A stretch of DNA of 64,000 bases, taken from NCBI GenBank assembly GCA_037447655.1, contig JBBHKE010002598.1, forward strand, positions 1 to 64,000, given 5' to 3'. The first letter of the stretch is position 1. Each line of letters starts with the position of its first letter. Below, one piece after another: positions 1-64,000 of this stretch. Below the pieces are notes generated by a model, which was not told where the DNA came from, did not search any database, and worked only from the letters and a program-made list of their open reading frames with translations. A program made the position numbers and the translations under genes. Origin of the DNA: Zygnema cylindricum (lineage: Eukaryota; Streptophyta; Zygnematophyceae; Zygnematales; Zygnemataceae).

Positions 1-2
1 AT

Positions 3-215
3 ATTGAGGTTAATGTCGATTTTCTTATTAAAGTTTCTGAATTTAGTGACGTCACTAACAATATCACTGATGCTGTTGATGACGTCAGCAGTAGGAGCTG
101 CAGTAGTGATGATTGTACAGATTTACATAAAGCTGGCGAAGATGATGAAAAAGAAAAAAACGAAAATAATAATGATGGCAATGTTATAAACGAATCACCG
201 CACAAAAACTGTTGA
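3..215 (+). CDS. C-terminal fragment of a gene entering from the left edge
   Basis: An open frame runs from the window edge (frame starting at base 3) to a TGA at 213-215, giving about 70 residues with no start codon in view. The segment is strongly acidic and hydrophilic: paired Asp residues around D-A-V-D-D, a Ser/Cys cluster, then a charged Glu/Asp/Lys/Asn tail. The other frames of this stretch read as improbable Met/Leu-rich peptides. This is best read as the last exon, or end of the last exon, of a gene whose body lies to the left. No domain is recognisable and no function is offered. The call rests on composition and an open frame alone. Confidence 0.4.
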   Translation: MEVNVDFLIKVSEFSDVTNNITDAVDDVSSRSCSSDDCTDLHKAGEDDEKEKNENNNDGNVINESPHKNC

Positions 216-709
216 AAACACATGCAGAAGTTCGAATTCACTGCAAAACTTGAGATTTCAGCCATGACTGATTCGTCTGCCAGAATTTGAAGCAAACCGA
301 GTCGAACAGTTACACTCCATATGCTCTTCGGTGACAGTGACAATGAATTAAACTTTGTCAATTAATTAGGGTTGCAGGGAGCAGCAAGCAGTGAACTCTT
401 TTCCTCAAGGACAGCAAAGGACTCGTTCGCAACCTCGTGACCGAAAAGATGTGACGCGTGACAGAAGTGACAGGCTGGCACGTGGCAAAATTGAAAGACT
501 GACACGTCGCATAAGCACAGGGTGAAAAATGGCGCCTGTTGATAGGAAGGACCAATGGCAATTTCCCTCTTCAATTTTTTGCCATGTGACCATTTTCCTT
601 TTTTGTACGAAAAATACGTTATCGTACATATTTCGTACGTATTAGATACGTAGAAATCACAAATGCGGACTTCAGAACCGAACAGTAAAAATTGTCTTCT
701 GGGCAGAAT
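216..709. other. Non-coding interval after the left-edge gene
   Basis: No credible coding frame. The segment probably begins with the 3' UTR of the left-edge gene. Around 605-655 there is a run of short ACGTA-type palindromes (TACGTA, CGTACG). Nothing else is supportable. Confidence 0.4.
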
Positions 710-2341
710 CTTAGGGTATGTCCCCATGTGCATAAGGGTGCGTCTCCATGTACTTGAAACTTAGAGAATTTACTTTGTTTTTTAGCGCAAATCCGGCGGA
801 CCCGGATTTCGGGTGTCCCTATGTGTACCAAACGAAGTTGTCACTTAAGGGCGTGACGATTGTATACGTCGACAATACCCCATGACGGCTGTCGACAGTG
901 TATCTGTGATGACGCACGTTATTTTTGGTAACTGCTTGTGACGTCGCATGACTTTTCGTGACATTGTAGACGTACCGCCATGTTATTTTTTGTAACTGCT
1001 TGTGACGTCGCATGACTTTTCGTGACATTTTAGACGTACCGCCATCCAGCCTGTGTCGTTTCACGGTTGAAGAAGATGCACTTTGCCTTTGCGTCTCTTG
1101 TCCCCTCGACGTGAAATGGCATCGGATCTTGAGACCCCAGGCGAAATAAAATCCGTACCAAGCGCAAACGGACAAATTCAAACAAATTGTGTACTTTGCT
1201 TTGTCGTGCCTGAACGCAAACGGACAAAACATAGCAGATCGTGCACATTTAGTCGTCGCTTGAATTCTTTTTCTTTTTTTTTATTTTTTTAAACGTGCGA
1301 ATACGTGTTTCTATTTGTTTTTCGAAAATTCTTTGTTTTAAAACACATCTTACCTGTGTTTTAAATAAAAGTTTGAAGATGACGTTTTTTGGCGTGGCCG
1401 TGGGTCGAAGATCACAAAAAGACAACATGTAGTACATCTTAAATTCGATGATGACGCAAAATGTACTTCTCATTTTTTTTTATTTTTTTGTACGGTTGAA
1501 ACTTACACGGTACGGCTCTAAGTTTTACAAGAAAACGACAGAAAAAAACCCTTACTTAGGCACATGGAGACGCACCCCCAAGTAAGGGTTTTTTTCTGTC
1601 GTTTTCTTGTAAAACTTAGCGCCGTACTGCCTAAGCTGCAACCGTACGAAGGAATTGCAAATTTGTAGAGTACAATTTGCGTCATCCTCGAATTTAAGAT
1701 GAATGAAAATTTGTCGTCTTGTGTTTTTCGACCCACTTCCACGACAAAAAACGTCATCTTCAACCTTACGTTTAAAACACATGCGCGATATGTTTTAAAA
1801 CTAGGCATTATCCATAAACAAATAGGAACATATATTTGCACGTGTCGTAATTTTCGAAAATTTTAATACGATTTCAAAAGACAAAGAAAGGTACAAAATT
1901 CCGTATGTTTTGTCCGTTTGCGTTCTAATACGACGAAGAAAAGTACACAGTTTGTTTGGTTTTGTCCGTTTTCGTCCAGTACGGATTTTTTTTTTGCAGG
2001 GGTCTTCAAATCCGATGCCATTTCACGTCGACCGGATAAGAGACGCAAAGGCAAAACGCCTCATCTTCAACCGTGAAACGGCACAGGCTGGAAGGCGGTA
2101 CGTCTACAATGTCACGGTAAATCATGCGACGTCACAAGCAGTTCCAAAAAATAACGTGCAACCATAGATTGTAGACGTTAACAACCGTCACAGGTATTGT
2201 CGACGTATACAATCGTCACAAGCGTAAGTTACGATTTCGTCCTTACAAACATAGGGACACTTGAAAACCGGGTCCGGCGGATCCGCGCTAAAATACAAAG
2301 TAAGTTCGCTAAGTTACAAGTACATGGGGACATACCCTAAG
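710..2341. mobile_element. Foldback-type element with long terminal inverted repeats
   Basis: The outer ends are inverted copies: CTTAGGGTATGTCCCCATGT at 710-729 and its reverse complement ending at 2341. Complementarity continues inward, for example the ATCCGGCGGACCCGG-type segment near 795 against 2270, and the GTGACGTCGCATGA segments near 940-1010 against 2105-2150. The centre (about 1518-1619) is a near-perfect palindrome around AAACCCTTACTTAGG. The left arm contains a direct tandem repeat of about 59 bp (927-1043). The open frames inside are shadows of the inverted repeat and no transposase is visible, so this is a non-autonomous foldback or MULE-like DNA element. Its family cannot be assigned by eye. 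Confidence 0.7.
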
Positions 2342-2977
2342 AAACATCTTGTCGTTATTTAGGGGAAACATGTCAGAAAATCCAAATTCGTATGTGTGAC
2401 AAGCTGACAGCCTCCCGCTCGGGCCACTGAAATTTTAAGAAATCTCGTTTTGGATTTTATCAAAGTACTTGATACGTAACCCCAGCAGTCAGATCTAGAT
2501 GAGGCACATTCGCATGAATCAGATTAGAGGATCTCGACCATTTAAAAGCTTTTTTTGAGAAATTTGAGATCTCGATCAAACCATCTCGGGGCATGATCTA
2601 GCAGGCTATCAGGCGTACAAATCCGATCCATTTCCGTACATCTAAAAACTGTACCACATTGCATGATTCTCGGCCTTCGAATTTGGCTATTTGCGCACAC
2701 GCGGACCGGCTGCCCTATATCGAACACATTTCCCTCTGTACTCACTATGCATATCGGCGAACTGGCAATCTCTTGAATTTGGTGCACCACGTTTGGCAAC
2801 CAAGGGACCGACTATGTTCAAGGAAGTAAAATAATAAAATATACTTTAAAAGCACTTAATGGGTTTCATCACATGTAGTTTGGTTTTACATAGTCATAGC
2901 ATCCAAGAGGACTCCATATTTTCCCATGTAGGGTGGAAAATAATCAGACATGCTTTTGAACTCCACCAACGGTATAG
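2342..2977. other. Intergenic, nothing clearly recognisable
   Basis: One antisense frame (2799-2542) is open for 85 codons but matches no family I recognise and has no splice or start context. The rest is AT-rich without obvious structure. Confidence 0.3.
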
Positions 2978-3189
2978 TACACCGTGTATCGCTATTGGTG
3001 TTAATCATTTTTCCGCCACTTAAAACACCATTTCTTTGTACACACTTGTCCGATTTTCAATTTGAGGCCGCCATTTGGAAGCTTAAAACCTCACCTTTCA
3101 ATTGCAACCGTCAGATCCACAATGTGTACTAGAAAAAGATGTTTTGGGAGACTAAAAAAATATTAACACTAACAACGATTCACGTTGTA
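2978..3189. mobile_element. MITE copy 1
   Basis: TIRs TACACCGTGTATCGCTATT at the left and its partner AACAACGATTCACGTTGTA at the right bound a 212-bp unit with no coding capacity. It belongs to the subfamily whose interior carries a GTACACACTTGTCCGATTTT-like stretch, shared with the copies at 5149 and 30522. Confidence 0.75.
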
Positions 3190-3764
3190 GTGTTGCAATC
3201 AACTCCAAGTTTTCGCGAAACTGGGTGGCAAAAAGTACACTGTCTATCGCTTTTATTGTACGAATATACTAGTGTTAATGCGAAATTAGAATGTACATTA
3301 CTACTTTAGTTAAGAGAGACATGGCGTTTTGTAGTCCACTCCCCCGAAAAAGACTGGATCCACTGCAGTGAATTAAGGAACAAACATGTACACATTAAAA
3401 AAAGTGGATCGAGGAGGGTGGATTTAAATACAACTTCACAATCATCATCATCAAACAAGATCTAACAAATGCATTTCCAATATGGCTTTGTATCGGTTGT
3501 ATATCTCCTATGTTGTCTAGAATCCTTGTACCTATGGATCACATATTTCAAGTTTTGACGTGCTCTTCTCCAACTAATTAAAAACGACATGTTGGCAATT
3601 GCCCGACAACTTCATTGGCCATCATTACAAGGTTTAGCGAATTATTAATGATAACACTTCATGACAAGTAACTACACTAAATTGTGTTTTGACATGTAGC
3701 TCATTATGGGCCAAGTACCTACATAGAGTTACTATCACTTATGTTTCTGATAGTGTTGGGTATC

Positions 3765-4553
3765 GAGGACCATTTGCCGAGTTTCGATATATATCGAATT
3801 TCAGGTACCCGATAATCAATATATTGCTTCGATATATCGAAAATCAAATTATCGCGATATATCGCTGATATATCACCGATATATCGTATCGTCAACATAT
3901 CGAGGCATAATGAATTTTTTCACAGGTCTCCAAAGTCACGTGCCTTTGAACAAGGTGACCGTAAGATCTTTACCGAAAAGAAGTACAGTTTTTTCTTGAA
4001 AGTCAGCAGAGTGAAGGAGATCTCTAAGGTACATTGACGCAATACACTTGTGAAGTGCACGAATAGGCAAGTACGGATTTCCATACTAAAATGGTCGATT
4101 TCAAATCTTTGACGATTTTACAGATTTGATCATCAACTTACAAGAAACCACTCAAATTAAAATATGTATGTAAAAACTTGTTTAAAGACGATACGCGATG
4201 TCACCGAGGCCTCTGTAATACAAATTTTTTTGTTGTCCGTACTATTACAAAGACCTCTTAATGCAACCATACCCCAAATAAGTAACGATATGAATTACAG
4301 TATTAGTACTTTTTTGTCGGTTACATTTTGCGGCGTCTACCTTTAAGTCACGAAACGCAAATCACGTCGCACGTCCCATATCAGAAAATTTGTCTTTATC
4401 GCTAAAATAACATATTATATAAAATATTAAATTTATAAAATACTATATATCGCGATAATTATGTTGGTCTCTGTACGATATATCGAGAACTTTGCTCGAT
4501 CGATATTCGATACATCCTATATCAAATTTATCGCGATATGAAATTACCCAATA
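3765..4553. mobile_element. Palindrome-rich element with CGATATATCG motifs at both ends
   Basis: The left part (3765-3905) is crowded with ATATATCG/CGATATAT palindromes. The right part (4440-4553) repeats the same words in inverted order. The edges read GGGTATCGAGG at the left and a degenerate inverted partner ending ATTACCCAATACCC at the right. A smaller element with similar words lies in a CPI1 intron at 25657-25966. It looks like a non-autonomous TIR element, and the boundaries are approximate. Confidence 0.45.
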
Positions 4554-4683
4554 CCCATGCCTTGATTTTCCTTTTTGTTTATTCTCTTCTCATGTGGTTC
4601 TTTCAGTTTTAGAAATGCTACTTCATTTTGTTCCTACGGACTCAGATGGTTTACCATCGCGCTTTTTAATAAAGTCGCCCCAC

Positions 4684-4686
<3 letters not shown>

Positions 4687-4722
<36 letters not shown>
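4687..4722. repeat. TA dinucleotide microsatellite
   Basis: Uninterrupted run of about 18 TA units. Confidence 0.95.
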
Positions 4723-4728
<6 letters not shown>

Positions 4729-5148
4729 GCATGCACATATGATCATATATCTAGTTTTGGCAAAAAATGAATACTAACATGAAGCAATGGCTTTCACAGA
4801 ACATGGGTCATTACATGCCCTTATTTCCTGAACAGGTTTTCATCAATTTATGGGTCATTTTAGAACAGATTGGCATATCTCAGGTTGCCCTCATTATAGA
4901 ATTCAATTCATAAAAGGTTGTAGTACCCCAGGTTGACGTCATTAACAGGAATCGCATACAAATGCAGTAAAGATTTCAGTCTCGAAACAGGGCTGAGTTT
5001 TCTTTTAAATCAGATACCAAGTTCTTGCCATTGTAGGACAAATCCAGTAATTATAAGTCTCAAAATGTAAATTACCTTCCAAGTTTGTCCAAATTTATCT
5101 TACCGGAGATTTTGGGCGTTATTGAAAAAAAAGACACTGTGATTAAAA

Positions 5149-5371
5149 TACACAGTGTATCGCTATTTGTGTTAATGTTTATTTTTAAACTGAAAACATC
5201 TTCGCTCCGTGCACACTTGTCAGATTGTTAACTCATCAACTGCAATTGAAAGTTGAGACTCTCACCTTTTGATTGGCGGTCTCAAGTAAAAAATCGGACA
5301 TGTGTGCAGGAAGAAAAAATGTTTGAAGTGGCAAAAAAAACATTGACACTATAAATAGCGATACAATGGTA
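5149..5371. mobile_element. MITE copy 2
   Basis: Left end TACACAGTGTATCGCTATTT, right end AATAGCGATACAATGGTATA. The interior shares the GATTGGCGGT and CGGACATGTGTGCAG words of the copy-1 subfamily. Confidence 0.7.
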
Positions 5372-5778
5372 TAACCTTCCCACAAATGATAGGAGGTCAC
5401 CCGACCCCCCAAAAGTTATCGTTTCCTAATGTAACAAAAGTTTTGTGAATACATTGTACTCAGTAGCCAGACAGAGTACGAACGTTTTCAGAACTGCTTG
5501 AATACCTTCCTCTCTTTTCGCTTTCATATTTTGGTTTTTTTTTTTGTCTCCTTTTTCTTTTGTTTTCGTTTCTTTCATTTCTTTGTTATGGTTCCAATTT
5601 GCTTGCCTTTATAAAAACGGAAAAAGGATATACAGACAGGAAACAAGAGGATAAAAAAAACAAATAAGACTTTTCTTCAGTTTGGTTGAGAAACAAAATT
5701 TGTGCACTTTTGCTCACATAAACAAAAAAATAAAAGGAAGAAATTAGGCACTCAACACCTAGAATTAAGGAAAACTCA

Positions 5779-8700
5779 CTATGTGACCGTCCATAACTGC
5801 ACAAAAGAGGTATCAGTATATCCTGATTTATAAGAACATGTACGATTTGAAGCCCTAAGGAAACCTCCAATCGCCATGGCATCAAAATCGGTCAAAATAT
5901 AAGCTCTTCTACTGGCCAAAGCCCGAACTCCCCATAATGTTGCAGGTCCTTCAATACGAACCTGCAAGAATATGAATATGAATTTCAGGAAATTATGGCA
6001 CTGATCTCATGTCGGTGTAATACTTAGTCTAGAACGACTAATAGTGTGGATGGTAAACGGGTAGATGGACTTATAGTATGGACGGAGAACAGGTAGATGG
6101 ATTAGTGGTATGGATGGAAAATGAATAGGTAGACTAATAGTGTGGATGGAAACAGGTAAGGTTAAAGCTAAACCATAGATGCAAAAGGATGGGCCTTCGT
6201 GGCTGTTTTTTGTCCACACAATTAAAATTCCAGCTACACTACGCAGCCCATCACTATAAGAGTTAGTGAATTACTAGCGTTGACACTTCATTCGAATAAG
6301 CTACCAAGATTTAAATTCTGCCACATGGCTTTTTTTTTGGCCACTTAAACAAAATAGTTTATTACCACTAGTTTCTGATTTTGGTTCAGAAAAACACATA
6401 TCTATTAGATTGGTTAACTCTAATAGCGATAGGCAGAGTAGTTACATGTGGATGCCTAATTGGTGCCTGAAAACATTGTGTATAGACTAACTGTGACATC
6501 TAAGAGGTGGACTAGCACTTACTAATCTTGCCCTTCTTTTCAGCCTGAATAAGAGCCATCCATTCATCACCAAAACCACCTTTTAATTGTTCACAATTTA
6601 ACATTTCCCAAAGAACAACGAAGCCTTGAAAACCCACCTTGAATCGCCCACCACCTGTTGAACGCTCCTCAACATCCTCGACTTTTGCTGATAATGCGTA
6701 TCCCTCCGATGTGAAAACTTTTAGAATTTTTTGCACACCATCCACAATCTGCTCAACATGGACACTTAAGAATGGCACTGAGTTCAAGGGGTTGAAAAAG
6801 TAGAATGAAGGTCAGTTGTTCATGGAGGTTAGTGACAGATACCGCTTTCTCGAGAGACAAGTAGACTTGGTATGACATCACATACATCTCTAGAAATCCA
6901 GGGATTGACATTAGAACTGCAATATGAAAATCTTCTTACACAAGTAAAAGGTGCTGTTGTTGCACAAGGAGGAGGTGCATTAAATATTCTCTCTTCAAAG
7001 CCCTCTAGGAGACCTTGATATATTATATCCCCAACACGCTCCTTAAAAGCTGCAGGAAGATCGGCGTTGTCCTTTAACCGTTCATCTCGACGAATGGTTT
7101 GGACTTCACCGTACGCCCCCTGTCTCTCCTGCAAAAAGACCAGAAAAACGGAAAAGGTTTAATAAGTAACAAATTACAAGTCAGGATGCACTAGGGATGA
7201 GTGGCTACGAGCACTTATGAAAAATTTGGGGATATTGTGAGATCAATGAGAATCTTGATCCGCTTGGACAAAAATACACAATTCACTCTGTTGCTATGTG
7301 TTATAGAGGGCCAACAAGCCATCTTGATCAATGGAAACTTCATAAAATTGGCAATGTCATCAACTCGTTACTAAAAAAAACAGTGAAACTTAATGCCTCA
7401 GTTTAACGTAAATATTTGACACTATAGGCAACAAATGTCCTGGCATGACTTCCTTGGGAAATAAAGAAACAAGTTATTTTGATATGACATTTTTTTTCTA
7501 TCATTCAAACTCAAAAACCAATTTTCGTTCAGAACAACAGACCTGAAAAACATTTTCTCCGGTACGCATGGCGTTCGAAATTGTTGCATATTGTGCAAAA
7601 CTTATGAAGTCAAAGTAGAGCTGCGATGGCATTGCCATATACCCCACCCCCCTTTTCCCCCATCCAAGACTGAACCTTCAGAAATCTTCTCGTGGAAAAC
7701 ACCAGATAGGGTAAGATCATCAGCTTCAATGATTTTACAAAACTTTTGCAAACTTCATAGTAAACAAAGTAAACGTGCGTTTCTAGTTAACCTTGAACCA
7801 AATGCTTATTCAACAGCATAGTTGACTAATGTTACATTTTTAGTGAAACAATTTGTAGACAATACATGCACATCACATAACCACGCCCATCGCTAATAGA
7901 GTCACATCATTCGAATTAATTACATTAATTAACTAATGATTTGAAACGTGGCTCGTTATGGCCACTTAACCACATAGTGTTATTAACACTAGATTATGAT
8001 TTTGGGTCAAAAAAACACTCACTCGAATTAGAGTGATTAACTTTAATAGTGATGGGCAGTGTACCACTTGTTTGCTAGATTAAGATGCAACTTGACTTGC
8101 TCCCTAGATCACTGATTTCATAATCGGCCTTTCCTAAAAACACTTCAAGGTATTAAAATCACATTCAAGTTTGACAGTGTCTTGCAATCAGAAAATTCAA
8201 TAATGCAAGTAGGTAGGAAAATGGATATTAAGGAAATAGACTACCGAGAAAGACGAAGGCATCTCTCAAGAGCTTCAAAACTATTCAAATTACACCATGC
8301 CAGAATTTGAAACATGCCAGCCCCCCCAGAAAATGGAGTCAAGCTGTACCGGATCTGTGAGTTCACCGGTTTTGATTTTCAAGGGAGCATACTGCAGTGT
8401 ATACGATTCCACCTCACTTTGACGGAGTTTCCAGAACTGCGAATCATTGTCAAATCATCAAATCATTGTTGATCTAATGCAAAAAGAAACTCAAAGGTGC
8501 CTTCCTTCTTTTGAGCCAAGCATTGATTTATCACTGTAATGTCATACTCATCCACAAGAGCGAATTCTTTTGAGCCAAACATTGATTTATCACTGTTATG
8601 TCATACTCATCCACAAGAGCAAACCGATTTGGGCACAATAAAATATGAAAAAAGCAGTATATTAAACAAATTGTACATTAAACAAATTGATTTTGGCTTG

Positions 8701-9691
8701 AAACCGTTAAAAAGAAAAATAAAGAATGGCTTTACGATTTGCAAAAATAAATAAAAGTTTTTCTCTCTCTATCGTCAACTGGAGGGAATATGTTATATAT
8801 GCTCTTTAGCAATTAGGAATAATAGACTGATTTATTGATCACTCAACAAAACAACAGAGAAAATTCGTTGAAAGAAAAACAATTCAGTCCAGTATTCCTT
8901 ATTGCTAAAGAGCATATATGACATATTCCCTCCAGTTGACGATAGAGAGAGAAAAAAAATCATTTATATGGCCATACATTGTATGACCGTGACGAGACAA
9001 GAAGCACAAAGTGAAGTAACCTATGCATGGAAGAGTAACATAGTCAACCTGATTGTAAACATCGGACACACTGAAATATCAGAGCAACCATTCTCCAAAT
9101 AAAGAACAAAAAAATTGCTGAGGTTTTCAATTAAATGCAAACCTTTGCTTGAAATTTGTCCATTGCAATAAAGTCTAAATCATCACATGCTTCATATGAG
9201 GATCTCATTAGGAGAACCGCAAATCGGCGATCAAGTGGTTTCCTTGGAAATTGCACTGGCTCTGGAGGAGAGGCAAGTAAAAATAGGCCTTTTCCTGCCA
9301 TTCCATTCTCATATGTATATTCTGCCTCTTCACCTAAACCGAATAAGGCATTATGTTTCATTTTTCTAGGTGACTGTTTCAACCATAAAGGCCCTCTTCT
9401 CGGCCATTCCGAAGTACTTGCCAATATTGATTTCTCCGTTGAAAATATGTTTCTTGCAAGAGAAGATCGGCTGGATATAGAGAAAGTTGAGACGTAGCTC
9501 ACTTTGTCACATTTATGTTTTCTTTGAGCAAATGCTTTAACAGCAATATGTGACAAATTCAAATGCAAACAATAAGCGTCTAACAAGAGTACATTGAGAG
9601 AGACGCATGATTCGTTTTGATAGTTTTGCAAGCTAGAAAAATTAAGGTTACATTTCCATGTGCATGAGGGAGATGTCGGAAACGAAAACAT
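5779..9691 (-). CDS. Conserved unknown protein, probably plastid-targeted, six exons
   Basis: Six exons on the minus strand join in phase 0 throughout: 9691-9143, 8436-8350, 7620-7543, 7128-6940, 6748-6638 and 5961-5779 (stop). Together they encode about 398 residues. All introns are GT-AG, with good acceptors such as TTCGCAG and TTTTTGCAG. The first about 60 residues are Ser/Asn-rich and could be a transit peptide. The rest is globular. Distinctive words are YEACDDLDFIAMDKFQAK (exon 1), FWKLRQSEVESY (exon 2), LYFDFISFAQYATIS (exon 3), NADLPAAFKERVG (exon 4), EGYALSAKVEDVEE ending GGGRFK (exon 5) and GPATLWGVRALASRRAY (exon 6). These resemble an uncharacterised green-lineage protein family I cannot name. 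The function is unknown. It lies head-to-head with the RPN13 gene, 1.2 kb apart. The start codon and exon-5 acceptor are the least certain points. Confidence 0.72.
6235..6440. mobile_element. MITE copy 3, in intron 5 of the unknown gene
   Basis: Left end contains GCCCATCACTATAAGAGTTA, right end TTAACTCTAATAGCGATAGG followed by CAGAGTA. Degenerate but clearly paired ends. Confidence 0.65.
7878..8063. mobile_element. MITE copy 4, in intron 2 of the unknown gene
   Basis: Left end GCCCATCGCTAATAGAGT (outermost bases eroded), right end AATAGTGATGGGCAGTGTA. The interior contains the GTGGCTCGTTATGG words typical of the family. Confidence 0.65.
8507..8623. repeat. Two-copy tandem duplication, period about 59 bp
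   Basis: The segment TTTTGAGCCAAGCATTGATT and what follows (8507-8563) recurs with a few changes at 8566-8623. It lies in intron 1 of the unknown gene. Confidence 0.85.
8761..8957. repeat. Long hairpin: inverted repeat with about 68-bp arms
   Basis: The left arm (about 8763-8830, containing TCGTCAACTGGAGGGAATAT) is matched almost perfectly by the reverse complement of the right arm (about 8887-8957). A loop of about 55 bp lies between them. The edges are CTCTCT and AGAGAG. It sits in intron 1 of the unknown gene. It could be a small foldback element or a precursor-like RNA hairpin; nothing here separates the two. Confidence 0.8.
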
Positions 9692-10880
9692 GACTACAAG
9701 AATAAAGCTAATATAGCAAATCCAATAAAAAAAGCTGTACAGCTAAAATACAGCAATAGCAGTGAATATCCTCCTTGCTCTTAAGAGAAACTGCCTCAGT
9801 TGCTTTTGCAAGAAAAATACAATATCAATTTAAGAAAAATGCTTAAAAGTCGAAGCACTAAGACTTTCCTTTCTCATCATAAAAAATAAATCAATAACTA
9901 TTGACGGAAAAAACAAGTTACTGTTTTATGCTATCCACTACAAACGCAGCCATGAAAAAATAAACAAATATTCAAGATACATAAAGAGAGGAAAAAATGC
10001 CATGATTTACAGCACTTGCTGTGGTAATCATTTCCTATTTTTCACAATTAGTGCAGCTGCAGAGCATTCACGCAATTTCTTATTTTCCTCAGACATGTTA
10101 TCCACTAGACTGGGAACATCCTGGAGGACGTTGGTACAAACGTCTAGCAAGATGACATACTATTATTCACTGGACAGAGATCGTCCTGGAGGACGTTGGT
10201 ACTATTGTCCAGAGAATCATGACGGACAATAGTACAACCCTTTAAAAAGATCAAGTTTGAAAAGTGAATACGGACACCGTGGCATCGTTCGGAACACGAG
10301 ATCAAATGACAATTCTCTTTTCCACGTCGTTTAATTGTAAGTTAAAAACGTGCGAATATTTCGTGCGGAGTCTGCACATTAAACAAAAATTTCAAATTAT
10401 CCTATTACAGTACAGTACAGTAATGGAAGGCCAGAGCTATTTTCTACTAATATTCGTTACTATTTCCGCCTTACTATATGCAAAATTTAGCGCATACGAA
10501 ATATCCGTACTTTTCAAACATGGTACTTTTAGTTTGCCTGCACTGAAGAAGTCAGTCGCTTCCGCTTTCCTGTCGATTTTGGTGTTAACTCTCTCACGCT
10601 TGCTTATTTTTCCTTACCTTCTTTTTTCCTGAATTTCTCCCGCGGCTACCTCTTGATTTATTCTTCCTCGCTTCCTCTCCGTGCTGCTTTTTAGGAGGAC
10701 ACTTCTTTAAGTTCTTTTTTTTGCAGAAGTTTCATTTGTATCCTTTCAATTGTTATTTTTATTGCTGCACTTTTTTGTATAAAATACCTTTCTGCCATAT
10801 AAGCGCAATCAGTTGCAGGTTTCGCTATTGCCAACATCACCTTGCCTTTGCTGCGTTTTAGGACTCAACTGAAAGAAAAC
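9692..10880. promoter_or_regulatory. Shared upstream region of two divergent genes
   Basis: This interval separates the start of the minus-strand unknown gene from the start of RPN13. It holds a two-copy TCCTGGAGGACGTTGGTAC repeat (near 10120 and 10182) and a short inverted repeat, TACTATTGTCC against GGACAATAGTA (10200-10235). A TATA-like TATAAAA at 10778-10784 lies about 100 bases before the RPN13 ATG. The open frame at 10264-10632 resembles no protein I know and is not called. Confidence 0.5.
10778..10784 (+). promoter_or_regulatory. Candidate TATA box of RPN13
   Basis: TATAAAA about 100 bases upstream of the proposed ATG at 10881, on the correct strand and in a T-rich context. Position and sequence only. 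Confidence 0.4.
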
Positions 10881-13800
10881 ATGGCACTTCCGTTTCACAG
10901 ACAGACCATGACGTCAGCAGCTTCTACACAGGTTCAGTCCATTCTGCTCTGATTGCTTGGAAGTTCTAAGTCATTTCGTCCGCAATCATAGATTACGCGA
11001 GAGAAATTTACTTTCATGTTGAGGGTGGATCCTACAGTTTCTTGTCGTGCATACTTTAAGTGCAGCAGCAATCTGAGTATAGTATGATATGCTGTATTGG
11101 CATTTGCAGGATCAACCAGTATCTTTGGTGGAATTTCGAGCTGGTCGAATGCAATTTATTTCTGGAAGAGTCCAGCCTGACGCCCGTAAGGGTACTGTGA
11201 GAATAATTCGGGTCAGATTTGATTTACCTCCTATTGTTTTTGCATGATTGAAACATTATGATTGTTTGACGGTGCTGTTGAGTCCCATTCAGTCATTAGA
11301 TTGGTAACAAATTTTAAGCTCACAAAATTCTTGGAGAAGGAATTTTCAGTATCGGAGTGCTTTATTTTTTTGTTATTGCAATGACTCAAAAATCGTTTTT
11401 TGAGTCTTGAATATGACTATGTAAAGCCAGCGTCCAGTGTTTTATTGTGTCCGAACCTATGAAAGTGCGACGACTAATCCAGACATGTAAGAATAATGGT
11501 GAGTTTCTTTTTCTTTTTTGGCTTGATCGCAGACAGATGATGGATTGTTGCACTTTCAATGGTTGGATCGGACCACCCGAGCCGTAGAGGAGGATCAAAT
11601 CGTCTTTCCAGAAGAGGCTGTGTTTGAAAAGGTCCAATTGCTATGTTTGAATCCTGCAAAGTCAAAGAATTTGTCAATCTCCCAAGTTTGTCATGGAAGG
11701 AATAATAATCTGTGGTGATTTTCTCCTGCACCAGTGGCATAGTCCAAATGTATGAAAATAATTGGAAACACTATATGTGGATTCCATAGTATATGCGTAT
11801 TATAAACCACATATAGACTTCCCAATTATGACCATTGGCAGTGCATTGTCCATTTTTCAAGCAAGCTTAGAATGCAGATTTTGGAAATCATTTTTTTTTG
11901 CAGGTTACTCAATCAGCTGGTCGTGTCTATCTTCTGAGGTTCAAGAACGATGATCGAAAGTTTTTCTTCTGGATGCAGGTGAGAAATCAAATCTTCCTCA
12001 CAAGAAAAAAATGCATGCCATGGTCCTGTTCGTAAGTTATTTTTCATATTGCAGTGATGTGGCTTTTTTTGTCTGAAATGGAGAGCTGGCTTTTAAACCG
12101 TGATAACCGACATAACCGAGACTATTTGCTAACCTTGTTTGGTCTTATCTGTTTTTTTTCATATTTTTCATCAATTTTGCTGGCAGGAACCAAAGCAAGA
12201 GCAGGATGCAAGTTTATGTGAGGCAGTTAACCGGGAGATGATGGAATGTGAGTGAAAATGCTGTATTAAATATGGCAATATAAGTAGCAGTTTTTATCTT
12301 GCCAGGAGAAACATGCAATATCAGTAATCCACAAGCTCCACAGTTTTTCTAGTTCCAGTTAAAGAACTTATTGCGTATAATCAAATTGTTGCAATGACAA
12401 GTTGCCATGCTCCAGGGCTGGAGGAAGGACATGGAGATCCGGATGATCCAGACTATGATGAGGAGATGGTGGAATCATCTCTAAGGTATGAATGTCACAT
12501 TCCTTCCTGGAGCTCCACTATGTGACATGAACTTCAACTGTACACTGCCCATCGCTATTAGAGTTGATCACTCTAATTCGAATTAGTGTTCTTTTTACCC
12601 AAAATCTAAATCAGTGTGAGTAACACTTTTAGATAGTGGTCCATAATGAACCACGGGAAAAAGCATACTTCAGTTTAGTTAGTTCTAATAAAGTGTTAAC
12701 GCTAATAATTCATTAACTCTAATAGCGAAAGGCGGTGTAATTCATATTGTAAAAAAATTGAAAGTTTTGGACTAGCATAACCTTATCATTCTATAGGTGC
12801 TCTGTTTTTGCAGATCATGAAGCAGGTTAAGTTAGGGATTAACAATGCAATGTTATTTTTCATTAGTGATTGTGTAGGTCACTGCCATTTCAATTGGAGA
12901 TTTTTAGAGCTGCACTAAGGTTACTGGGTAAAAAAGCAGCCCCTAATAAACATTTGTCTCCTGTTCCGATCATTGTCGTCGATGTGTTACTATGTCCCTC
13001 TCAATTTTAACTGCAAATTTACTCCTTTGTTAAACTGCAATAACAGGGTAAAAGGTTAGCTGCAAACTATTTTTTTTTTCCTATTTGCATCTTTGTTGTT
13101 GAGATGTTGCTGCATGACTGCTCTCACTTTTAACTTCAAAACTGCACCTTTGTGAAACTGCGATTACAGGGACGGAGGTCCTACAAGTCAATTGCAAACT
13201 GCAGAAATTCCTGCCTCAAGCACAGCAGCACCTCAGGAGGCCATGAGAACAAGCGCAGGAATACCACCTACAGCTCCAGTCCAGCTTGCCGACTTGCAAA
13301 ATATTCTTTCAGGACTTGGACAACTGGCTGTTCCTGCAGGTATAATATCATATCTTAGTGGTTGTGAATAGTATCCATCTGTTTTTTGCTACAAGGGTAT
13401 GCTTTGCATGGTCAACAATCCTAATGCTCTTCAATGTGTGATCTCCTTCCACTTGAAGCCATGTTAGATTAGATACCCCGTTTTATCCTTAAGTTGAGAG
13501 GGTCGGAAGAACCAGAGGACCGGACGTGATCATGGATTATGAAATCAGTACCAGATGAAAAGGTGCTGATATAACACCTGAACTTCTAGAAGAAATAATT
13601 TGAAACTTGAGCTTGGCATTCATGTGACCCCATTTTTTTTTATCTAACAATCACGTCTGTTGTCGGCAGTAAACGTTGTGTCTAACACAGTCACACCTTT
13701 TTTTTTTGTGGGTGTCAGGTCATATGGGTGGGAGCAAGATGGTAGATGTGGGTCCGAGTCTGTCTCAAGTGTTGAAACCGGAATTTGTTTTGCCGCTTCT

Positions 13801-16585
13801 ACAAAACTTGGGAGTTCAAGAAAGATTAGCGCCATATCTGCCAGAAGTATGCCTGCAACATTTTGGCTTGCTCTTTTCATTTTTTGTTTAGTGTCTACTC
13901 TGTAGGCATGCCATTATTTAGTCATTGGTTTCCTCGATTTTGAAAACTGTGTCAATGGCCAGCTTAAATTAAGCAACGCAATAGCTTCATAGCTGCGTGG
14001 ATTTTACATGTTGTTAAGGCCACGTTAAATCTGATCAACTCATGAGATCTGAAATGAGGTGTACACCATGGATTGTTATTAGCATTAAGACATATAGCAT
14101 GGGGTTTATTTGTTATTTCTAGTTTAAGTCCGAGCGATGTGGACGACTTTGGAACGCTTACCAAATTAGCATTAAGAAAACAACAACTAGTACCGTTTTT
14201 GCTATTTTACGCTAGGCAAAGAAAACTGGCACCAAATTAGTGTTATTAACGCTAATAGTGATTCATGGTGTACTTCAAAGAATAGAAAGTGAGTTAGTGC
14301 TTTCCGTTATAGTTCTGACTTTACTCTTGAAAACGTTTTGGGTCCTGTGGTGTGTTTACTGATTGGATAGTTTCCTGGCAGCAATTATTTAATAAGCGTG
14401 CAATTGTGCCCTACAGGCTTTGAGAACACATGAGGCTATGCGGGATTTAATTCAGAGCCCTCAATTCCATCAACAACTTGAAGTTTTCTCACATGTGAGT
14501 TTTATCATGTGCGCTTCAGCTTATAATTTCCTGTATATTGTTTGATTATCTGGAAAAAGACAATCCTCATTGATTAGGTGTGAGAGCTGCATTACTGCAA
14601 TTGACGAAGAAGCTCCCTAATCTGCATGATTTGTTATTTTTTGCTTTGTTGTGATTGACAAAGCTTTCACCTAGCTTGGATTCATTTTGGGTATTTCAGT
14701 AATTATTTCACACTCAAATGGATAAAACTAGTGTAAAATGTTAAGTTTTCAAGGCAAAATAGGATTTAGTACAGTTATAGATCATATTATTTACGTAAAA
14801 AAACGACAAAGCATTTCTGGCTTTGCAGGCTTTTATTTGGCTAGTTGCATGTTTCAGATGCAAAGAATTTTAGCAAAGAAATGATGCATGGAAATTGCTT
14901 TTAAGTAATGGAGAAGTTTGGTCCACATTTAGGACTTACAGTGTGGCTTCGATCTAAAGCTCAGGAAAAAATTTATGCATACTTGTTGCATACAAAATTT
15001 ATGGCAGATTCACATTTTAAAAATGATTTCGGAAGCCCCAGTCCCAAACTTGTTTGACGACATATAGTCCTTAGTCTAGTCCTCAGTTACGCTCCAGAAA
15101 TCACCTATGGAAGAAAATAAGGGCCCTTACTACTGGAGGAATTTGAATTAAGGACCCTAACTACTGAAGGAATCTGGATCAAGGACCCTAACTACTGGAG
15201 GAATTTGAATTAAGGCCCTAAGCACTGAAGGATTTTCATTCCCGAAACCATGAATCGGGGTAGTGTTGAAAAAGCATATGAGTAGCCCTATCAATTTTAT
15301 TACTTGAAAAAAAATGCTGACTTTGTTTGTCGGGAACATTCTGATTGTGCAGCTTCTTCAAAGTGGACAGGTCGACTGGAGTCAGTTTGGGATCGACCCT
15401 TCAAAATGTAAGTTTTTAGTAGTTTCCTATATGTGGTTCGTTCAATTATGCTGGCTTTAGTACACCTTGAATGGCTGTTAGCATTAAAGTTAAATTAGTA
15501 TGAAGACAGTTAAGGGTTAATAAGTATATTTACAGTCCAAATGACGTGGACGATTGTGAACCGCGAGCAAAAATATAATTGGTATTAGTCACATTATGTT
15601 GTGTTCAGAAGGCAAAACAAATCGGGACCAAATTAGTGTCATTAACACTACTAGCAAATCACTAATTGTGTATTGTTTTTATCGTTCATCATCTAACATA
15701 CTTCAATTGATGGTTTGAGTGCTTGAATTACAACAAATGATTCTTAACTTTTGAACAGATTGTTGCATTAATAGCAAAAGGTATGAAAACCCCAAAGCCC
15801 TTATTTGTTTTGAAGCTTGGAGGATTGTTGATTCCTGAGGCCCAAATGGATATATGGAAAAAGGAAAAGAAAACGCCTAAGTGTGATGACTGAAATGTTT
15901 TAATCAACTTTTGTTGGGTATATCATTGAACAATTTGGTGAAGAGTGAGGGGATGTCAAACCCTCACAGCATCGCGAAAGATAATTCCTTCTGCTGGAAT
16001 GTCGCAAGGGTTCTATCTGTGATAAGGAATCCTTGTCCTATTGGTTTTTGAAGGTTAGCGTGGTAATATGTGTTTTCTTTGTTGCCTCTTCCTAGGAAAG
16101 AGGCTTGGGTGCCTGTTGTGGTTCTGTTTTTTTTTTTTTTTCACTCTTGAGGTTCGACATTCCTTTTCATGATGCCATTGCTTATAGTCAAATATATCTA
16201 ATCGCTGCTAGTTGGTGTTTTTTTGAAACCGCTCTCATACTATTTTTTTCTTTTTCTTTTTCGTTTTCTTCTCATGTATGGTCTAGCAGATGGACAAGGA
16301 GTGGCAGCTTTCCTTTCAGCTATAGAGGACCAAGTGCAAACTGAAATGACTGTGGAAGGTGTTTCCGTTCCGTTAGAAACCAATGTCTCAGTTCCGTTAG
16401 AATCCGAGCCATTAGAGAGAAAACCAAGTGATAAAGGAGAGGGAGAGGTTGAGGGAAACGCTACTGCAGATAGGTTAGAAAAGGGGAAAGAAGGACAAGA
16501 AGGGAAAACAACAAATACAGAAACAAAGGCTGAGGAAAAAGTAGACAGTGAGAAAAATGTAGACAGGATGGAAGAAGGCAGTTGA
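10881..16585 (+). CDS. RPN13: 26S proteasome ubiquitin receptor RPN13 (ADRM1 homologue), 11 exons
   Basis: RPN13 is a subunit of the 19S regulatory particle. It binds ubiquitin chains through a Pru domain and recruits the deubiquitinase UCH37 through a DEUBAD domain. Exons: 10881-10931, 11110-11211, 11533-11631, 11904-11978, 12187-12247, 12416-12485, 13170-13339, 13719-13846, 14417-14494, 15353-15407, 16290-16585. All are GT-AG and phase-compatible, giving 394 residues. The Pru domain spans about residues 18-130: [56 protein letters not shown], then EPKQEQD. The DEUBAD-like region spans about residues 220-315: [50 protein letters not shown]. The C-terminal 70 residues are highly charged (Glu/Lys), typical of plant forms. 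The exon-11 acceptor could instead be three bases upstream, adding one residue. Three introns contain MITEs. Confidence 0.92.
12541..12739. mobile_element. MITE copy 5, in RPN13 intron 6
   Basis: Cleanest copy in the window: left TIR (TA)CACTGCCCATCGCTATTAG, right end CTAATAGCGAAAGGCGGTGTA, 199 bp, no coding capacity. The interior carries TAGTGGTCCATAATGAACCA. Confidence 0.85.
12971..13171 (+). repeat. Two-copy repeat covering the RPN13 exon-7 splice acceptor
   Basis: 12971-13048 and 13092-13171 are degenerate direct copies. Each has a TGTTGT/TCGTCGATGTTG start, a CTCTCA...TTTTAAC middle and an AAACTGC(A/G)ATAACAGGG-type end. The second ends at the real acceptor of exon 7. The first ends in a pseudo-acceptor, AG at 13045-13046. 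Confidence 0.7.
14062..14272. mobile_element. MITE copy 6, in RPN13 intron 8
   Basis: Left end TACACCATGGATTGTTATTA, right end CTAATAGTGATTCATGGTGTA-like, about 211 bp. Confidence 0.75.
15118..15236 (+). repeat. Short tandem repeat in RPN13 intron 10 region
   Basis: About four copies of a unit of about 33 bp around ACTACTGGAGGAATTTGAAT and AAGGACCCTA, lying just upstream of exon 10. Copies differ by a few bases. Confidence 0.8.
15461..15672. mobile_element. MITE copy 7, in RPN13 intron 10
   Basis: Left end TACACCTTGAATGGCTGTTA, right end AGCAAATCACTAATTGTGTA. Diverged, but the AAATTAGTGTCATTAACACT interior end is typical of the family. Confidence 0.65.
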
Positions 16586-18056
16586 GTTATAAAACCGAAT
16601 TTGACCGAATTTTTCTTTTTTCACGAGTTTCATAATGGTGAGCTTCGATGGTGTAAACACCACTTTTGTACTTTCTTTGTATGAGCTTCAGTTCCTACAA
16701 ATGGCTAGTTCTATGCTGTATAATCTGTTGCCGGAGATAAGTGGAATACTGTATTTAATGCTTAGTCTACAAGATTTTTCCATTGATAAGGTTCATTCAT
16801 TGAAAGAGTGGCGCTTCTTTTATTTTCATGATGGAGACTGGTCACCTGCTCACACTATAAAATGTTGACAAGAACATTTATGCACTGAAGTTGTCGGCAA
16901 TAAATTTCGTCTCGACTAATGTTTATTGGCAGTTGCATTGTGTAACAATAAATTGACTATGATACAATATCTATTTCTTAAGTTTCTATGAAAACTGTAC
17001 TAGTTAGTAAATTAGTCCATGTGGCTGACAAAGTATAGTAACGTAAATGTGCTTAGATTATATCACACAAATAACAACCAAAGTTTGTACTTTGTGAACA
17101 GTGAATTCTATCGATTTTTTCTTGCCAGGAAATGTGGAATTGGTACCCCCACATCTGTTAACAGTAAAAATAATGGTAATGTTATTACTGCTAATTAATT
17201 CCATGGCATTAGTTTTGATTCTTGCATTGATATTCTGTCCATAGTTATTAGCGATATGTATTAGTGTCAATGCAAAATTATAATGTATAATACTAATTTA
17301 GTGCATAGAGATGTGACAAATTAACTGCCTAATTATGATTTCTGGCCAGAAAAAGTCGCGATTGAATTAGGTGTTATTAACTCTAATAATGATGGGCAGT
17401 GTAGTAATATAAAGCTATTAATTGAGTCCTTTGTTTCTCAATATTATTCCACTACAGCTGTCGATAACTTTGTTGGCAACATGCATTACTACAATGACAA
17501 ATAATACCAACTTGATAGTTTAGCATGTCCCACTTTAGCATATCCTGGATTTCTTTGGTTTATTGGTCAACTATAGTTAGTTATTGAAGTGTTGATATGT
17601 ATCGGCTTCCTATCAAATCCTCGATATCACCATTTACCAAAATCATGATCTACGCGCGTGCCGTTAGCAATTTCGGTCGATACACAACAACCTTTTCCTC
17701 TTACCTGTTTGAATGTAGAACTTTTACTGTACTGTTTGTCGCCTAGCACTCGGCTTCCTAAGTACGACCCTTTTTGTTTTGCTCACCACTTTGTTCCAAG
17801 TACACGTGTTGGTTTTGTGCTTCTTGTTCTTTCCAACGACTTTCTTTGGCTTGCACTTGTCGGTGTGTTAGTTTGAGTCCACACGCGTTCGTGTTTCAGT
17901 TTCGTTTTTGCCTCTTCATCTTCTGTTCCCATGTTCGGAGATGGTTTACCATCCTGCTATGTTAATAAAGTCGTACATGTTTGGACTAAGTTGGATAGTT
18001 TATTGTGAGTTTTAAAACAAATATTTTTTTTTCACTAGACGTAAGGTCATATCTTA
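16586..18056. other. Intergenic region between RPN13 and the ELIP gene
   Basis: Mostly featureless AT-rich DNA apart from the MITE at 17238. The segment GATGGTTTACCATCCTGCTA then TTAATAAAGTCG (17940-17971) also occurs, slightly altered, at 4647-4678. It may be the shared 3' end of an old retroelement. No gene is seen. Confidence 0.4.
17238..17403. mobile_element. MITE copy 8, left end eroded
   Basis: The right end is intact (AACTCTAATAATGATGGGCAG then TGTA). The left end is only suggested by TTATTAGCGATATGTATTAG. The interior has GACAAATTAACTGCC and a GGCCAGAAAAAGTCGCG block. Confidence 0.55.
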
Positions 18057-18156
18057 TACACCTAATGAGTATTGTTAACACTATTTTATGATTTTCGGCC
18101 AAAAAAAATTCGCGACCTAATTAGTGTAATTAACTCTAATAACGACGCGGCAGTGT
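18057..18156. mobile_element. MITE copy 9, internally deleted
   Basis: About 100 bp with TACACC at the left and AACTCTAATAACGACGCGGC then AGTGTA at the right. Most of the interior is missing. Confidence 0.6.
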
Positions 18157-18603
18157 AGTCAGCCCTGTTCGGGAAACCGGCGTAGTAAGCCCAGATATAA
18201 AGTACGAACGCCTTAAGCATGGCTCAATTTAGCGTGGGCGGGGTCGGCTCCTCAAACGAAATATTCTATTATTATCAGTTTATCACATACTATCGGCAAC
18301 CGACAATTTTGGGGTTAGCTTTATGTACTCTTTCGCTAAACGTCGTACTATCTGCACGATTTTTTTACTACTCACGCTTTACCCTCATAACGTGGATGAG
18401 CCAATCCAATTTTGTACAATGTTAGTATGTTACAGACGCCGTCGTCATATGTAGGAAATACGGTTCTATGTTCCCACGCGTGTCGAGTTTTTGCGTGAGC
18501 CATGTGGGATTCCCAAGCACCCGAGAGGTTCCTGGTCCAATCTGAGCCGTCGGATAAATTTACGTGTTCCACGTCATCCCCGTCATGTACCTGTTTGCCA
18601 CAC

Positions 18604-18955
18604 TTGGCATAGAAGGAAAAGGCTACGTCGGCCTACCCCCAGTCCTCGGGCAGCCGGCTATTTTCAACCAACCACGCCGGCATTTCTGGCCATTCTATCG
18701 CTAAAATCCAATTTATATATTATTATTATTATCACTTCGTCGGTATTGATTCTGGTCGTCAAATTTTTGATTGCAGGCCGTCAAGTTTCTCCTCAGCACA
18801 ACGTGGCATAAAAGCGAAAGGGCTACGTCGGCCAATTTCTAATTCTCAGGCAGCCGGTTATTACCAACTCGCCACGCCGGCATATTTGACAGTCAATAAT
18901 TTAACCGGTTGGCAATACTCATGCTAGTTTGATTGCAGGCCGTCAAGTTTCTCGT
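18604..18955 (+). promoter_or_regulatory. Duplicated promoter segment upstream of the ELIP gene, with DRE-like cores
   Basis: 18604-18792 and 18803-18955 are direct copies. Each runs from TGGCATA...GGCTACGTCGGCC through GGCAGCCGG and CCACGCCGGCAT to TTGCAGGCCGTCAAGTTTCT. Each copy holds GTCGGC (18627-18632, 18827-18832), the complement of the GCCGAC core bound by DREB/CBF factors in land plants. ACGT-core motifs (TACGTGTT, CCACGTCA) lie at about 18558-18576. In land plants such motifs accompany cold-, drought- and light-stress genes, which fits an ELIP gene. Their use in this organism is inferred. Confidence 0.55.
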
Positions 18956-18966
18956 TTTCGGCGCCA

Positions 18967-18976
18967 ATATTTAAAC
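18967..18976 (+). promoter_or_regulatory. Candidate TATA element of the ELIP gene
   Basis: ATATTTAAAC lies about 160 bases upstream of the ATG and immediately after the duplicated promoter block. A pyrimidine-rich stretch, likely leader, follows. Confidence 0.4.
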
Positions 18977-19128
18977 ACTGCCCATCCAGTTTTCATCTCC
19001 AGTTCAAAACAGATTACCTCTGCAGCTTAACTTACATATCTTTGAATTCCCTCTCTTAATTTGCTTCTTCAGTTTTCACATCTGCAGAATCAATTTATTT
19101 TAATTAAGTTTTTTTTACTTAAGATTCA

Positions 19129-20986
19129 ATGGCTGCTTTTGCTGCAATGGCTTCCATGTCTGCTGTTTCTCTCCAGAATTCAGTTACATTAAAAAATGTC
19201 TCTGTTGACAAGAAATTCTCAAGGTCGGGCGTTAACTGTGTGAATCTATGCTCACCAAAATCCGTTCGACGCAGTTCAGTTCGCTGTCAGGCGGGAGATG
19301 ACAAAGGCCCTCTCTCTGCTGTAAGCTTTCAAACCTTTGTTACATTTTGATATGATTGCTATTTCCGCAATTGAGAAGGTTGAAAAGGCAACTTTTGGTA
19401 CATTGTTTTTTTCGATTAGTAGAATTTACATTCTAGCTGGTAATCTGACGTGCTTGACGTTTACATAAACATTTTCGGAACTTTGCCAAGTCATGAATCG
19501 GTGTAATTAAATTACTTACAAATGGATCTGCTATGAATTTTTAGTTTTTCACAGTAGCAATAATGTTTAAGTACTAACAATGTGATAACGATTATGAAAA
19601 TTATGTCTTACTTTTGAAGAATGCTACTAAATTAGCATTTATAGTTGACAATGGAAATGACTAGCTGACGCAACCTAGTCAATTCTGTTGTATTGCTTCA
19701 AATTCATCAACAAAGCACATTATGGCTGATGTCATACACAAGGTATTTAATAATACCTGAACTGATTTTTTTATTTCATGCAGGTCAAGGACACCAAGGT
19801 GCCTATCACTCGCGAAGGTGTGAAGCAGAATGAGGCAAATAATGAATCTGAGAAGCATTCAGTATTTGGAGCTGAGCCAGCATATGGTTTCCCTCGTCCT
19901 GAGAGTGACCGTCGTCCCGAGCTTGGAAACAAATCATTTGGAAGCGTTATGGCTTTTGATGGGCCTGGACCAGAAACAATCAATGGCCGCCTCGTAAGTG
20001 TCCAAAACTCTGACATATATCGGCAAATATCTGTTGGTATCTCTGCAAATATGACATATAATGGCAGATATCTGCTAGTATCTATGCAGATGTATATGAT
20101 TTGCTTCAATTTTACTGGGTTTGCTAATGTCACTGTAACAAGTTACACCAATGAAAAAATTCAAATTCTTGAACGGCAACCGTTGGAAAAACGAAATGTT
20201 GCTAAGTTAGAATGGTATTTCATTACAAACTTGCTGTAATCTGTCAAGACCCAGATATTCAGAATTTTTTGTTACGGTTTCGTAACAGTTTGATTAGAAC
20301 ATGTTCGTGACGGAGTACCACCCTTATTCTCCTTCATCCTGTTAAGATTATTTCTTAACTAGAACCTTACGTGTAGGTAATGACTTTGTTGTTGTGTCTA
20401 TTTCTGTGTTGCAGGCTATGCTGGGATGTGCCTGGGCTTTTATTGCTGAGCTTTACACAGGACAAAGAATTGTTGACCAGATCAACTACCCAGGAAGTCC
20501 TGGATTATACTTTTTGCTTGCGGCTACATCAACCATCATTTGGGCATCTCTCATTCCCATCTCCAATGGTGAAAGCCCAGATAGCCGAGTGTAAGTTACC
20601 ATGCCAAAGGATGAATTTCTCACATTTTTCAAATGCTTCCAATCTCAATAATTGGTTCAAAATTATTATTGCATCATCGAAAATTCTCACTAGTTTTTTT
20701 TCAAACTTCATTGTTATACTGCGTGATTAACCCATTTTTTAAAGACGTATGAAGTCTTTATGCAAAGATGGATAGCTTTCTTTCTGAATTGAAATTCTTG
20801 AACTTAATTTTATTGCATGTTTTTAGCTTGTTTTTTCATAATTTTTTTGTGTTATTTTCTTGCAGGAATGGACCTTTCACAGCAAAAGCTGAGCGTTGGA
20901 ATGGAAGACTTGCCATGATTGGTTTTGCCGGTATTCTTATTACAGAATACTTTACTGGACATGCTATCATTCCTCTAACCTTTTAG
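19129..20986 (+). CDS. ELIP-type chlorophyll a/b-binding stress protein, four exons
   Basis: Early light-induced proteins are thylakoid members of the LHC superfamily that bind chlorophyll and carotenoid and protect against excess light. Exons 19129-19320, 19784-19993, 20415-20590 and 20866-20986 join in phase (0, 0, 2) to 232 residues. Residues 1 to about 55 are rich in Ala/Ser/Val/Lys and end near VRCQAG, a typical chloroplast transit peptide. Helix 1 begins at ETINGRLAML (E128, N131, R133). Helix 2 is about residues 161-180. Helix 3 begins at AERWNGRLAM (E202, N205, R207). The paired E-x-x-N-x-R motifs in helices 1 and 3 are the chlorophyll-binding signature. The Pro/Gly-rich linker before helix 1 (PETINGR preceded by FDGPG) is ELIP-like. 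A one-helix or SEP-type protein is excluded by the three helices. Confidence 0.9.
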
Positions 20987-22026
20987 AAGGTTTGGTCCAT
21001 GCTTCATATTGTGAACTTATGTTTCCCATCTGTGGATAGTCACAATAACTTCCTGAAACAACTTTCGGGAATGATGATAGATCAATAATCTGTTATCAAT
21101 TTTGTACCATAGAGTTTCCTACTTTTGTAGCGATTTTGATAGTTCCTCTTGTTTTTCATCAAAAAAAGGTGAAACGTAGAGTGGACAATTATGTAATATA
21201 TCAGAGTGAAAAAAAAAGTTTTTGTGTGTTGTGAAAATATCCATTTTGGTTAATGATTCATTCTCTAACGCATTGTTTATTGCATGAGCATAGTTTGGAA
21301 CAATTCTCATTTGTACTTTTCATTTTTGCTAGTCATCGAAAACAATGAGATTTTTTATAAAAAAAATGTTTCAATCGGTTCCAAACATTGTTCACCCAAT
21401 TCCTCTGTTTTTTAGCTTTAGTCAAAGCTTGTCATCATTTGTCATAACCTCCAGATATACCGAATTGTGAAGAAGTGAAAAAAACTACTTTCAAATTCCA
21501 AGTCCTGGGTTCAATTGCAAACTATAAACACAGTTTTGTAACTCAATAGACATTCTCAAATTTGACAGAGGACCTTGCCAAATAACTGAAAGATTTAACC
21601 TCTGTACAGATGTTTACTGAGAAGAACTTTGTTAATAAATCTGAACCTCATTAAAATAACTATAATTACCTACAATAACGGCCATTGCATGGGAAATATA
21701 AAGCTTTGACAAAACGTTTAAAAAAAAACAAATGAAAACGCTTAAGATATACTTAGAACTACATTGGATTACTAAATCTTACTATCAATCTAAAATGAAA
21801 TGTGAAGAATCCCCAGGAATGTTACGTCATCAACAAATGCAAAAATACTTTCCTTGCAATTATAAAGGAAAAAAAAGAACTGTATATAAATAATAACATC
21901 ATTGTCACCAAATTTATTAGAGCACATTCAGAACTTTCTTTCTTCTCTTACTAAAACTCCATTCTCTCCCTAAATCCTTTCCAAATACTCACAACGATAA
22001 AAGAACAAAACTCAGAAAAAACAGAT
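20987..22026. other. Convergent 3' ends of the ELIP and CPI1 genes
   Basis: About 1 kb of AT-rich DNA between two stop codons on opposite strands. It presumably holds both 3' UTRs and polyadenylation sites. No open frame or repeat of note. Confidence 0.5.
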
Positions 22027-25000
22027 CTATTTTAACCAAGGAATGCCATATGTTAAACATTCTTTGTAAGTCGGTACACCGGGAATAGCGACAATTGAAC
22101 CAATCATAATTCGCCACAAATCAAGTAAAATAGTAACTAACATACATGCCCCCAAAGCATCGACTACAGTCCTCTCCAATGACCATTGGTCGGCCGGATT
22201 TTCCTCCAACCTGTCAAAAATTTAATTCCCACACCAACTTTATAACTCTTTGAATGGAGCTTTTAAACAAATGTATAAAGTCACAAAATGAAGAAATGAA
22301 GAACGTGGATGAGGAATTGAATGCTTGAAATGATGATTTGACTTTTTGTATTTTTAGCGGAATAGAGCCAAAACTTACGCACTTTAGGGTGAAATTTTTT
22401 ATTGATATCATTAACAATTTTATGTGATGCATGACCAAATTCCATATCATTTTATATATTTATAGATGTATTTATTTATTCCCTTTTTCTTTTTAAGGAA
22501 ATTACTTTTTAATTTTTTACGAAATGCCTAACTTTTTCATCTCTTATGTGAAAACTCCTATTTGATGATACAGCTTAAGCATCTTTATGAACAAAAACAT
22601 TACTGAAACAAATTAATTTTGTCACAAGTTTGTGAAATGATGAAACGAGTCGCTAATTACACTTCATGATTGTGAAATAATTGTGAAACAGTTGTGAAAC
22701 ATTTTATTTTATGATTATAAAATACAAATGGAGGCTTTTTGATAGTCAACTGTTTATATTATCGAGGTTTTCTCGGTCAGCATACCTTATGAACATTGGG
22801 AAAGTAACAAAAAAGTAAATCGCATAGAAAAGAGATCCATATTTGTACATGGCAACTTTGTCTACAAATGTATAATATGGAAACTGCAAAACAAGAGTAA
22901 GAGGAGAGAGGAGAGCGAAGAGAGAGAAGAGAGAGAAGGGAGAGACGAGAGGAGAGGGATGGGAGAAAAGAGAGAAGAGAGATAAAGGAGAAGAGAGAGC
23001 GAAGAGAGAGAAGGGAGACAAGAGAGAAGAGAGTAAAAGTTAGATCATATTTATTCATCGAATCTCAATCTTAACATCAAATATGACACGCGTATATTAC
23101 TTATGATAATATGAATACATATATTTTGTGCATTCAAAAACAGTTATCACTTGTTATTATTCTTACATATTTTGTTCCATTTTTTTTTTGGTACTTTTTC
23201 TTCAATTTTACTAATCTAATATCCTTTGGCAGAAAACATGTACTATAATTTTGTATTACTATTAGGAAAAGATTCACCCTCACCCCCCTTCGACCTCTCC
23301 CTTTCCTCTCCCTATCCCTCAGTCACTTAAATCCAAACTCGTCAGCTTTTCCCTCTCCTTCTCCCTCCCCATTACTCCCTCTCTAAATCACATTCGTAAC
23401 TATCATTGTTTCTCTCTCTTTCCCTCTCTCAACCAAATTTGCACTCATCAGCGTTTCCCTCTTCCTATCCCTCCCCACCTCTCTCACCCTCACATCCACA
23501 TGTGTCAGTGTTTCCCTCTCCCTCTCGCTCTTCCTCTCTAGCTCAAATCAAAACTTGTCGGTGTTTCCCTCTCCCTCTCCCTCTCTCGATCACAATTGTC
23601 AGCGATTCCCTCTCCTTTCCAATCGTCATCTTTCCCTCTCCCTCTCCCTTGCCCTCTACTTCTCCCTCTCCCTCCCCGTTTCCCTCTCCCTCCCCGTCTC
23701 TGTCTCCCTATCCCTCCCACATTCGCAGTCGTTAATATTTACTCACATTCACAACCAGTCAGTGTTTCTCTCTCCCTCTTCCTTTTATCTCTCTCTTTCC
23801 CTCTCATAGTCACATTCAAAATAGTCCAAATTCTCCCTGCCTCTCCCTCTCTCACTCACTTCTGCAATTGTCAGCGTTTCCTTCTCCCTCTCTCTCCGCA
23901 TCTCTCACTCAAGTTCGCCGTTGACATTTTTTCCCTCTTCCTCTCCCTCTCTCTCCGTCTCTCACTTCCATTCGCAATAGTCAGTGTTTACTCACATTTG
24001 AAACTCGTCGATGTTTCTTTCTCCCTCTCCCTTTTATATCTCTCTCTCTCTCCATCTCCCACTCACATTTGCAATCGTCAGTCTTACCTTCTCGCTCTCT
24101 TCCAACCACTGTCACTTACATTCACAGTTGTCACTTTTCTTCTATCCCTCTCTCTCTTTCCCTCGTTCACTCACATTTGCAACTGTCATCTTTTCCCTCT
24201 CCCTCTCCGTCTCACTCCCCCTCTCACTCACATTTGCAATGTCATTTTTTTCCCTCACCCTCTCTCGCCCTCACCCTTTCTCTCCCGCTACCTCTCCCTC
24301 TCTCTCACTCCCCCTCTTACTCCCCCTCTCCCTCTCCCTCTCTCCCCCTTTCCCTCTCTCTCCCTCTCCCTCTCACTCACATTTGCAATCGTCAGTGTTT
24401 CCATGAATGCCGTGAAATACGAAAAAAAGACGACCCATATCACTTGGATTGTCCTCCGAACCAAAGGAGATTTCACACCGGAAATAGCGTGCCTCAATCT
24501 TCGGAGAAAAAGGTTACTAAGGACGTGGTAGAAACAAAAATAAGCGTGAGTCAAAAGAAACAAAGGGATGGGAACCTGTTTTTAAAACAAGAGAGGAAGT
24601 CGTTTAGTTTTCGAGAAAAAACTGGATTATTTTGAAAAATGTTTAAGTTGGTATAAAAGGGAGTGAAACTTACTTTTACAAAAGGGAGGGAGAGAGGGAG
24701 GGAGGGAGGGAGGGAGGGAGGGAGGGAGGGAGGGAGGGAGGGAGGGAGGGAGGGAGGGAGGGAGGGAGGGAGGGAGGGAGGGAGGGAGGGAGGGAGGGAG
24801 AGAGAGAGAGACTGTCTAGTGTTTGAAAATGATTTAAGCTTTTTCGAGAGACTTCAGTTTTTACAAAATGCTTTTTCAGTGTTGTGAGGAAGAATTTTAA
24901 GGTTTGCTGAAGAGGAAAAATAAAAAGGTGAGAGTTAAAAGTTTTAAAAGAGCTGAAAAAAGAAGAAATATAGTTTGGTAACTGTAGAAGTTTAAAAGTT

Positions 25001-27979
25001 TCAAGTTTTTGAGGAAGAATTCAGTTCCTCACTCCCAAAAAAAAAGTTAAAATGTAAAAGAATAGAGAAACCGTAAACCTTTTTGAAAAGTTAAGTTGAA
25101 TAAAAAAAGAGAGAGGGAAAGAAATGGGATAGTGAGAACTTGAGATATAAAAGAGATTGAAAAAAAAGAAATATCTCACATTGTTTAATCTCCAGGAAGG
25201 AAAAGTATAAGAAGCTCCCAAAAGATTATAAAAGTAATGTGTCCAAAAATAGTTTCCCACAAAACTGACAACGGCGAGCCATAGATTCACCTGATACCAC
25301 CCAGGGGGAGGGGGGGAGAGGGGGGGGGGGAGGGGGAGGGAAGGACGGAGGAGAGGGAGAAGGACAGAGGGAGAGGGAGAGTGACAAGGAGAGAGAGAGA
25401 GAGGGAGTGTCAATCACAACAATCTGTATAGGGTAGATCTGTCCACCACTACAAGTGTGGATTCTAAGAGCAGCGAATATAAGGCGATAAAAGGACAAAA
25501 TTAACAAAAAAAAAAAAAGCCTTAATCTAAAATCCACACGTATTATGGTAAAGGAAAGGTAGATAGAATTGGAGAAAGAAAAATGAAATAAAATAACATA
25601 AAAAAAAGTAAGCGGGAAATTAAAGGGAAAGGAAAGAAGAAAGGTAAAAAGAAGTGTTGTGTATCGGGTAAAAAATTATCGCTTTAAAACCGATACCGAT
25701 AGTTATCGGTTATCGAACGGTGAGGGGTCCCGATATATTCGTACAAATAGCATGGAATTTATGGTACGGAAACAATGTACGAGATGAGTACGGAGATGTC
25801 GCGACCGCGAAGTGGTGGGGGTTTTGAAAAAAAAATCACAATCCATTACGTACCAGAGTACGGAGTTATCGCTGATAGTTATCGAAACCGGTCGTGCGAA
25901 TATATTGATTATCGGTAACCCAGAAAAAGGGGCATATCGATTATCGGCAAATGGCTACCGATACACTAAAAAGAGAGACTAAAAAGGATATAAATAAAAT
26001 ACATTTTTTTCCAATGTCCATACTAAAAAACTAAAAACAAATGACTGAAAAGGAAAAAGTGGAATAAAATAAAGAAACGAGACCAAAAAAAAAGGGTTTA
26101 AAAGGGAGGAAAAAAAAGAAAAAAAAAGGAAAAAAAAAGGGGAAAAAAAAAGAAAAAAAAGGATTGAAAAAATACCTTTACCCAATGTCGGTCCAAAATT
26201 GGACGATGTCGATCCGACTGGTTTCCCATCCTCAACCAGAAAAGGACAAAAAAAAATAAAACATAGAAAGAGACAAATAAACAAAGCATAAAGAAAAAGA
26301 CAAAAAACAAAACACAAAAAAATGACAAACAGCAAAGCATTAAGAAAAAGACAAAAAACAAAACACGGAACCTCGTATTAACTCACACGAGGACAAACTG
26401 TCAAAGTACAACAGAAAACGGAACTTAAAAAACAACATCGAAACAGTTGAAGACAAAAAAAGGTGGAAAACGAGGAAAAGACAAAAGAGGTAGAAAAGAC
26501 AAAAAGAGGTAAGGAAGGTTAGAAAAAAAAGGGGTAAGGAAATAGAAAAAAAAGAAAAAAAGATATGTAATAGATATGAAAATCAGAAAAGGACAAAAAC
26601 ACACCTTTCCCACGATAAATAACGGAACTAGGAAACATGGAAAGGCCGTTACGATTCCAAGAAGGAGATATTCTAACTCAGAAAAACGCTGCAAAAAAAA
26701 GACGTGGCATTTGTCCCTGGTGAGGGGAGAGGGAGAGGAAGGGGGGGAGGGGGAGGGGGAAGGGGACTGCCAAGGAAACTCAACATTTGTCCTAGGTGAG
26801 AGGGAGAGGGAGAGGGAGAGGGAGGAAGAGAGGGAGAGGGAGAGGGAGAGGGAGAAAGAGAGGCAGAGGGAAAAGCACTTTGTCCATTTGTTTCCAGGAA
26901 GAAAAGATGTAACAATGCAAAAAAAAAAAAAGTGGTAACTTTTAACGTAAACTCTTCTGTAATAAACTTTATGTCAGACTAATTTTGGTCCAAACTTTAA
27001 AAAATTAGAAAACAAGGTTGTAAAAAAACAAAAAGAAACCAAATAAACAAAAAAACAAAAGAGATAAAAAAGACAAACAACAAACACATGAACAAAGATA
27101 AACAACAAACCAAAAAAAAAAAATCCTGGGAGAAAAAAAGAAAAAGAATGCCGAAGAAAGAAAGAGAAAAAGAAAAAAAATAAAAAAAAAACGAAACAAC
27201 CTCGGAGAGTTGAAAAGGAACCATGATTCCGAGATCGAATATAATCCACACGGGACTACAGAAAAAAAAAATACTTAAAAGAAAAAAGAAAAAGAAAAGG
27301 AAAAAGAAAAGGAAAAGGAAGAAGAGATAAAAAAATAAAAAATAAAACAAACCTCGAAGAGTTGAAAAGGAACCACGATTCCGAGATCAAATATAATCCA
27401 CACGGGACTATAGAAAAGAAAAAACATTTCAGTCCATCTTTTTCCCGGATTTTCTGAAAACCACAAACTTTTGTTTTTTGAAAGTCCTGCAAGTTTACAG
27501 AAAGGGATAAAGTACAAAAAAGGACAAAGAACAGAGAAGAACAAAGTACAGAAAAGGATTAAGTACAGAAATGGACAAAGTATAGAAGCAGAAAAGGACA
27601 AAGAACAGCGAAGGACAAAGTACAGTTAAAAAATGAAATACAGAAAAGGACGAAGGAAATAAGTTAAAGAAAAAGAAGAAAGTAATAAGAAAAAACAACA
27701 GTTTCTACTACGAAGGGCTCAGAAAGATATCAAGAGATTTGTCTATTCTTAAAATGGTTTTTTTGATTTTTTTTGAAAAAATATTGTTGACCTAGGGTCA
27801 AAATTTCTGCATCTGAGCTCCTAAAATGGAAAAAAAAAAAAAAATCACAACGGTTTTAGGAATTTTAAGCTCAGAATATAAAAATCAATGTGGATATGTG
27901 TCAATCAAATCAGAAAGTTTCATTTTTCAATTCAAATACCTCGGCTTTTGTCGCTTTCCGTTTCACTATTGGATGCCAT
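22027..27979 (-). CDS. CPI1: Cycloeucalenol cycloisomerase (cyclopropyl sterol isomerase), eight exons
   Basis: CPI1 (EC 5.5.1.9) opens the 9,19-cyclopropane ring of cycloeucalenol to give obtusifoliol, a step specific to phytosterol synthesis, in the ER membrane. Exons: 27979-27940, 27486-27353, 26688-26605, 26217-26176, 25290-25180, 24575-24381, 22883-22786, 22210-22027. All are GT-AG and phase-consistent, giving 295 residues; the Arabidopsis enzyme is about 280. Family words in order: NPGKRWTE, SPVWIIFDLGIVVPFQL, SELEYLLLGIV, DRHWVKVNLW, VGNYFWTHYFYNLLGASYTF, LTHAYFCFYHVLSN, LRRLRH, FPYYTFVDKVAMY, LFYAIYFFVTFPMF, DALGACMLVTILLD. Multiple hydrophobic segments match a polytopic membrane protein. 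Introns are packed with homopurine/homopyrimidine repeats, and part of exon 2 is duplicated in intron 3's neighbourhood (see 27201-27260). The first exon (13 codons) is the least certain. Confidence 0.9.
22900..23037. repeat. GAGA-rich homopurine tract in CPI1 intron 7
   Basis: Nearly pure A/G on the plus strand (GAGAGAAGAGAG-type). It directly abuts the exon-7 acceptor, so in the transcript it forms an unusually long polypyrimidine tract. Confidence 0.9.
23280..24402. repeat. CPI1: Degenerate tandem array made from the CPI1 exon-6 end and its splice donor
   Basis: About 18 units of 40-90 bp. Each has a conserved head like CACTCACATTTGCAATCGTC, then AGTGTTTCC, and a tail of CCCTCT repeats. 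The last unit (24377-24402) is the real 3' end of the exon 24575-24381 together with its GTGAGTGAG donor (read on the minus strand). The other copies lie within the following intron, for example near 23388, 23430, 23490, 23745, 23855, 23970, 24062, 24170 and 24230. Open frames across this block are artefacts of the CT repeats. Confidence 0.8.
24684..24812. repeat. GGGA tetranucleotide array
   Basis: More than 25 GGGA units, ending in GA dinucleotides, in the CPI1 intron between 25180 and 24575. It can form homopurine triplex or G-rich structures. Confidence 0.95.
25301..25410. repeat. G/A homopurine tract beside a CPI1 splice acceptor
   Basis: GGGGGAGGGGGAGGG-type sequence ending in GAGAGAGAGA. 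It sits within about 10 bases of the acceptor of the exon 25290-25180, on the intron side. Confidence 0.9.
25657..25966. mobile_element. Small TIR element with ATCGGTTATCG words, in a CPI1 intron
   Basis: Ends GTGTATCGGGT at the left and the inverted ACCGATACAC at the right. The interior has repeated GATAGTTATCG/CGATAACTATC words. It is about 310 bp and non-coding. It shares vocabulary with the larger element at 3765-4553. Confidence 0.6.
26720..26872. repeat. GGGAGA repeat tract in CPI1 intron 2
   Basis: GGGAGAGGGAGAGG-type repeats broken by two partial copies of a CATTTGTCCTAGGTGAGAGG unit (near 26707 and 26783). Confidence 0.85.
27201..27260 (-). pseudogene. CPI1: Partial duplicate of CPI1 exon 2 inside the next intron
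   Basis: Read on the minus strand, 27260-27201 repeats the 3' part of exon 2 (SPVWIIFDLGI then M-VPFQL), followed by a GT, and is preceded by TTTTCTGTAG, a usable-looking acceptor. It differs from the real exon by I-M for I-V and by L-S-E for L-F-E. Including it after exon 2 would not keep the frame, because it starts one base into a codon while exon 2 ends in phase 0. It is therefore probably a remnant. As a replacement for exon 2 it would lack the N-terminal part of that exon. Confidence 0.75.
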
Positions 27980-28029
27980 ATTTTGAGAATCACAAGGGAT
28001 TTCCTGCAAAAAAAAAAAAGTCAAGAAAA

Positions 28030-28196
28030 TATCATTTTCAGTTTCAGTCCCAGTTTTATTTTCCGTCTTGGTTTCATTAAGGCTTTCCTTTCGGTTTCAG
28101 TTCCCGTTTTGGTTCCCATTTCTATGTCAGTTTGAGTTCCAGTTTGGCTTTTTGAGCCACAATTTCAGTTTCAGTTTCAGTTTCAGCTTCAAGTCT
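28030..28196. repeat. Degenerate TTTCAG hexamer array upstream of CPI1
   Basis: CAGTTTCAGTTTCAGTTTC-type sequence (cleanest at 28160-28190) begins about 50 bases upstream of the proposed CPI1 start. The same hexamer, inverted, forms a larger array at 56500-57030. Confidence 0.8.
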
Positions 28197-28404
28197 AGAT
28201 GAAAAGAAGACTTCGAATTTGAAAACTCCTGAATCTATTGAATTTAAAAAAAAAATGAATTTAAAAGCTTCTGCATTTTAAAACTTTTGAATTTTAAGAC
28301 TTTTGAATTTTAAAACTTTTGTGATTTAATTCTTTTGTGATTTAATTTAACAGATATTTGAGTAGTCGTCTAAATTTTTTAAAACTTGATTTTTTTTAAA
28401 TAAG

Positions 28405-29390
28405 CTGAACCTGACTGGACTTGACTTGACTTGAATTGACTTGACTTTCATCATTCCATTTGACTTCTCTTTCCAGCTTCATATTTCACATCAACTTTTT
28501 CTTTTCAATTTCTCTTCTTTATGTTTAGTAATATTTAAGGTGAAATCATTTGCTTTAATTTATTTGCAAATGTGCTGCTTTGGACAAAGTTCCTCCATAA
28601 AGTTGTTAATTATTTATTATTACATGATTGATTATTAACTTTCAGAAATTTCAGTGGACTGGATTCTCTAAAAAAGTTGTTCGTCGCATTTAATTCTCTT
28701 CATAATGGACAAAAATTGAGTTTTTTCACCTACATTCTCCTTCATTTTAAAAAAAATTGACTTGGATTGACACAATGTGACATGCTTTGACTTGGCTTGA
28801 CTTTCCTTGACCTTATTGACCTGGGTTGACGTATAGAGAAGGAACAGGATTATTTTTTAATATTGCTTTGAATTGACAATATGTTACATATTTTGACTGA
28901 AAATGACTTATTTTGACCTATTTGACCTGTTTTGACTTGGATTGACTTTCCTTGACCTTATTGACCTTGGACTGATTTGTATTGAACAAGGCTTTTTTTT
29001 TCAAGTATTGTAATCTATGGACATCAAATCACATATTTTGACTTAGCATGCCTTCCTTGGACCTGCATTGATTTGCGTTGACTTGCGTTGACCAACATTG
29101 ACTTGGATTGACTTGTGATGAAAAGATTTAATTTACATTTGATTGTTTGAGAATAGAATGTCACTTATTTTCAATTAGAAAAAGTCTTCCTTTGACCTGC
29201 ATTGACTTGGATTGACTTTCTTTGACCTTATATTGACCTAGATTGAATTGTATTGAACAAGTTTTTTTTTTTTTTTAATGTTGTGTTGGATTGACAAATT
29301 CCACATAATTTGACTAAAATGACTCCTTTGACCTAATTGACCTCCGTTGACTTGCATTGACTTAATTGACTTGCAATAAACAAGTTTTTT
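28405..29390. repeat. TTGAC-rich degenerate array
   Basis: Roughly 40 TTGAC pentamers in 1 kb, mostly as TTGACTTGGATTGACTTT and TTGACCTTATTGACCT, with irregular 10-12 base spacing and A/T-rich spacers. No coding. TTGAC(C/T) equals the WRKY W-box core, but an ordinary decayed minisatellite is equally possible. Confidence 0.8.
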
Positions 29391-29791
29391 TTAATAAGAT
29401 AGTTAAAATCTTGCTAAATGAAATGAAGTCATCTCACCAGGAATATTTATAAAGTAAACAGAACTGTAAATAAATCTGAGTTGAAACAAAAAGAAAAAAT
29501 AAAAAGAAATTGCTTCCTATTGTAGTATTAACTATTATTCCACCAACTTGCAAAGAATGTTCCGAACATCGAAAGAAAAAAAGGAAAAATGATGTCTCTG
29601 CGAGAAGTTGCGGTAAAAGATAAGTCTCCTAAGAAACGCGAAAGATACACGAAAATGCTGCAACAAATTTTAGGTCTTGAAAAGAAGACAAAAGTACAAT
29701 ATACGTACGGTAGTACGGCGTGCAGTTTACTTATAGAGTTCCCGTCAGAAAACCCTCGAGGGGTCTAATTGGCTACACCGGTACAGTACAG

Positions 29792-29886
29792 TACACCGTG
29801 TATCGCTATTACTGTTAATGTTCTTTTCGCCCCTTAAGAGATCTTTTTCCCGTACACACATGTTGGATTTTATATCCGACGGTTGC
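29792..29886. mobile_element. MITE copy 10, left half only
   Basis: TACACCGTGTATCGCTATTA opens the fragment. It breaks off at the start of the 62-bp tandem repeats. Confidence 0.6.
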
Positions 29887-29887
29887 A

Positions 29888-30053
29888 GTACACTATTCAT
29901 TTCGAAAATCTTAGGGAACGCGACAAAGCGTCGCAAATCTGACACGGTAGTACAGTATTCATTTCGCAAATCTTAGGCAACGCGACAAAGCGTCGCAAAT
30001 CTAACACAGTAGTACACTATTCATTTCGCAAATCTTAGGGAACGCGACAAATT
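29888..30053. repeat. 62-bp tandem repeat array, three units
   Basis: Unit words: TAGTACACTATTCATTTCGC, AAATCTTAGGGAACGCGAC, AAAGCGTCGCAAATCTGACA. The second array of the same unit is at 31286-31533. Confidence 0.9.
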
Positions 30054-30055
30054 GT

Positions 30056-30298
30056 AATTATTGGCTTATTCCGTCGTACATTGATTAATTTTGTACTTTT
30101 TGGGTTCCGGGCGGGCACGGTTAGTCGCGAAAAATCAAGATTCGGTTAATTTTTTTTTTCGTAAACGACGGTCGGTTAACGGTTAACAATTTGGAGCGTG
30201 ACAAAACTCGGTCGGGCGTCGGTTACTCAGATTTTGAAAAAAAAAACGGTCAGTTTCGGGTATGAATTTTTTTTACTTTTGCGACCTCTGACACTGGT
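30056..30298. repeat. Direct repeat partner of 31533-31779
   Basis: Shares GGGCGGGCACGGTTAGTCGC, CGGTCGGTTAACG and TTGGAGCGTGACA in the same order with 31533-31779. A partly inverted version (CGTTAACCGACGG) lies at 31040-31180. Confidence 0.8.
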
Positions 30299-30302
30299 AC
30301 AA

Positions 30303-30505
30303 TACACTGTGAATCGTTATTAGCCTTATGTACGCTATATCGGCACCCCAAAATTTTGACATTGATACCTTAAATATAATAAATTACACTATTAAAGGAC
30401 GTGGACCATAATCTGCCACGTCTCCTGGCACTAAATTAGAATGAATGATGCTAATTTATTCTTTACACAAATAATTTCTATACGCTAATAACGATTCAAG
30501 GTGTA
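30303..30505. mobile_element. MITE copy 11
   Basis: Ends TACACTGTGAATCGTTATTA and TAATAACGATTCAAGGTGTA. The interior has TATATCGGCACCCCAAAATT. It is the inverted counterpart of copy 13. Confidence 0.85.
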
Positions 30506-30521
30506 CTGTACAGTAGTACAG

Positions 30522-30742
30522 TACACCGTGTATCGCTATTAGTGTTAATGTTCTTTTCGCCCCTTAAGACATTTTTTTTCCGTACACACATGTCGGATTT
30601 CGCATCCAACGGTTGCGATTGAAAGCCAAGTTTATCACCTTTCGATTGGCGGTTTCCATGTGAAGATCGGACAAGTGTGTACGGAGAAAGGATGCTTTAA
30701 GTGGCTAAAAAAATATAAACACTAATAGCGGTACACGTTGTA
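30522..30742. mobile_element. MITE copy 12
   Basis: Ends TACACCGTGTATCGCTATTA and ACTAATAGCGGTACACGTTG then TA. Same subfamily as copies 1 and 2. Confidence 0.85.
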
Positions 30743-30745
30743 CTG

Positions 30746-30947
30746 TACGCCTTGAATCGTTATTAGAGTATAGAAATTATTAGTGTAAAGAAAAAATTAG
30801 CGTCATTCATTCTAATTTAGTGTCAAGAGACGTGGCAGATAATGGTCCACTTCCTTAAATAGTGTAATTTGTTATATTTAAGGTATCAATGTCAAAATTT
30901 TGGGGTGCCGATATAGCGTACATAAGGCTAATAACGATTCACAGTGT
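30746..30947. mobile_element. MITE copy 13, inverted relative to copy 11
   Basis: Reading the minus strand reproduces copy 11 nearly base for base, including GGGGTGCCGATATAGC. Copies 11, 12 and 13 lie end to end. Confidence 0.85.
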
Positions 30948-31285
30948 ACTTTCCACTCTACGCCTCCTCACTTCGCAGTTCGCACCCGCCACATTTTTAG
31001 GCTTTGAAAGGATCGAACTTCAATGCAGAGGTCGCAAACGGTCAACCGAAACCGTGACCGACCGTTAACCGACGGCCCGCGCCGGATTCGGAACACATTC
31101 GGTTGCCAAATTTTGAGGGCCGCGCGGTAACTGTCGGTTGATTCACCAAAAAAAAAAACGGTCGGTTACGGTCGGTCAACCAAAAAACAAAAAAAAATTG
31201 AAAAATTTTTTACTGTCCATACAATCTAACATTATTGTACTTTGTACTCTTTAGTATCGTGGAAGTACGTGACATCATGATTAAC

Positions 31286-31533
31286 GTCGCAAATCTGACA
31301 CGGTAGTAACACTAATCATTTCGCACATGTTAGGGAACGTGACAAACCGTCACAAATCTGACACATTAGGAAACACTATTCATTTAGCAAATCTTAAGGA
31401 AACGCGACAAAGCGTCGCAAATCTGACACGGTTAGTACACTATTCATTTCGCAAATCTTAGGGAACGGGACAAAGCATCGCAAATCTGACACGCTAGTAC
31501 ACTATTCATTTCGCAAATCTAAGGGAACACGAC
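31286..31533. repeat. 62-bp tandem repeat array, second block
   Basis: Four units of the same repeat as at 29888 (CGTCGCAAATCTGACACGG). It precedes the 31533-31779 direct repeat, just as the first block precedes 30056-30298. Confidence 0.9.
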
Positions 31534-31779
31534 AAATTGTAATTATTGGCTTATTCATACATTGTACATTAGTTAATTTTATACTTTTTCAGTTACGGGC
31601 GGGCACGGTTAGTCGCCACAAATCGAGTTTCGGTTAAATTTTATTTTCGTAAACACCGGTCGGTTAACGATTAACAATTTTGGAGCGTGACATAGCACGG
31701 TCAGGCTTCGATTACTCACATTTTGAAAAAAAAAAACGGTCGGTTTCGGTTATGTAAAATTTTGACTTTTGCGACCTCT
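31533..31779. repeat. Direct repeat partner of 30056-30298
   Basis: Same word order: GGGCGGGCACGGTTAGTCGC, TCGGTTAACG, TTTTGGAGCGTGACA. Confidence 0.8.
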
Positions 31780-31897
31780 GCTTCACTGTCATTTAAGCCG
31801 TAGCAAACCGAAACAAACGTAAAGATGACGGGACATCGGCCGATCCGACCATTCGCGCGATACCTCGATATAGTAGTTTTTCTTATAGGACTCCTAG

Positions 31898-32442
31898 TAC
31901 ACCGTCAATCGCTATTAGAGTAAAGGAATAAATAGCGTAAAAAAAAATAGTGTTATTAACACTAATCGGGATTTTTTTTTTTTAAATATATATACTAATT
32001 AATCCCTAATTGTAATTTGGGTTGTCCTGAATAATAAATACCCGCCCTTTCGATGTCTACAGTAATATGTGTATTCGTACAAAATCTGACAATTCGTACG
32101 CCGTCGCGCTGTTCACACGGTCGACGGACGAACATATGAGAACGTGATTTTTGTCGACAAGTTTGCATCTCTTTCTTCCACTGCACATTCACATATGTGC
32201 GCAATAATGTTAAGTGTCTTTTATGCCTTTGTAATTCAAAAAGTACCATTTCGTACAGAAATATCTTGTCCGTACGCCACATTATTTCCATAGCAGTGTA
32301 CTTCCATTATTAACGCTAATTGAAAAAAAAACCTAATTAGAATAATGGAAAAAATAGAATTATGGATTGTATTTCGGGTATTTTTTTTTGAAAAAAGGGC
32401 ACCGAATTGGCGTTATAAACTCTAATAGCGATTGACGGTGTA
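31898..32442. mobile_element. MITE copy 14, long form (545 bp)
   Basis: Ends TACACCGTCAATCGCTATTA and TCTAATAGCGATTGACGGTG then TA are a good pair. The longer interior contains a 98-codon antisense frame (32291-31995) with no recognisable family. It may be a longer relative of the short copies. Confidence 0.7.
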
Positions 32443-32445
32443 ATG

Positions 32446-32951
32446 TACAGCGCGAATCGTAATTAGAGTAATGAAAAAATTTGAGTATAAAAACTAAAAA
32501 AAAAAAAATAGAGTAATTAAAGCTAATTTATGTGATAGAGCTGTTTCAACTATAAAGTTTACTCTAATTTATTTATGTACTCTAATTTGGCACGCTAATA
32601 TCCTCTACTGTAAATAAGGTATTCGTACAGAATTTGGCAAAACGTAGAGTTTATCGTCACTATGACGTTTGCACTACGCGGTTTGTTAAAACGCAGTTAC
32701 ATGATAACGGCCTGTAGTAAATCATTATTTGTAATTTTTTACTTAATAAAAGTACAATTTTGCACGGTCGGAGGTCGTCCGTACTCCACACTATTTAAAA
32801 CGAACCTATATTATAATTAAAAACGCTAATTAAACTTTACCTTAAATAGAATAATGAAAAAATTAGAATCATTTACTCTATTTCATGTGATGAAGTCGAA
32901 ATTTCGAGCGACCGAATTATAGTAATTACTCTAATAACGATTCGCAGTGTA
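32446..32951. mobile_element. MITE copy 15, long form (506 bp)
   Basis: Ends TACAGCGCGAATCGTAATTA and CTCTAATAACGATTCGCAGT then GTA. It immediately follows copy 14. Confidence 0.7.
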
Positions 32952-32985
32952 CTTTCCTTTCTAGTAGTTTCGTTTTTCAGGTGAG

Positions 32986-33188
32986 TACACCGCCCCTCGT
33001 TATTAATGTTAATAACACTAATTCTGTCGCGACTTTTTTTGGCCAAGAATCACAAAATAGTGTTAACAATATTATTTAAGGAAGTGGACCACAATAAACC
33101 ACGTCACCTTGCACTAAATTAGTACTATTAATTCTATTTTCACATTTACCCTATTTTTTCTCTAACACTAATAACGATGGGCTGTGTA
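32986..33188. mobile_element. MITE copy 16
   Basis: Ends TACACCGCCCCTCGTTATTA and ACTAATAACGATGGGCTGTG then TA. The interior has GTCGCGACTTTTTTTGGCC and AAGGAAGTGGACCACAAT. Its right part is repeated at 53771-53858. Confidence 0.85.
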
Positions 33189-33239
33189 GTTTCGTTTCGA
33201 GTACTGCACTGTAGTTTCTTTTTGTAGTTTCTTTTTCAC

Positions 33240-34135
33240 GTGGTTACTTCACGTTTTCAGTTCAATGTGAAGTTTGTTGAGTTAGGTTTCAATATTGATA
33301 TTATGCGGTTCAAAGTAAAGTCGTTATTTCAAAATTTGCGTTACTAAAACCATCTAGGTACAAAAGGGGTAAAACTGAAAAAAAATTGGAGACTAGAAGA
33401 ATCACAAGATAATAAGCTACCCCTAAAAACTGAAACGAAACAGAACAATTCTAACAAGAGCAAAGAACCAAAACAAAACAATACCAGAGTTAGACCGCCT
33501 ACAAAATGAAAAACCTTAGACTAGTCTATCCATAAACAAGTTAAGGTCCGCAACCACGGAGATCATGGATGTGAACCGGGTCCCTTGGTGGAAGGTTAGA
33601 AAGACCCCGTCAAGTGTGCTACGACGAACGAGTGCTGCAACTTGCGCCTGCTTAAGTGCAATTGAGACACGTTAACGATAGAAAACAACCAAAGGTCTCG
33701 GTGGAGGACTCTCCGGACCCTAAGATTCAAACTTTTTTCGTGCACATTGGCGAAAGAAGTCATCGAAAGACTTGTCCAAAGATATAAAATCTCTACTGCA
33801 AATTGGACAAATTGGTCCAAAGGGTCTTGATAAGCGTAGTCTATTTCCTTTGTAGCCGCAGCGTCCCGAGCCGCCACACCTGTATGTGAATCCGCGCGAG
33901 ATGATATGTGTGTCCTAGTCAGATCCGTGAGGACCACATCGCCGAGCGTCCTCCAAGCACCATGAATAAAAACCATGTCAACTCGAGGGCTCCGACAACC
34001 CTTAGATTGGGCCGAGGTGGGAGTATATTAAAAACCTCACGTTTGACGATGTAGCCTGCCTCGGCGCCAATGGCATCACGCACCAAATCATGCGCAACAG
34101 TTTGTTTTCCCCCATGCGAGCAACGAAGTTTATAT
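33240..34135 (-). pseudogene. Non-LTR-retroelement-like C-terminal fragment, copy A
   Basis: On the minus strand the most open frames read LVFIHGAWRTLGDVVLTDLT and, in other frames, FAVEILYLWTSLSMTSFAN, with frameshifts between them. The same region occurs at 53880-54968 (copy B, longest) and 57637-58180 (copy C). In copy B the upstream part has C-V-C-N-Q-P-I-D-D-E-G-I-H then a Gly-Gly and basic stretch. That resembles the Cys/His region and the R-V-D-L-V-F endonuclease-like strand seen after reverse transcriptase in some non-LTR elements. The assignment is tentative. Copy A is cut at 34136 by the Copia LTR. Its 3' side (33240-33590) is non-coding. Confidence 0.4.
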
Positions 34136-37100
34136 TGTTGGGGTGTGATAGGGTGTGATAGTTATTTAAACAATACCGTGGTGGTTAATTCATTGTACGG
34201 AAATTACGGAAGTTGTAAATATAAATTGTTGAAATGCACGGAATCGAATCTGACTCTTTAAATTAACGCGATCGATCGGTTGTCATTTCAACCATCAACC
34301 TGAAATAAACTTTTGGCGGCTATTGGGGACAATGTCACGCAATGCCACGTGGCAGGATATCATTGGCCACCGGAAAAGACGGGACGAGAAACCATGGCTC
34401 ACCAAAGGTCGACTAAAAGGCCATGTCGTACAATGGCCGTACAAGAATAACATCGACCATTGTACTTTCTTGTATTGTACAGTCCTCTCATTCGTATAGG
34501 GTTTAGAAGTAGGTAGCTGTGAGTAGAGTTTTACGGACTTAGTGTTTTTGAGGTGCCTCTCTCTCTCTCACCTTATGTATAAATAGGGCATATTTGGCCA
34601 CTCATAACTTACTACTCAAGGGAGCAAATTCAGTGATTCTTTTTGCGTCTGACTCAAGGGAGTCACGTTCTCACAGGGGTGAGGTTTATCCGAACTCTTG
34701 TCTAAGCGTGGAGCCTTTATTTGATATGAAAGTCTGAAGGGAAAATTTTATCCTAGAGGCTTTATATAAGCTGGATATTGTGTGGGCCAATGGAGGTCAC
34801 AGAATTACTATTATGGGCCCACCCTCTGGGGTGCCCATTTTCAATTGAACGCGGTTCATATACTTGAAAACTATGATGAGAAGTGCTCTTTTTGAAAAAC
34901 GTCCGTGGGGCATTGTTAATGGTCATGTGAGGCAACCATATGCAAAATATGGGAATTCCACCAGGTGTTAATGGTCATGTGAGGCAACCATCTGCAAAAT
35001 ATGGGAATTCCACCAGGTTTTGGAGGAACCTGCTTTTCAGGAGGATGTGGAGGTAGAAGTAATAGATGAAAATTGAGAGAGCATCGTGTAGGACAAAAGA
35101 AAAGAGAAGGGGAAGGAAAAAACTTACACGTATAGCACCGATAGGTCCTAGATCCCTACCAATAGGGGTTTGGGGTTGTTCCAAAAATAGAGGCGAATGA
35201 TACTGTAATATGGGATTTCAATAACACAATGACAACTCATTTTTTTCTCAAGCATCTTACTGAAGCAGTTGCTACCCCTCACCCAAATGTTGACAAGAGG
35301 GTCTATTTGTGGGAGGCACTCAAGCAGTTGCTACCCCTCACCCAAATGTTGACAAGAGGGTCTATTTGTGGGAGGCGTTTGTAAATGTTTAGAAGAGTGG
35401 AACGATTCAACAACAACACCTGGCTGATCAGAAGATGCAAGCATATGTTTACAAAGGAGGAAAGATGCTTTAATTTTACAATGATTTATTCAGATTATTT
35501 AGGGAGTTGGAGAGAGATGGAAAAAAGGAGACCGAGAAAAGAAAGGTGGATAGTTTGCTAATGAAACTGCCAGATGATTATGAGAATCATAGATGGATCT
35601 AGAACTCCGTTGTAAGGATGATTTAGGTTCGGGAGAGTATGATAAAGATTTAGAGAGGAGGAAAGTGTATTCAAGCATTGGCTGTTGGGACTCACTTGAC
35701 AAATAACAATTCCAAGAATCCTTATGGAAAATTTGGTGGAGGAGGAATAGGAATCCGATCTGATGGATCTGGATCTATGCCTCCAAACGGGCTTTGTCAC
35801 TTTTGTAAGAAGTCGGGACATTACATGACGGAGTGTATTAGAATGCTAGAGCAAAGACTGAAAGAGGGGCAGATCGGAGGATCAGCCGGAAGAAAGAAGA
35901 AGACGTTTTTGGCAACACAAGTCACGGGATAGGATTCCAATGATGATAGATAACTTCTCCTAAACAAGGAGTTGGAGGTGAAAGCCGAGCCGGTGATTCC
36001 AAGGAAGCAAAACTGTGCTTTCGGCAAGGTCAAAAAAGCTCCCGAAGAAGGTAGGATTACTCACTCTGGGGCCTCTATGTATATGTGCTAAGAGAAACGG
36101 ATGTTTACTAAAATAAGAAAGATCCCTACAGTAGAGATAGAGCATGGGGATGGGAGAGTAGTAACCACTAGCTTAGTGGGATCTGTGGAACAGAGAGTTT
36201 TCGTTGAAGGTAAAACATCAATAGTCACTTTTTCGGATGTCCTTTTTATTCCACAGCTGAATAAAAATTTTATCTCTACGTCTGTTTTAGATGATAAAGG
36301 TTTTGAGACTAGCACGAGGAAAAGATTCTTTACAACTAGCTATGAGGATGAAGTATAATTCACAGCTGAAAAGGGTAACTAAGGAATGTCTAGGTTGAAT
36401 TTGAGTAATGGAATGACGGGAGTTTGCTATGCTGATGTAAATGACTTGATGATTTGGCATAAACAATTGGGGCATGTGTATCTAGATAGACTAAAAGAAA
36501 TGAAAAAGATGGGGGTAGTTGAAGGAATACAATTTGGGGATAATGATACCTTAGATGACTGTAGTGGATGTGCTTATGGTAAGGCCCACATACTACCTTT
36601 CCCAAAAACTGCAACCTATAAAGAAGAAAAAGTCCTAGATATGGTACATACTAACGTATGGGGACCGACCAAAGTGCCATTGTTGGAGGGAAGAGATTTA
36701 TGCTTTCTATTACAGATGACTTGTCTAGGTTATCTAGAGTATATTTCTTGAAAAATAAATCTGAAGCACAAGTTTACTTTAAAGAGTATAAAGCATGGAG
36801 TGAGAAGCTCTATGAGACACCTATAAAGAGAGTGAGGAGTGATAATAGGGGGGAATACACTTCTAATCTGTTTGATGGTTTTATGAAAGAGGGAGGAGTT
36901 CAACACCAAAAGACTCTCCCAAATAATCCGGAACAAAACGGTGTAGCCGAGAGATTAAATCGGACGTTAAGTGATAGTGCCCGTAGCATGATACTAGATA
37001 AAAAGATAAGAAAATGCTTATGGGAAGAAGCAAAGAACTGAGCTAATTACCTTAAAGATAGAGTTTTTACCTCGGCGGTGAAAGGTCAAACACCATATGA

Positions 37101-38538
37101 AAGATGGACTGGGAGAAAACCTGATGTATCACACTTAAAAGTGTTCGGAAGTCAAGTTTTTAGTCTAACTTCAGAAAAATCTGATTGGAAGTTAGATGCA
37201 AGAGGAAAGTCCGGGTATCTACACGGATATGGTAAAGATGTATAGGGATATAGAGTTTATGATCTTAGGAAAGAAGATATCATCCTAGTGAAAAACTTGG
37301 TTGTTATAGATGAAGGAAAGTCAGTAGATCCCTTTAAATATACTAAACCAGTCAGAATTAGAATTGAATTCGAAAGTAAGTTAGATTTAGATTCTTTTAA
37401 CAAAACTTTGGTTCAGCCAGACGTTGCACATAAAAGAAAAATTGTGACCGAGAATGACTCACTTTTGGAGCCACAGTCACCATTCTAACCCGAGGAAGAG
37501 GACGATCAAAGACTGGAAATGGACTCTATAGATAGGGGAGAAGATAAAGTCATTTGGAGAAATCCGAGATAACCCTCCATTTCGACATCATATTTTGAAA
37601 GAAGAGGAAGCAGCAAGAGACTTCAAGAAAGACAAACTAATATTAAGGTAACTAAGCTGTCACATTTGAGTGAACTTCAAAGCTTTTTGGAAGCAATTAA
37701 TAGTCTAGAAAGGAGCAGATGGTTTATAGCTATTAGTGATGAAAGCAAATACTATGGAAGCAAATACATGGGAGCTGGTGTAGCGTCCCCCGGACGGAAG
37801 ATCGACTGAATGCAAGTGGGAAATTAAGCTAAAACTTTACCCATATAACAGTATCGAGCAGTACAAGGCCAAAGTAGTGGCCAAAGGATTCACACAGAAG
37901 GAAAGGATCGATTATGAGGAGACCTTCGCTTCGGTGGTTAGAATTTCATCCGTCCGAATCCTACTTAGGTTGGCGGCAGCAGAAGACATGGAAGTGCACC
38001 AGATGGACATCAAAACAACCTTCTTCCACGGAGAGTTTGAAGAAGAGATATTTCCTTCTTCCACGGAGAATTCGAAGAAGAGACCTTCATGCGACAACCG
38101 GAAGGTTTTGTGGAGGGAGGAGAAGAAAGCAAGGTGTGCAAATTGATAAAGTCACTTTATGGGCTGAAACAGGCTCCTCGCCAGTGGAACAAGAAACTGG
38201 ATGATTTCTTGACAAAGCTAGGATATGTCCGAATCAGTTCGGATCATTCCATTTATCTATTCGAGGATGAGAAATGTATAATTTTCATTGCAAATTATGT
38301 TGATGATTTGCTTGTTTTAAGTAAATCAATGGAAAAAATTAATAAACTGAAAAAGGATCTAAAGAGTAGATTTGAGATGAAGGATTTGGGAGAAGCAAAA
38401 TATATTTTGGGAATTCAAATAGAGAGGGATAGAGAGAAGAAAATAATCAAAATAACTCAATCGGAAATATGCTTGAAAAAATCCAAATGGATAAGGCAAA
38501 TAGTTGTACTATCTCCAATGGATTTAAAGAAGGGAGAT
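34136..38538 (+). mobile_element. Degenerate Ty1/Copia retrotransposon 1, 3' end missing
   Basis: The element starts at TGTTGGGGTGTG (34136), where homology to LINE-like copy B stops, so this is probably the 5' LTR start. A TATAAATA lies at 34578-34585. The LTR end and primer-binding site could not be fixed. gag is broken beyond reading except a zinc knuckle, LCHFCKKSGHYMTEC (about 35788-35832). Protease reads THSGAS with the catalytic Asp replaced by His (about 36061). Integrase follows (WHKQLGH, CSGCAYGK, SDNRGEY), with the first catalytic Asp changed to Asn in VHTNVWGP. RT has ECKWEIK, VVAKGF, QMDIKTTF, SLYGLKQAPRQWN and an intact YVDD (38296-38307). A tandem duplication of about 31 bp in RT (38019-38080) shifts the frame. 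Integrase has TGA/TAG stops near 37040 and 37242. The RNase H end and 3' LTR are absent; a MITE sits at the break. Confidence 0.85.
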
Positions 38539-38735
38539 GCTTATCGTTATTAGCGTTAAAGATTTATTAGTATTAATGTGAAACTAGAATTAATAAGACT
38601 AATTTAGTGCAAGGAGACGTGGCAAATAGTAGACCACTTCCTTAAATAATGTTGTTAACTCTATTTTCTGATTTTTGGCCAAAAAAAATCGCGACAGAAT
38701 TAGAGTTATTAACACTAATAACGATGAGCGGTGTA
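38539..38735. mobile_element. MITE copy 17, at the broken end of Copia 1
   Basis: The right end ACTAATAACGATGAGCGGTG then TA is complete. The left end starts at CTTATCGTTATTAGCGTTAA, without its outer bases. The junction with Copia RT is identical in the duplicate at 62523. Confidence 0.75.
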
Positions 38736-39830
38736 ATTTTTAGAACCAAGATCTTGCAATAAATAAATTTCATAGCGTTGTTTGCAAATAATTTTTTTCA
38801 AGTCTTATAATCCATCAAGTCTTATCATTACATATGCCAATTTCAAAGTTATCTTGCGATAAGAGAGTTGGAACATAATCCCATAACTGTTTGCAAATAG
38901 TTTATCAAGTTTTATAATTCATCAAGTCGTATCCTTAAATTGATCAATTTTCAAAGTTACAAACTATAAGTTGCGAAAATGGCTCAAGACTATCGAACAA
39001 TACACACTAACTTCTGTAGCAGCTTTAGCAGGAAAGCTTTCTAATTCTATTAAGGCTGTTGCCCATGTAAATCTGCATATTGACCCCCTACCAATAGAAA
39101 ACCAAATAGCGGCCCTCAATTTACAATTTTGATTCAACAACTAACTTCCTTCTTTCATTCCTTCCTTCCTAGTCATCACTCTAGGGCCTCTGTCTTACAT
39201 TTACAAACCTACCTTTCTGTAATCTCAACTAGTCTCTATGATCATAAATAGAAGAAGGGTATAAACATCTGCAAGACTAAAAAAATGTCATTTCTATACA
39301 AATTTCCGATGATTGCCGGGTTTTTGAAAGGAACTGTTTTCAGAATGTCTATCTATCAAAATTTCAACCATCAACGAATCTTAGCATCATGGTTTATTGG
39401 AAAACCAATCTGTACAGATAATGTTGTCTGGAAAACTAGCTCAAGGGTCTTCAGAAGACCTGCCCAAAAAAAGGGAAAAAGAAATGTTACAGGAAGCTCG
39501 AAAATTAAAAATTCTTTTTGAGTACCAACAATTGAGTGTTATGCCAAAAAAAAAAAAATGAAATCAGAGCAATCATAAAAAAAGCATTCTCCTGGGTCTA
39601 AAAAAAAAAATAACATGCTAAAAAACAGAAAAAATAAATTCCCTCATGTCAGTTCACACCACAAGTTCAGTCGTGGATTTTTTTAACCAGAAACCATATT
39701 GTGGAGCTAATAAACACTTATTCAAGAAGTGGACAACTCTAAATTACTATTATTTGACAGTAAATGCATTAATATTGAGATGTTCTTACTCCATTACTTA
39801 TGGAACAGTTTTAGTTCACTGAAATACTAC
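38736..39830. other. Region downstream of rhodopsin, shared by both duplicate segments
   Basis: About 1.1 kb between the MITE and the rhodopsin stop codon, recurring at 62720-63802. It presumably includes the rhodopsin 3' UTR (minus strand). A plus-strand frame at 39285-39521 is open in both copies but resembles nothing known, and its survival is explained by recent duplication. Confidence 0.5.
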
Positions 39831-41808
39831 TCACTCTGCCTTTCCCGAGGGAGCAACCGAACTTCCTCCGAGCCGCAAAATCAGAGTCCAGCCAAACACC
39901 ACTTTGGCAAGGATGTCCAATATGCCATAGCAGGCCACTTCAGCGTCCACACTAATTGTGTTTGAACCCTCTCCAAAGGCCCAGACCACAGGGTACAGCA
40001 GCCAGACGAAGATCAGCAGCGACGACAGGCTGTCGTACAATCCACCTAAACCGTAGGATCAACAAAAACAAAATCAGTACATTTAAACGCTTGTACTATG
40101 CAATTGTGTCCCATAATAGAAGTATATTTTATACAGATTCTCCGGATAAAATATGAGCATAGTATGTTGACACTACATATAGCGTTCCATACAATTGCGA
40201 ACTGTACACATTTGTAAAAGGATACCAGACGAATTTAAATCTTGGCGGGAGATTTTGTATAAAGATTGAAGCACATGGCCAGAAACGGAAAAGGGGAGAC
40301 AAAGCGATTGCATTCAAAAGAACCTAAATACTTTCCCACAAACAGTGAAGGTGTGCTCTGGAAACAAACATGCATTCTATGTTGCCATTCATCTCTCACC
40401 CATTGCTTTGCTCCTTGTATACACTTGGCGACGAATAGAAATGGCGAGGTCCCAGAAGATTAACACCATGAACAAACAACCAAATGAATACCATCCCCAT
40501 CTGCTCCAGCCGACGGCAAGTGCTCCAAAAAGACCAGTTAAGATCATGAGAACATCATAGAAGATGATACGAGCCGTGTGCTCGAATGTAGGAATGCCCA
40601 AGAGTACAAGATCTAAGAGGAGAAGTGGCGTAGTAAGGAGCCAATCCACATATCGGGCATAATGAAGTTCACGATATGTCGTTCCTTCCACGAGAACCAG
40701 TGTGGAACCGCCACCTGTTGCCTGCACCGGTTTCAAAATTGCAACTTCAGCTTCAGTACCAGTTGCAAAATCTAGCAGCAAATCTCTATCGAAAAAAGAG
40801 ATATGTTTCAAATCAACTTATAGCGATAAGTAGTGGCAAGTAGACATTTATCACATTGACACTTACGCGGAAGGTATGGAACTAATTTTGGTTAGCACTT
40901 ATGTTTCCATGCCAACGACAAACTGACTTATCAAACAACACTAATATATATCCTGTTTTAGCTGTAGAATTGTGGTCAATAAAAACAATCAAACATTTTT
41001 GTTCAAGGAGCTGGGACTGGAGTAAGATGCAGCACTAATAGATAAAATTTGACAAATTGAAATGACGTTTAAAACTGCAAAGTAAAAACTATGAAGAATA
41101 TAATCTAGCAATGTTGACTCCAGTCGAATCTGGCTCAAATTAAAAATACAAAACATCCTGGCACGTTACTTATGGTCATCAGCCTAAAATTTTAAAGCAG
41201 TGTGCTTTCTACCACCTAGTAACATTTCAAATTTTGAAAACTTGACAGAAGATATCAGCAACATGAGATAGTAACGAGACTTCAAAGGGAGGAACTAACC
41301 ATGGTGAAGTAGGAGAGTGTAGCGATAGCCATAATTGCATATGTAACATCTGATTGCCAGAAAACAGAAAAAGACCAGGATTTTTATTGAAAAAACTAAA
41401 CTGTTTCAAGCATTATTGATTAGAAATGCTGTAAGAAAAATCAACTCTAAAGCTAAAGGTGGCTAAACTTGGAGTAGGAGTGACTTACTCCGTTACAAAG
41501 ACCACATTACTACCTAGCATTCGCAGAAAATACTATTTTCTTACATGAAAGCATTTGACAGCATATTTCAATTATTTTGGTTTATTATTCTAAGTGCTTT
41601 TCAAACCAATCTTTCCACTTTCCACTTTAGCTGTAATTCTTCACAAGACCTTTGCCAAAAACTTACAGTAATGAAGCCGCTCATCAAGAGGGCTTGAATT
41701 TGGACGACGATAGGAAAGAAAAGCCAGTCCTAATGTAGAGGCAAGGAATATTCCAAATACAGTGTAGAGAATAGCATAGCCGCCTTTGTCCAAATATTCA
41801 AAAGCCAT
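39831..41808 (-). CDS. Type-1 microbial rhodopsin, predicted light-driven proton pump, four exons
   Basis: Seven-helix retinal protein. Exons 41808-41667, 41349-41300, 40721-40400 and 40045-39831 join in phase (1, 0, 1) to 242 residues; all introns are GT-AG. Helix words: YVTYAIMAIATLSYFTMATG (B), ARYVDWLLTTPLLLLDLVLL (C), TGLFGALAVGW (D), FVWLLYPVVWAFGEG (F), YGILDILAKVVFGW (G). Residues matching bacteriorhodopsin: R87 (R82), D90 (D85 proton acceptor), T94, D101 (D96 donor), D120 (D115), W186, E197 (E194), E207 (E204), D215 (D212) and K219 (K216, retinal Schiff base). The D-T-D pattern in helix C predicts outward H+ pumping, not a channel or halorhodopsin. It is shorter than most algal pumps, with almost no C-terminal tail. 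An in-frame ATG at 41841 would add 11 residues. Exon 4 is duplicated at 63803. Confidence 0.93.
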
Positions 41809-41877
41809 TGCTGGAAAGCACGTTAAATAAAGCTCTTGCAACTGCTGATCCTCCTGCTAGAAGATGAAACAGAGCTG

Positions 41878-42075
41878 CTGAACCTCTGCCGTATCAGCTG
41901 GTCAGTTACTTGAAAGAAAGATGATTAGAAGATGATTGCAAAAAGTTTTAACTCTCTGGCTGTATCAGCTGTCAGTTACTTGAAAGGACGAGTAGAAGTT
42001 GATTGCAGAAGGTAATAATGTCTGTCAGTATCAGCTGGTCAGTGGCTGGAAATGAGATTGCTGGAACTGGTTAGC
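41878..42075 (-). repeat. Three-copy degenerate repeat in the rhodopsin leader
   Basis: Units starting TATCAGCTGGTCAGTTACTT at about 41892, 41964 and 42029 lie between the putative TATA box and the start codon, so probably in the 5' UTR or proximal promoter. Confidence 0.7.
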
Positions 42076-42171
42076 TGCAGGATCTAAGTGACTGCTGGAA
42101 GCCTGGAAGGAAGATTCTACTTGGGAGCTGCTGGAGTGATAGGCTGAAAAAGTAAATATGCTCATCAGTTG

Positions 42172-42180
42172 CTTATATAG
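42172..42180 (-). promoter_or_regulatory. Candidate TATA box of the rhodopsin gene
   Basis: CTATATAAG on the minus strand, about 365 bases upstream of the start codon, with no competing element nearer. It implies a leader of about 330 nt. Confidence 0.45.
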
Positions 42181-43366
42181 TTACATAAGTTCTGGTTTTA
42201 GAGTGGTGCTAGACCGTACAGCACACAGACACGATGAATAAGTGTACCAGAAGCAGCTTCAAGAATCAAGACAGTACGGACGTGTCTTATTAGCATTTTG
42301 TAGCCAATAAAATACCGCGCCTCCATTATATCGTTCGTGCGTTTCGTGTTGCGACCCTATACTGCGGTGATGTTCCGTGCGTTCGAAAAAGTGTCGGCGT
42401 TCTACACGAATGGCGAGTGTCAAAATGTTTTTCAACATAGATGTCCAATTCGTACGGATTTGGACTTTTTGGCGAAAACTACTACGTAGTATTCGCTTGT
42501 TTCATAAAATTCGTAAATTTCGTAATCTAACACTGTACGAACTATTTGTACGGACACTTCAAAAAAAACGTTGCTTCATTTGTGCGCGCGTATTTTTTAT
42601 CTGTCCGACACTCCGTCTTCAGAAGGAAGCCGCCGTTGGAGACGCCATAAATTCCGCCGCTCGCCGGTTGTTCGTTGCACTTTTCAGCATAGTTGTTCAA
42701 ATCGCTCGATTTTTTCCTTTTTTCCGATTGAAACGTATAATTCGTGACTTTTGGAAAATTCGTAAAAGACGTCAACTGTAAACTGAAACTGGGAATTTAC
42801 GGAAACATGTAAAGAAATTACTGTAACTGCACATTTTTTTACGGATATGTACGGAATAAAACGGGAAATACGCGTCGTACTTATTCGTACTTTCTGTTCA
42901 GTGAACTGAACAGGAATAGCACGGAAGTTGTACGTTATATAATAGAAAATGTACGGACATTTTCGAAAAGAGACGTTGTACGTCAAAATAATTTCGCGCG
43001 TTCAGTTTGAAATTTGTACGGGCGTCTTCTTCATTTTTTTTTTAAAGAAGACGCCATGGAACATTGAAAACGAAACTGCGAGGAAGCCGCTTCCCCATAT
43101 CCTACCCTCCTCCCTCCCAAGCTATTTACTATCCTCGCCTCCAGACTTCGACAAAAGCAATCATGCCCAGAAATCGTGCAAATTTCTATGTCGTGCAAAT
43201 TGTTGAATGTGAAAAATGTCATTTGTTCTTGGTCTGTATTTTATTTTTTTGGAGTAATCCGCTGTCTGCGAGATAGAGAAAGAAGGCAGACAGAAGGCGG
43301 CCGTGTTTGTCTGTGAGATAGGCTCGGACAGACAAAATTTCATAAAATTTAACCTTCGTGGCATTC

Positions 43367-43440
43367 GAACCCGGGTACGTCAAGTGCGTAGCATACTATA
43401 TGGTGATCGACTCGACTACCAGCTGGTGAAAAAATTCCAA
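43367..43440 (-). other. tRNA-like segment with B-box, possibly a SINE or tRNA relic
   Basis: On the minus strand, CAGCTGGTAGTCGAGTC resembles a D-arm/A-box. It is followed about 30 bases later by GGGTTCGAATGCC, a near-consensus T-loop/B-box. No convincing acceptor stem or full cloverleaf forms by eye, so a functional tRNA is unlikely. Confidence 0.3.
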
Positions 43441-45639
43441 TGCAAGCGAAGAGTGTGATAAAAATATAAAAAGTTTATTGTTTTACCGCTCATTTACCAC
43501 GAAAAACTTGCAAACTGCATTATATGTAACAGTTTTTTGTTTTTTTTATGTACAAAATAGTACAAAAGGAAATTCATTAACGATTTTTTGCGATTTGATC
43601 AAATGGTTCAATGCGTTTGTTACGTATAATTCGTCACGTACGGTACGTTTGCACTAATAGTCGTGAACAACTATGCTTTTTAGTTTTGCTCATAGTTCAA
43701 AAGTAGGTGAAAGTAGGTCCATACAATATGCCTATTGTATGTAAAACATACAATATGACCTTATGACCCATATTGTATTGGTCCCAAAAAAAAAAAAAAA
43801 TAGTAACAGGGTTAAGTTGCACATTGATCGATAGAGAATAAAACGTCATGTCTAAATTTTGAAAAACATTCGGACAATTTTTTTTTTAATTTAAACCGTC
43901 AGATTTGGACGATCGGAAGGTCGCTGATCAAAGTAGCGATCCAAAACGATCACATGAAAAGCCCATAACACAACTTACGATAAGACTATATGTCATATTA
44001 ACGTCTGCAATATTGAAGGCCACACTAAATAAAGCCTCAAATGGACCAACGAAGCAGTATGGGACGATAAAACACAAAAAATCCACTATGCCAAAAATAT
44101 TCCACACTGGTTTTTTTTTCCGGGTTTCTTTCCCACGGAATGTCATCCTACGCCGTGTCAGTTCTGGCGGCGTGCGCTGTACTATAATGATACGTCAGAT
44201 TCGTACGTTCGTACTAGTGTGTGCACAACGCACACACATACAGTATGTCAATTCTACGCGAGTTTTGTGCCAAGTTTTGTGAGCCTACCAAAGGTCTGCA
44301 GTAAAAACGCCTACTTTTGAACTATGGTTTTGCTTCATTTGCTCGCGCGTGTTTTTATATGAGCAGCAAGCCACGGAATTTATGGCGTCTCGTACGCGTA
44401 TTTTTATCTGAGCGACGAGTCGCGGAATTTATGGCGTCTCCAACGGCGGCTTCCTTGAGCCGTTTTGCTTCATTTGCGCACGAGTATTTTCATCTGACCT
44501 CCACTCTGTCTTCAAAAGTAAGTCGCCGTTGGAGACGCCGTAAATTTCGGCGCTCGCCTGTCGTGCATGTGTCAAATAACGTGAAGATGCATGCAATATC
44601 ATCAGCTCTGCTCCACTTAAACCGAAATGATAAAAATATGTTGTGAATGAAATATGACATGAAAGAGAAAAATAAATAAATATAACAACAGGCAAGGTGA
44701 AAGAAAAAGAAAGGTCAACGACTTAGCTGGTTATGGTTAGGTCGGTTTATTACTAAGCCGATGGATGGCCACTAGGCCCCACGGTCTATTTATATTCCTT
44801 GCAGGAGTTATCTTATCGAGAATAATCTGAATTTATACTTAAATAAAACAAATCAAAGCATAAACAACCGAGAAAGACAAACAACAACTGAAAATGACAA
44901 TATGCCCGACACTTATGAGGTTTGAGATAGCCAAACTCAAAAGATGCGCATAAGCCAAATAGAAATAAATACACAATCACAAGAAATAAAAACAACAAAT
45001 CAATAATCCCAACATGCAACTTCCACACTAATTAAAGTTCAGCCACAGCCGAGAAAAGAAGTTTGTGTCGTGAGAACGCGGTCGAAATCCACTGAAAAGG
45101 ACGAGAAAAGTGAAGGGAAACCGTGTGGGTCTTGGCCGAAGCCGTATAGATTAATATGTAAGGCTTTAAAAGATATTGATAATGTAATGGAAAACTAGAC
45201 GCTTCACGCAAAGGCAAAAAATCGCCTCTCAGTTGTCCGGACAATTTTACAAATAAAAAGATGGCTGCATAAAATCCTCAATACTGAAAATAAATAATTC
45301 CTGCGCTTGAAAATTGTGTGCAGGAAATGATCTAAAATGAGCTAAGCAACAAAAACTACGCCTAGTGAAAACAGACCAATCAGAGTACAACGTGCTATGT
45401 AAGTATTTGCGTCCAGTTTGGATTCAGCCAATAGGAGGGCGAAATCCTATGCCCTACGTTACAGAATCTATAACCTACGGATTAAAACCCTTCCTATCTA
45501 CGCGTGAATGCATGAACCTCCAAATGGTTCACGACTTAAAATGGTCTAATGACGTCGCTTCGTCAACACTAACAGCCGATTTATCTGTCATTTGCATCGA
45601 CGATCTAGATATGATGTAACAAAAATTGCATATTTGGCG

Positions 45640-46030
45640 TCGACTACCGAGATACTCCCTCGCGTGAAATGATTCCAAATTGTCGTCGGTCGAGATTTCG
45701 GGAAATGAAAGTAGGTACGGTAGGACAAAAGGTACGGTCCAATTTGTAGTCGCGGGAATTCCGGGTAATGTAAGTCGTACGGTCAACGTAAAATAATCGA
45801 ATCCACCGTCGGCGGAAATCGCGGAAGATATATATGGTACGGTAAGTTTATGTGTACCAACGTAAATTCGGAAATGAGTCGTCGGCGGAAAATCCGGGAA
45901 AAATGAATACGTACGGTCGACGTGAAACGGTACGATTCACTGTCGCTGGAAATCCCGGAAAGTATAAGTCGTAGGGTACAAGTCGTCGCGGGAATCCCGG
46001 GAACTATATGCAGTACTGCATAACTCGTAC
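45640..46030. repeat. Degenerate tandem repeat, about six units of 55-70 bp
   Basis: Each unit has GTCGTCGGCGGAAATCCCGG-like followed by GAA...TA and CGTACGGT(C/A)AACGT. The antisense reads as repeated G-I-P-A-T-T peptides, explained by the repeat. Confidence 0.7.
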
Positions 46031-47253
46031 GGTCTTGCGAAACCCAAATAACACCCAAATATAAATTAGTGTGGCGGTTGCCCGTCCTAACACCTAAATA
46101 TAAACAATTAAAATGGCCGACGAGATGCGGCATGGCACGCCGCTAGTTCGTTGCACTTATCAGTTTTTGAGGTATTGAACATATAAATTTTTAAAATTTG
46201 AAAGTTAAAAATAGTTCGAATTTTACGACGAATTTTATAAAGTTTGAAATTGTTTTATGCGCACTCTACGTAGTATTCGTTAGTTTACTCCGTGCGTTTT
46301 ATGCGCATAGGACATCTATGTTTTTCAAAAAGTTTGCTTCGACTCTAACCTATAAGAGAAATGTATGCTTTGCATCACGGCAAAATGTTTTTTTTATATG
46401 GACGCCGACACGCTGGTCATTAATTTTGCACGTTTGACCTTTTTACACTTCAAAGTTGCTTATTAAAATCGCACTAAACATATTTCTCTTTTAACACGAT
46501 ACCCCTGTTACTTTTAGAACAATTTGGGCGTTCAACATGGCTTTTCACGGTGTGATCCAACAACTTTGAAAAGAGCGAGCTCTTGTTTGTATTGGGTTAT
46601 TCTCGTTTCGCGGTATTTCCGCGAAGCAACATACTAACATTTATTTGTTGACTTGAAAGTATCACGTCATCGTACGAAATGTGCGATAACTTTTCGCGTT
46701 ACTATTTGAAGCGTCCGCGAACGAAACATATTATTTCGTTTTGCGTTATTTTATGTTTTTGGGCGCAGGTGTCATATTTTGCGTGCAGGTGTTTTCGTGT
46801 GACGACACGTGTTTAAGTCAACGTTTGGAGTTAGTCGTTTCGAAGGAAGAAAGCACGTGCTACTTTCTTCATGAAAACGTACTTAAAGTGTGCACAGTCA
46901 GCTAGGGACAGACTTCGTCGCTACACTAAGTCCTGTTTGTCTTACCTTGTTGTCTCTTAGTGCAGAGTAGCGAGTACATTGGCAACAGTGTATATGTGCA
47001 GTATATATCCTAATATATTGAATGAATTAATCAATCTATCTTAGATGATTAATCTTGGAGTAAGAGATTATTTAAAGAGAAGAGAGAAGAGAGAGAAGAG
47101 AGAAGGGAGATGATGTAAAGAGGCTTCGGCCAAAAACACTTATAGATCTTTTTGGCTGAATATTCCTCTTGTTTATTATAGCTTCCGTTGTGTAATGTTT
47201 TATGTTTTGTGAATTTATTTTGAGTGAATGTCTTTTGCTTAAGATCCTACAAT

Positions 47254-47265
47254 TGGTATCGGAGC
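47254..47265 (+). promoter_or_regulatory. Copia 3 primer-binding site
   Basis: TGGTATCGGAGC is one base from TGGTATCAGAGC, the usual Copia primer-binding site complementary to initiator tRNA-Met. It lies 2 bases after a CA (47250-47251) that would end the 5' LTR. The left boundary of that LTR (somewhere in 46.5-47.2 kb) could not be set. Confidence 0.7.
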
Positions 47266-47293
47266 TATTGCTTCGGAGTTAGAGAGGGAGCGC

Positions 47294-48560
47294 ATGGGGA
47301 GGAAGAACAATAGAAATACTCCTTCCCCCATGTCGACTTCGGAGAGAGCAAGAGAGTTCAGTTTTTCGGGTTCTCAATTTGAGGAGACCCGGAATACGGA
47401 GAGAAAATTTGAGGAAATGTTTGACACACTTATGAGATATGTAGATTCCCGTTTTCAAACTCAACCGAGTGAGAGCAAAGAAAACACTTCCTTTCCGGCT
47501 ACCGATCCCTTTAGAGGAGGAGCTAATGACAGTGAGAGAAAAGAGAGGTTAAGAAGGGAAAGTTGAAGATAGAAGAAGAATAGTCCGAGTTTGACGAAGG
47601 ATTGGAAAACGAAGAAAATTATAATATGTCGAGGAAATCCGTGGCCTTTAATGGCACCAATTATGCCGTTTGGAAGAAGTTTATTTCAGGCCAACTTATT
47701 CTCAAGAAGCTTTGGAGGATTGTTAATGGAGAAGAGAAAACGCCACTCGAAAGTAAAGCACATGCTCAATGGAGGTTGAAGGATATTGCGACAACGGCCG
47801 GTTTGATGAAAAAATACACTTCTTCCGTGCTTGATCATTTCCTTGCTCACGCCACGGCCCATGAGTGTTGGCAAGCACTTGAGGAGCAATATGAGAAACG
47901 CGTTGAGAACAAGGGTCAATATGTTTATACGGACTTTATGAATTTTAAAATCAAGTCAAATGAATTGATGGATGATGCCGTGAAGCGCTTCAATATTATA
48001 CTCGAGCAATTAATCAACAATGGCCGAGTTATCTTGGATGCGGATAAGTTAAGCGTCTTTATTAATGCTTTACCGGAGAGGCTTTCGCATCTTAAAGCTA
48101 TTTTACAAGAGAAGGCGGATAACACCTTCGGATTCACTGTCAATTTTATCAAAATGTCGGCGGGAACTCCATCGGCTTCTTCAAGTGGAGGAAGAGGAGT
48201 CTCAACTCTACTACTCCCGAAACCCCGGGCCTTAACTATGCCGGTGGAAGAGGAAGTGGTAGAGGAGGTGGCCCGAGAGGTGGTGGTGGTGGCCAGGGCA
48301 ACAAGAGGGATCAAGGTCGTCCACCGAAGGTCCCTTCGGATCTTTCCAATGTGACATACTACCGGTGTAACCGGCTTGGACATTTGTCTTCATCTTGTCC
48401 GAATAAGGATAAGCAATGTCATTTTTGCGGTAAGTGGGGGCATACGATCCCTCAATGTTATGCAAAGAGTCGAGATTTCGGAAGTCGAAGAGGAGGTAGA
48501 GGAGGTGATAGAGGCGCCCGAGGTGGTGGTCGTGGTTATGATAATGCAAATTACTTTGAC
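47294..48560 (+). pseudogene. Copia 3 gag with zinc knuckles
   Basis: The N-terminal frame 47294-47566 (Ser/Glu-rich) ends in a stop. The gag core follows in another frame from 47602: SVAFNGTNYAVWKKF, LLDHF-type helices and WQALEEQYE, typical of UBN2/Copia gag. A frameshift near 48200 moves to a Gly/Arg-rich linker. Then come an imperfect knuckle (YRCNRLGHLSSSC, first Cys lost) and a perfect one (CHFCGKWGHTIPQC). An RGG-like region closes the segment. Confidence 0.8.
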
Positions 48561-49088
48561 TATGGTAATGAAACCGATGATGATTTTCCGGTTCTTTACC
48601 TTACCCTTGATTCGGTAAGTAGTGGAGGAAATTTGGACAAAGAGTGGATTATTGATACGAGGGCATCTCATCATGTTTGCACGGATGCCACTTTGTGTGA
48701 TGACATGAGGGAACTTACGGTTCCAAATTTTGTCACGGTTGCAAGCGGCCATGTCATTTTGGTTGGTACGGTTGGCAAGGTTTGGCTTGATCTCCCTTTA
48801 TGGGATAATGATGGGAAAGAGAGATCGACAGAGTATCGTCTTCAAAATACACTTTATATTCCGGACGGTTCGGTAAATTTGTTAAGCGTTCCACAAATCC
48901 AAAAGAGTGGTGGAAGCTTACTTGCGAGAGGTGATCAATCTATCGAGATTTGGAATGAGAAGGGGAATGTAATTGGAGAAGGAGTTGTAACGGATGCGAA
49001 TCATAGTCGGCTCTTATGGAGGAGGCCGAAATCTAAAGTCCCCACCGAGGGAATTTCAAAAGAGTTGAAAGGTGATCTTACCTTATAG
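48561..49088 (+). pseudogene. Copia 3 protease
   Basis: In frame with the second knuckle. The active-site motif reads WIIDTRASHHVC: Asp kept, the Gly of the usual D-(S/T)-G-A-S changed to Arg. YIPDGSVNLLSVPQ and SGGSLLARGDQSIEIWNEKG follow, as in Copia proteases. Confidence 0.8.
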
Positions 49089-50102
49089 CATCATCGGATG
49101 TGTCACACATCCGAGGTAAGTTTGAAGAAGATGATTCGTCATTCTTCGGTGAGGGGTTTGGACCTCGCATCCGGTGAGGAGGTGAACGGATGCGGAGGAT
49201 GTAGCAAAAGACGTCAAATTCGGAAATCCCATCGGAATAAAGACATCAAGCATCGAGCTCAAAATCCTTTAGAGGTTGTTCACATGGATCTTTGCGGACA
49301 TATTAAACCTGAGACAATTGGAGGCAATAAGTATACTTTGGTGATTGTTGATGACTTCTCTCGGAAATCATGGGTGTAATTATTGGAAAAGAAATCGGAT
49401 GCATTTGAAAAATTTAAAGAATGGCATGTAATGGCCGAGAGGCAAATTGCTAAGAAGCTTAAGTCCATTCGTTCGAACAATAGAGGGGAATTTGTTGTTT
49501 TTGAGGGGTATTGTAAGGAGTGGGGGATAAAGCATCAATTCACGGCGCCTTAATCTCCGGAGTCAAATGGAGTGGCCGAGAGGAAGAATCGTACCTTACA
49601 AGAAATGGTCCGTGCGATGGTTCATAGCTCCGGACGAGAGAAGTTTTTTTGGGGAGATGCAATTCTTACGGCGAATTATATTTGTAACCGAAGACTCACT
49701 TCGATTTCCGGAAGTAAAAAACCGGAGGAGTTATGGAGTGGGAGAAAGCCCACGGTTTATCATTTGAGAATTTGGGGATGTCATGCCACGGTTTATGTGG
49801 AATCAATCAAGAGGAAGGGGAAATTTGCTCCAAGGTGTTGGCCGTGAATTTTTGTTGGTTATAGTGCGAAGGGGAATTTGTACCGAGTGTATGATCCGGC
49901 TCGTCACACCGTGGAGGAATCTCGGAATGTGGATTTTCATGAGGATCTCAAATCCGACATGAATTTTGTGGGGAAATTAAAAGAGAATTTGGATTTTTAT
50001 GAGGAGAGTGAAATTGAGAATTTTCCGTTCATTGGGGATTCGAAATCCGATGAGGAACCGAATGTAAAAAGTCAGAAAAAAGAAATTGGGGAAATCGGTT
50101 AG
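49089..50102 (+). pseudogene. Copia 3 integrase
   Basis: The Cys part of the HHCC region is CGGCSKRRQ. The core has VVHMDLCG (first Asp kept), SIRSNNRGEF (second Asp changed to Asn) and SPESNGVAERKNRTLQEMVR (Glu kept). TAA stops at about 49377 and 49552 and a TGA at about 49845 break it. The C-terminal part (IFVGYSAKGNLYRVYDP) is present. Confidence 0.85.
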
Positions 50103-50192
50103 AGTTGAATTTGAAAAAAAGAGTAACGGATCTTTGGATTCCCGAGTGCCTTCGAACATTCGGAAATCTCAAAGCTCTAAATCGAGCCCATT

Positions 50193-50254
50193 CGCCAAAA
50201 ACTAGATCGATTGGACCAATCTCCAGTAAGTGATGGTTGCCCACAATCCGAATG
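50193..50254 (-). repeat. 62-bp displaced copy of the methyltransferase segment
   Basis: Matches 52441-52502 with two differences. It encodes the V-G-N-H-H-L-L-E-I-G-P-I-D-L-V-F stretch of the methyltransferase, but lies at the far end of the gypsy fragment, fused between truncated RT and the Copia 3 remnant. Confidence 0.9.
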
Positions 50255-50299
50255 AGGGAGTTTGTGACTACGAGGATGAAGAATTGGAGCACTCGATAA

Positions 50300-51360
50300 G
50301 GTGGTTTTTAATTTTTGAAATGCGGAAATCTGATCGGGACCCCATATAAACGCCACTTCTTTCATGAGAAGGTCGTTTAACATAGATGCGATGGTGCTAA
50401 AATTAGATACAAACCTGCGATAATAATTAGCAAGTCCGAGAAAGGCTCGCAGACTTGTGAGGTCCGTGGGAGCAGGGAATTTACTGATTGCCTCTACCTT
50501 TGCTTCGAGAGGAGTGATCCCCTCAGCCGAGATAAAATGGCCGAGGTAAGGCACTCCCTCGACTCCAAAAGTGCATTTCGTTGGATGACATTTTAATCCG
50601 ACCTTTTTTAACTCAGTCAATACCTATTCGATCTGAGCAGCGTGCTCTTCCATAGTAGCCAAGGCAATGATGAGGTTATCGATGTAACATCTAGCAAACT
50701 TACAACCTCCAAGAACGGAGTCCATGACTTTTTGAAATACTGTCGGAGCATTTTTCAGTCCGAATTGCATTACGGCCCATTCTCATCGGCCGTCGCTCCC
50801 CCAAAAGGCAGTTTTATGCCGGTCTTTTTCCTCTATCTCAATTTGATTGAATCCCTGACGGAGGTCAAGGATACTAAAATACTTTGCTCCGCCTACGTGA
50901 TCAAATATTTCTTCGGCAAGAGGCATGGGCTGACGATCTTGAACTGTTCTAGCATTTAGTTCACGATAGTCACCACACATTCGACGTTCAGTAAATTTAC
51001 CCTCGGAATCCTTTTTCCGAGGCATGACAGTGGGAGCTGCAAATATGGAGTCTGACCGATAAATTAGGCCAACTTCCTCTAGTTGAGCACATCGCTTGTC
51101 TACCATTTCCCACCGATAAATTAGGCCAACTTCCTCTAGTTGAACACATCGCTTGTCTACCATTTCCCATTCAGTTTCAGACAAACGATGTTTCGGTTTA
51201 AATATCGGGCGGTCATCTTGGAGATCTATCGACATCTTATAAGCGGTGTGACGACCCAAATCGTTCATAGAAAAGGCAAAGGCATCGACATTTCGTAAAA
51301 CTACGTCATTCAGTAACTCTTGTTCGGTCTTTGTTAGATTGGTGCCGAATTTCCATTTAG
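50300..51360 (-). pseudogene. Ty3/gypsy reverse transcriptase, inactivated
   Basis: Reads K-W-K-F-G-T-N-L-T-K-T-E-Q then PIFKPKHRLSETEWEMVDK, APTVMPRKKDSEGKF, RMCGDYRELNART, SILDLRQGFNQIEI, KTAFWGSDGR, QFGLKNAPTVFQKVMD and LKCHPTKCTFGVEGVPYLGH, which is gypsy RT in canonical order. The catalytic box is YIDN (50675-50686) instead of Y-x-D-D. A tandem duplication of about 58 bp (51055-51172) doubles EMVDKRC-QLEEVGLIYR. A TGA near 50783 replaces the Trp after GSDGR, and a TAG lies near 50623. RT stops at the SAPILHP region, before RNase H. Confidence 0.9.
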
Positions 51361-51769
51361 GAGCATCGGGATTTTTCGGTTGTCATAGCTTCCATAGCTT
51401 GTGCAAAGGCTAACTACTCACCTACGATAAGAGTTTGACCTAACTCGTAAGCTACATGTGACTTTTTAAGGCAATTAACCGAATGATTCCAACTACGTGT
51501 TCGAAAAGCAGCACCCCAATGAGGAGTGGGTGGAATATGCATGAAACTTGCAGACTGGACAACCGTGTATGCAAGCATAGACGAAGGCATATGGCTAAAA
51601 TTGAGGAAATCGTAGATAGAGATTTGCGGAACTGGTGGAATTGGAGAAAGAAATAGGAAAAATTGAAATGTGGTCCCTTGGAGAGTACGATGGAAAGATT
51701 TTCTTGATGTATTCCCCCCCCCAGCTGGTTGAGACGGATGCAGCTGAGAGTGGCGACCAGCTGCAAACC

Positions 51770-52750
51770 CAAGACCTAAAACAAAACTCAAAGACAGAGG
51801 GTCCATGACACGACCTAATAAAGTGCATTTTTGACGTTCTGTAAGACCAAGAGCCACTGTAGTGCCAGGAATGAAATGCATGAGATGTTCTCGTTCTGTA
51901 GAGGTAGGCTCTTCGAGCTCACCGGTATGAATGTTTGGGAGCATGCCAGGACTTTCATTAGAGAATGCATGTGAATGTGGGTAAAAACTAAGGTAGGAAG
52001 CACCTAAAGAGGTTGACTCGGGACATTAACAATGAAATTAGGGGGATAGTCATTTTGAATGCAAGGCTGCGCCTAATGGAAAAGAAGAAGGGCAGCCTGA
52101 ATGTTTGTAGGAGGAGGACGAACTGACAAATTGGCCTCACGGAGTCGACTAATATCGATCAGGTGCATCCATTTGGAGCAAACCCGGTGTGCTAGTGAAC
52201 CATGGCGAGCAGCGTCAATAATAAGAGGCGGACCAATTAATTGTTCGATCCGTTGATAATTAGCCAAGATTGTAGGTCTTGGATCATTATAGGCTGCCAC
52301 GTTTTCCAAGATATACCCCATATGATGATCTAAAGTTTGTAAAAAATGCAGGATGCGAACCAATTCAAAAAATAATTTGGTGCGGGGATCGGCTAATCCG
52401 AGACCTTTCCAGGCCGGAGAAATTCCCTGGCACTCCCATCCGCCGAAAACTAGATCGATTGGACCAATCTCCAGTAAGTGATGGTTGCCCACAATCCTAA
52501 TGTCTTGTGGGAGAGCAGTATGCATACGCTCGTATGCAGATTTTGGTAACAAATGCGGGTATTGGGAATGCAACAGATTACAGTGATGTAATTGTGCTTT
52601 CCATGCTAACGGATCAATCTCAACCGAATAATAAAATCGGATTAATAATCCATTCCGCAAACATGCTAGGAGGGAAGTGCCTATTGCAGCGAAGAGGTCC
52701 AAAATCACCCATCTATTTGGATGAGGTTTCAATTGGACCAGATTCTAATT
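51770..52750 (-). pseudogene. C5-cytosine DNA methyltransferase embedded in gypsy pol, DNMT3-like
   Basis: Such enzymes transfer methyl from AdoMet to DNA cytosine. The main frame (52750-52073) shows motif I WVILDLFAAIGTSLL, motif II/III SVEIDPLAWKA, motif IV PIDLVFGGWECQGIS with the catalytic Cys (E-C instead of the usual P-C), KGLGLADPRTKLFFELVRIL, motif VI GYILENVAAY and an IIDAARHGSLAHR segment like motif VIII of DNMT3. After two stops and a frameshift, the next frame (51944-51770) gives TSTEREHLMHFIPGTTVALG and KCTLLGRVMDPLSLSFVL, resembling motifs IX-X. Motif order is not rearranged, unlike DRM. There is no PWWP, ADD, UBA or BAH domain. It is broken as it stands. Confidence 0.85.
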
Positions 52751-52825
52751 AATGGGAAGAAACACAGAAGAGTTTGTAGGGACTGGGATTGTAGGAGAGA
52801 CCGGAGAAAGTGGAATTGATAAGGT

Positions 52826-53545
52826 TTAGTTATAGATTCGGTCAAATTCCCTCGTATTTATAAGAAAACCTGGGTCACTGAAATTTTTTGGTAAGTAAGA
52901 ACTATCTGGCATAGTTTCTTCTGTTGACAATGAATGAAATATTTCGGCCCCCACCGAATTCCCTAAAAATGCAGGTATGGATGTGGCGGAATATGCCATA
53001 ACAGACATGGACTTCCTAGCGGAAATTAGCGGAATGCAGATTTTGCGTTCTGGGAAGTTAGTGGGCCTATAAGCAAATGTCTGATCATGCATGTCAACTC
53101 CACCCCCTACACGAAATATAACGTCCTGTTCCACTAGGCATTCATAGTCGCTACATTTAATGACCAGAGCGTGAACCGAGATCTCAACAAAGTCTGTGGC
53201 TGTTCCGTTCTGTAACCTGAAAATGAGCAGTTCCTTAGTGATTCCTAAGACTAGCTCGGTTGTACCCGCTGATGTTAACAAGCGAGTAGAAGTGGACTAA
53301 AGTTTGTCCGGAGTTAGACCAAGCTTGAGTGCAAAGATAGAGCCCAATATCACCGGCTTTGCACCCGTATCCATGAGAGGCAGGGAAGGGGCTATACCAT
53401 TGATCAACAATGCACCCTTCCCGTTATCCAAAAAACTGATTTGAGGATCGAGGGAATTTCGCTCCTCTATGGAAATAGGCTGAATAGCAGCAAGATACAG
53501 ATAGAAAGTACAGATAGACAATTGCAAGTTAATAGAGAGCATATT
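52826..53545 (-). pseudogene. Ty3/gypsy aspartic protease
   Basis: The frame from 53542 has ALLINGIAPSLPLMDTGAKP with the D-T-G-A active site (Asp codon 53371-53369), then VILGSIFALKLGL, and after a TAG at 53297 continues in frame to ECLVEQDVIFRVGGGVDMHD and AYRPTNFPERK. Length and motif order fit a single-domain retropepsin. A linker of about 30 codons with two stops leads in the same frame into the methyltransferase. Confidence 0.8.
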
Positions 53546-53770
53546 TTAACTATCCACAAGGTTGACACGATTTAAGTAATTGTTAGGACATTGGTGGAAT
53601 CGGGAGTAAGGCAAATCGGTCTATAGTTCAAATTCCCGTCTATGTCTTGTCTCTCCAATTTCTCAGTGACTGCGACAAGTTTGAGAGTTGGAGAGAGAAG
53701 TTAGAGGTAGACTGCCTCGGCTTCTTTATTTCTATTCAGACCTAGAAAATACTTAAAACCATTAATTTCT
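53546..53770. other. Unassigned segment at the 5' side of the gypsy pol
   Basis: Expected position of gag, but no open frame or zinc knuckle can be read. It may be decayed gag or leader. Confidence 0.3.
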
Positions 53771-53858
53771 ACATCACCTTGCACTAAATTAGTACTATTA
53801 ATTCTAATTTCACATTTACCCTATTTTTTCTTTAACACTAATAACTATGGGCTGTGTA
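53771..53858. mobile_element. MITE copy 18, right end only (duplicate of copy 16)
   Basis: Starts abruptly at ATCACCTTGCACTAAATTAG, matching 33101 onward, and ends ACTATGGGCTGTGTA. Homology to segment A continues past it. Confidence 0.75.
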
Positions 53859-53879
53859 GTTTCGTTTCAAGTACTGCAC

Positions 53880-54968
53880 TGTAGTTTCTTTTTGTAGTTT
53901 CTTTTTCACGTGGTTACTTCAGGTTTCTTTTTCACGTGGTTACTTCACGTTTTCAGTTCAATGTGAAGTTTGTTGAGTTAGGTTTCAATATTGATGTTAT
54001 GCGGTTCAAAGTAAAGTCTTTATTTCAAAATTTGCGTTACTAAAACCATTTGTGACAAAAGGGGTAAAATTGAAAAAAAAATTGGAGACTACAAGAGTCA
54101 CAAGATAGTAAGCTACCCCTAAAAACTGAAACGAAACAGAAAAATTCTAACAAGAGCAAAGAACCAAAACAAAACAATACTAGAGTTAGACGGCCTACAA
54201 AATGAAAAAACCTAGACTAGTCCACCCATAAACAAACTAAGGTCCACAGAGATTATGGATGTGAACCGGGTCGATTATGGATGTGAACCGGGTCCCTTGG
54301 TAGAAGGTCAGGAAGACCCCGTCTGTCATCAGCTAGTATGCTACGCCAAAAGAGAGCTACATCTTGCGCCTGTTGAATTGCAATTGAGACACATTGACGA
54401 TAGAACGCAATTAGAAGTCTCGGTGGAGGACTCTTCGGACCCCGGGATTCAAACGTTTTTCGTGCACACTAGCGAAAGAAGTCATCGAAAGACTTGTCCA
54501 AAGATCCAAAATCCCCACTGCAAATGGGACAAACTGGTCCGACGGGTCTCGGTGAGCATAGTTTCTTTCCATTGTAGCCATAGCGTGCCGAGCCGCCACA
54601 CCTATAAGCGAATCCGCGTGAGATGAAATGTGTCCCAGTCGGATCCGTGAGGACCACATCGCCGAGCGTCCTCCCAACACCATGAAGAAAAACCAAGTCA
54701 ACCTGAAGGCTCTGACAACCCTTAGATTGGGGCCGAGGTGGAAGTGTATTAAAAACCTCACGTTTGTCGATGTAGTCTGCCTTGGCGCCAATGGCAGCAA
54801 TGGCAGTAATGGCACCATGCACCAAATCATGCGCGACAGTTCGTTTCCCCCAATGCGAGCAACAAAGCTTAAATGGATTCCCTCATCATCAATGGGTTGG
54901 TTGCAAACGCACTGAGCCCCCCCGTAAAAGCGGAGGGTGAGGCAAACCCAACCGCAAGCATAGAGCAA
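53880..54968 (-). pseudogene. Non-LTR-retroelement-like C-terminal fragment, copy B
   Basis: Longest of three copies. Minus-strand words: CVCNQPIDDEGIH, AHDLVHGAITAIAA-like (frameshifted), DYIDKREVFNTLPPRP, LQVDLVFLHGVGRTLGDVVL, GPVCPICSGDFGSLDKSFDD. The Cys-x-Cys...His element and the V-D-L-V-F...D-V-V-L strands recall the region after RT in some non-LTR elements carrying a restriction-like endonuclease. That is a resemblance by eye, not an established match. The 3' side (53880-54300) is non-coding and shared with copy A, including two short local duplications absent from A. Confidence 0.4.
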
Positions 54969-55812
54969 AAGTAAATTGGACTATTATTGGGGAGCAATTG
55001 GGGAAGGGGAAGGAGAGGGGGAGGCAGAGAGGAAGGGAGAGGGATTGTATTGGGTATCAAAAAATTGTCTTAAATTTACATCACCACCTGTGTAATTTTT
55101 TGGTGTTTACTTTCTTTGGCTTACCTTTGTTTTTTCAAGCCATTTCTACTCTCTTAAGTATAATATATGTTTATTGTTTGTAAAAATCATATGTTAGTGT
55201 TAAATTTAACAGAAAGTAGTAACTGTAACAGAAATGGAACAAGAAAAAGGAGCATGGAAACTCTAGATTCTGTGTAAGAAATAAAAAAAAAAGATCTTGC
55301 AAATGTTTTTTGAACAATGAAAAATTTGGACTGAAAAGGACAAACATTAAACTCAAGTTTTTATATTCTAGCAATTCTCTAATTAAGTCTTTCGCAAAAA
55401 AAAAAGTTCCAATCACAATTCCCCAACAAAAACAAAAAAGGCATCAATTTGTCGTTTATTGCTAAAAAAATACTTTGTTCATAACATCTATCCATCCTAA
55501 GAGATTACGAAGAGTACAAAAGAAAAAGAAAAACACCCTACAAAAATACACCAGAAAACTTTGAATTATTAAACAAAAAATAAAACAAACAGTCCTTGAC
55601 TCTTTTATCCTACTCTCTCACAACCCAAAAGCTAACAAAAGAAAAAAAACCTGTAAAAAGGATAAAAAAATTTACAATATGAACAAAAAGAATTAAAACA
55701 AATCGACGTTGACGTTTTCGTCCTTCTCTTTTGTCATACTTTATTTCTTCATACACCCTTTTGTCCTATGCTCTGTGTCTTATCCTCTCTTTTGTCCTAC
55801 TCTACTTTTGTC
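54969..55812. other. AT-rich intergenic, 3' flank of the RING gene
   Basis: A short G/A-rich patch at 55000-55040, then A/T-rich DNA. 55690-55812 contains repeated TTTTGTCCTACTCT words and is probably the 3' UTR of the RING gene. No gene is seen. Confidence 0.4.
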
Positions 55813-56412
55813 CTACTCTCTGGCGATACCGACCAAGAAAAACTTTTCGAAACCAACCACAAGTTCTCGACAGAAGGGACAACTATCCCCTAACAATTTC
55901 CCGGCACATATACGACAAACGGTATGATTACAAGGCTTGACGATATAATCGACGATTCTCGATTCTTCCATACAAATCGCACATAAGATAGAATTGTGGC
56001 TTTCCCTTCTCTCCTCCTCCTCTCTCCTCCATATTGGAGTTCTCGACTCTTCCGGAGGAGTCGAAGGTCCGTCCAAAAAATCCGTATTAGAGTTGAAAGA
56101 CGATCCACTAGAAGACAAAAAAACCTCGTCGATTTCTCCACTAGACGACAAAGAAACCTCGTTGTTTCTTCCACTAGAATACATAATATCCTTGTCGCTT
56201 GTTCCGCTAGCAAACAAAATAGCCTCGTCGTTTATTTCACTAGGAGACAAAAAGAGCGAGTCTTCCGATTCTTCGATGACTGTCGATGACCTATTGCCAG
56301 GTGTCAAATGATGAGTGGATGATAAATCGTTGGGAAGAAAACAAGGAATTTGATTGGATAGACAGAAAGGACGATCGTGAGGAAGTACGGTTGCCACGTC
56401 GCAACTGTCCAT
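55813..56412 (-). CDS. RING-finger protein, probable E3 ubiquitin ligase
   Basis: A single open frame of 199 residues. Residues 144-181 form a C3HC4 RING: C144-x2-C147, C161-x-H163, C166-x2-C169, C178-x2-C181 (words CAICMEESRIV, KPCNHTVCRIC, CPFCR). RING domains bind E2 enzymes and promote ubiquitin transfer. Residues 56-104 are about four imperfect acidic/Ser repeats (S-S-G-x-x-D-E-V-x-L). Residues 126-138 are charged (WRREEEERR). No membrane segment or substrate-binding domain is visible, so the target is unknown. The ATG directly follows AAATCCACAG, a good splice acceptor, so this may be the last exon of a longer gene with exons upstream around 57.0-57.5 kb. Pentapeptide-level similarity to a specific family was not found. 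Confidence 0.75.
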   Translation of the reverse strand: MDSCDVATVLPHDRPFCLSNQIPCFLPNDLSSTHHLTPGNRSSTVIEESEDSLFLSPSEINDEAILFASGTSDKDIMYSSGRNNEVSLSSSGEIDEVFLSSSGSSFNSNTDFLDGPSTPPEESRTPIWRREEEERRESHNSILCAICMEESRIVDYIVKPCNHTVCRICAGKLLGDSCPFCRELVVGFEKFFLVGIARE

Positions 56413-56499
56413 CTGTGGATTTAAAAGAAAAATGGAAAAAAGAAAATCGATAAGAAAAAAAAAGGGTGAAACGAGGAAAAAATTGCTGAGACGGAAATC

Positions 56500-57030
56500 G
56501 AAACGGAAACTGAAGTTAGTATTGGAACTAGAATTTGAATTAAATTTGAGTTAAATTGAGATTAAAATAAAATTTAAATTGAAATCAAAGTCCAAATTGA
56601 AAATGAAGTCAAAATCAAGACCGAATAAACTGATGTTAACATTGAAATCTAAATCGAAAGTGAAATCGAAAAACAAATCATTATCAGAAAAGTGAAGAGT
56701 GAAAATCTGGAAATTGACACTGAAACTGAAACAAAAACTGAACTGGAACCGAAACTGAAAGTGAAACTGAAACGGGAACTTGGACAGCAACTGAACTGAA
56801 AATGCAAATGAAACTGAATCGAAACTGAAAACTGAAACTGGAACGGAAACTAAGACTGGAACTAAAGCTAAACATGAACTGAAATTGAAATTGAAACTGA
56901 AACTGAAACTGAAACTGAAGCCGAAACTGCAACCGAAACTGGATAGGCACCGGAACTGAAACTGAAAATGAAAAAGAAACTGAAACTATAACTTTAACTG
57001 AAACCGACACTCTGTGACTGACATTGAAAC
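56500..57030. repeat. Degenerate CTGAAA hexamer array
   Basis: Long run of GAAACTGAAACTGAAACTG and variants (GAAATTGAA, GAACTGAAA), upstream of the RING frame. The 108- and 79-codon Phe/Ser/Gln-rich antisense frames are artefacts. The same hexamer, in the opposite orientation, lies upstream of CPI1. Confidence 0.9.
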
Positions 57031-57149
57031 TTCAAAAGGAAAACATAGAAACAAAAAGTGCAATAATAGATTCCAAATAGGCAATCGCCTTCGTCCTCCC
57101 AACCTTCAAAAATAATAAAAAAAGGAAAAAAAAGAAGAAGCTTGGACTC

Positions 57150-57516
57150 AAAATGAAACCAAGATATGCCAAAACCTCAAAATTTGCACCAATTCTGGCA
57201 AACCCAAGAGAAGGCATCCCTCACTCTCACTCTCCCCCTCTCCTCTCCCCCTCCCCCCCCCTCCCCCTCCTGCTCTCCCCCCCCTCTCCCTCCCCCCTCT
57301 CCCTCCCCCCTCCCCCTCCNNNNNNNNNNCTCTCAGGAGGTGGCACTGGAAACCAACAAAAGATAGCAATTGCACAGAGTTAACGTGAATTCGTCCGCGT
57401 ACAACGTCGTGAGCAAGCAGCATCGTGTGATCTGCACCAGAAAGACTGGAAGGTGGTTCCCTGGGCCAAGTGTAGGTACTAGAGGCACCAACGCCTGGAA
57501 TTGAACAAATACCTAT
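57150..57516 (-). CDS. Possible exons of an unrecognised gene, split by an assembly gap
   Basis: 57516 to about 57345 on the minus strand starts after TCTGATCAG (acceptor) and is open with balanced composition: IGICSIPGVGASSTYTWPRE, SLSGADHTMLLAHDVVRGR, HVNSVQLLSFVGF. A second stretch, 57215-57150 (PSLGFARIGANFEVLAYLG), lies beyond the CT tract and the N run. Neither is recognised. They could be upstream exons of the RING gene or a separate, truncated gene, since LINE-like copy C begins at 57637. Confidence 0.35.
57219..57329. repeat. CCCCTCT tract ending in an assembly gap
   Basis: CTCCCCCTCCCCCCTCCCC-type homopyrimidine sequence runs into 10 N (57320-57329). The true length is unknown. Confidence 0.95.
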
Positions 57517-57636
57517 CTGATCAGATTCAAAAAAGTAAAACATCCGCCAGATTGAGACCATAACAAAACAAAACCAAGAAACGAGAACAATCTTAAAAAG
57601 ACAAAGCAAAGTCAAAAATCCCCATCGAATGATAAA

Positions 57637-58180
57637 GGTCAGAAAGACCACGTCTAGTGTGCTACGACGAACGAGTGCTGCAACATGCGCCTGCTTAAGT
57701 GCAATTGAGACACGTTAACGATAGAAAACAACCAAAGGTCACGGTGGAGGACTCTCCAGACCCCAAGATTCAAACGTTTTTCGTGCACATTGGCGAAGGA
57801 AGTCATCGAAAGACTTGTCCAAAGATATAAAATCTCTACTGCAAATTGGACAAACTGGTCCAACGGGTCTCGGTGAGCGTAGTATATTTCCTTTGTAGCC
57901 GCAGCGTCTCGAGCCGCCACACCTGTATGTGAATCCGCGCGAGATGATATGTGTGTCCTAGTTAGATCCGTGAGGACCACATCGCCGAGCGTCCTCCCAG
58001 CACACCATGAATAAAAACCATGTCAACTCGAGGGCTTCGACAACCCTTAGATTGGGCCGAGGTGGGAGTATATTAAAAACCTCACGTTTGACGATGTAGC
58101 CTACCTCAGCGCCAATGGCATCACGCACCAAATCATGCGCAACAGTTTGTTTTCCCCCATGCGAGCAACGAAGTTTATAT
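57637..58180 (-). pseudogene. Non-LTR-retroelement-like fragment, copy C
   Basis: Corresponds to copy A from about 33590 to the Copia LTR junction. The 3' non-coding part present in A and B is missing, so the duplication breakpoint is at about 57637. Confidence 0.4.
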
Positions 58181-61100
58181 TGTTGGGGTGTGATAGGGTG
58201 TGATAGTTATTTAAACAGTACCGTGGCGGTTAATTCATTTTACGGAAATTACGGAAGTTGTACATATAAATTGTTGAAATGCACGGACGCTAATCTGACT
58301 CTTTAAATTAACGCGATCGGGCGGTTCTCATTTCAACCATCAACCCGTAATGAACTTTTGGCGGCTATTGGGGACAATATCACGCAATGCCACGTGGCAG
58401 GATATCATTGGCCACCGGAAAAGACGGGACGAGAAACCATGGCTCCCGATCATCGACTAGAAGGCCATGTCGTACAATGGCCGTACAATAATAACATAGA
58501 CCATTGTACTTTCTTGTATTGTATAGTCCTCTCATTCGTATAGGGTTTAGTAGTAGGTAGCTGTGAGTAGAGTTTTAGGGACTTATGTTTTTGAGGCGCC
58601 TCTCTCTCGGTGACCTTATATATAAATAGGTTATATTTGGCCACTCATAACTAACTACTCAAGGGAGCAAATTCAGTGATTCTTTTTGCGTCTGACTCAA
58701 GGGAGTCGGGTTCTCACTGGGGTGGGGTTTATCCAAACTCTTGTCTAAGCGTGGAGCCTTTATTTGATCTGAAAGTCGGAAGGGAAAATTTTTATCATAG
58801 AGGCTTCATATAAGCTGAATATTGTGTGGGCCAATGGAGGTCACAGAATTACTATTATGGGCCCACCCTCTAGGGTGCCCATTTTTAATGGAGGGTGGTT
58901 CATATACTTGGAAACTATGATGAGAAGTGCTCTTTTTGAAAAACATCCGTGGGGCATTGTTAATGGTCATGTGAGGCGACCATCTGCAAAATATGGGAAT
59001 TCCACTAGGTTAGGAGGAACTTGCTTTTCAAGAGGATGTGGAGGCAGAAGTAATATATGAATATTGAGAGAGCATCATGTTGGACAAAAGAAAAGCGAAT
59101 GGGAAGGAAAAACTCACATCTATAGCACTGATATGTACTAGATCCCTACCAGTAGGGGTTTGGGGTTGTTCCAAAAACAAAGGCGAATGATACTGTAATA
59201 TGGGATTTTAATAACAGAATGACAACTCATTTTATTCTCAAGCGTCTTACTGAAGCTACCCCTCACCCAAATGTTGACAAGAGGGTCTATTTGTGGGAGG
59301 CACTCAAGCAGTTGCTACCCCTCACCCAAATGTTGACAAGAGGGTCTATTTGTGGGAGGCGTTTGTAAATGTTTACAGGAGTGGAACAATTCAACAACAA
59401 CACCTGGCTGATCAGAAGCTGCAAGCATATTTTTACAAAGGAGGAAAGATGCTTTAATTTTGCAATGATTTATCCGGATTATTTAGGGAGTTGGGGAGAG
59501 ATGGAAAAGAGGAGACTGAGAAAAGAAAGGTGGATAGTTTGCTGATGAAACTGCCATATGATTATGAGAATCATCGATGGATCTAGAACTCCGTTGTAAG
59601 GAATATTTAGGTTCGGGAAAGTAAGATAGTGATTTAGAGAGGAGGAAAGTGTATTCAAGCATTGGCTGTTGGGACTCACTAGACAAATAACAATTCCAAG
59701 TATCCTTATGGAAAATTTGGTGGAGGAGGAAGAGGAATCCGATCTGCTGGATCTGGATCTAGGCCTCTAAACGGGCTTTGTCACTTTTGTAAGAAGTCGG
59801 GACATTACATAGCGGAGTGTATTAGACTGATAGAGCAAAGACTGAAAGTGGGGCAGATCGGAGGATTAGCCAGAAGAAAGAAGAAGACGCTTTTGGCAAC
59901 ACAAGTCACGAGATAGGATTCTAATGATGATAGATAACTTCTCCTAAACGAGGAGTTGGAGGTGAAAGCCGAGCCGGAGATTCCAAGGAAGCAAAACTGT
60001 GCTTTCGGCAAGGTCAAAAAAGCTCCCGAAGAAGGTAGGATTACTCACTCAGGGGCCTCTATGTATATGTGTAGAGAGAAACGGATGTTTACTAAAATAA
60101 GAAAGATCCCTACAGTAGAGATAGAGCATGGGGATGGGAGTGTAGTAACCACTAGCTTAGTGGGATCTGTGGAACTGAGAGTTTTCGTTGAATGTAAAAC
60201 ATCAATAGTCACTTTTTCGGATGTCCTTTTTATTCCACAGATGAATTAAAAACTTATCTCTACGTCCGTTTTAGATGATAAAGGTTTTGAGACTAGCACG
60301 AGGAAAAGAGTCTTTACAACTAGCTATGAGGATGAAGTATAATTCACAGCTGAAAAGGGTAGCTAAGGAATGTCTAGGCTGAATTTGAGTAATTGGAACG
60401 ACGAGAGTTTGCTATGCTGGTGTAAATGACTTGATGATTTGGCATAAACAATTTGGGCATGTGTATTTAGATAGACTAAAAGAAATGAAAAAGATGGGGG
60501 TAGTTGAGGGAATACAATTTGGGGATAATGATACCTTAGATGACTGTAGTGGATGTACTTATGGTAAGGCCCACATACTACCTTTCCCAAAAATTGCAAC
60601 CTATAAAGTCCTAGATATGGTACATACTAACGTATGGGGACCGACCAAGGTGCCATTGTTGGAGGAAAGAGATTAATGCTTTCTATTACTGATGACTTGT
60701 CTAGGTTATCTAGAGTATATTTCTTGAAAAATATATCTGAAGCACAAGTTTACTTTAAAGAGTATAAAGCATGGAGTGAGAAGCTTTATGAGACACCTAT
60801 AAAGAGAGTGAGGAGTGATAATAGGGGGGAATACACTTCTAATCTATTTTAGGATTTTATGAAAGAGGGAGAGTTCAACACCAAAAGACTCTCCCAAATA
60901 ATCCGGAACAAAACGGTGTAGCGGAGAGATTAAATCGGACGTTAAGTGATAGTGCCCGTAGCATGATATTAGATAAAAAGATAAGAAAATGCTTATGGGA
61001 AGAAGCTAAGAACTGTGCTAATTACCTTAAAGATAGAGTTTTTACCTCGGCGGTGAAAGGTCAAACACCATATGAAAGATGGACCGGGAGAAAACCTGAT

Positions 61101-62522
61101 GTATCACACTTAAAAGTGTTCGGAAGTCAAGTTTTTAGTCTAACTTCAGAAAAATCTGATTGGAAGTTAGATGCAAGAGGAAAGTCCGGGTATCTACACG
61201 GATATGGTGAAGATGTAAAGGGATATAGAGTTTATGATCTTAGGAAAGAAGATATCATCCTAGTGAAAAACTTGGTTGATATGGATGAAGGAAAGTCAGT
61301 AGATCCCTTTAAATATACTAAACCAGTCAGAATTAGAATTCAATTCGAGAGTGAGTTAGATTCAGATTCTTCAGATTCTTCTAACAGAACTTCGGTTCAG
61401 CCGGAAGTTGCACATAAAAACAAATTTGTGACCGAGAATGACTCACTTTTGGAGCCACAGTCCCCATTCCAACACGAGGAAAAGGACGATCAAAGCCTGG
61501 AAATGGACTTTATAGATAGGGGAGAAGATAAAGTCATTCAGAGAAATCTGAGATAACCCTCCATTCCGGCATCATATTTTGAAGGAAGAAGAAGAAGCAT
61601 CAAAAGACTTCAGAAAGACAAACTAATAATAAGGTAACTAAGCTGTCACATTTGAGTGAACTTCAAAGCTATTTGGAAGCAATTAATAGTCTAGAAAGGA
61701 GCAGATGGTTTACAGTTATTAGTGATGAAAGCAAATACTATGGAAGCAAATACATGGGAGCTGCTGTACAGTCTCCCTGACGAAAAACTGATTGAATGCA
61801 AGTGGGAAATTAAGCTAAAACTTAACCCATATAACAGTATCGAGCGGTACAAGGCCAAAGTAGTGGCCAAAGGATTCACACAGAAGGAAAGGATCGATTA
61901 TGAGGAGACCTTCGCTTCGGTGGTTAGATTTCCATCCGTCCGAATCCTACTTAGGTTTGCGGCAGCGGAAGACATGGAAGTGCACCAGATGGACATCAAA
62001 ACAACCTTCTTCCACGGAGAGTTTGAAGAAGAGATCTTTCCTTCTTCCACGGAGAATTCCAAGAAGAGATCTTCATGCGACAACCGGAAGGTTTTGTGCA
62101 GGAAGGAGAAGAAAGCAAGGTGTGTCGATTGATAAAGTCACTTTATGGGCTGAAACAGGCTCCTCGCCAGTGGAACAAGAAACTGGATGATTTCTTGACA
62201 AATCTAGGATATGTCCGGATCAGTTTGGATCATTCCATTTATCTATTCGAGGATGAGAAATGTATAATTTTCATTGCAATTTATGTTGATGATTTGTTTG
62301 TTTTAAGGAAATCAATGGAAAAAATTAATAAACTGAAAAAGGATCTAAAGACTAGATTTGAGATGAAGGATTTGGGAGAAGCAAAATATATTTTGGGATT
62401 TCAAATAGAGAGGGATAGAGAGAAGAAAATAATCAGACTAACTCAATGGGAAATATGCTAAAAAATTCCAAATGGATAAGGCAAATAGTTGTACTACTCC
62501 AATGGATTTAAAGAAGGGAGAT
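58181..62522 (+). mobile_element. Degenerate Ty1/Copia retrotransposon 2, duplicate of Copia 1
   Basis: Starts with the same TGTTGGGGTGTG junction and ends at the same MITE junction as Copia 1. It shares the protease Asp-to-His change (THSGAS, about 60045), the integrase VHTNVWGP change and the RT internal duplication (62011-62070). RT keeps YVDD (about 62282-62293). It lacks two integrase stops found in copy 1 (reads KNCANYLKDR and EDVKGYR) but has its own TAG after SNLF (about 60850) and small deletions. Copy 1 alone has a tandem duplication of about 48 bp at 34919-35015. A TATATAAATA is at 58617-58626. Confidence 0.85.
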
Positions 62523-62719
62523 GCTTATCGTTATTAGCGTTAAAGATTTATTAGTATTAATGCCAAACTAGAATTAATAATACTAATTTAGTGCAAGGAG
62601 ACGTGGCAGATAGTAGTCCACTTCCTTAAATAATGTTGTTTAACTCTATTTTCTGATTTTTGGCCAAAAAAATGGCGACAGAATTAGAGTTATTAACACT
62701 AATAACGATGAGCGGTGTA
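62523..62719. mobile_element. MITE copy 19, duplicate of copy 17
   Basis: Same truncated left end and same flanks as 38539-38735, with scattered substitutions. Confidence 0.75.
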
Positions 62720-63802
62720 ATTTTTAGAACCAAGATCTTGCAATAAATAAATTCCATAGCGTTGTTTGCAAATAGTTTTTATCAAGTCTTATAATCTATC
62801 AAGTCTTGTCATTACATATGCCAATTTCAAACTTATCTTGCAATAAGAGAGATGGAACATAATCCCATTGCAAATAGTTTATCAAGTTTTATAATTCATC
62901 AAGTCGTATCCTTAAATATTGATCAATTTTCAAAGTTGCAAAAATGGCTCAAGACCATCTGACAATAAACACTAACTTCTGTAGCAGCTTAAGCAGGAAA
63001 GCTTTCTAATTCTATTAAGGCTGTTGCCCATGTAAATCTGCATATTGACTCCCTACCAATAGAAAATCAAATAGCGGCCCTCAATTTACAATTTTGATTC
63101 AACAACTAACTTCCTTCTTTCATTCCTTCCTTCCTAGTCATCACTCTAGGGCCTTTGTCTTACATTTACAAACCTACATTTACAAACCTACACTTTCTGT
63201 AATCTCAACTAGTCTCTATGATCATAAATGGAGAAGGGTATAAACATCTGCAAGACTAAAAAAATGTCATTTCTATACAAATTTCCGATGATTGCCGGGT
63301 TTTTGAAAGGAACTGTTTTCAGAATGTCTATCTATCCAAAATTCAACCATCAACGAATCTTAGCATCATGGTTTATTGGAAAACCAATCTGTACAGATAA
63401 TGTTGTCTGGAAAACTAGCTCAAGGGTCTTCAGAAGACCTGCCCAAAAAAAAGGAAAAAGAAATGTCAGAAGCTCGAAAATTAATAACTCTTTGAGTACC
63501 AACATTTGAGTGTTACGCCAAAAAAAAAAAATGAAATCAGAGCAATCATAAAATAAGCATTCTCCTGGGTCCAAAAAAAAAAATACATGCTAAAAAACAG
63601 AAAAAAAAAAATCCCTCATGTCAGTTCACACCACAAGTTCAGTCGTGGATTTTTTTAACCAGAAACCATATTGTGGAGCTAATAAACACTTGTTCAAGAA
63701 GTGGACAACTCTAAATTACTATTATTTGACAGTAAATGCATTAATATTAAGATGTTCTTACTCCAATACTTATGGAACGGTTTTAGTTCACTGAAATACT
63801 AC
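62720..63802. other. Region downstream of the second rhodopsin copy
   Basis: Duplicate of 38736-39830, with scattered substitutions and small indels (for example, a duplicated ACCTACATTTACAA near 63170). Confidence 0.6.
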
Positions 63803-64000
63803 TCACTCTGCCTTTCCCGAGGGAGCAACCGAACTTCCTCCGAGCCGCAAAATCAGAGTCCAGCCAAACACCACTTTGGCAAGGATGTCCAATATGCCAT
63901 AGCAGGCCACTTCAGCGTCCACACTAATTGTGTTTGAACCCTCTCCAAAGGCCCAGACCACAGGGTACAGCAGCCAGACGAAGATCAGCAGCGACGCCAG
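63803..64000 (-). CDS. Second rhodopsin copy, last exon only, cut by the window edge
   Basis: 198 bases matching 39831-40028 with one difference, which changes a helix-F Ser (179) to Ala. The retinal Lys (LDILAKVVFGW), the counter-ion Asp, E197 and E207 and the stop codon are all kept. The remaining exons would lie beyond the right edge. Confidence 0.85.
   Translation of the reverse strand: MASLLIFVWLLYPVVWAFGEGSNTISVDAEVACYGILDILAKVVFGWTLILRLGGSSVAPSGKAE

Follow-up and report, generated by a model that had tools for sequence, protein, structure and literature searches.

The window, by which we mean the whole 64,000-nucleotide stretch of Zygnema cylindricum DNA analyzed here, contains a 3.3-kb fragment, now decayed, of a Ty3/Gypsy-type retrotransposon family with a high copy number. 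The polyprotein of this family comprises gag (zinc knuckle), protease, cytosine methyltransferase, reverse transcriptase (RT), RNase H, DDE integrase and a PHD finger, in that order. The methyltransferase is under purifying selection, and the family includes recent insertions.

The window copy and its relatives in the genome

Protease, methyltransferase and RT are read in order on the minus strand of the window, from high to low coordinates, and all features of the copy given below lie on that strand. As the preliminary description had it, most of the copy keeps one register: the protease, methyltransferase and RT pieces share it, and the C-terminal part of the methyltransferase is in another frame. 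The N-terminal part of the aspartic protease, with the active site DTGA (53300..53545), is short and matches Pfam Asp_protease_2 at E 0.036 and 15.2 bits, below the cut-off of 24.3; it was seen in 12/12 genome copies. The protease region continues beyond a TAG in the same register (52829..53296). This continuation is conserved in genome copies and had no Pfam match when searched alone.

The cytosine methyltransferase (52076..52744) matches PF00145 at E 2.1e-8 and 34.4 bits (cut-off 22). It carries the motifs DLFAAIGTS, GGWECQGIS, LENV and GSLAHRVCSKW, which we take to be motifs I, IV and VI and a VIII-like motif, respectively. The C-terminal part of the methyltransferase region and a linker follow at 51417..52025, frame-shifted in the window copy and in frame in six open genome copies. 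Searched alone, this part gave no Pfam match. It contains EREHLMHF...TERQKCTLLGRVMDP, which had been labeled IX/X-like. That label stands by eye only, as a motif IX/X profile built from five sequences scored −1.2 bits on the C-terminal part, with an E value of 110 among 777 window ORFs and of 140 in a set that includes 1,000 shuffled versions of this part.

The first part of the RT (50786..51382) was found in 12/12 copies and falls barely below the RVT_1 cut-off (E 9.5e-7; 29.2 bits against 29.6). Within it, a 57-bp tandem duplication at 51055..51168, family D7 in the repeat comparison, has two copies that are 98% identical. The end of the RT and the start of RNase H (50255..50623) match PF17919 below its cut-off (E 0.0011) and, by aligned stretch, share 65–92% identity with the 12 copies, a range that omits a second match of 37% in L040 belonging to another Gypsy element. 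Gag and integrase are absent from the window copy. The RT runs into a 68-bp second copy (50187..50254) of the methyltransferase piece at 52435–52502, followed by a truncated Copia-type element on the opposite strand. That 68-bp piece is 98.5% identical to the methyltransferase of L041, 97.1% identical to those of L042 and L043, and 95.6% identical to the window’s own.

In-frame stops of the window copy lie at 53299, 52828, 52747, 52075, 51385, 50785 and 50626, with eight more between 52006 and 51412, where its frame is shifted. Because several of these stops are TAR, we considered an alternative code in which stops are read as Gln. We set it aside because long-frame copies are open under the standard code; in addition, seven other long window frames, picked stop to stop and so stop-free by construction, hold 34 CAA and 11 CAG codons. 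A rhodopsin exon had 6gyh, a green-algal protein, as its best solved-structure match (E 4e-21), which hints at a host among green algae or their kin.

The 353-Mb host genome holds at least 151 matches to the methyltransferase, a lower bound obtained with 150 of 1,401 candidates scored. Twelve copies were fetched with 10 kb. The methyltransferase, and in most cases a long frame, guided their selection, so that elements of the same clade lacking a methyltransferase would have escaped notice. The order protease, methyltransferase, RT, integrase was found in 12/12 of these copies, and a PHD finger stands at the C-terminus in 10/12. Identity to the window pieces, per aligned stretch, was 45–87% for the protease, 70–91% for the methyltransferase, 46–83% for its C-terminal part (conserved in 12/12) and 38–92% for the RT. 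In a second sample of 19 loci, the best matches after the window’s own and including four of the 12 copies, the protease lies 5′ of the methyltransferase in 19/19 and the RT 3′ of it in 18/19. The exception is L025, whose RT lies in inverse orientation on the opposite side of the methyltransferase. The search for intact relatives that the preliminary description proposed thus finds the methyltransferase kept at the same site in every copy fetched, all of them picked by methyltransferase, and its placement between protease and RT of a Gypsy pol is upheld in both samples.

One copy, which has terminal repeats and a target duplication, is open in a single frame over 2,395 codons. Pfam searches with pieces of this frame identified DNA_methylase (1.7e-12), RVT_1 (8e-31), RNase H (4.9e-33), Integrase_H2C2 (1e-15), rve (2.8e-12) and PHD (3.4e-10), and, below cut-offs, zf-CCHC (7.9e-4) and Asp_protease_2 (8.1e-4). 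Pfam also found rve in L037, L038, L039, L041, L042, L043, L044, L045 and L047. The Pol order of Ty3/Gypsy elements (Metaviridae), namely protease, RT, RNase H and integrase (rve), is present in the family.

Two distant Gypsy RTs (34–39% identity) without a methyltransferase match in the stretch examined were seen in copy flanks, one of them with less than 1.5 kb on its 5′ side. With patterns for close relatives, methyltransferase and RT scans of viral_contigs found none, and neither did an RT scan of genome_contigs. The pattern GGWECQG occurred at 11 loci in viral_contigs, 0/11 of them within a methyltransferase by eye.

Split terminal repeats and resemblance to known elements

Ten copies were examined with their flanks. 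Six have split repeats in the layout A-coding-B-A-B, as defined in the figure legends (Figs 1 and 4) of PMC5890265: A stands at the 5′ end and B-A-B at the 3′ end, with TG...CA termini (6/6 by eye), in place of a full-length LTR repeated identically at either end. A 4-bp target duplication is perfect in five of the six and matches at 3 of 4 bases in C449. Such TG...CA ends with a short target-site duplication are of the DDE integrase type. Among the other four copies, C1407 has B-A-B at one end and C1112 an inverted repeat, and no terminal repeat was found in C2577 or C783 with their flanks. The window itself holds a solo A-B repeat of the family at 44559..46137 on the minus strand (A 46137–44751, B 44749–44559; edges by eye), with TG...CA ends and GGCG flanking both sides, also by eye. 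The two A repeats are identical over 931 bp in C1344 and differ at 4 of 1,385 positions in C829 and 6 of 1,474 in C1915; this near-identity marks young insertions. The PHD finger, the split repeats and the copy number had been missed earlier, as none of them can be read from the window copy.

The closest known element is KnitGypsy-Dnmt3 of Klebsormidium nitens (de Mendoza et al. 2018, PMC5890265); the precedent in Klebsormidium named in the preliminary description is real. The present family is of the same kind, a likeness drawn from the published description. By that description, both have the domain composition of an LTR Gypsy element, a methyltransferase within the Pol frame that is unrearranged, intronless and, provisionally for the present family, Dnmt3-related, and a DIRS-like repeat layout; purifying selection on the methyltransferase is also common to both (Ka/Ks < 0.2 for KnitGypsy-Dnmt3). 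The present family has a PHD finger, whereas the main text of PMC5890265 mentions neither a PHD nor a zinc finger. It also has a target duplication, which the text examined does not describe for the Klebsormidium element, and at least 151 matches in its host genome.

SymbioDIRS-Dnmt3 of Symbiodinium (PMC5890265), for which de novo CG methylation has been shown in yeast, shares the Dnmt3 in the Pol polyprotein and the A-coding-B-A-B repeats, but it has a tyrosine recombinase and belongs to another retroelement class, whereas the present family has a DDE integrase. No tyrosine recombinase family was among the Pfam matches listed for the family copies. Gypsy elements with a C-terminal reader, such as a chromodomain or, in Ectocarpus, a Tudor domain (PMC12477816), carry it after the integrase, as here; the present family differs in that its reader, a PHD finger, shares one polyprotein with a DNA methyltransferase. 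A limited literature search turned up no Gypsy element described with a PHD finger.

Constraint, origin and function of the methyltransferase

Among 27 stop-free copies, the median dN/dS of the methyltransferase was 0.19 in the 85 of 351 pairs that we kept (0.05 < dS < 1.5). Another 255 pairs were synonymously saturated, with a median dN of 0.18, and the other 11 fell outside the dS limits. The copies used lean to open frames, which favors low values; once broken copies were included, dN/dS came to 0.245 (188 of 351 pairs, 27 copies). The RT is more constrained than the methyltransferase (0.068 in four pairs vs. 0.172 in six), in the few comparable pairs of eight copies.

Proline is usual before the catalytic Cys of motif IV. 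The preliminary description had singled out the E-C found here for comparison, and this proves to be the family norm: E and the catalytic Cys are each present in 39/40 copies, which rules out decay of the window copy as its source. The same 40 copies keep ENV (E 39/40, N 40/40) and the F of motif I (39/40, one copy being gapped). Motifs run I, IV, VI, VIII from N to C, and the permuted order of DRM-type enzymes was not encountered. AlphaFold models had pLDDT values of 40.7 and 33.4 and were set aside.

A broken and rearranged copy such as that in the window could suggest a host methyltransferase gene or pseudogene hit by a Gypsy fragment, with the fusion an accident of one locus. We give this practically no chance. 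The genome copies already refute it, for the same arrangement recurs within Gypsy pol in 12/12 copies and 18/19 best-match loci, and one copy is open throughout with repeats and duplication; chance fusion is ruled out by the same recurrence. It is a separate matter whether the enzyme came from a host DNMT3 gene or was acquired from a bacterium, a phage or a DNA virus that lived with or infected the host, and the latter is a real possibility, if short of an even chance. The nearest solved structure is DNMT3A (E 2.7e-8; 48 matches listed, DNMT1 not among them), ahead of HaeIII (0.0093), HhaI and DRM2 (0.22 each) and DNMT2 (1.3). By blastp bits, four of the five phage cytosine methyltransferases compared, picked from 442 matching phage records, outscore DNMT3A (52.8): those of a Croceibacter phage (62.8), two Vibrio phages (62.0 each) and a Roseobacter phage (55.5), with a Mycobacterium phage at 52.4. 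Motif IV (CQG...GKG..L.DPR) likewise resembles the phage enzymes. Motif VIII (AHR.R..W.NL), on the other hand, aligns with DNMT3A, and a six-copy profile scores DNMT3A higher than the enzymes of the Roseobacter and Mycobacterium phages but lower than the remaining three. In a 12-row tree the element enzymes sit on a long stem and DNMT3A is left unplaced. The earlier label “DNMT3-like” fits the nearest solved enzyme, and we use it provisionally.

The domain may also have been kept for something other than DNA methylation, such as binding nucleic acid or methylating RNA (e.g., the element’s genome), with E-C reflecting a changed chemistry. Consistent with this, E takes the place of a P shared by DNMT3A, HhaI and all five of the phage enzymes, and no methylation was obtained in yeast with the Gypsy enzyme of Klebsormidium, although its authors regard that experiment as inconclusive (PMC5890265). 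Nor is CpG depleted (o/e 0.87–0.94 in coding parts of eight copies, 0.55–1.14 in flanks of six elements), and nothing in these values points to long CG methylation. Transitions that separate the two A repeats are only slightly more common per site at CG (0.073) than at CHG (0.053) or CHH (0.054). Nevertheless, the conserved catalytic Cys, ENV and motif I F are what would be expected of a working cytosine-C5 enzyme, and we think the loss of DNA methyltransferase function unlikely.

A proposed role and its meaning

We judge it probable that this is a Gypsy-type element of the KnitGypsy-Dnmt3 kind with a selected methyltransferase. That the methyltransferase serves for self-marking is, taken alone, a tentative proposal held with less than even confidence. 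The enzyme would be released with, or held on, the RT/integrase complex and would methylate new cDNA or the chromatin at the insertion; a new copy would be born marked as silent or self, do less harm to the host and so help the family persist. Against this reading stand the undepleted CpG, the missing proline of motif IV and the negative yeast result for the Klebsormidium enzyme. The PHD finger may read histone H3 tails and direct the integrase toward a particular chromatin state. From the A-coding-B-A-B layout together with the integrase-type ends, we infer that the A/B boundary would be where the DDE integrase cuts and joins, possibly with a circular or end-joined molecule as the intermediate. 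The full proposal is more doubtful: that one polyprotein joins a writer of DNA methylation and a histone-tail reader beside the integrase, that split repeats are integrated by the DDE enzyme at the A/B boundary, and that copies arrive methylated in chromatin chosen by the PHD finger.

The element type is already known from a green alga by its published description, and the present family is a further variant. Retroelements are normally targets of DNA methylation. A high-copy Gypsy family with a selected methyltransferase and young insertions would allow a direct test of whether a selfish element gains from methylating itself. Its PHD finger couples the writer to a possible reader, and its split repeats with integrase-type ends raise the concrete question of how such an element replicates and integrates.

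The broken copy in the window

The preliminary description had read a protease (DTGA), then a methyltransferase and then a reverse transcriptase (RT) on one strand. We recovered this arrangement, with a methyltransferase of the cytosine-C5 type, on the minus strand, starting at 53545 and ending at 50255. The claim of a mostly single register also held: the protease, the methyltransferase and both RT pieces share a frame, and the C-terminal part of the methyltransferase (52025-51417) lies in another. Pfam detected DNA_methylase over its cut-off at 52744-52073 (minus, E 2.1e-8) and RVT_1 a fraction below its cut-off at 51382-50783 (minus, E 9.5e-7), and matched the protease weakly (E 0.036). This copy of the element is broken. 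The shared frame has stops at 53299, 52828, 52747, 52075, 51385, 50785 and 50626, eight further stops fall in the frame-shifted region (52006-51412), and the RT contains a 57-bp duplication.

DNA-level similarity to three fuller copies was confined to 50187-53496, and when the window was searched with one of those copies, neither its gag nor its RNase H-integrase-PHD part turned up beside the fragment. A 68-bp second copy of a methyltransferase piece (50187-50254), matching another copy at 98.5% versus 95.6% for the window's own, joins the fragment at 50187 to a truncated Copia-type element on the opposite, plus strand (47243-50186; gag and Pol_BBD by Pfam, integrase part by eye). The sole significant gag match in the window (48300-48479) lies within the zinc-knuckle region of that Copia element.

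Elsewhere, the window carries a microbial-type rhodopsin exon (40392-40817, minus; Bac_rhodopsin E 1.3e-21, best solved match 6gyh) and an open frame that encodes a RING finger at its C-terminus (55816-56550, minus; E 1.7e-8). A dispersed repeat at 53771-54800, 33101-34078 and 57635-58123 (copies about 84-85% identical) has open frames of at most 189 codons and no notable Pfam match. An imperfect AACTGA-like 6/12-bp repeat tract occupies 56490-57024, and pyrimidine-rich tracts lie near 57216-57330 and at 23.4-24.6 kb.

A family with a recurrent domain order

We searched the host genome (352.8 Mb, 2,689 contigs, the window being contig C1949) with the 223-residue window methyltransferase and obtained at least 151 matches, a lower bound because scoring covered 150 of the 1,401 candidates. 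For twelve copies, selected mostly for long open frames, we retrieved 10 kb each. The placement of the methyltransferase recurred in its relatives: in all twelve the protease comes first, the methyltransferase with its C-terminal part next, and the RT after it. An integrase was likewise present in all twelve, and ten had a C-terminal PHD finger. Of the remaining pair, L040 is interrupted by an inverted repeat, and in L046 the retrieved sequence runs out. In a second sample of 19 loci (L018-L036), chosen solely by match strength as the top loci other than the window's own and sharing four loci with the twelve, the protease lay 5' of the methyltransferase in every case and the RT 3' of it in 18; in the exception, L025 (C2100:71126-74794), the methyltransferase is in place and the RT is inverted on its other side. 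Two distant Gypsy RTs (34-39% identity; L049:1469-2164 and C1112 about 20937-21956) had no methyltransferase match within the stretch examined around each.

In one copy, L037, the whole polyprotein is read through 2,395 codons in a single open frame. A Pfam scan of this frame, divided into five pieces, gave DNA_methylase (1.7e-12), RVT_1 (8e-31), RNase H (4.9e-33), Integrase H2C2 (1e-15), rve (2.8e-12) and PHD (3.4e-10), with the zinc knuckle (7.9e-4) and protease (8.1e-4) below cut-off. Pfam also found PHD in five of nine C-terminal frames (L038, L039, L041, L042, L043); the other four had no PHD match within the frame, and tblastn located it further on in three of them (L044, L045, L047).

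Split terminal repeats

Ten of the twelve copies were inspected with their flanks. Six (C1344, C829, C1915, C2602, C449, C232) had the layout A-coding-B-A-B, where A and B are parts of a split terminal repeat. A starts TGTCATGCC and B terminates CACGACA; the first B is directly preceded by a G-run, and the internal B/A junction reads GACA-GC-TGTC. Read by eye, the flanks carry 4-bp duplications (TTGG, AAGG, CCCT, CCCC, CCAT), with three of four bases agreeing in C449. C1407 had B-A-B at one end only, C1112 (L040) is bounded by an inverted repeat of 97% identity (11328-12288 / 19644-20607) instead of direct split repeats, and no terminal repeat was found in C2577 or C783. No primer-binding site was recognised by eye after A. 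A solo A-B of the family also lies in the window (46137-44559, minus), some 4 kb away from the fragment; it has TG...CA ends and is flanked on either side by GGCG. Its presence suggests that A-B acts as the recombination unit of the family. Integrase-type ends on split repeats are a mechanistically odd feature.

With gap columns omitted (0, 0, 1, 7, 128 and 318, respectively), the A repeats within one element differed at 0/931 positions in C1344, 4/1,385 in C829, 6/1,474 in C1915, 38/1,213 in C2602, 141/1,106 in C449 and 81/731 in C232. Some insertions are therefore very young and some old.

Affinity, constraint and possible role of the methyltransferase

The preliminary description called the enzyme DNMT3-like. 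Among the 48 solved-structure matches listed for the window enzyme, DNMT3A was nearest (E 2.7e-8), followed by HaeIII (0.0093), HhaI and DRM2 (0.22 each) and DNMT2 (1.3), with DNMT1 absent; the open copy L037 gave 2.1e-10 for DNMT3A and 0.0042 for HhaI. Motif order excludes a DRM identity. However, 442 of 50,697 phage records had a tblastn match, and four of five phage enzymes picked from these outscored DNMT3A (52.8 bits) against the window methyltransferase: Croceibacter phage (62.8), two Vibrio phages (62.0 each) and Roseobacter phage (55.5), with Mycobacterium phage at 52.4. When the enzymes were ranked with a six-copy profile, DNMT3A came after the two Vibrio phages and the Croceibacter phage and ahead of those from Roseobacter and Mycobacterium, and a tree did not decide between the two affinities. 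The label is therefore fair as the nearest eukaryotic name and unproven as descent.

Motifs were compared in 40 copies: 28 including the window, and 12 more picked among stop-free matches (27 of the 39 non-window copies being stop-free). Glu and Cys of motif IV were each present in 39 (DNMT3A, HhaI and the five phage enzymes have Pro in place of the Glu), as was E of ENV, with N in all 40; the motif I F was present in 39, the remaining copy being gapped there. Median dN/dS was 0.192 (interquartile range 0.138-0.285, maximum 0.78) in 85 of 351 stop-free pairs with 0.05<dS<1.5, a sample biased to open copies. Another 255 pairs were synonymously saturated (median dN 0.179) and 11 fell outside the dS limits. 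Including stop-bearing copies, the median was 0.245 (188 of 351 pairs, 27 copies). Constraint on the RT was stronger, at 0.068 (4 usable pairs) versus 0.172 (6) for the methyltransferase in eight copies with both parts open.

The precedents that the preliminary description named from Klebsormidium and Symbiodinium are real methyltransferase-bearing retroelements (de Mendoza et al., PMC5890265). KnitGypsy-Dnmt3 of Klebsormidium nitens combines Gypsy domain composition, a Dnmt3 in Pol, DIRS-like repeats and purifying selection, and its authors proposed that Dnmt3 methylates new cDNA (PMC5890265). Symbiodinium DIRS enzymes gave de novo CG methylation in yeast, whereas the Klebsormidium enzyme did not, a result the authors judged inconclusive (PMC5890265). 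The present family matches KnitGypsy-Dnmt3 in kind on the features compared. It may differ in its PHD finger: the words PHD and zinc finger are absent from the main text of PMC5890265, although the figures or supplements may already depict a PHD finger, the E-C or the protease-methyltransferase-RT order in the Klebsormidium element.

CpG observed/expected was 0.80 in the window fragment, a value that 67 of 121 sliding stretches did not exceed, and 0.87-0.94 in eight fuller copies; A1/A2-repeat transitions were no more than mildly enriched at CG. These values and the mild CG excess count against self-marking. By analogy with KnitGypsy-Dnmt3, the likeliest role for the methyltransferase would be to mark the new copy or its site, and the PHD finger beside the integrase, which from its domain name would bind H3, is plausibly an added chromatin reader.
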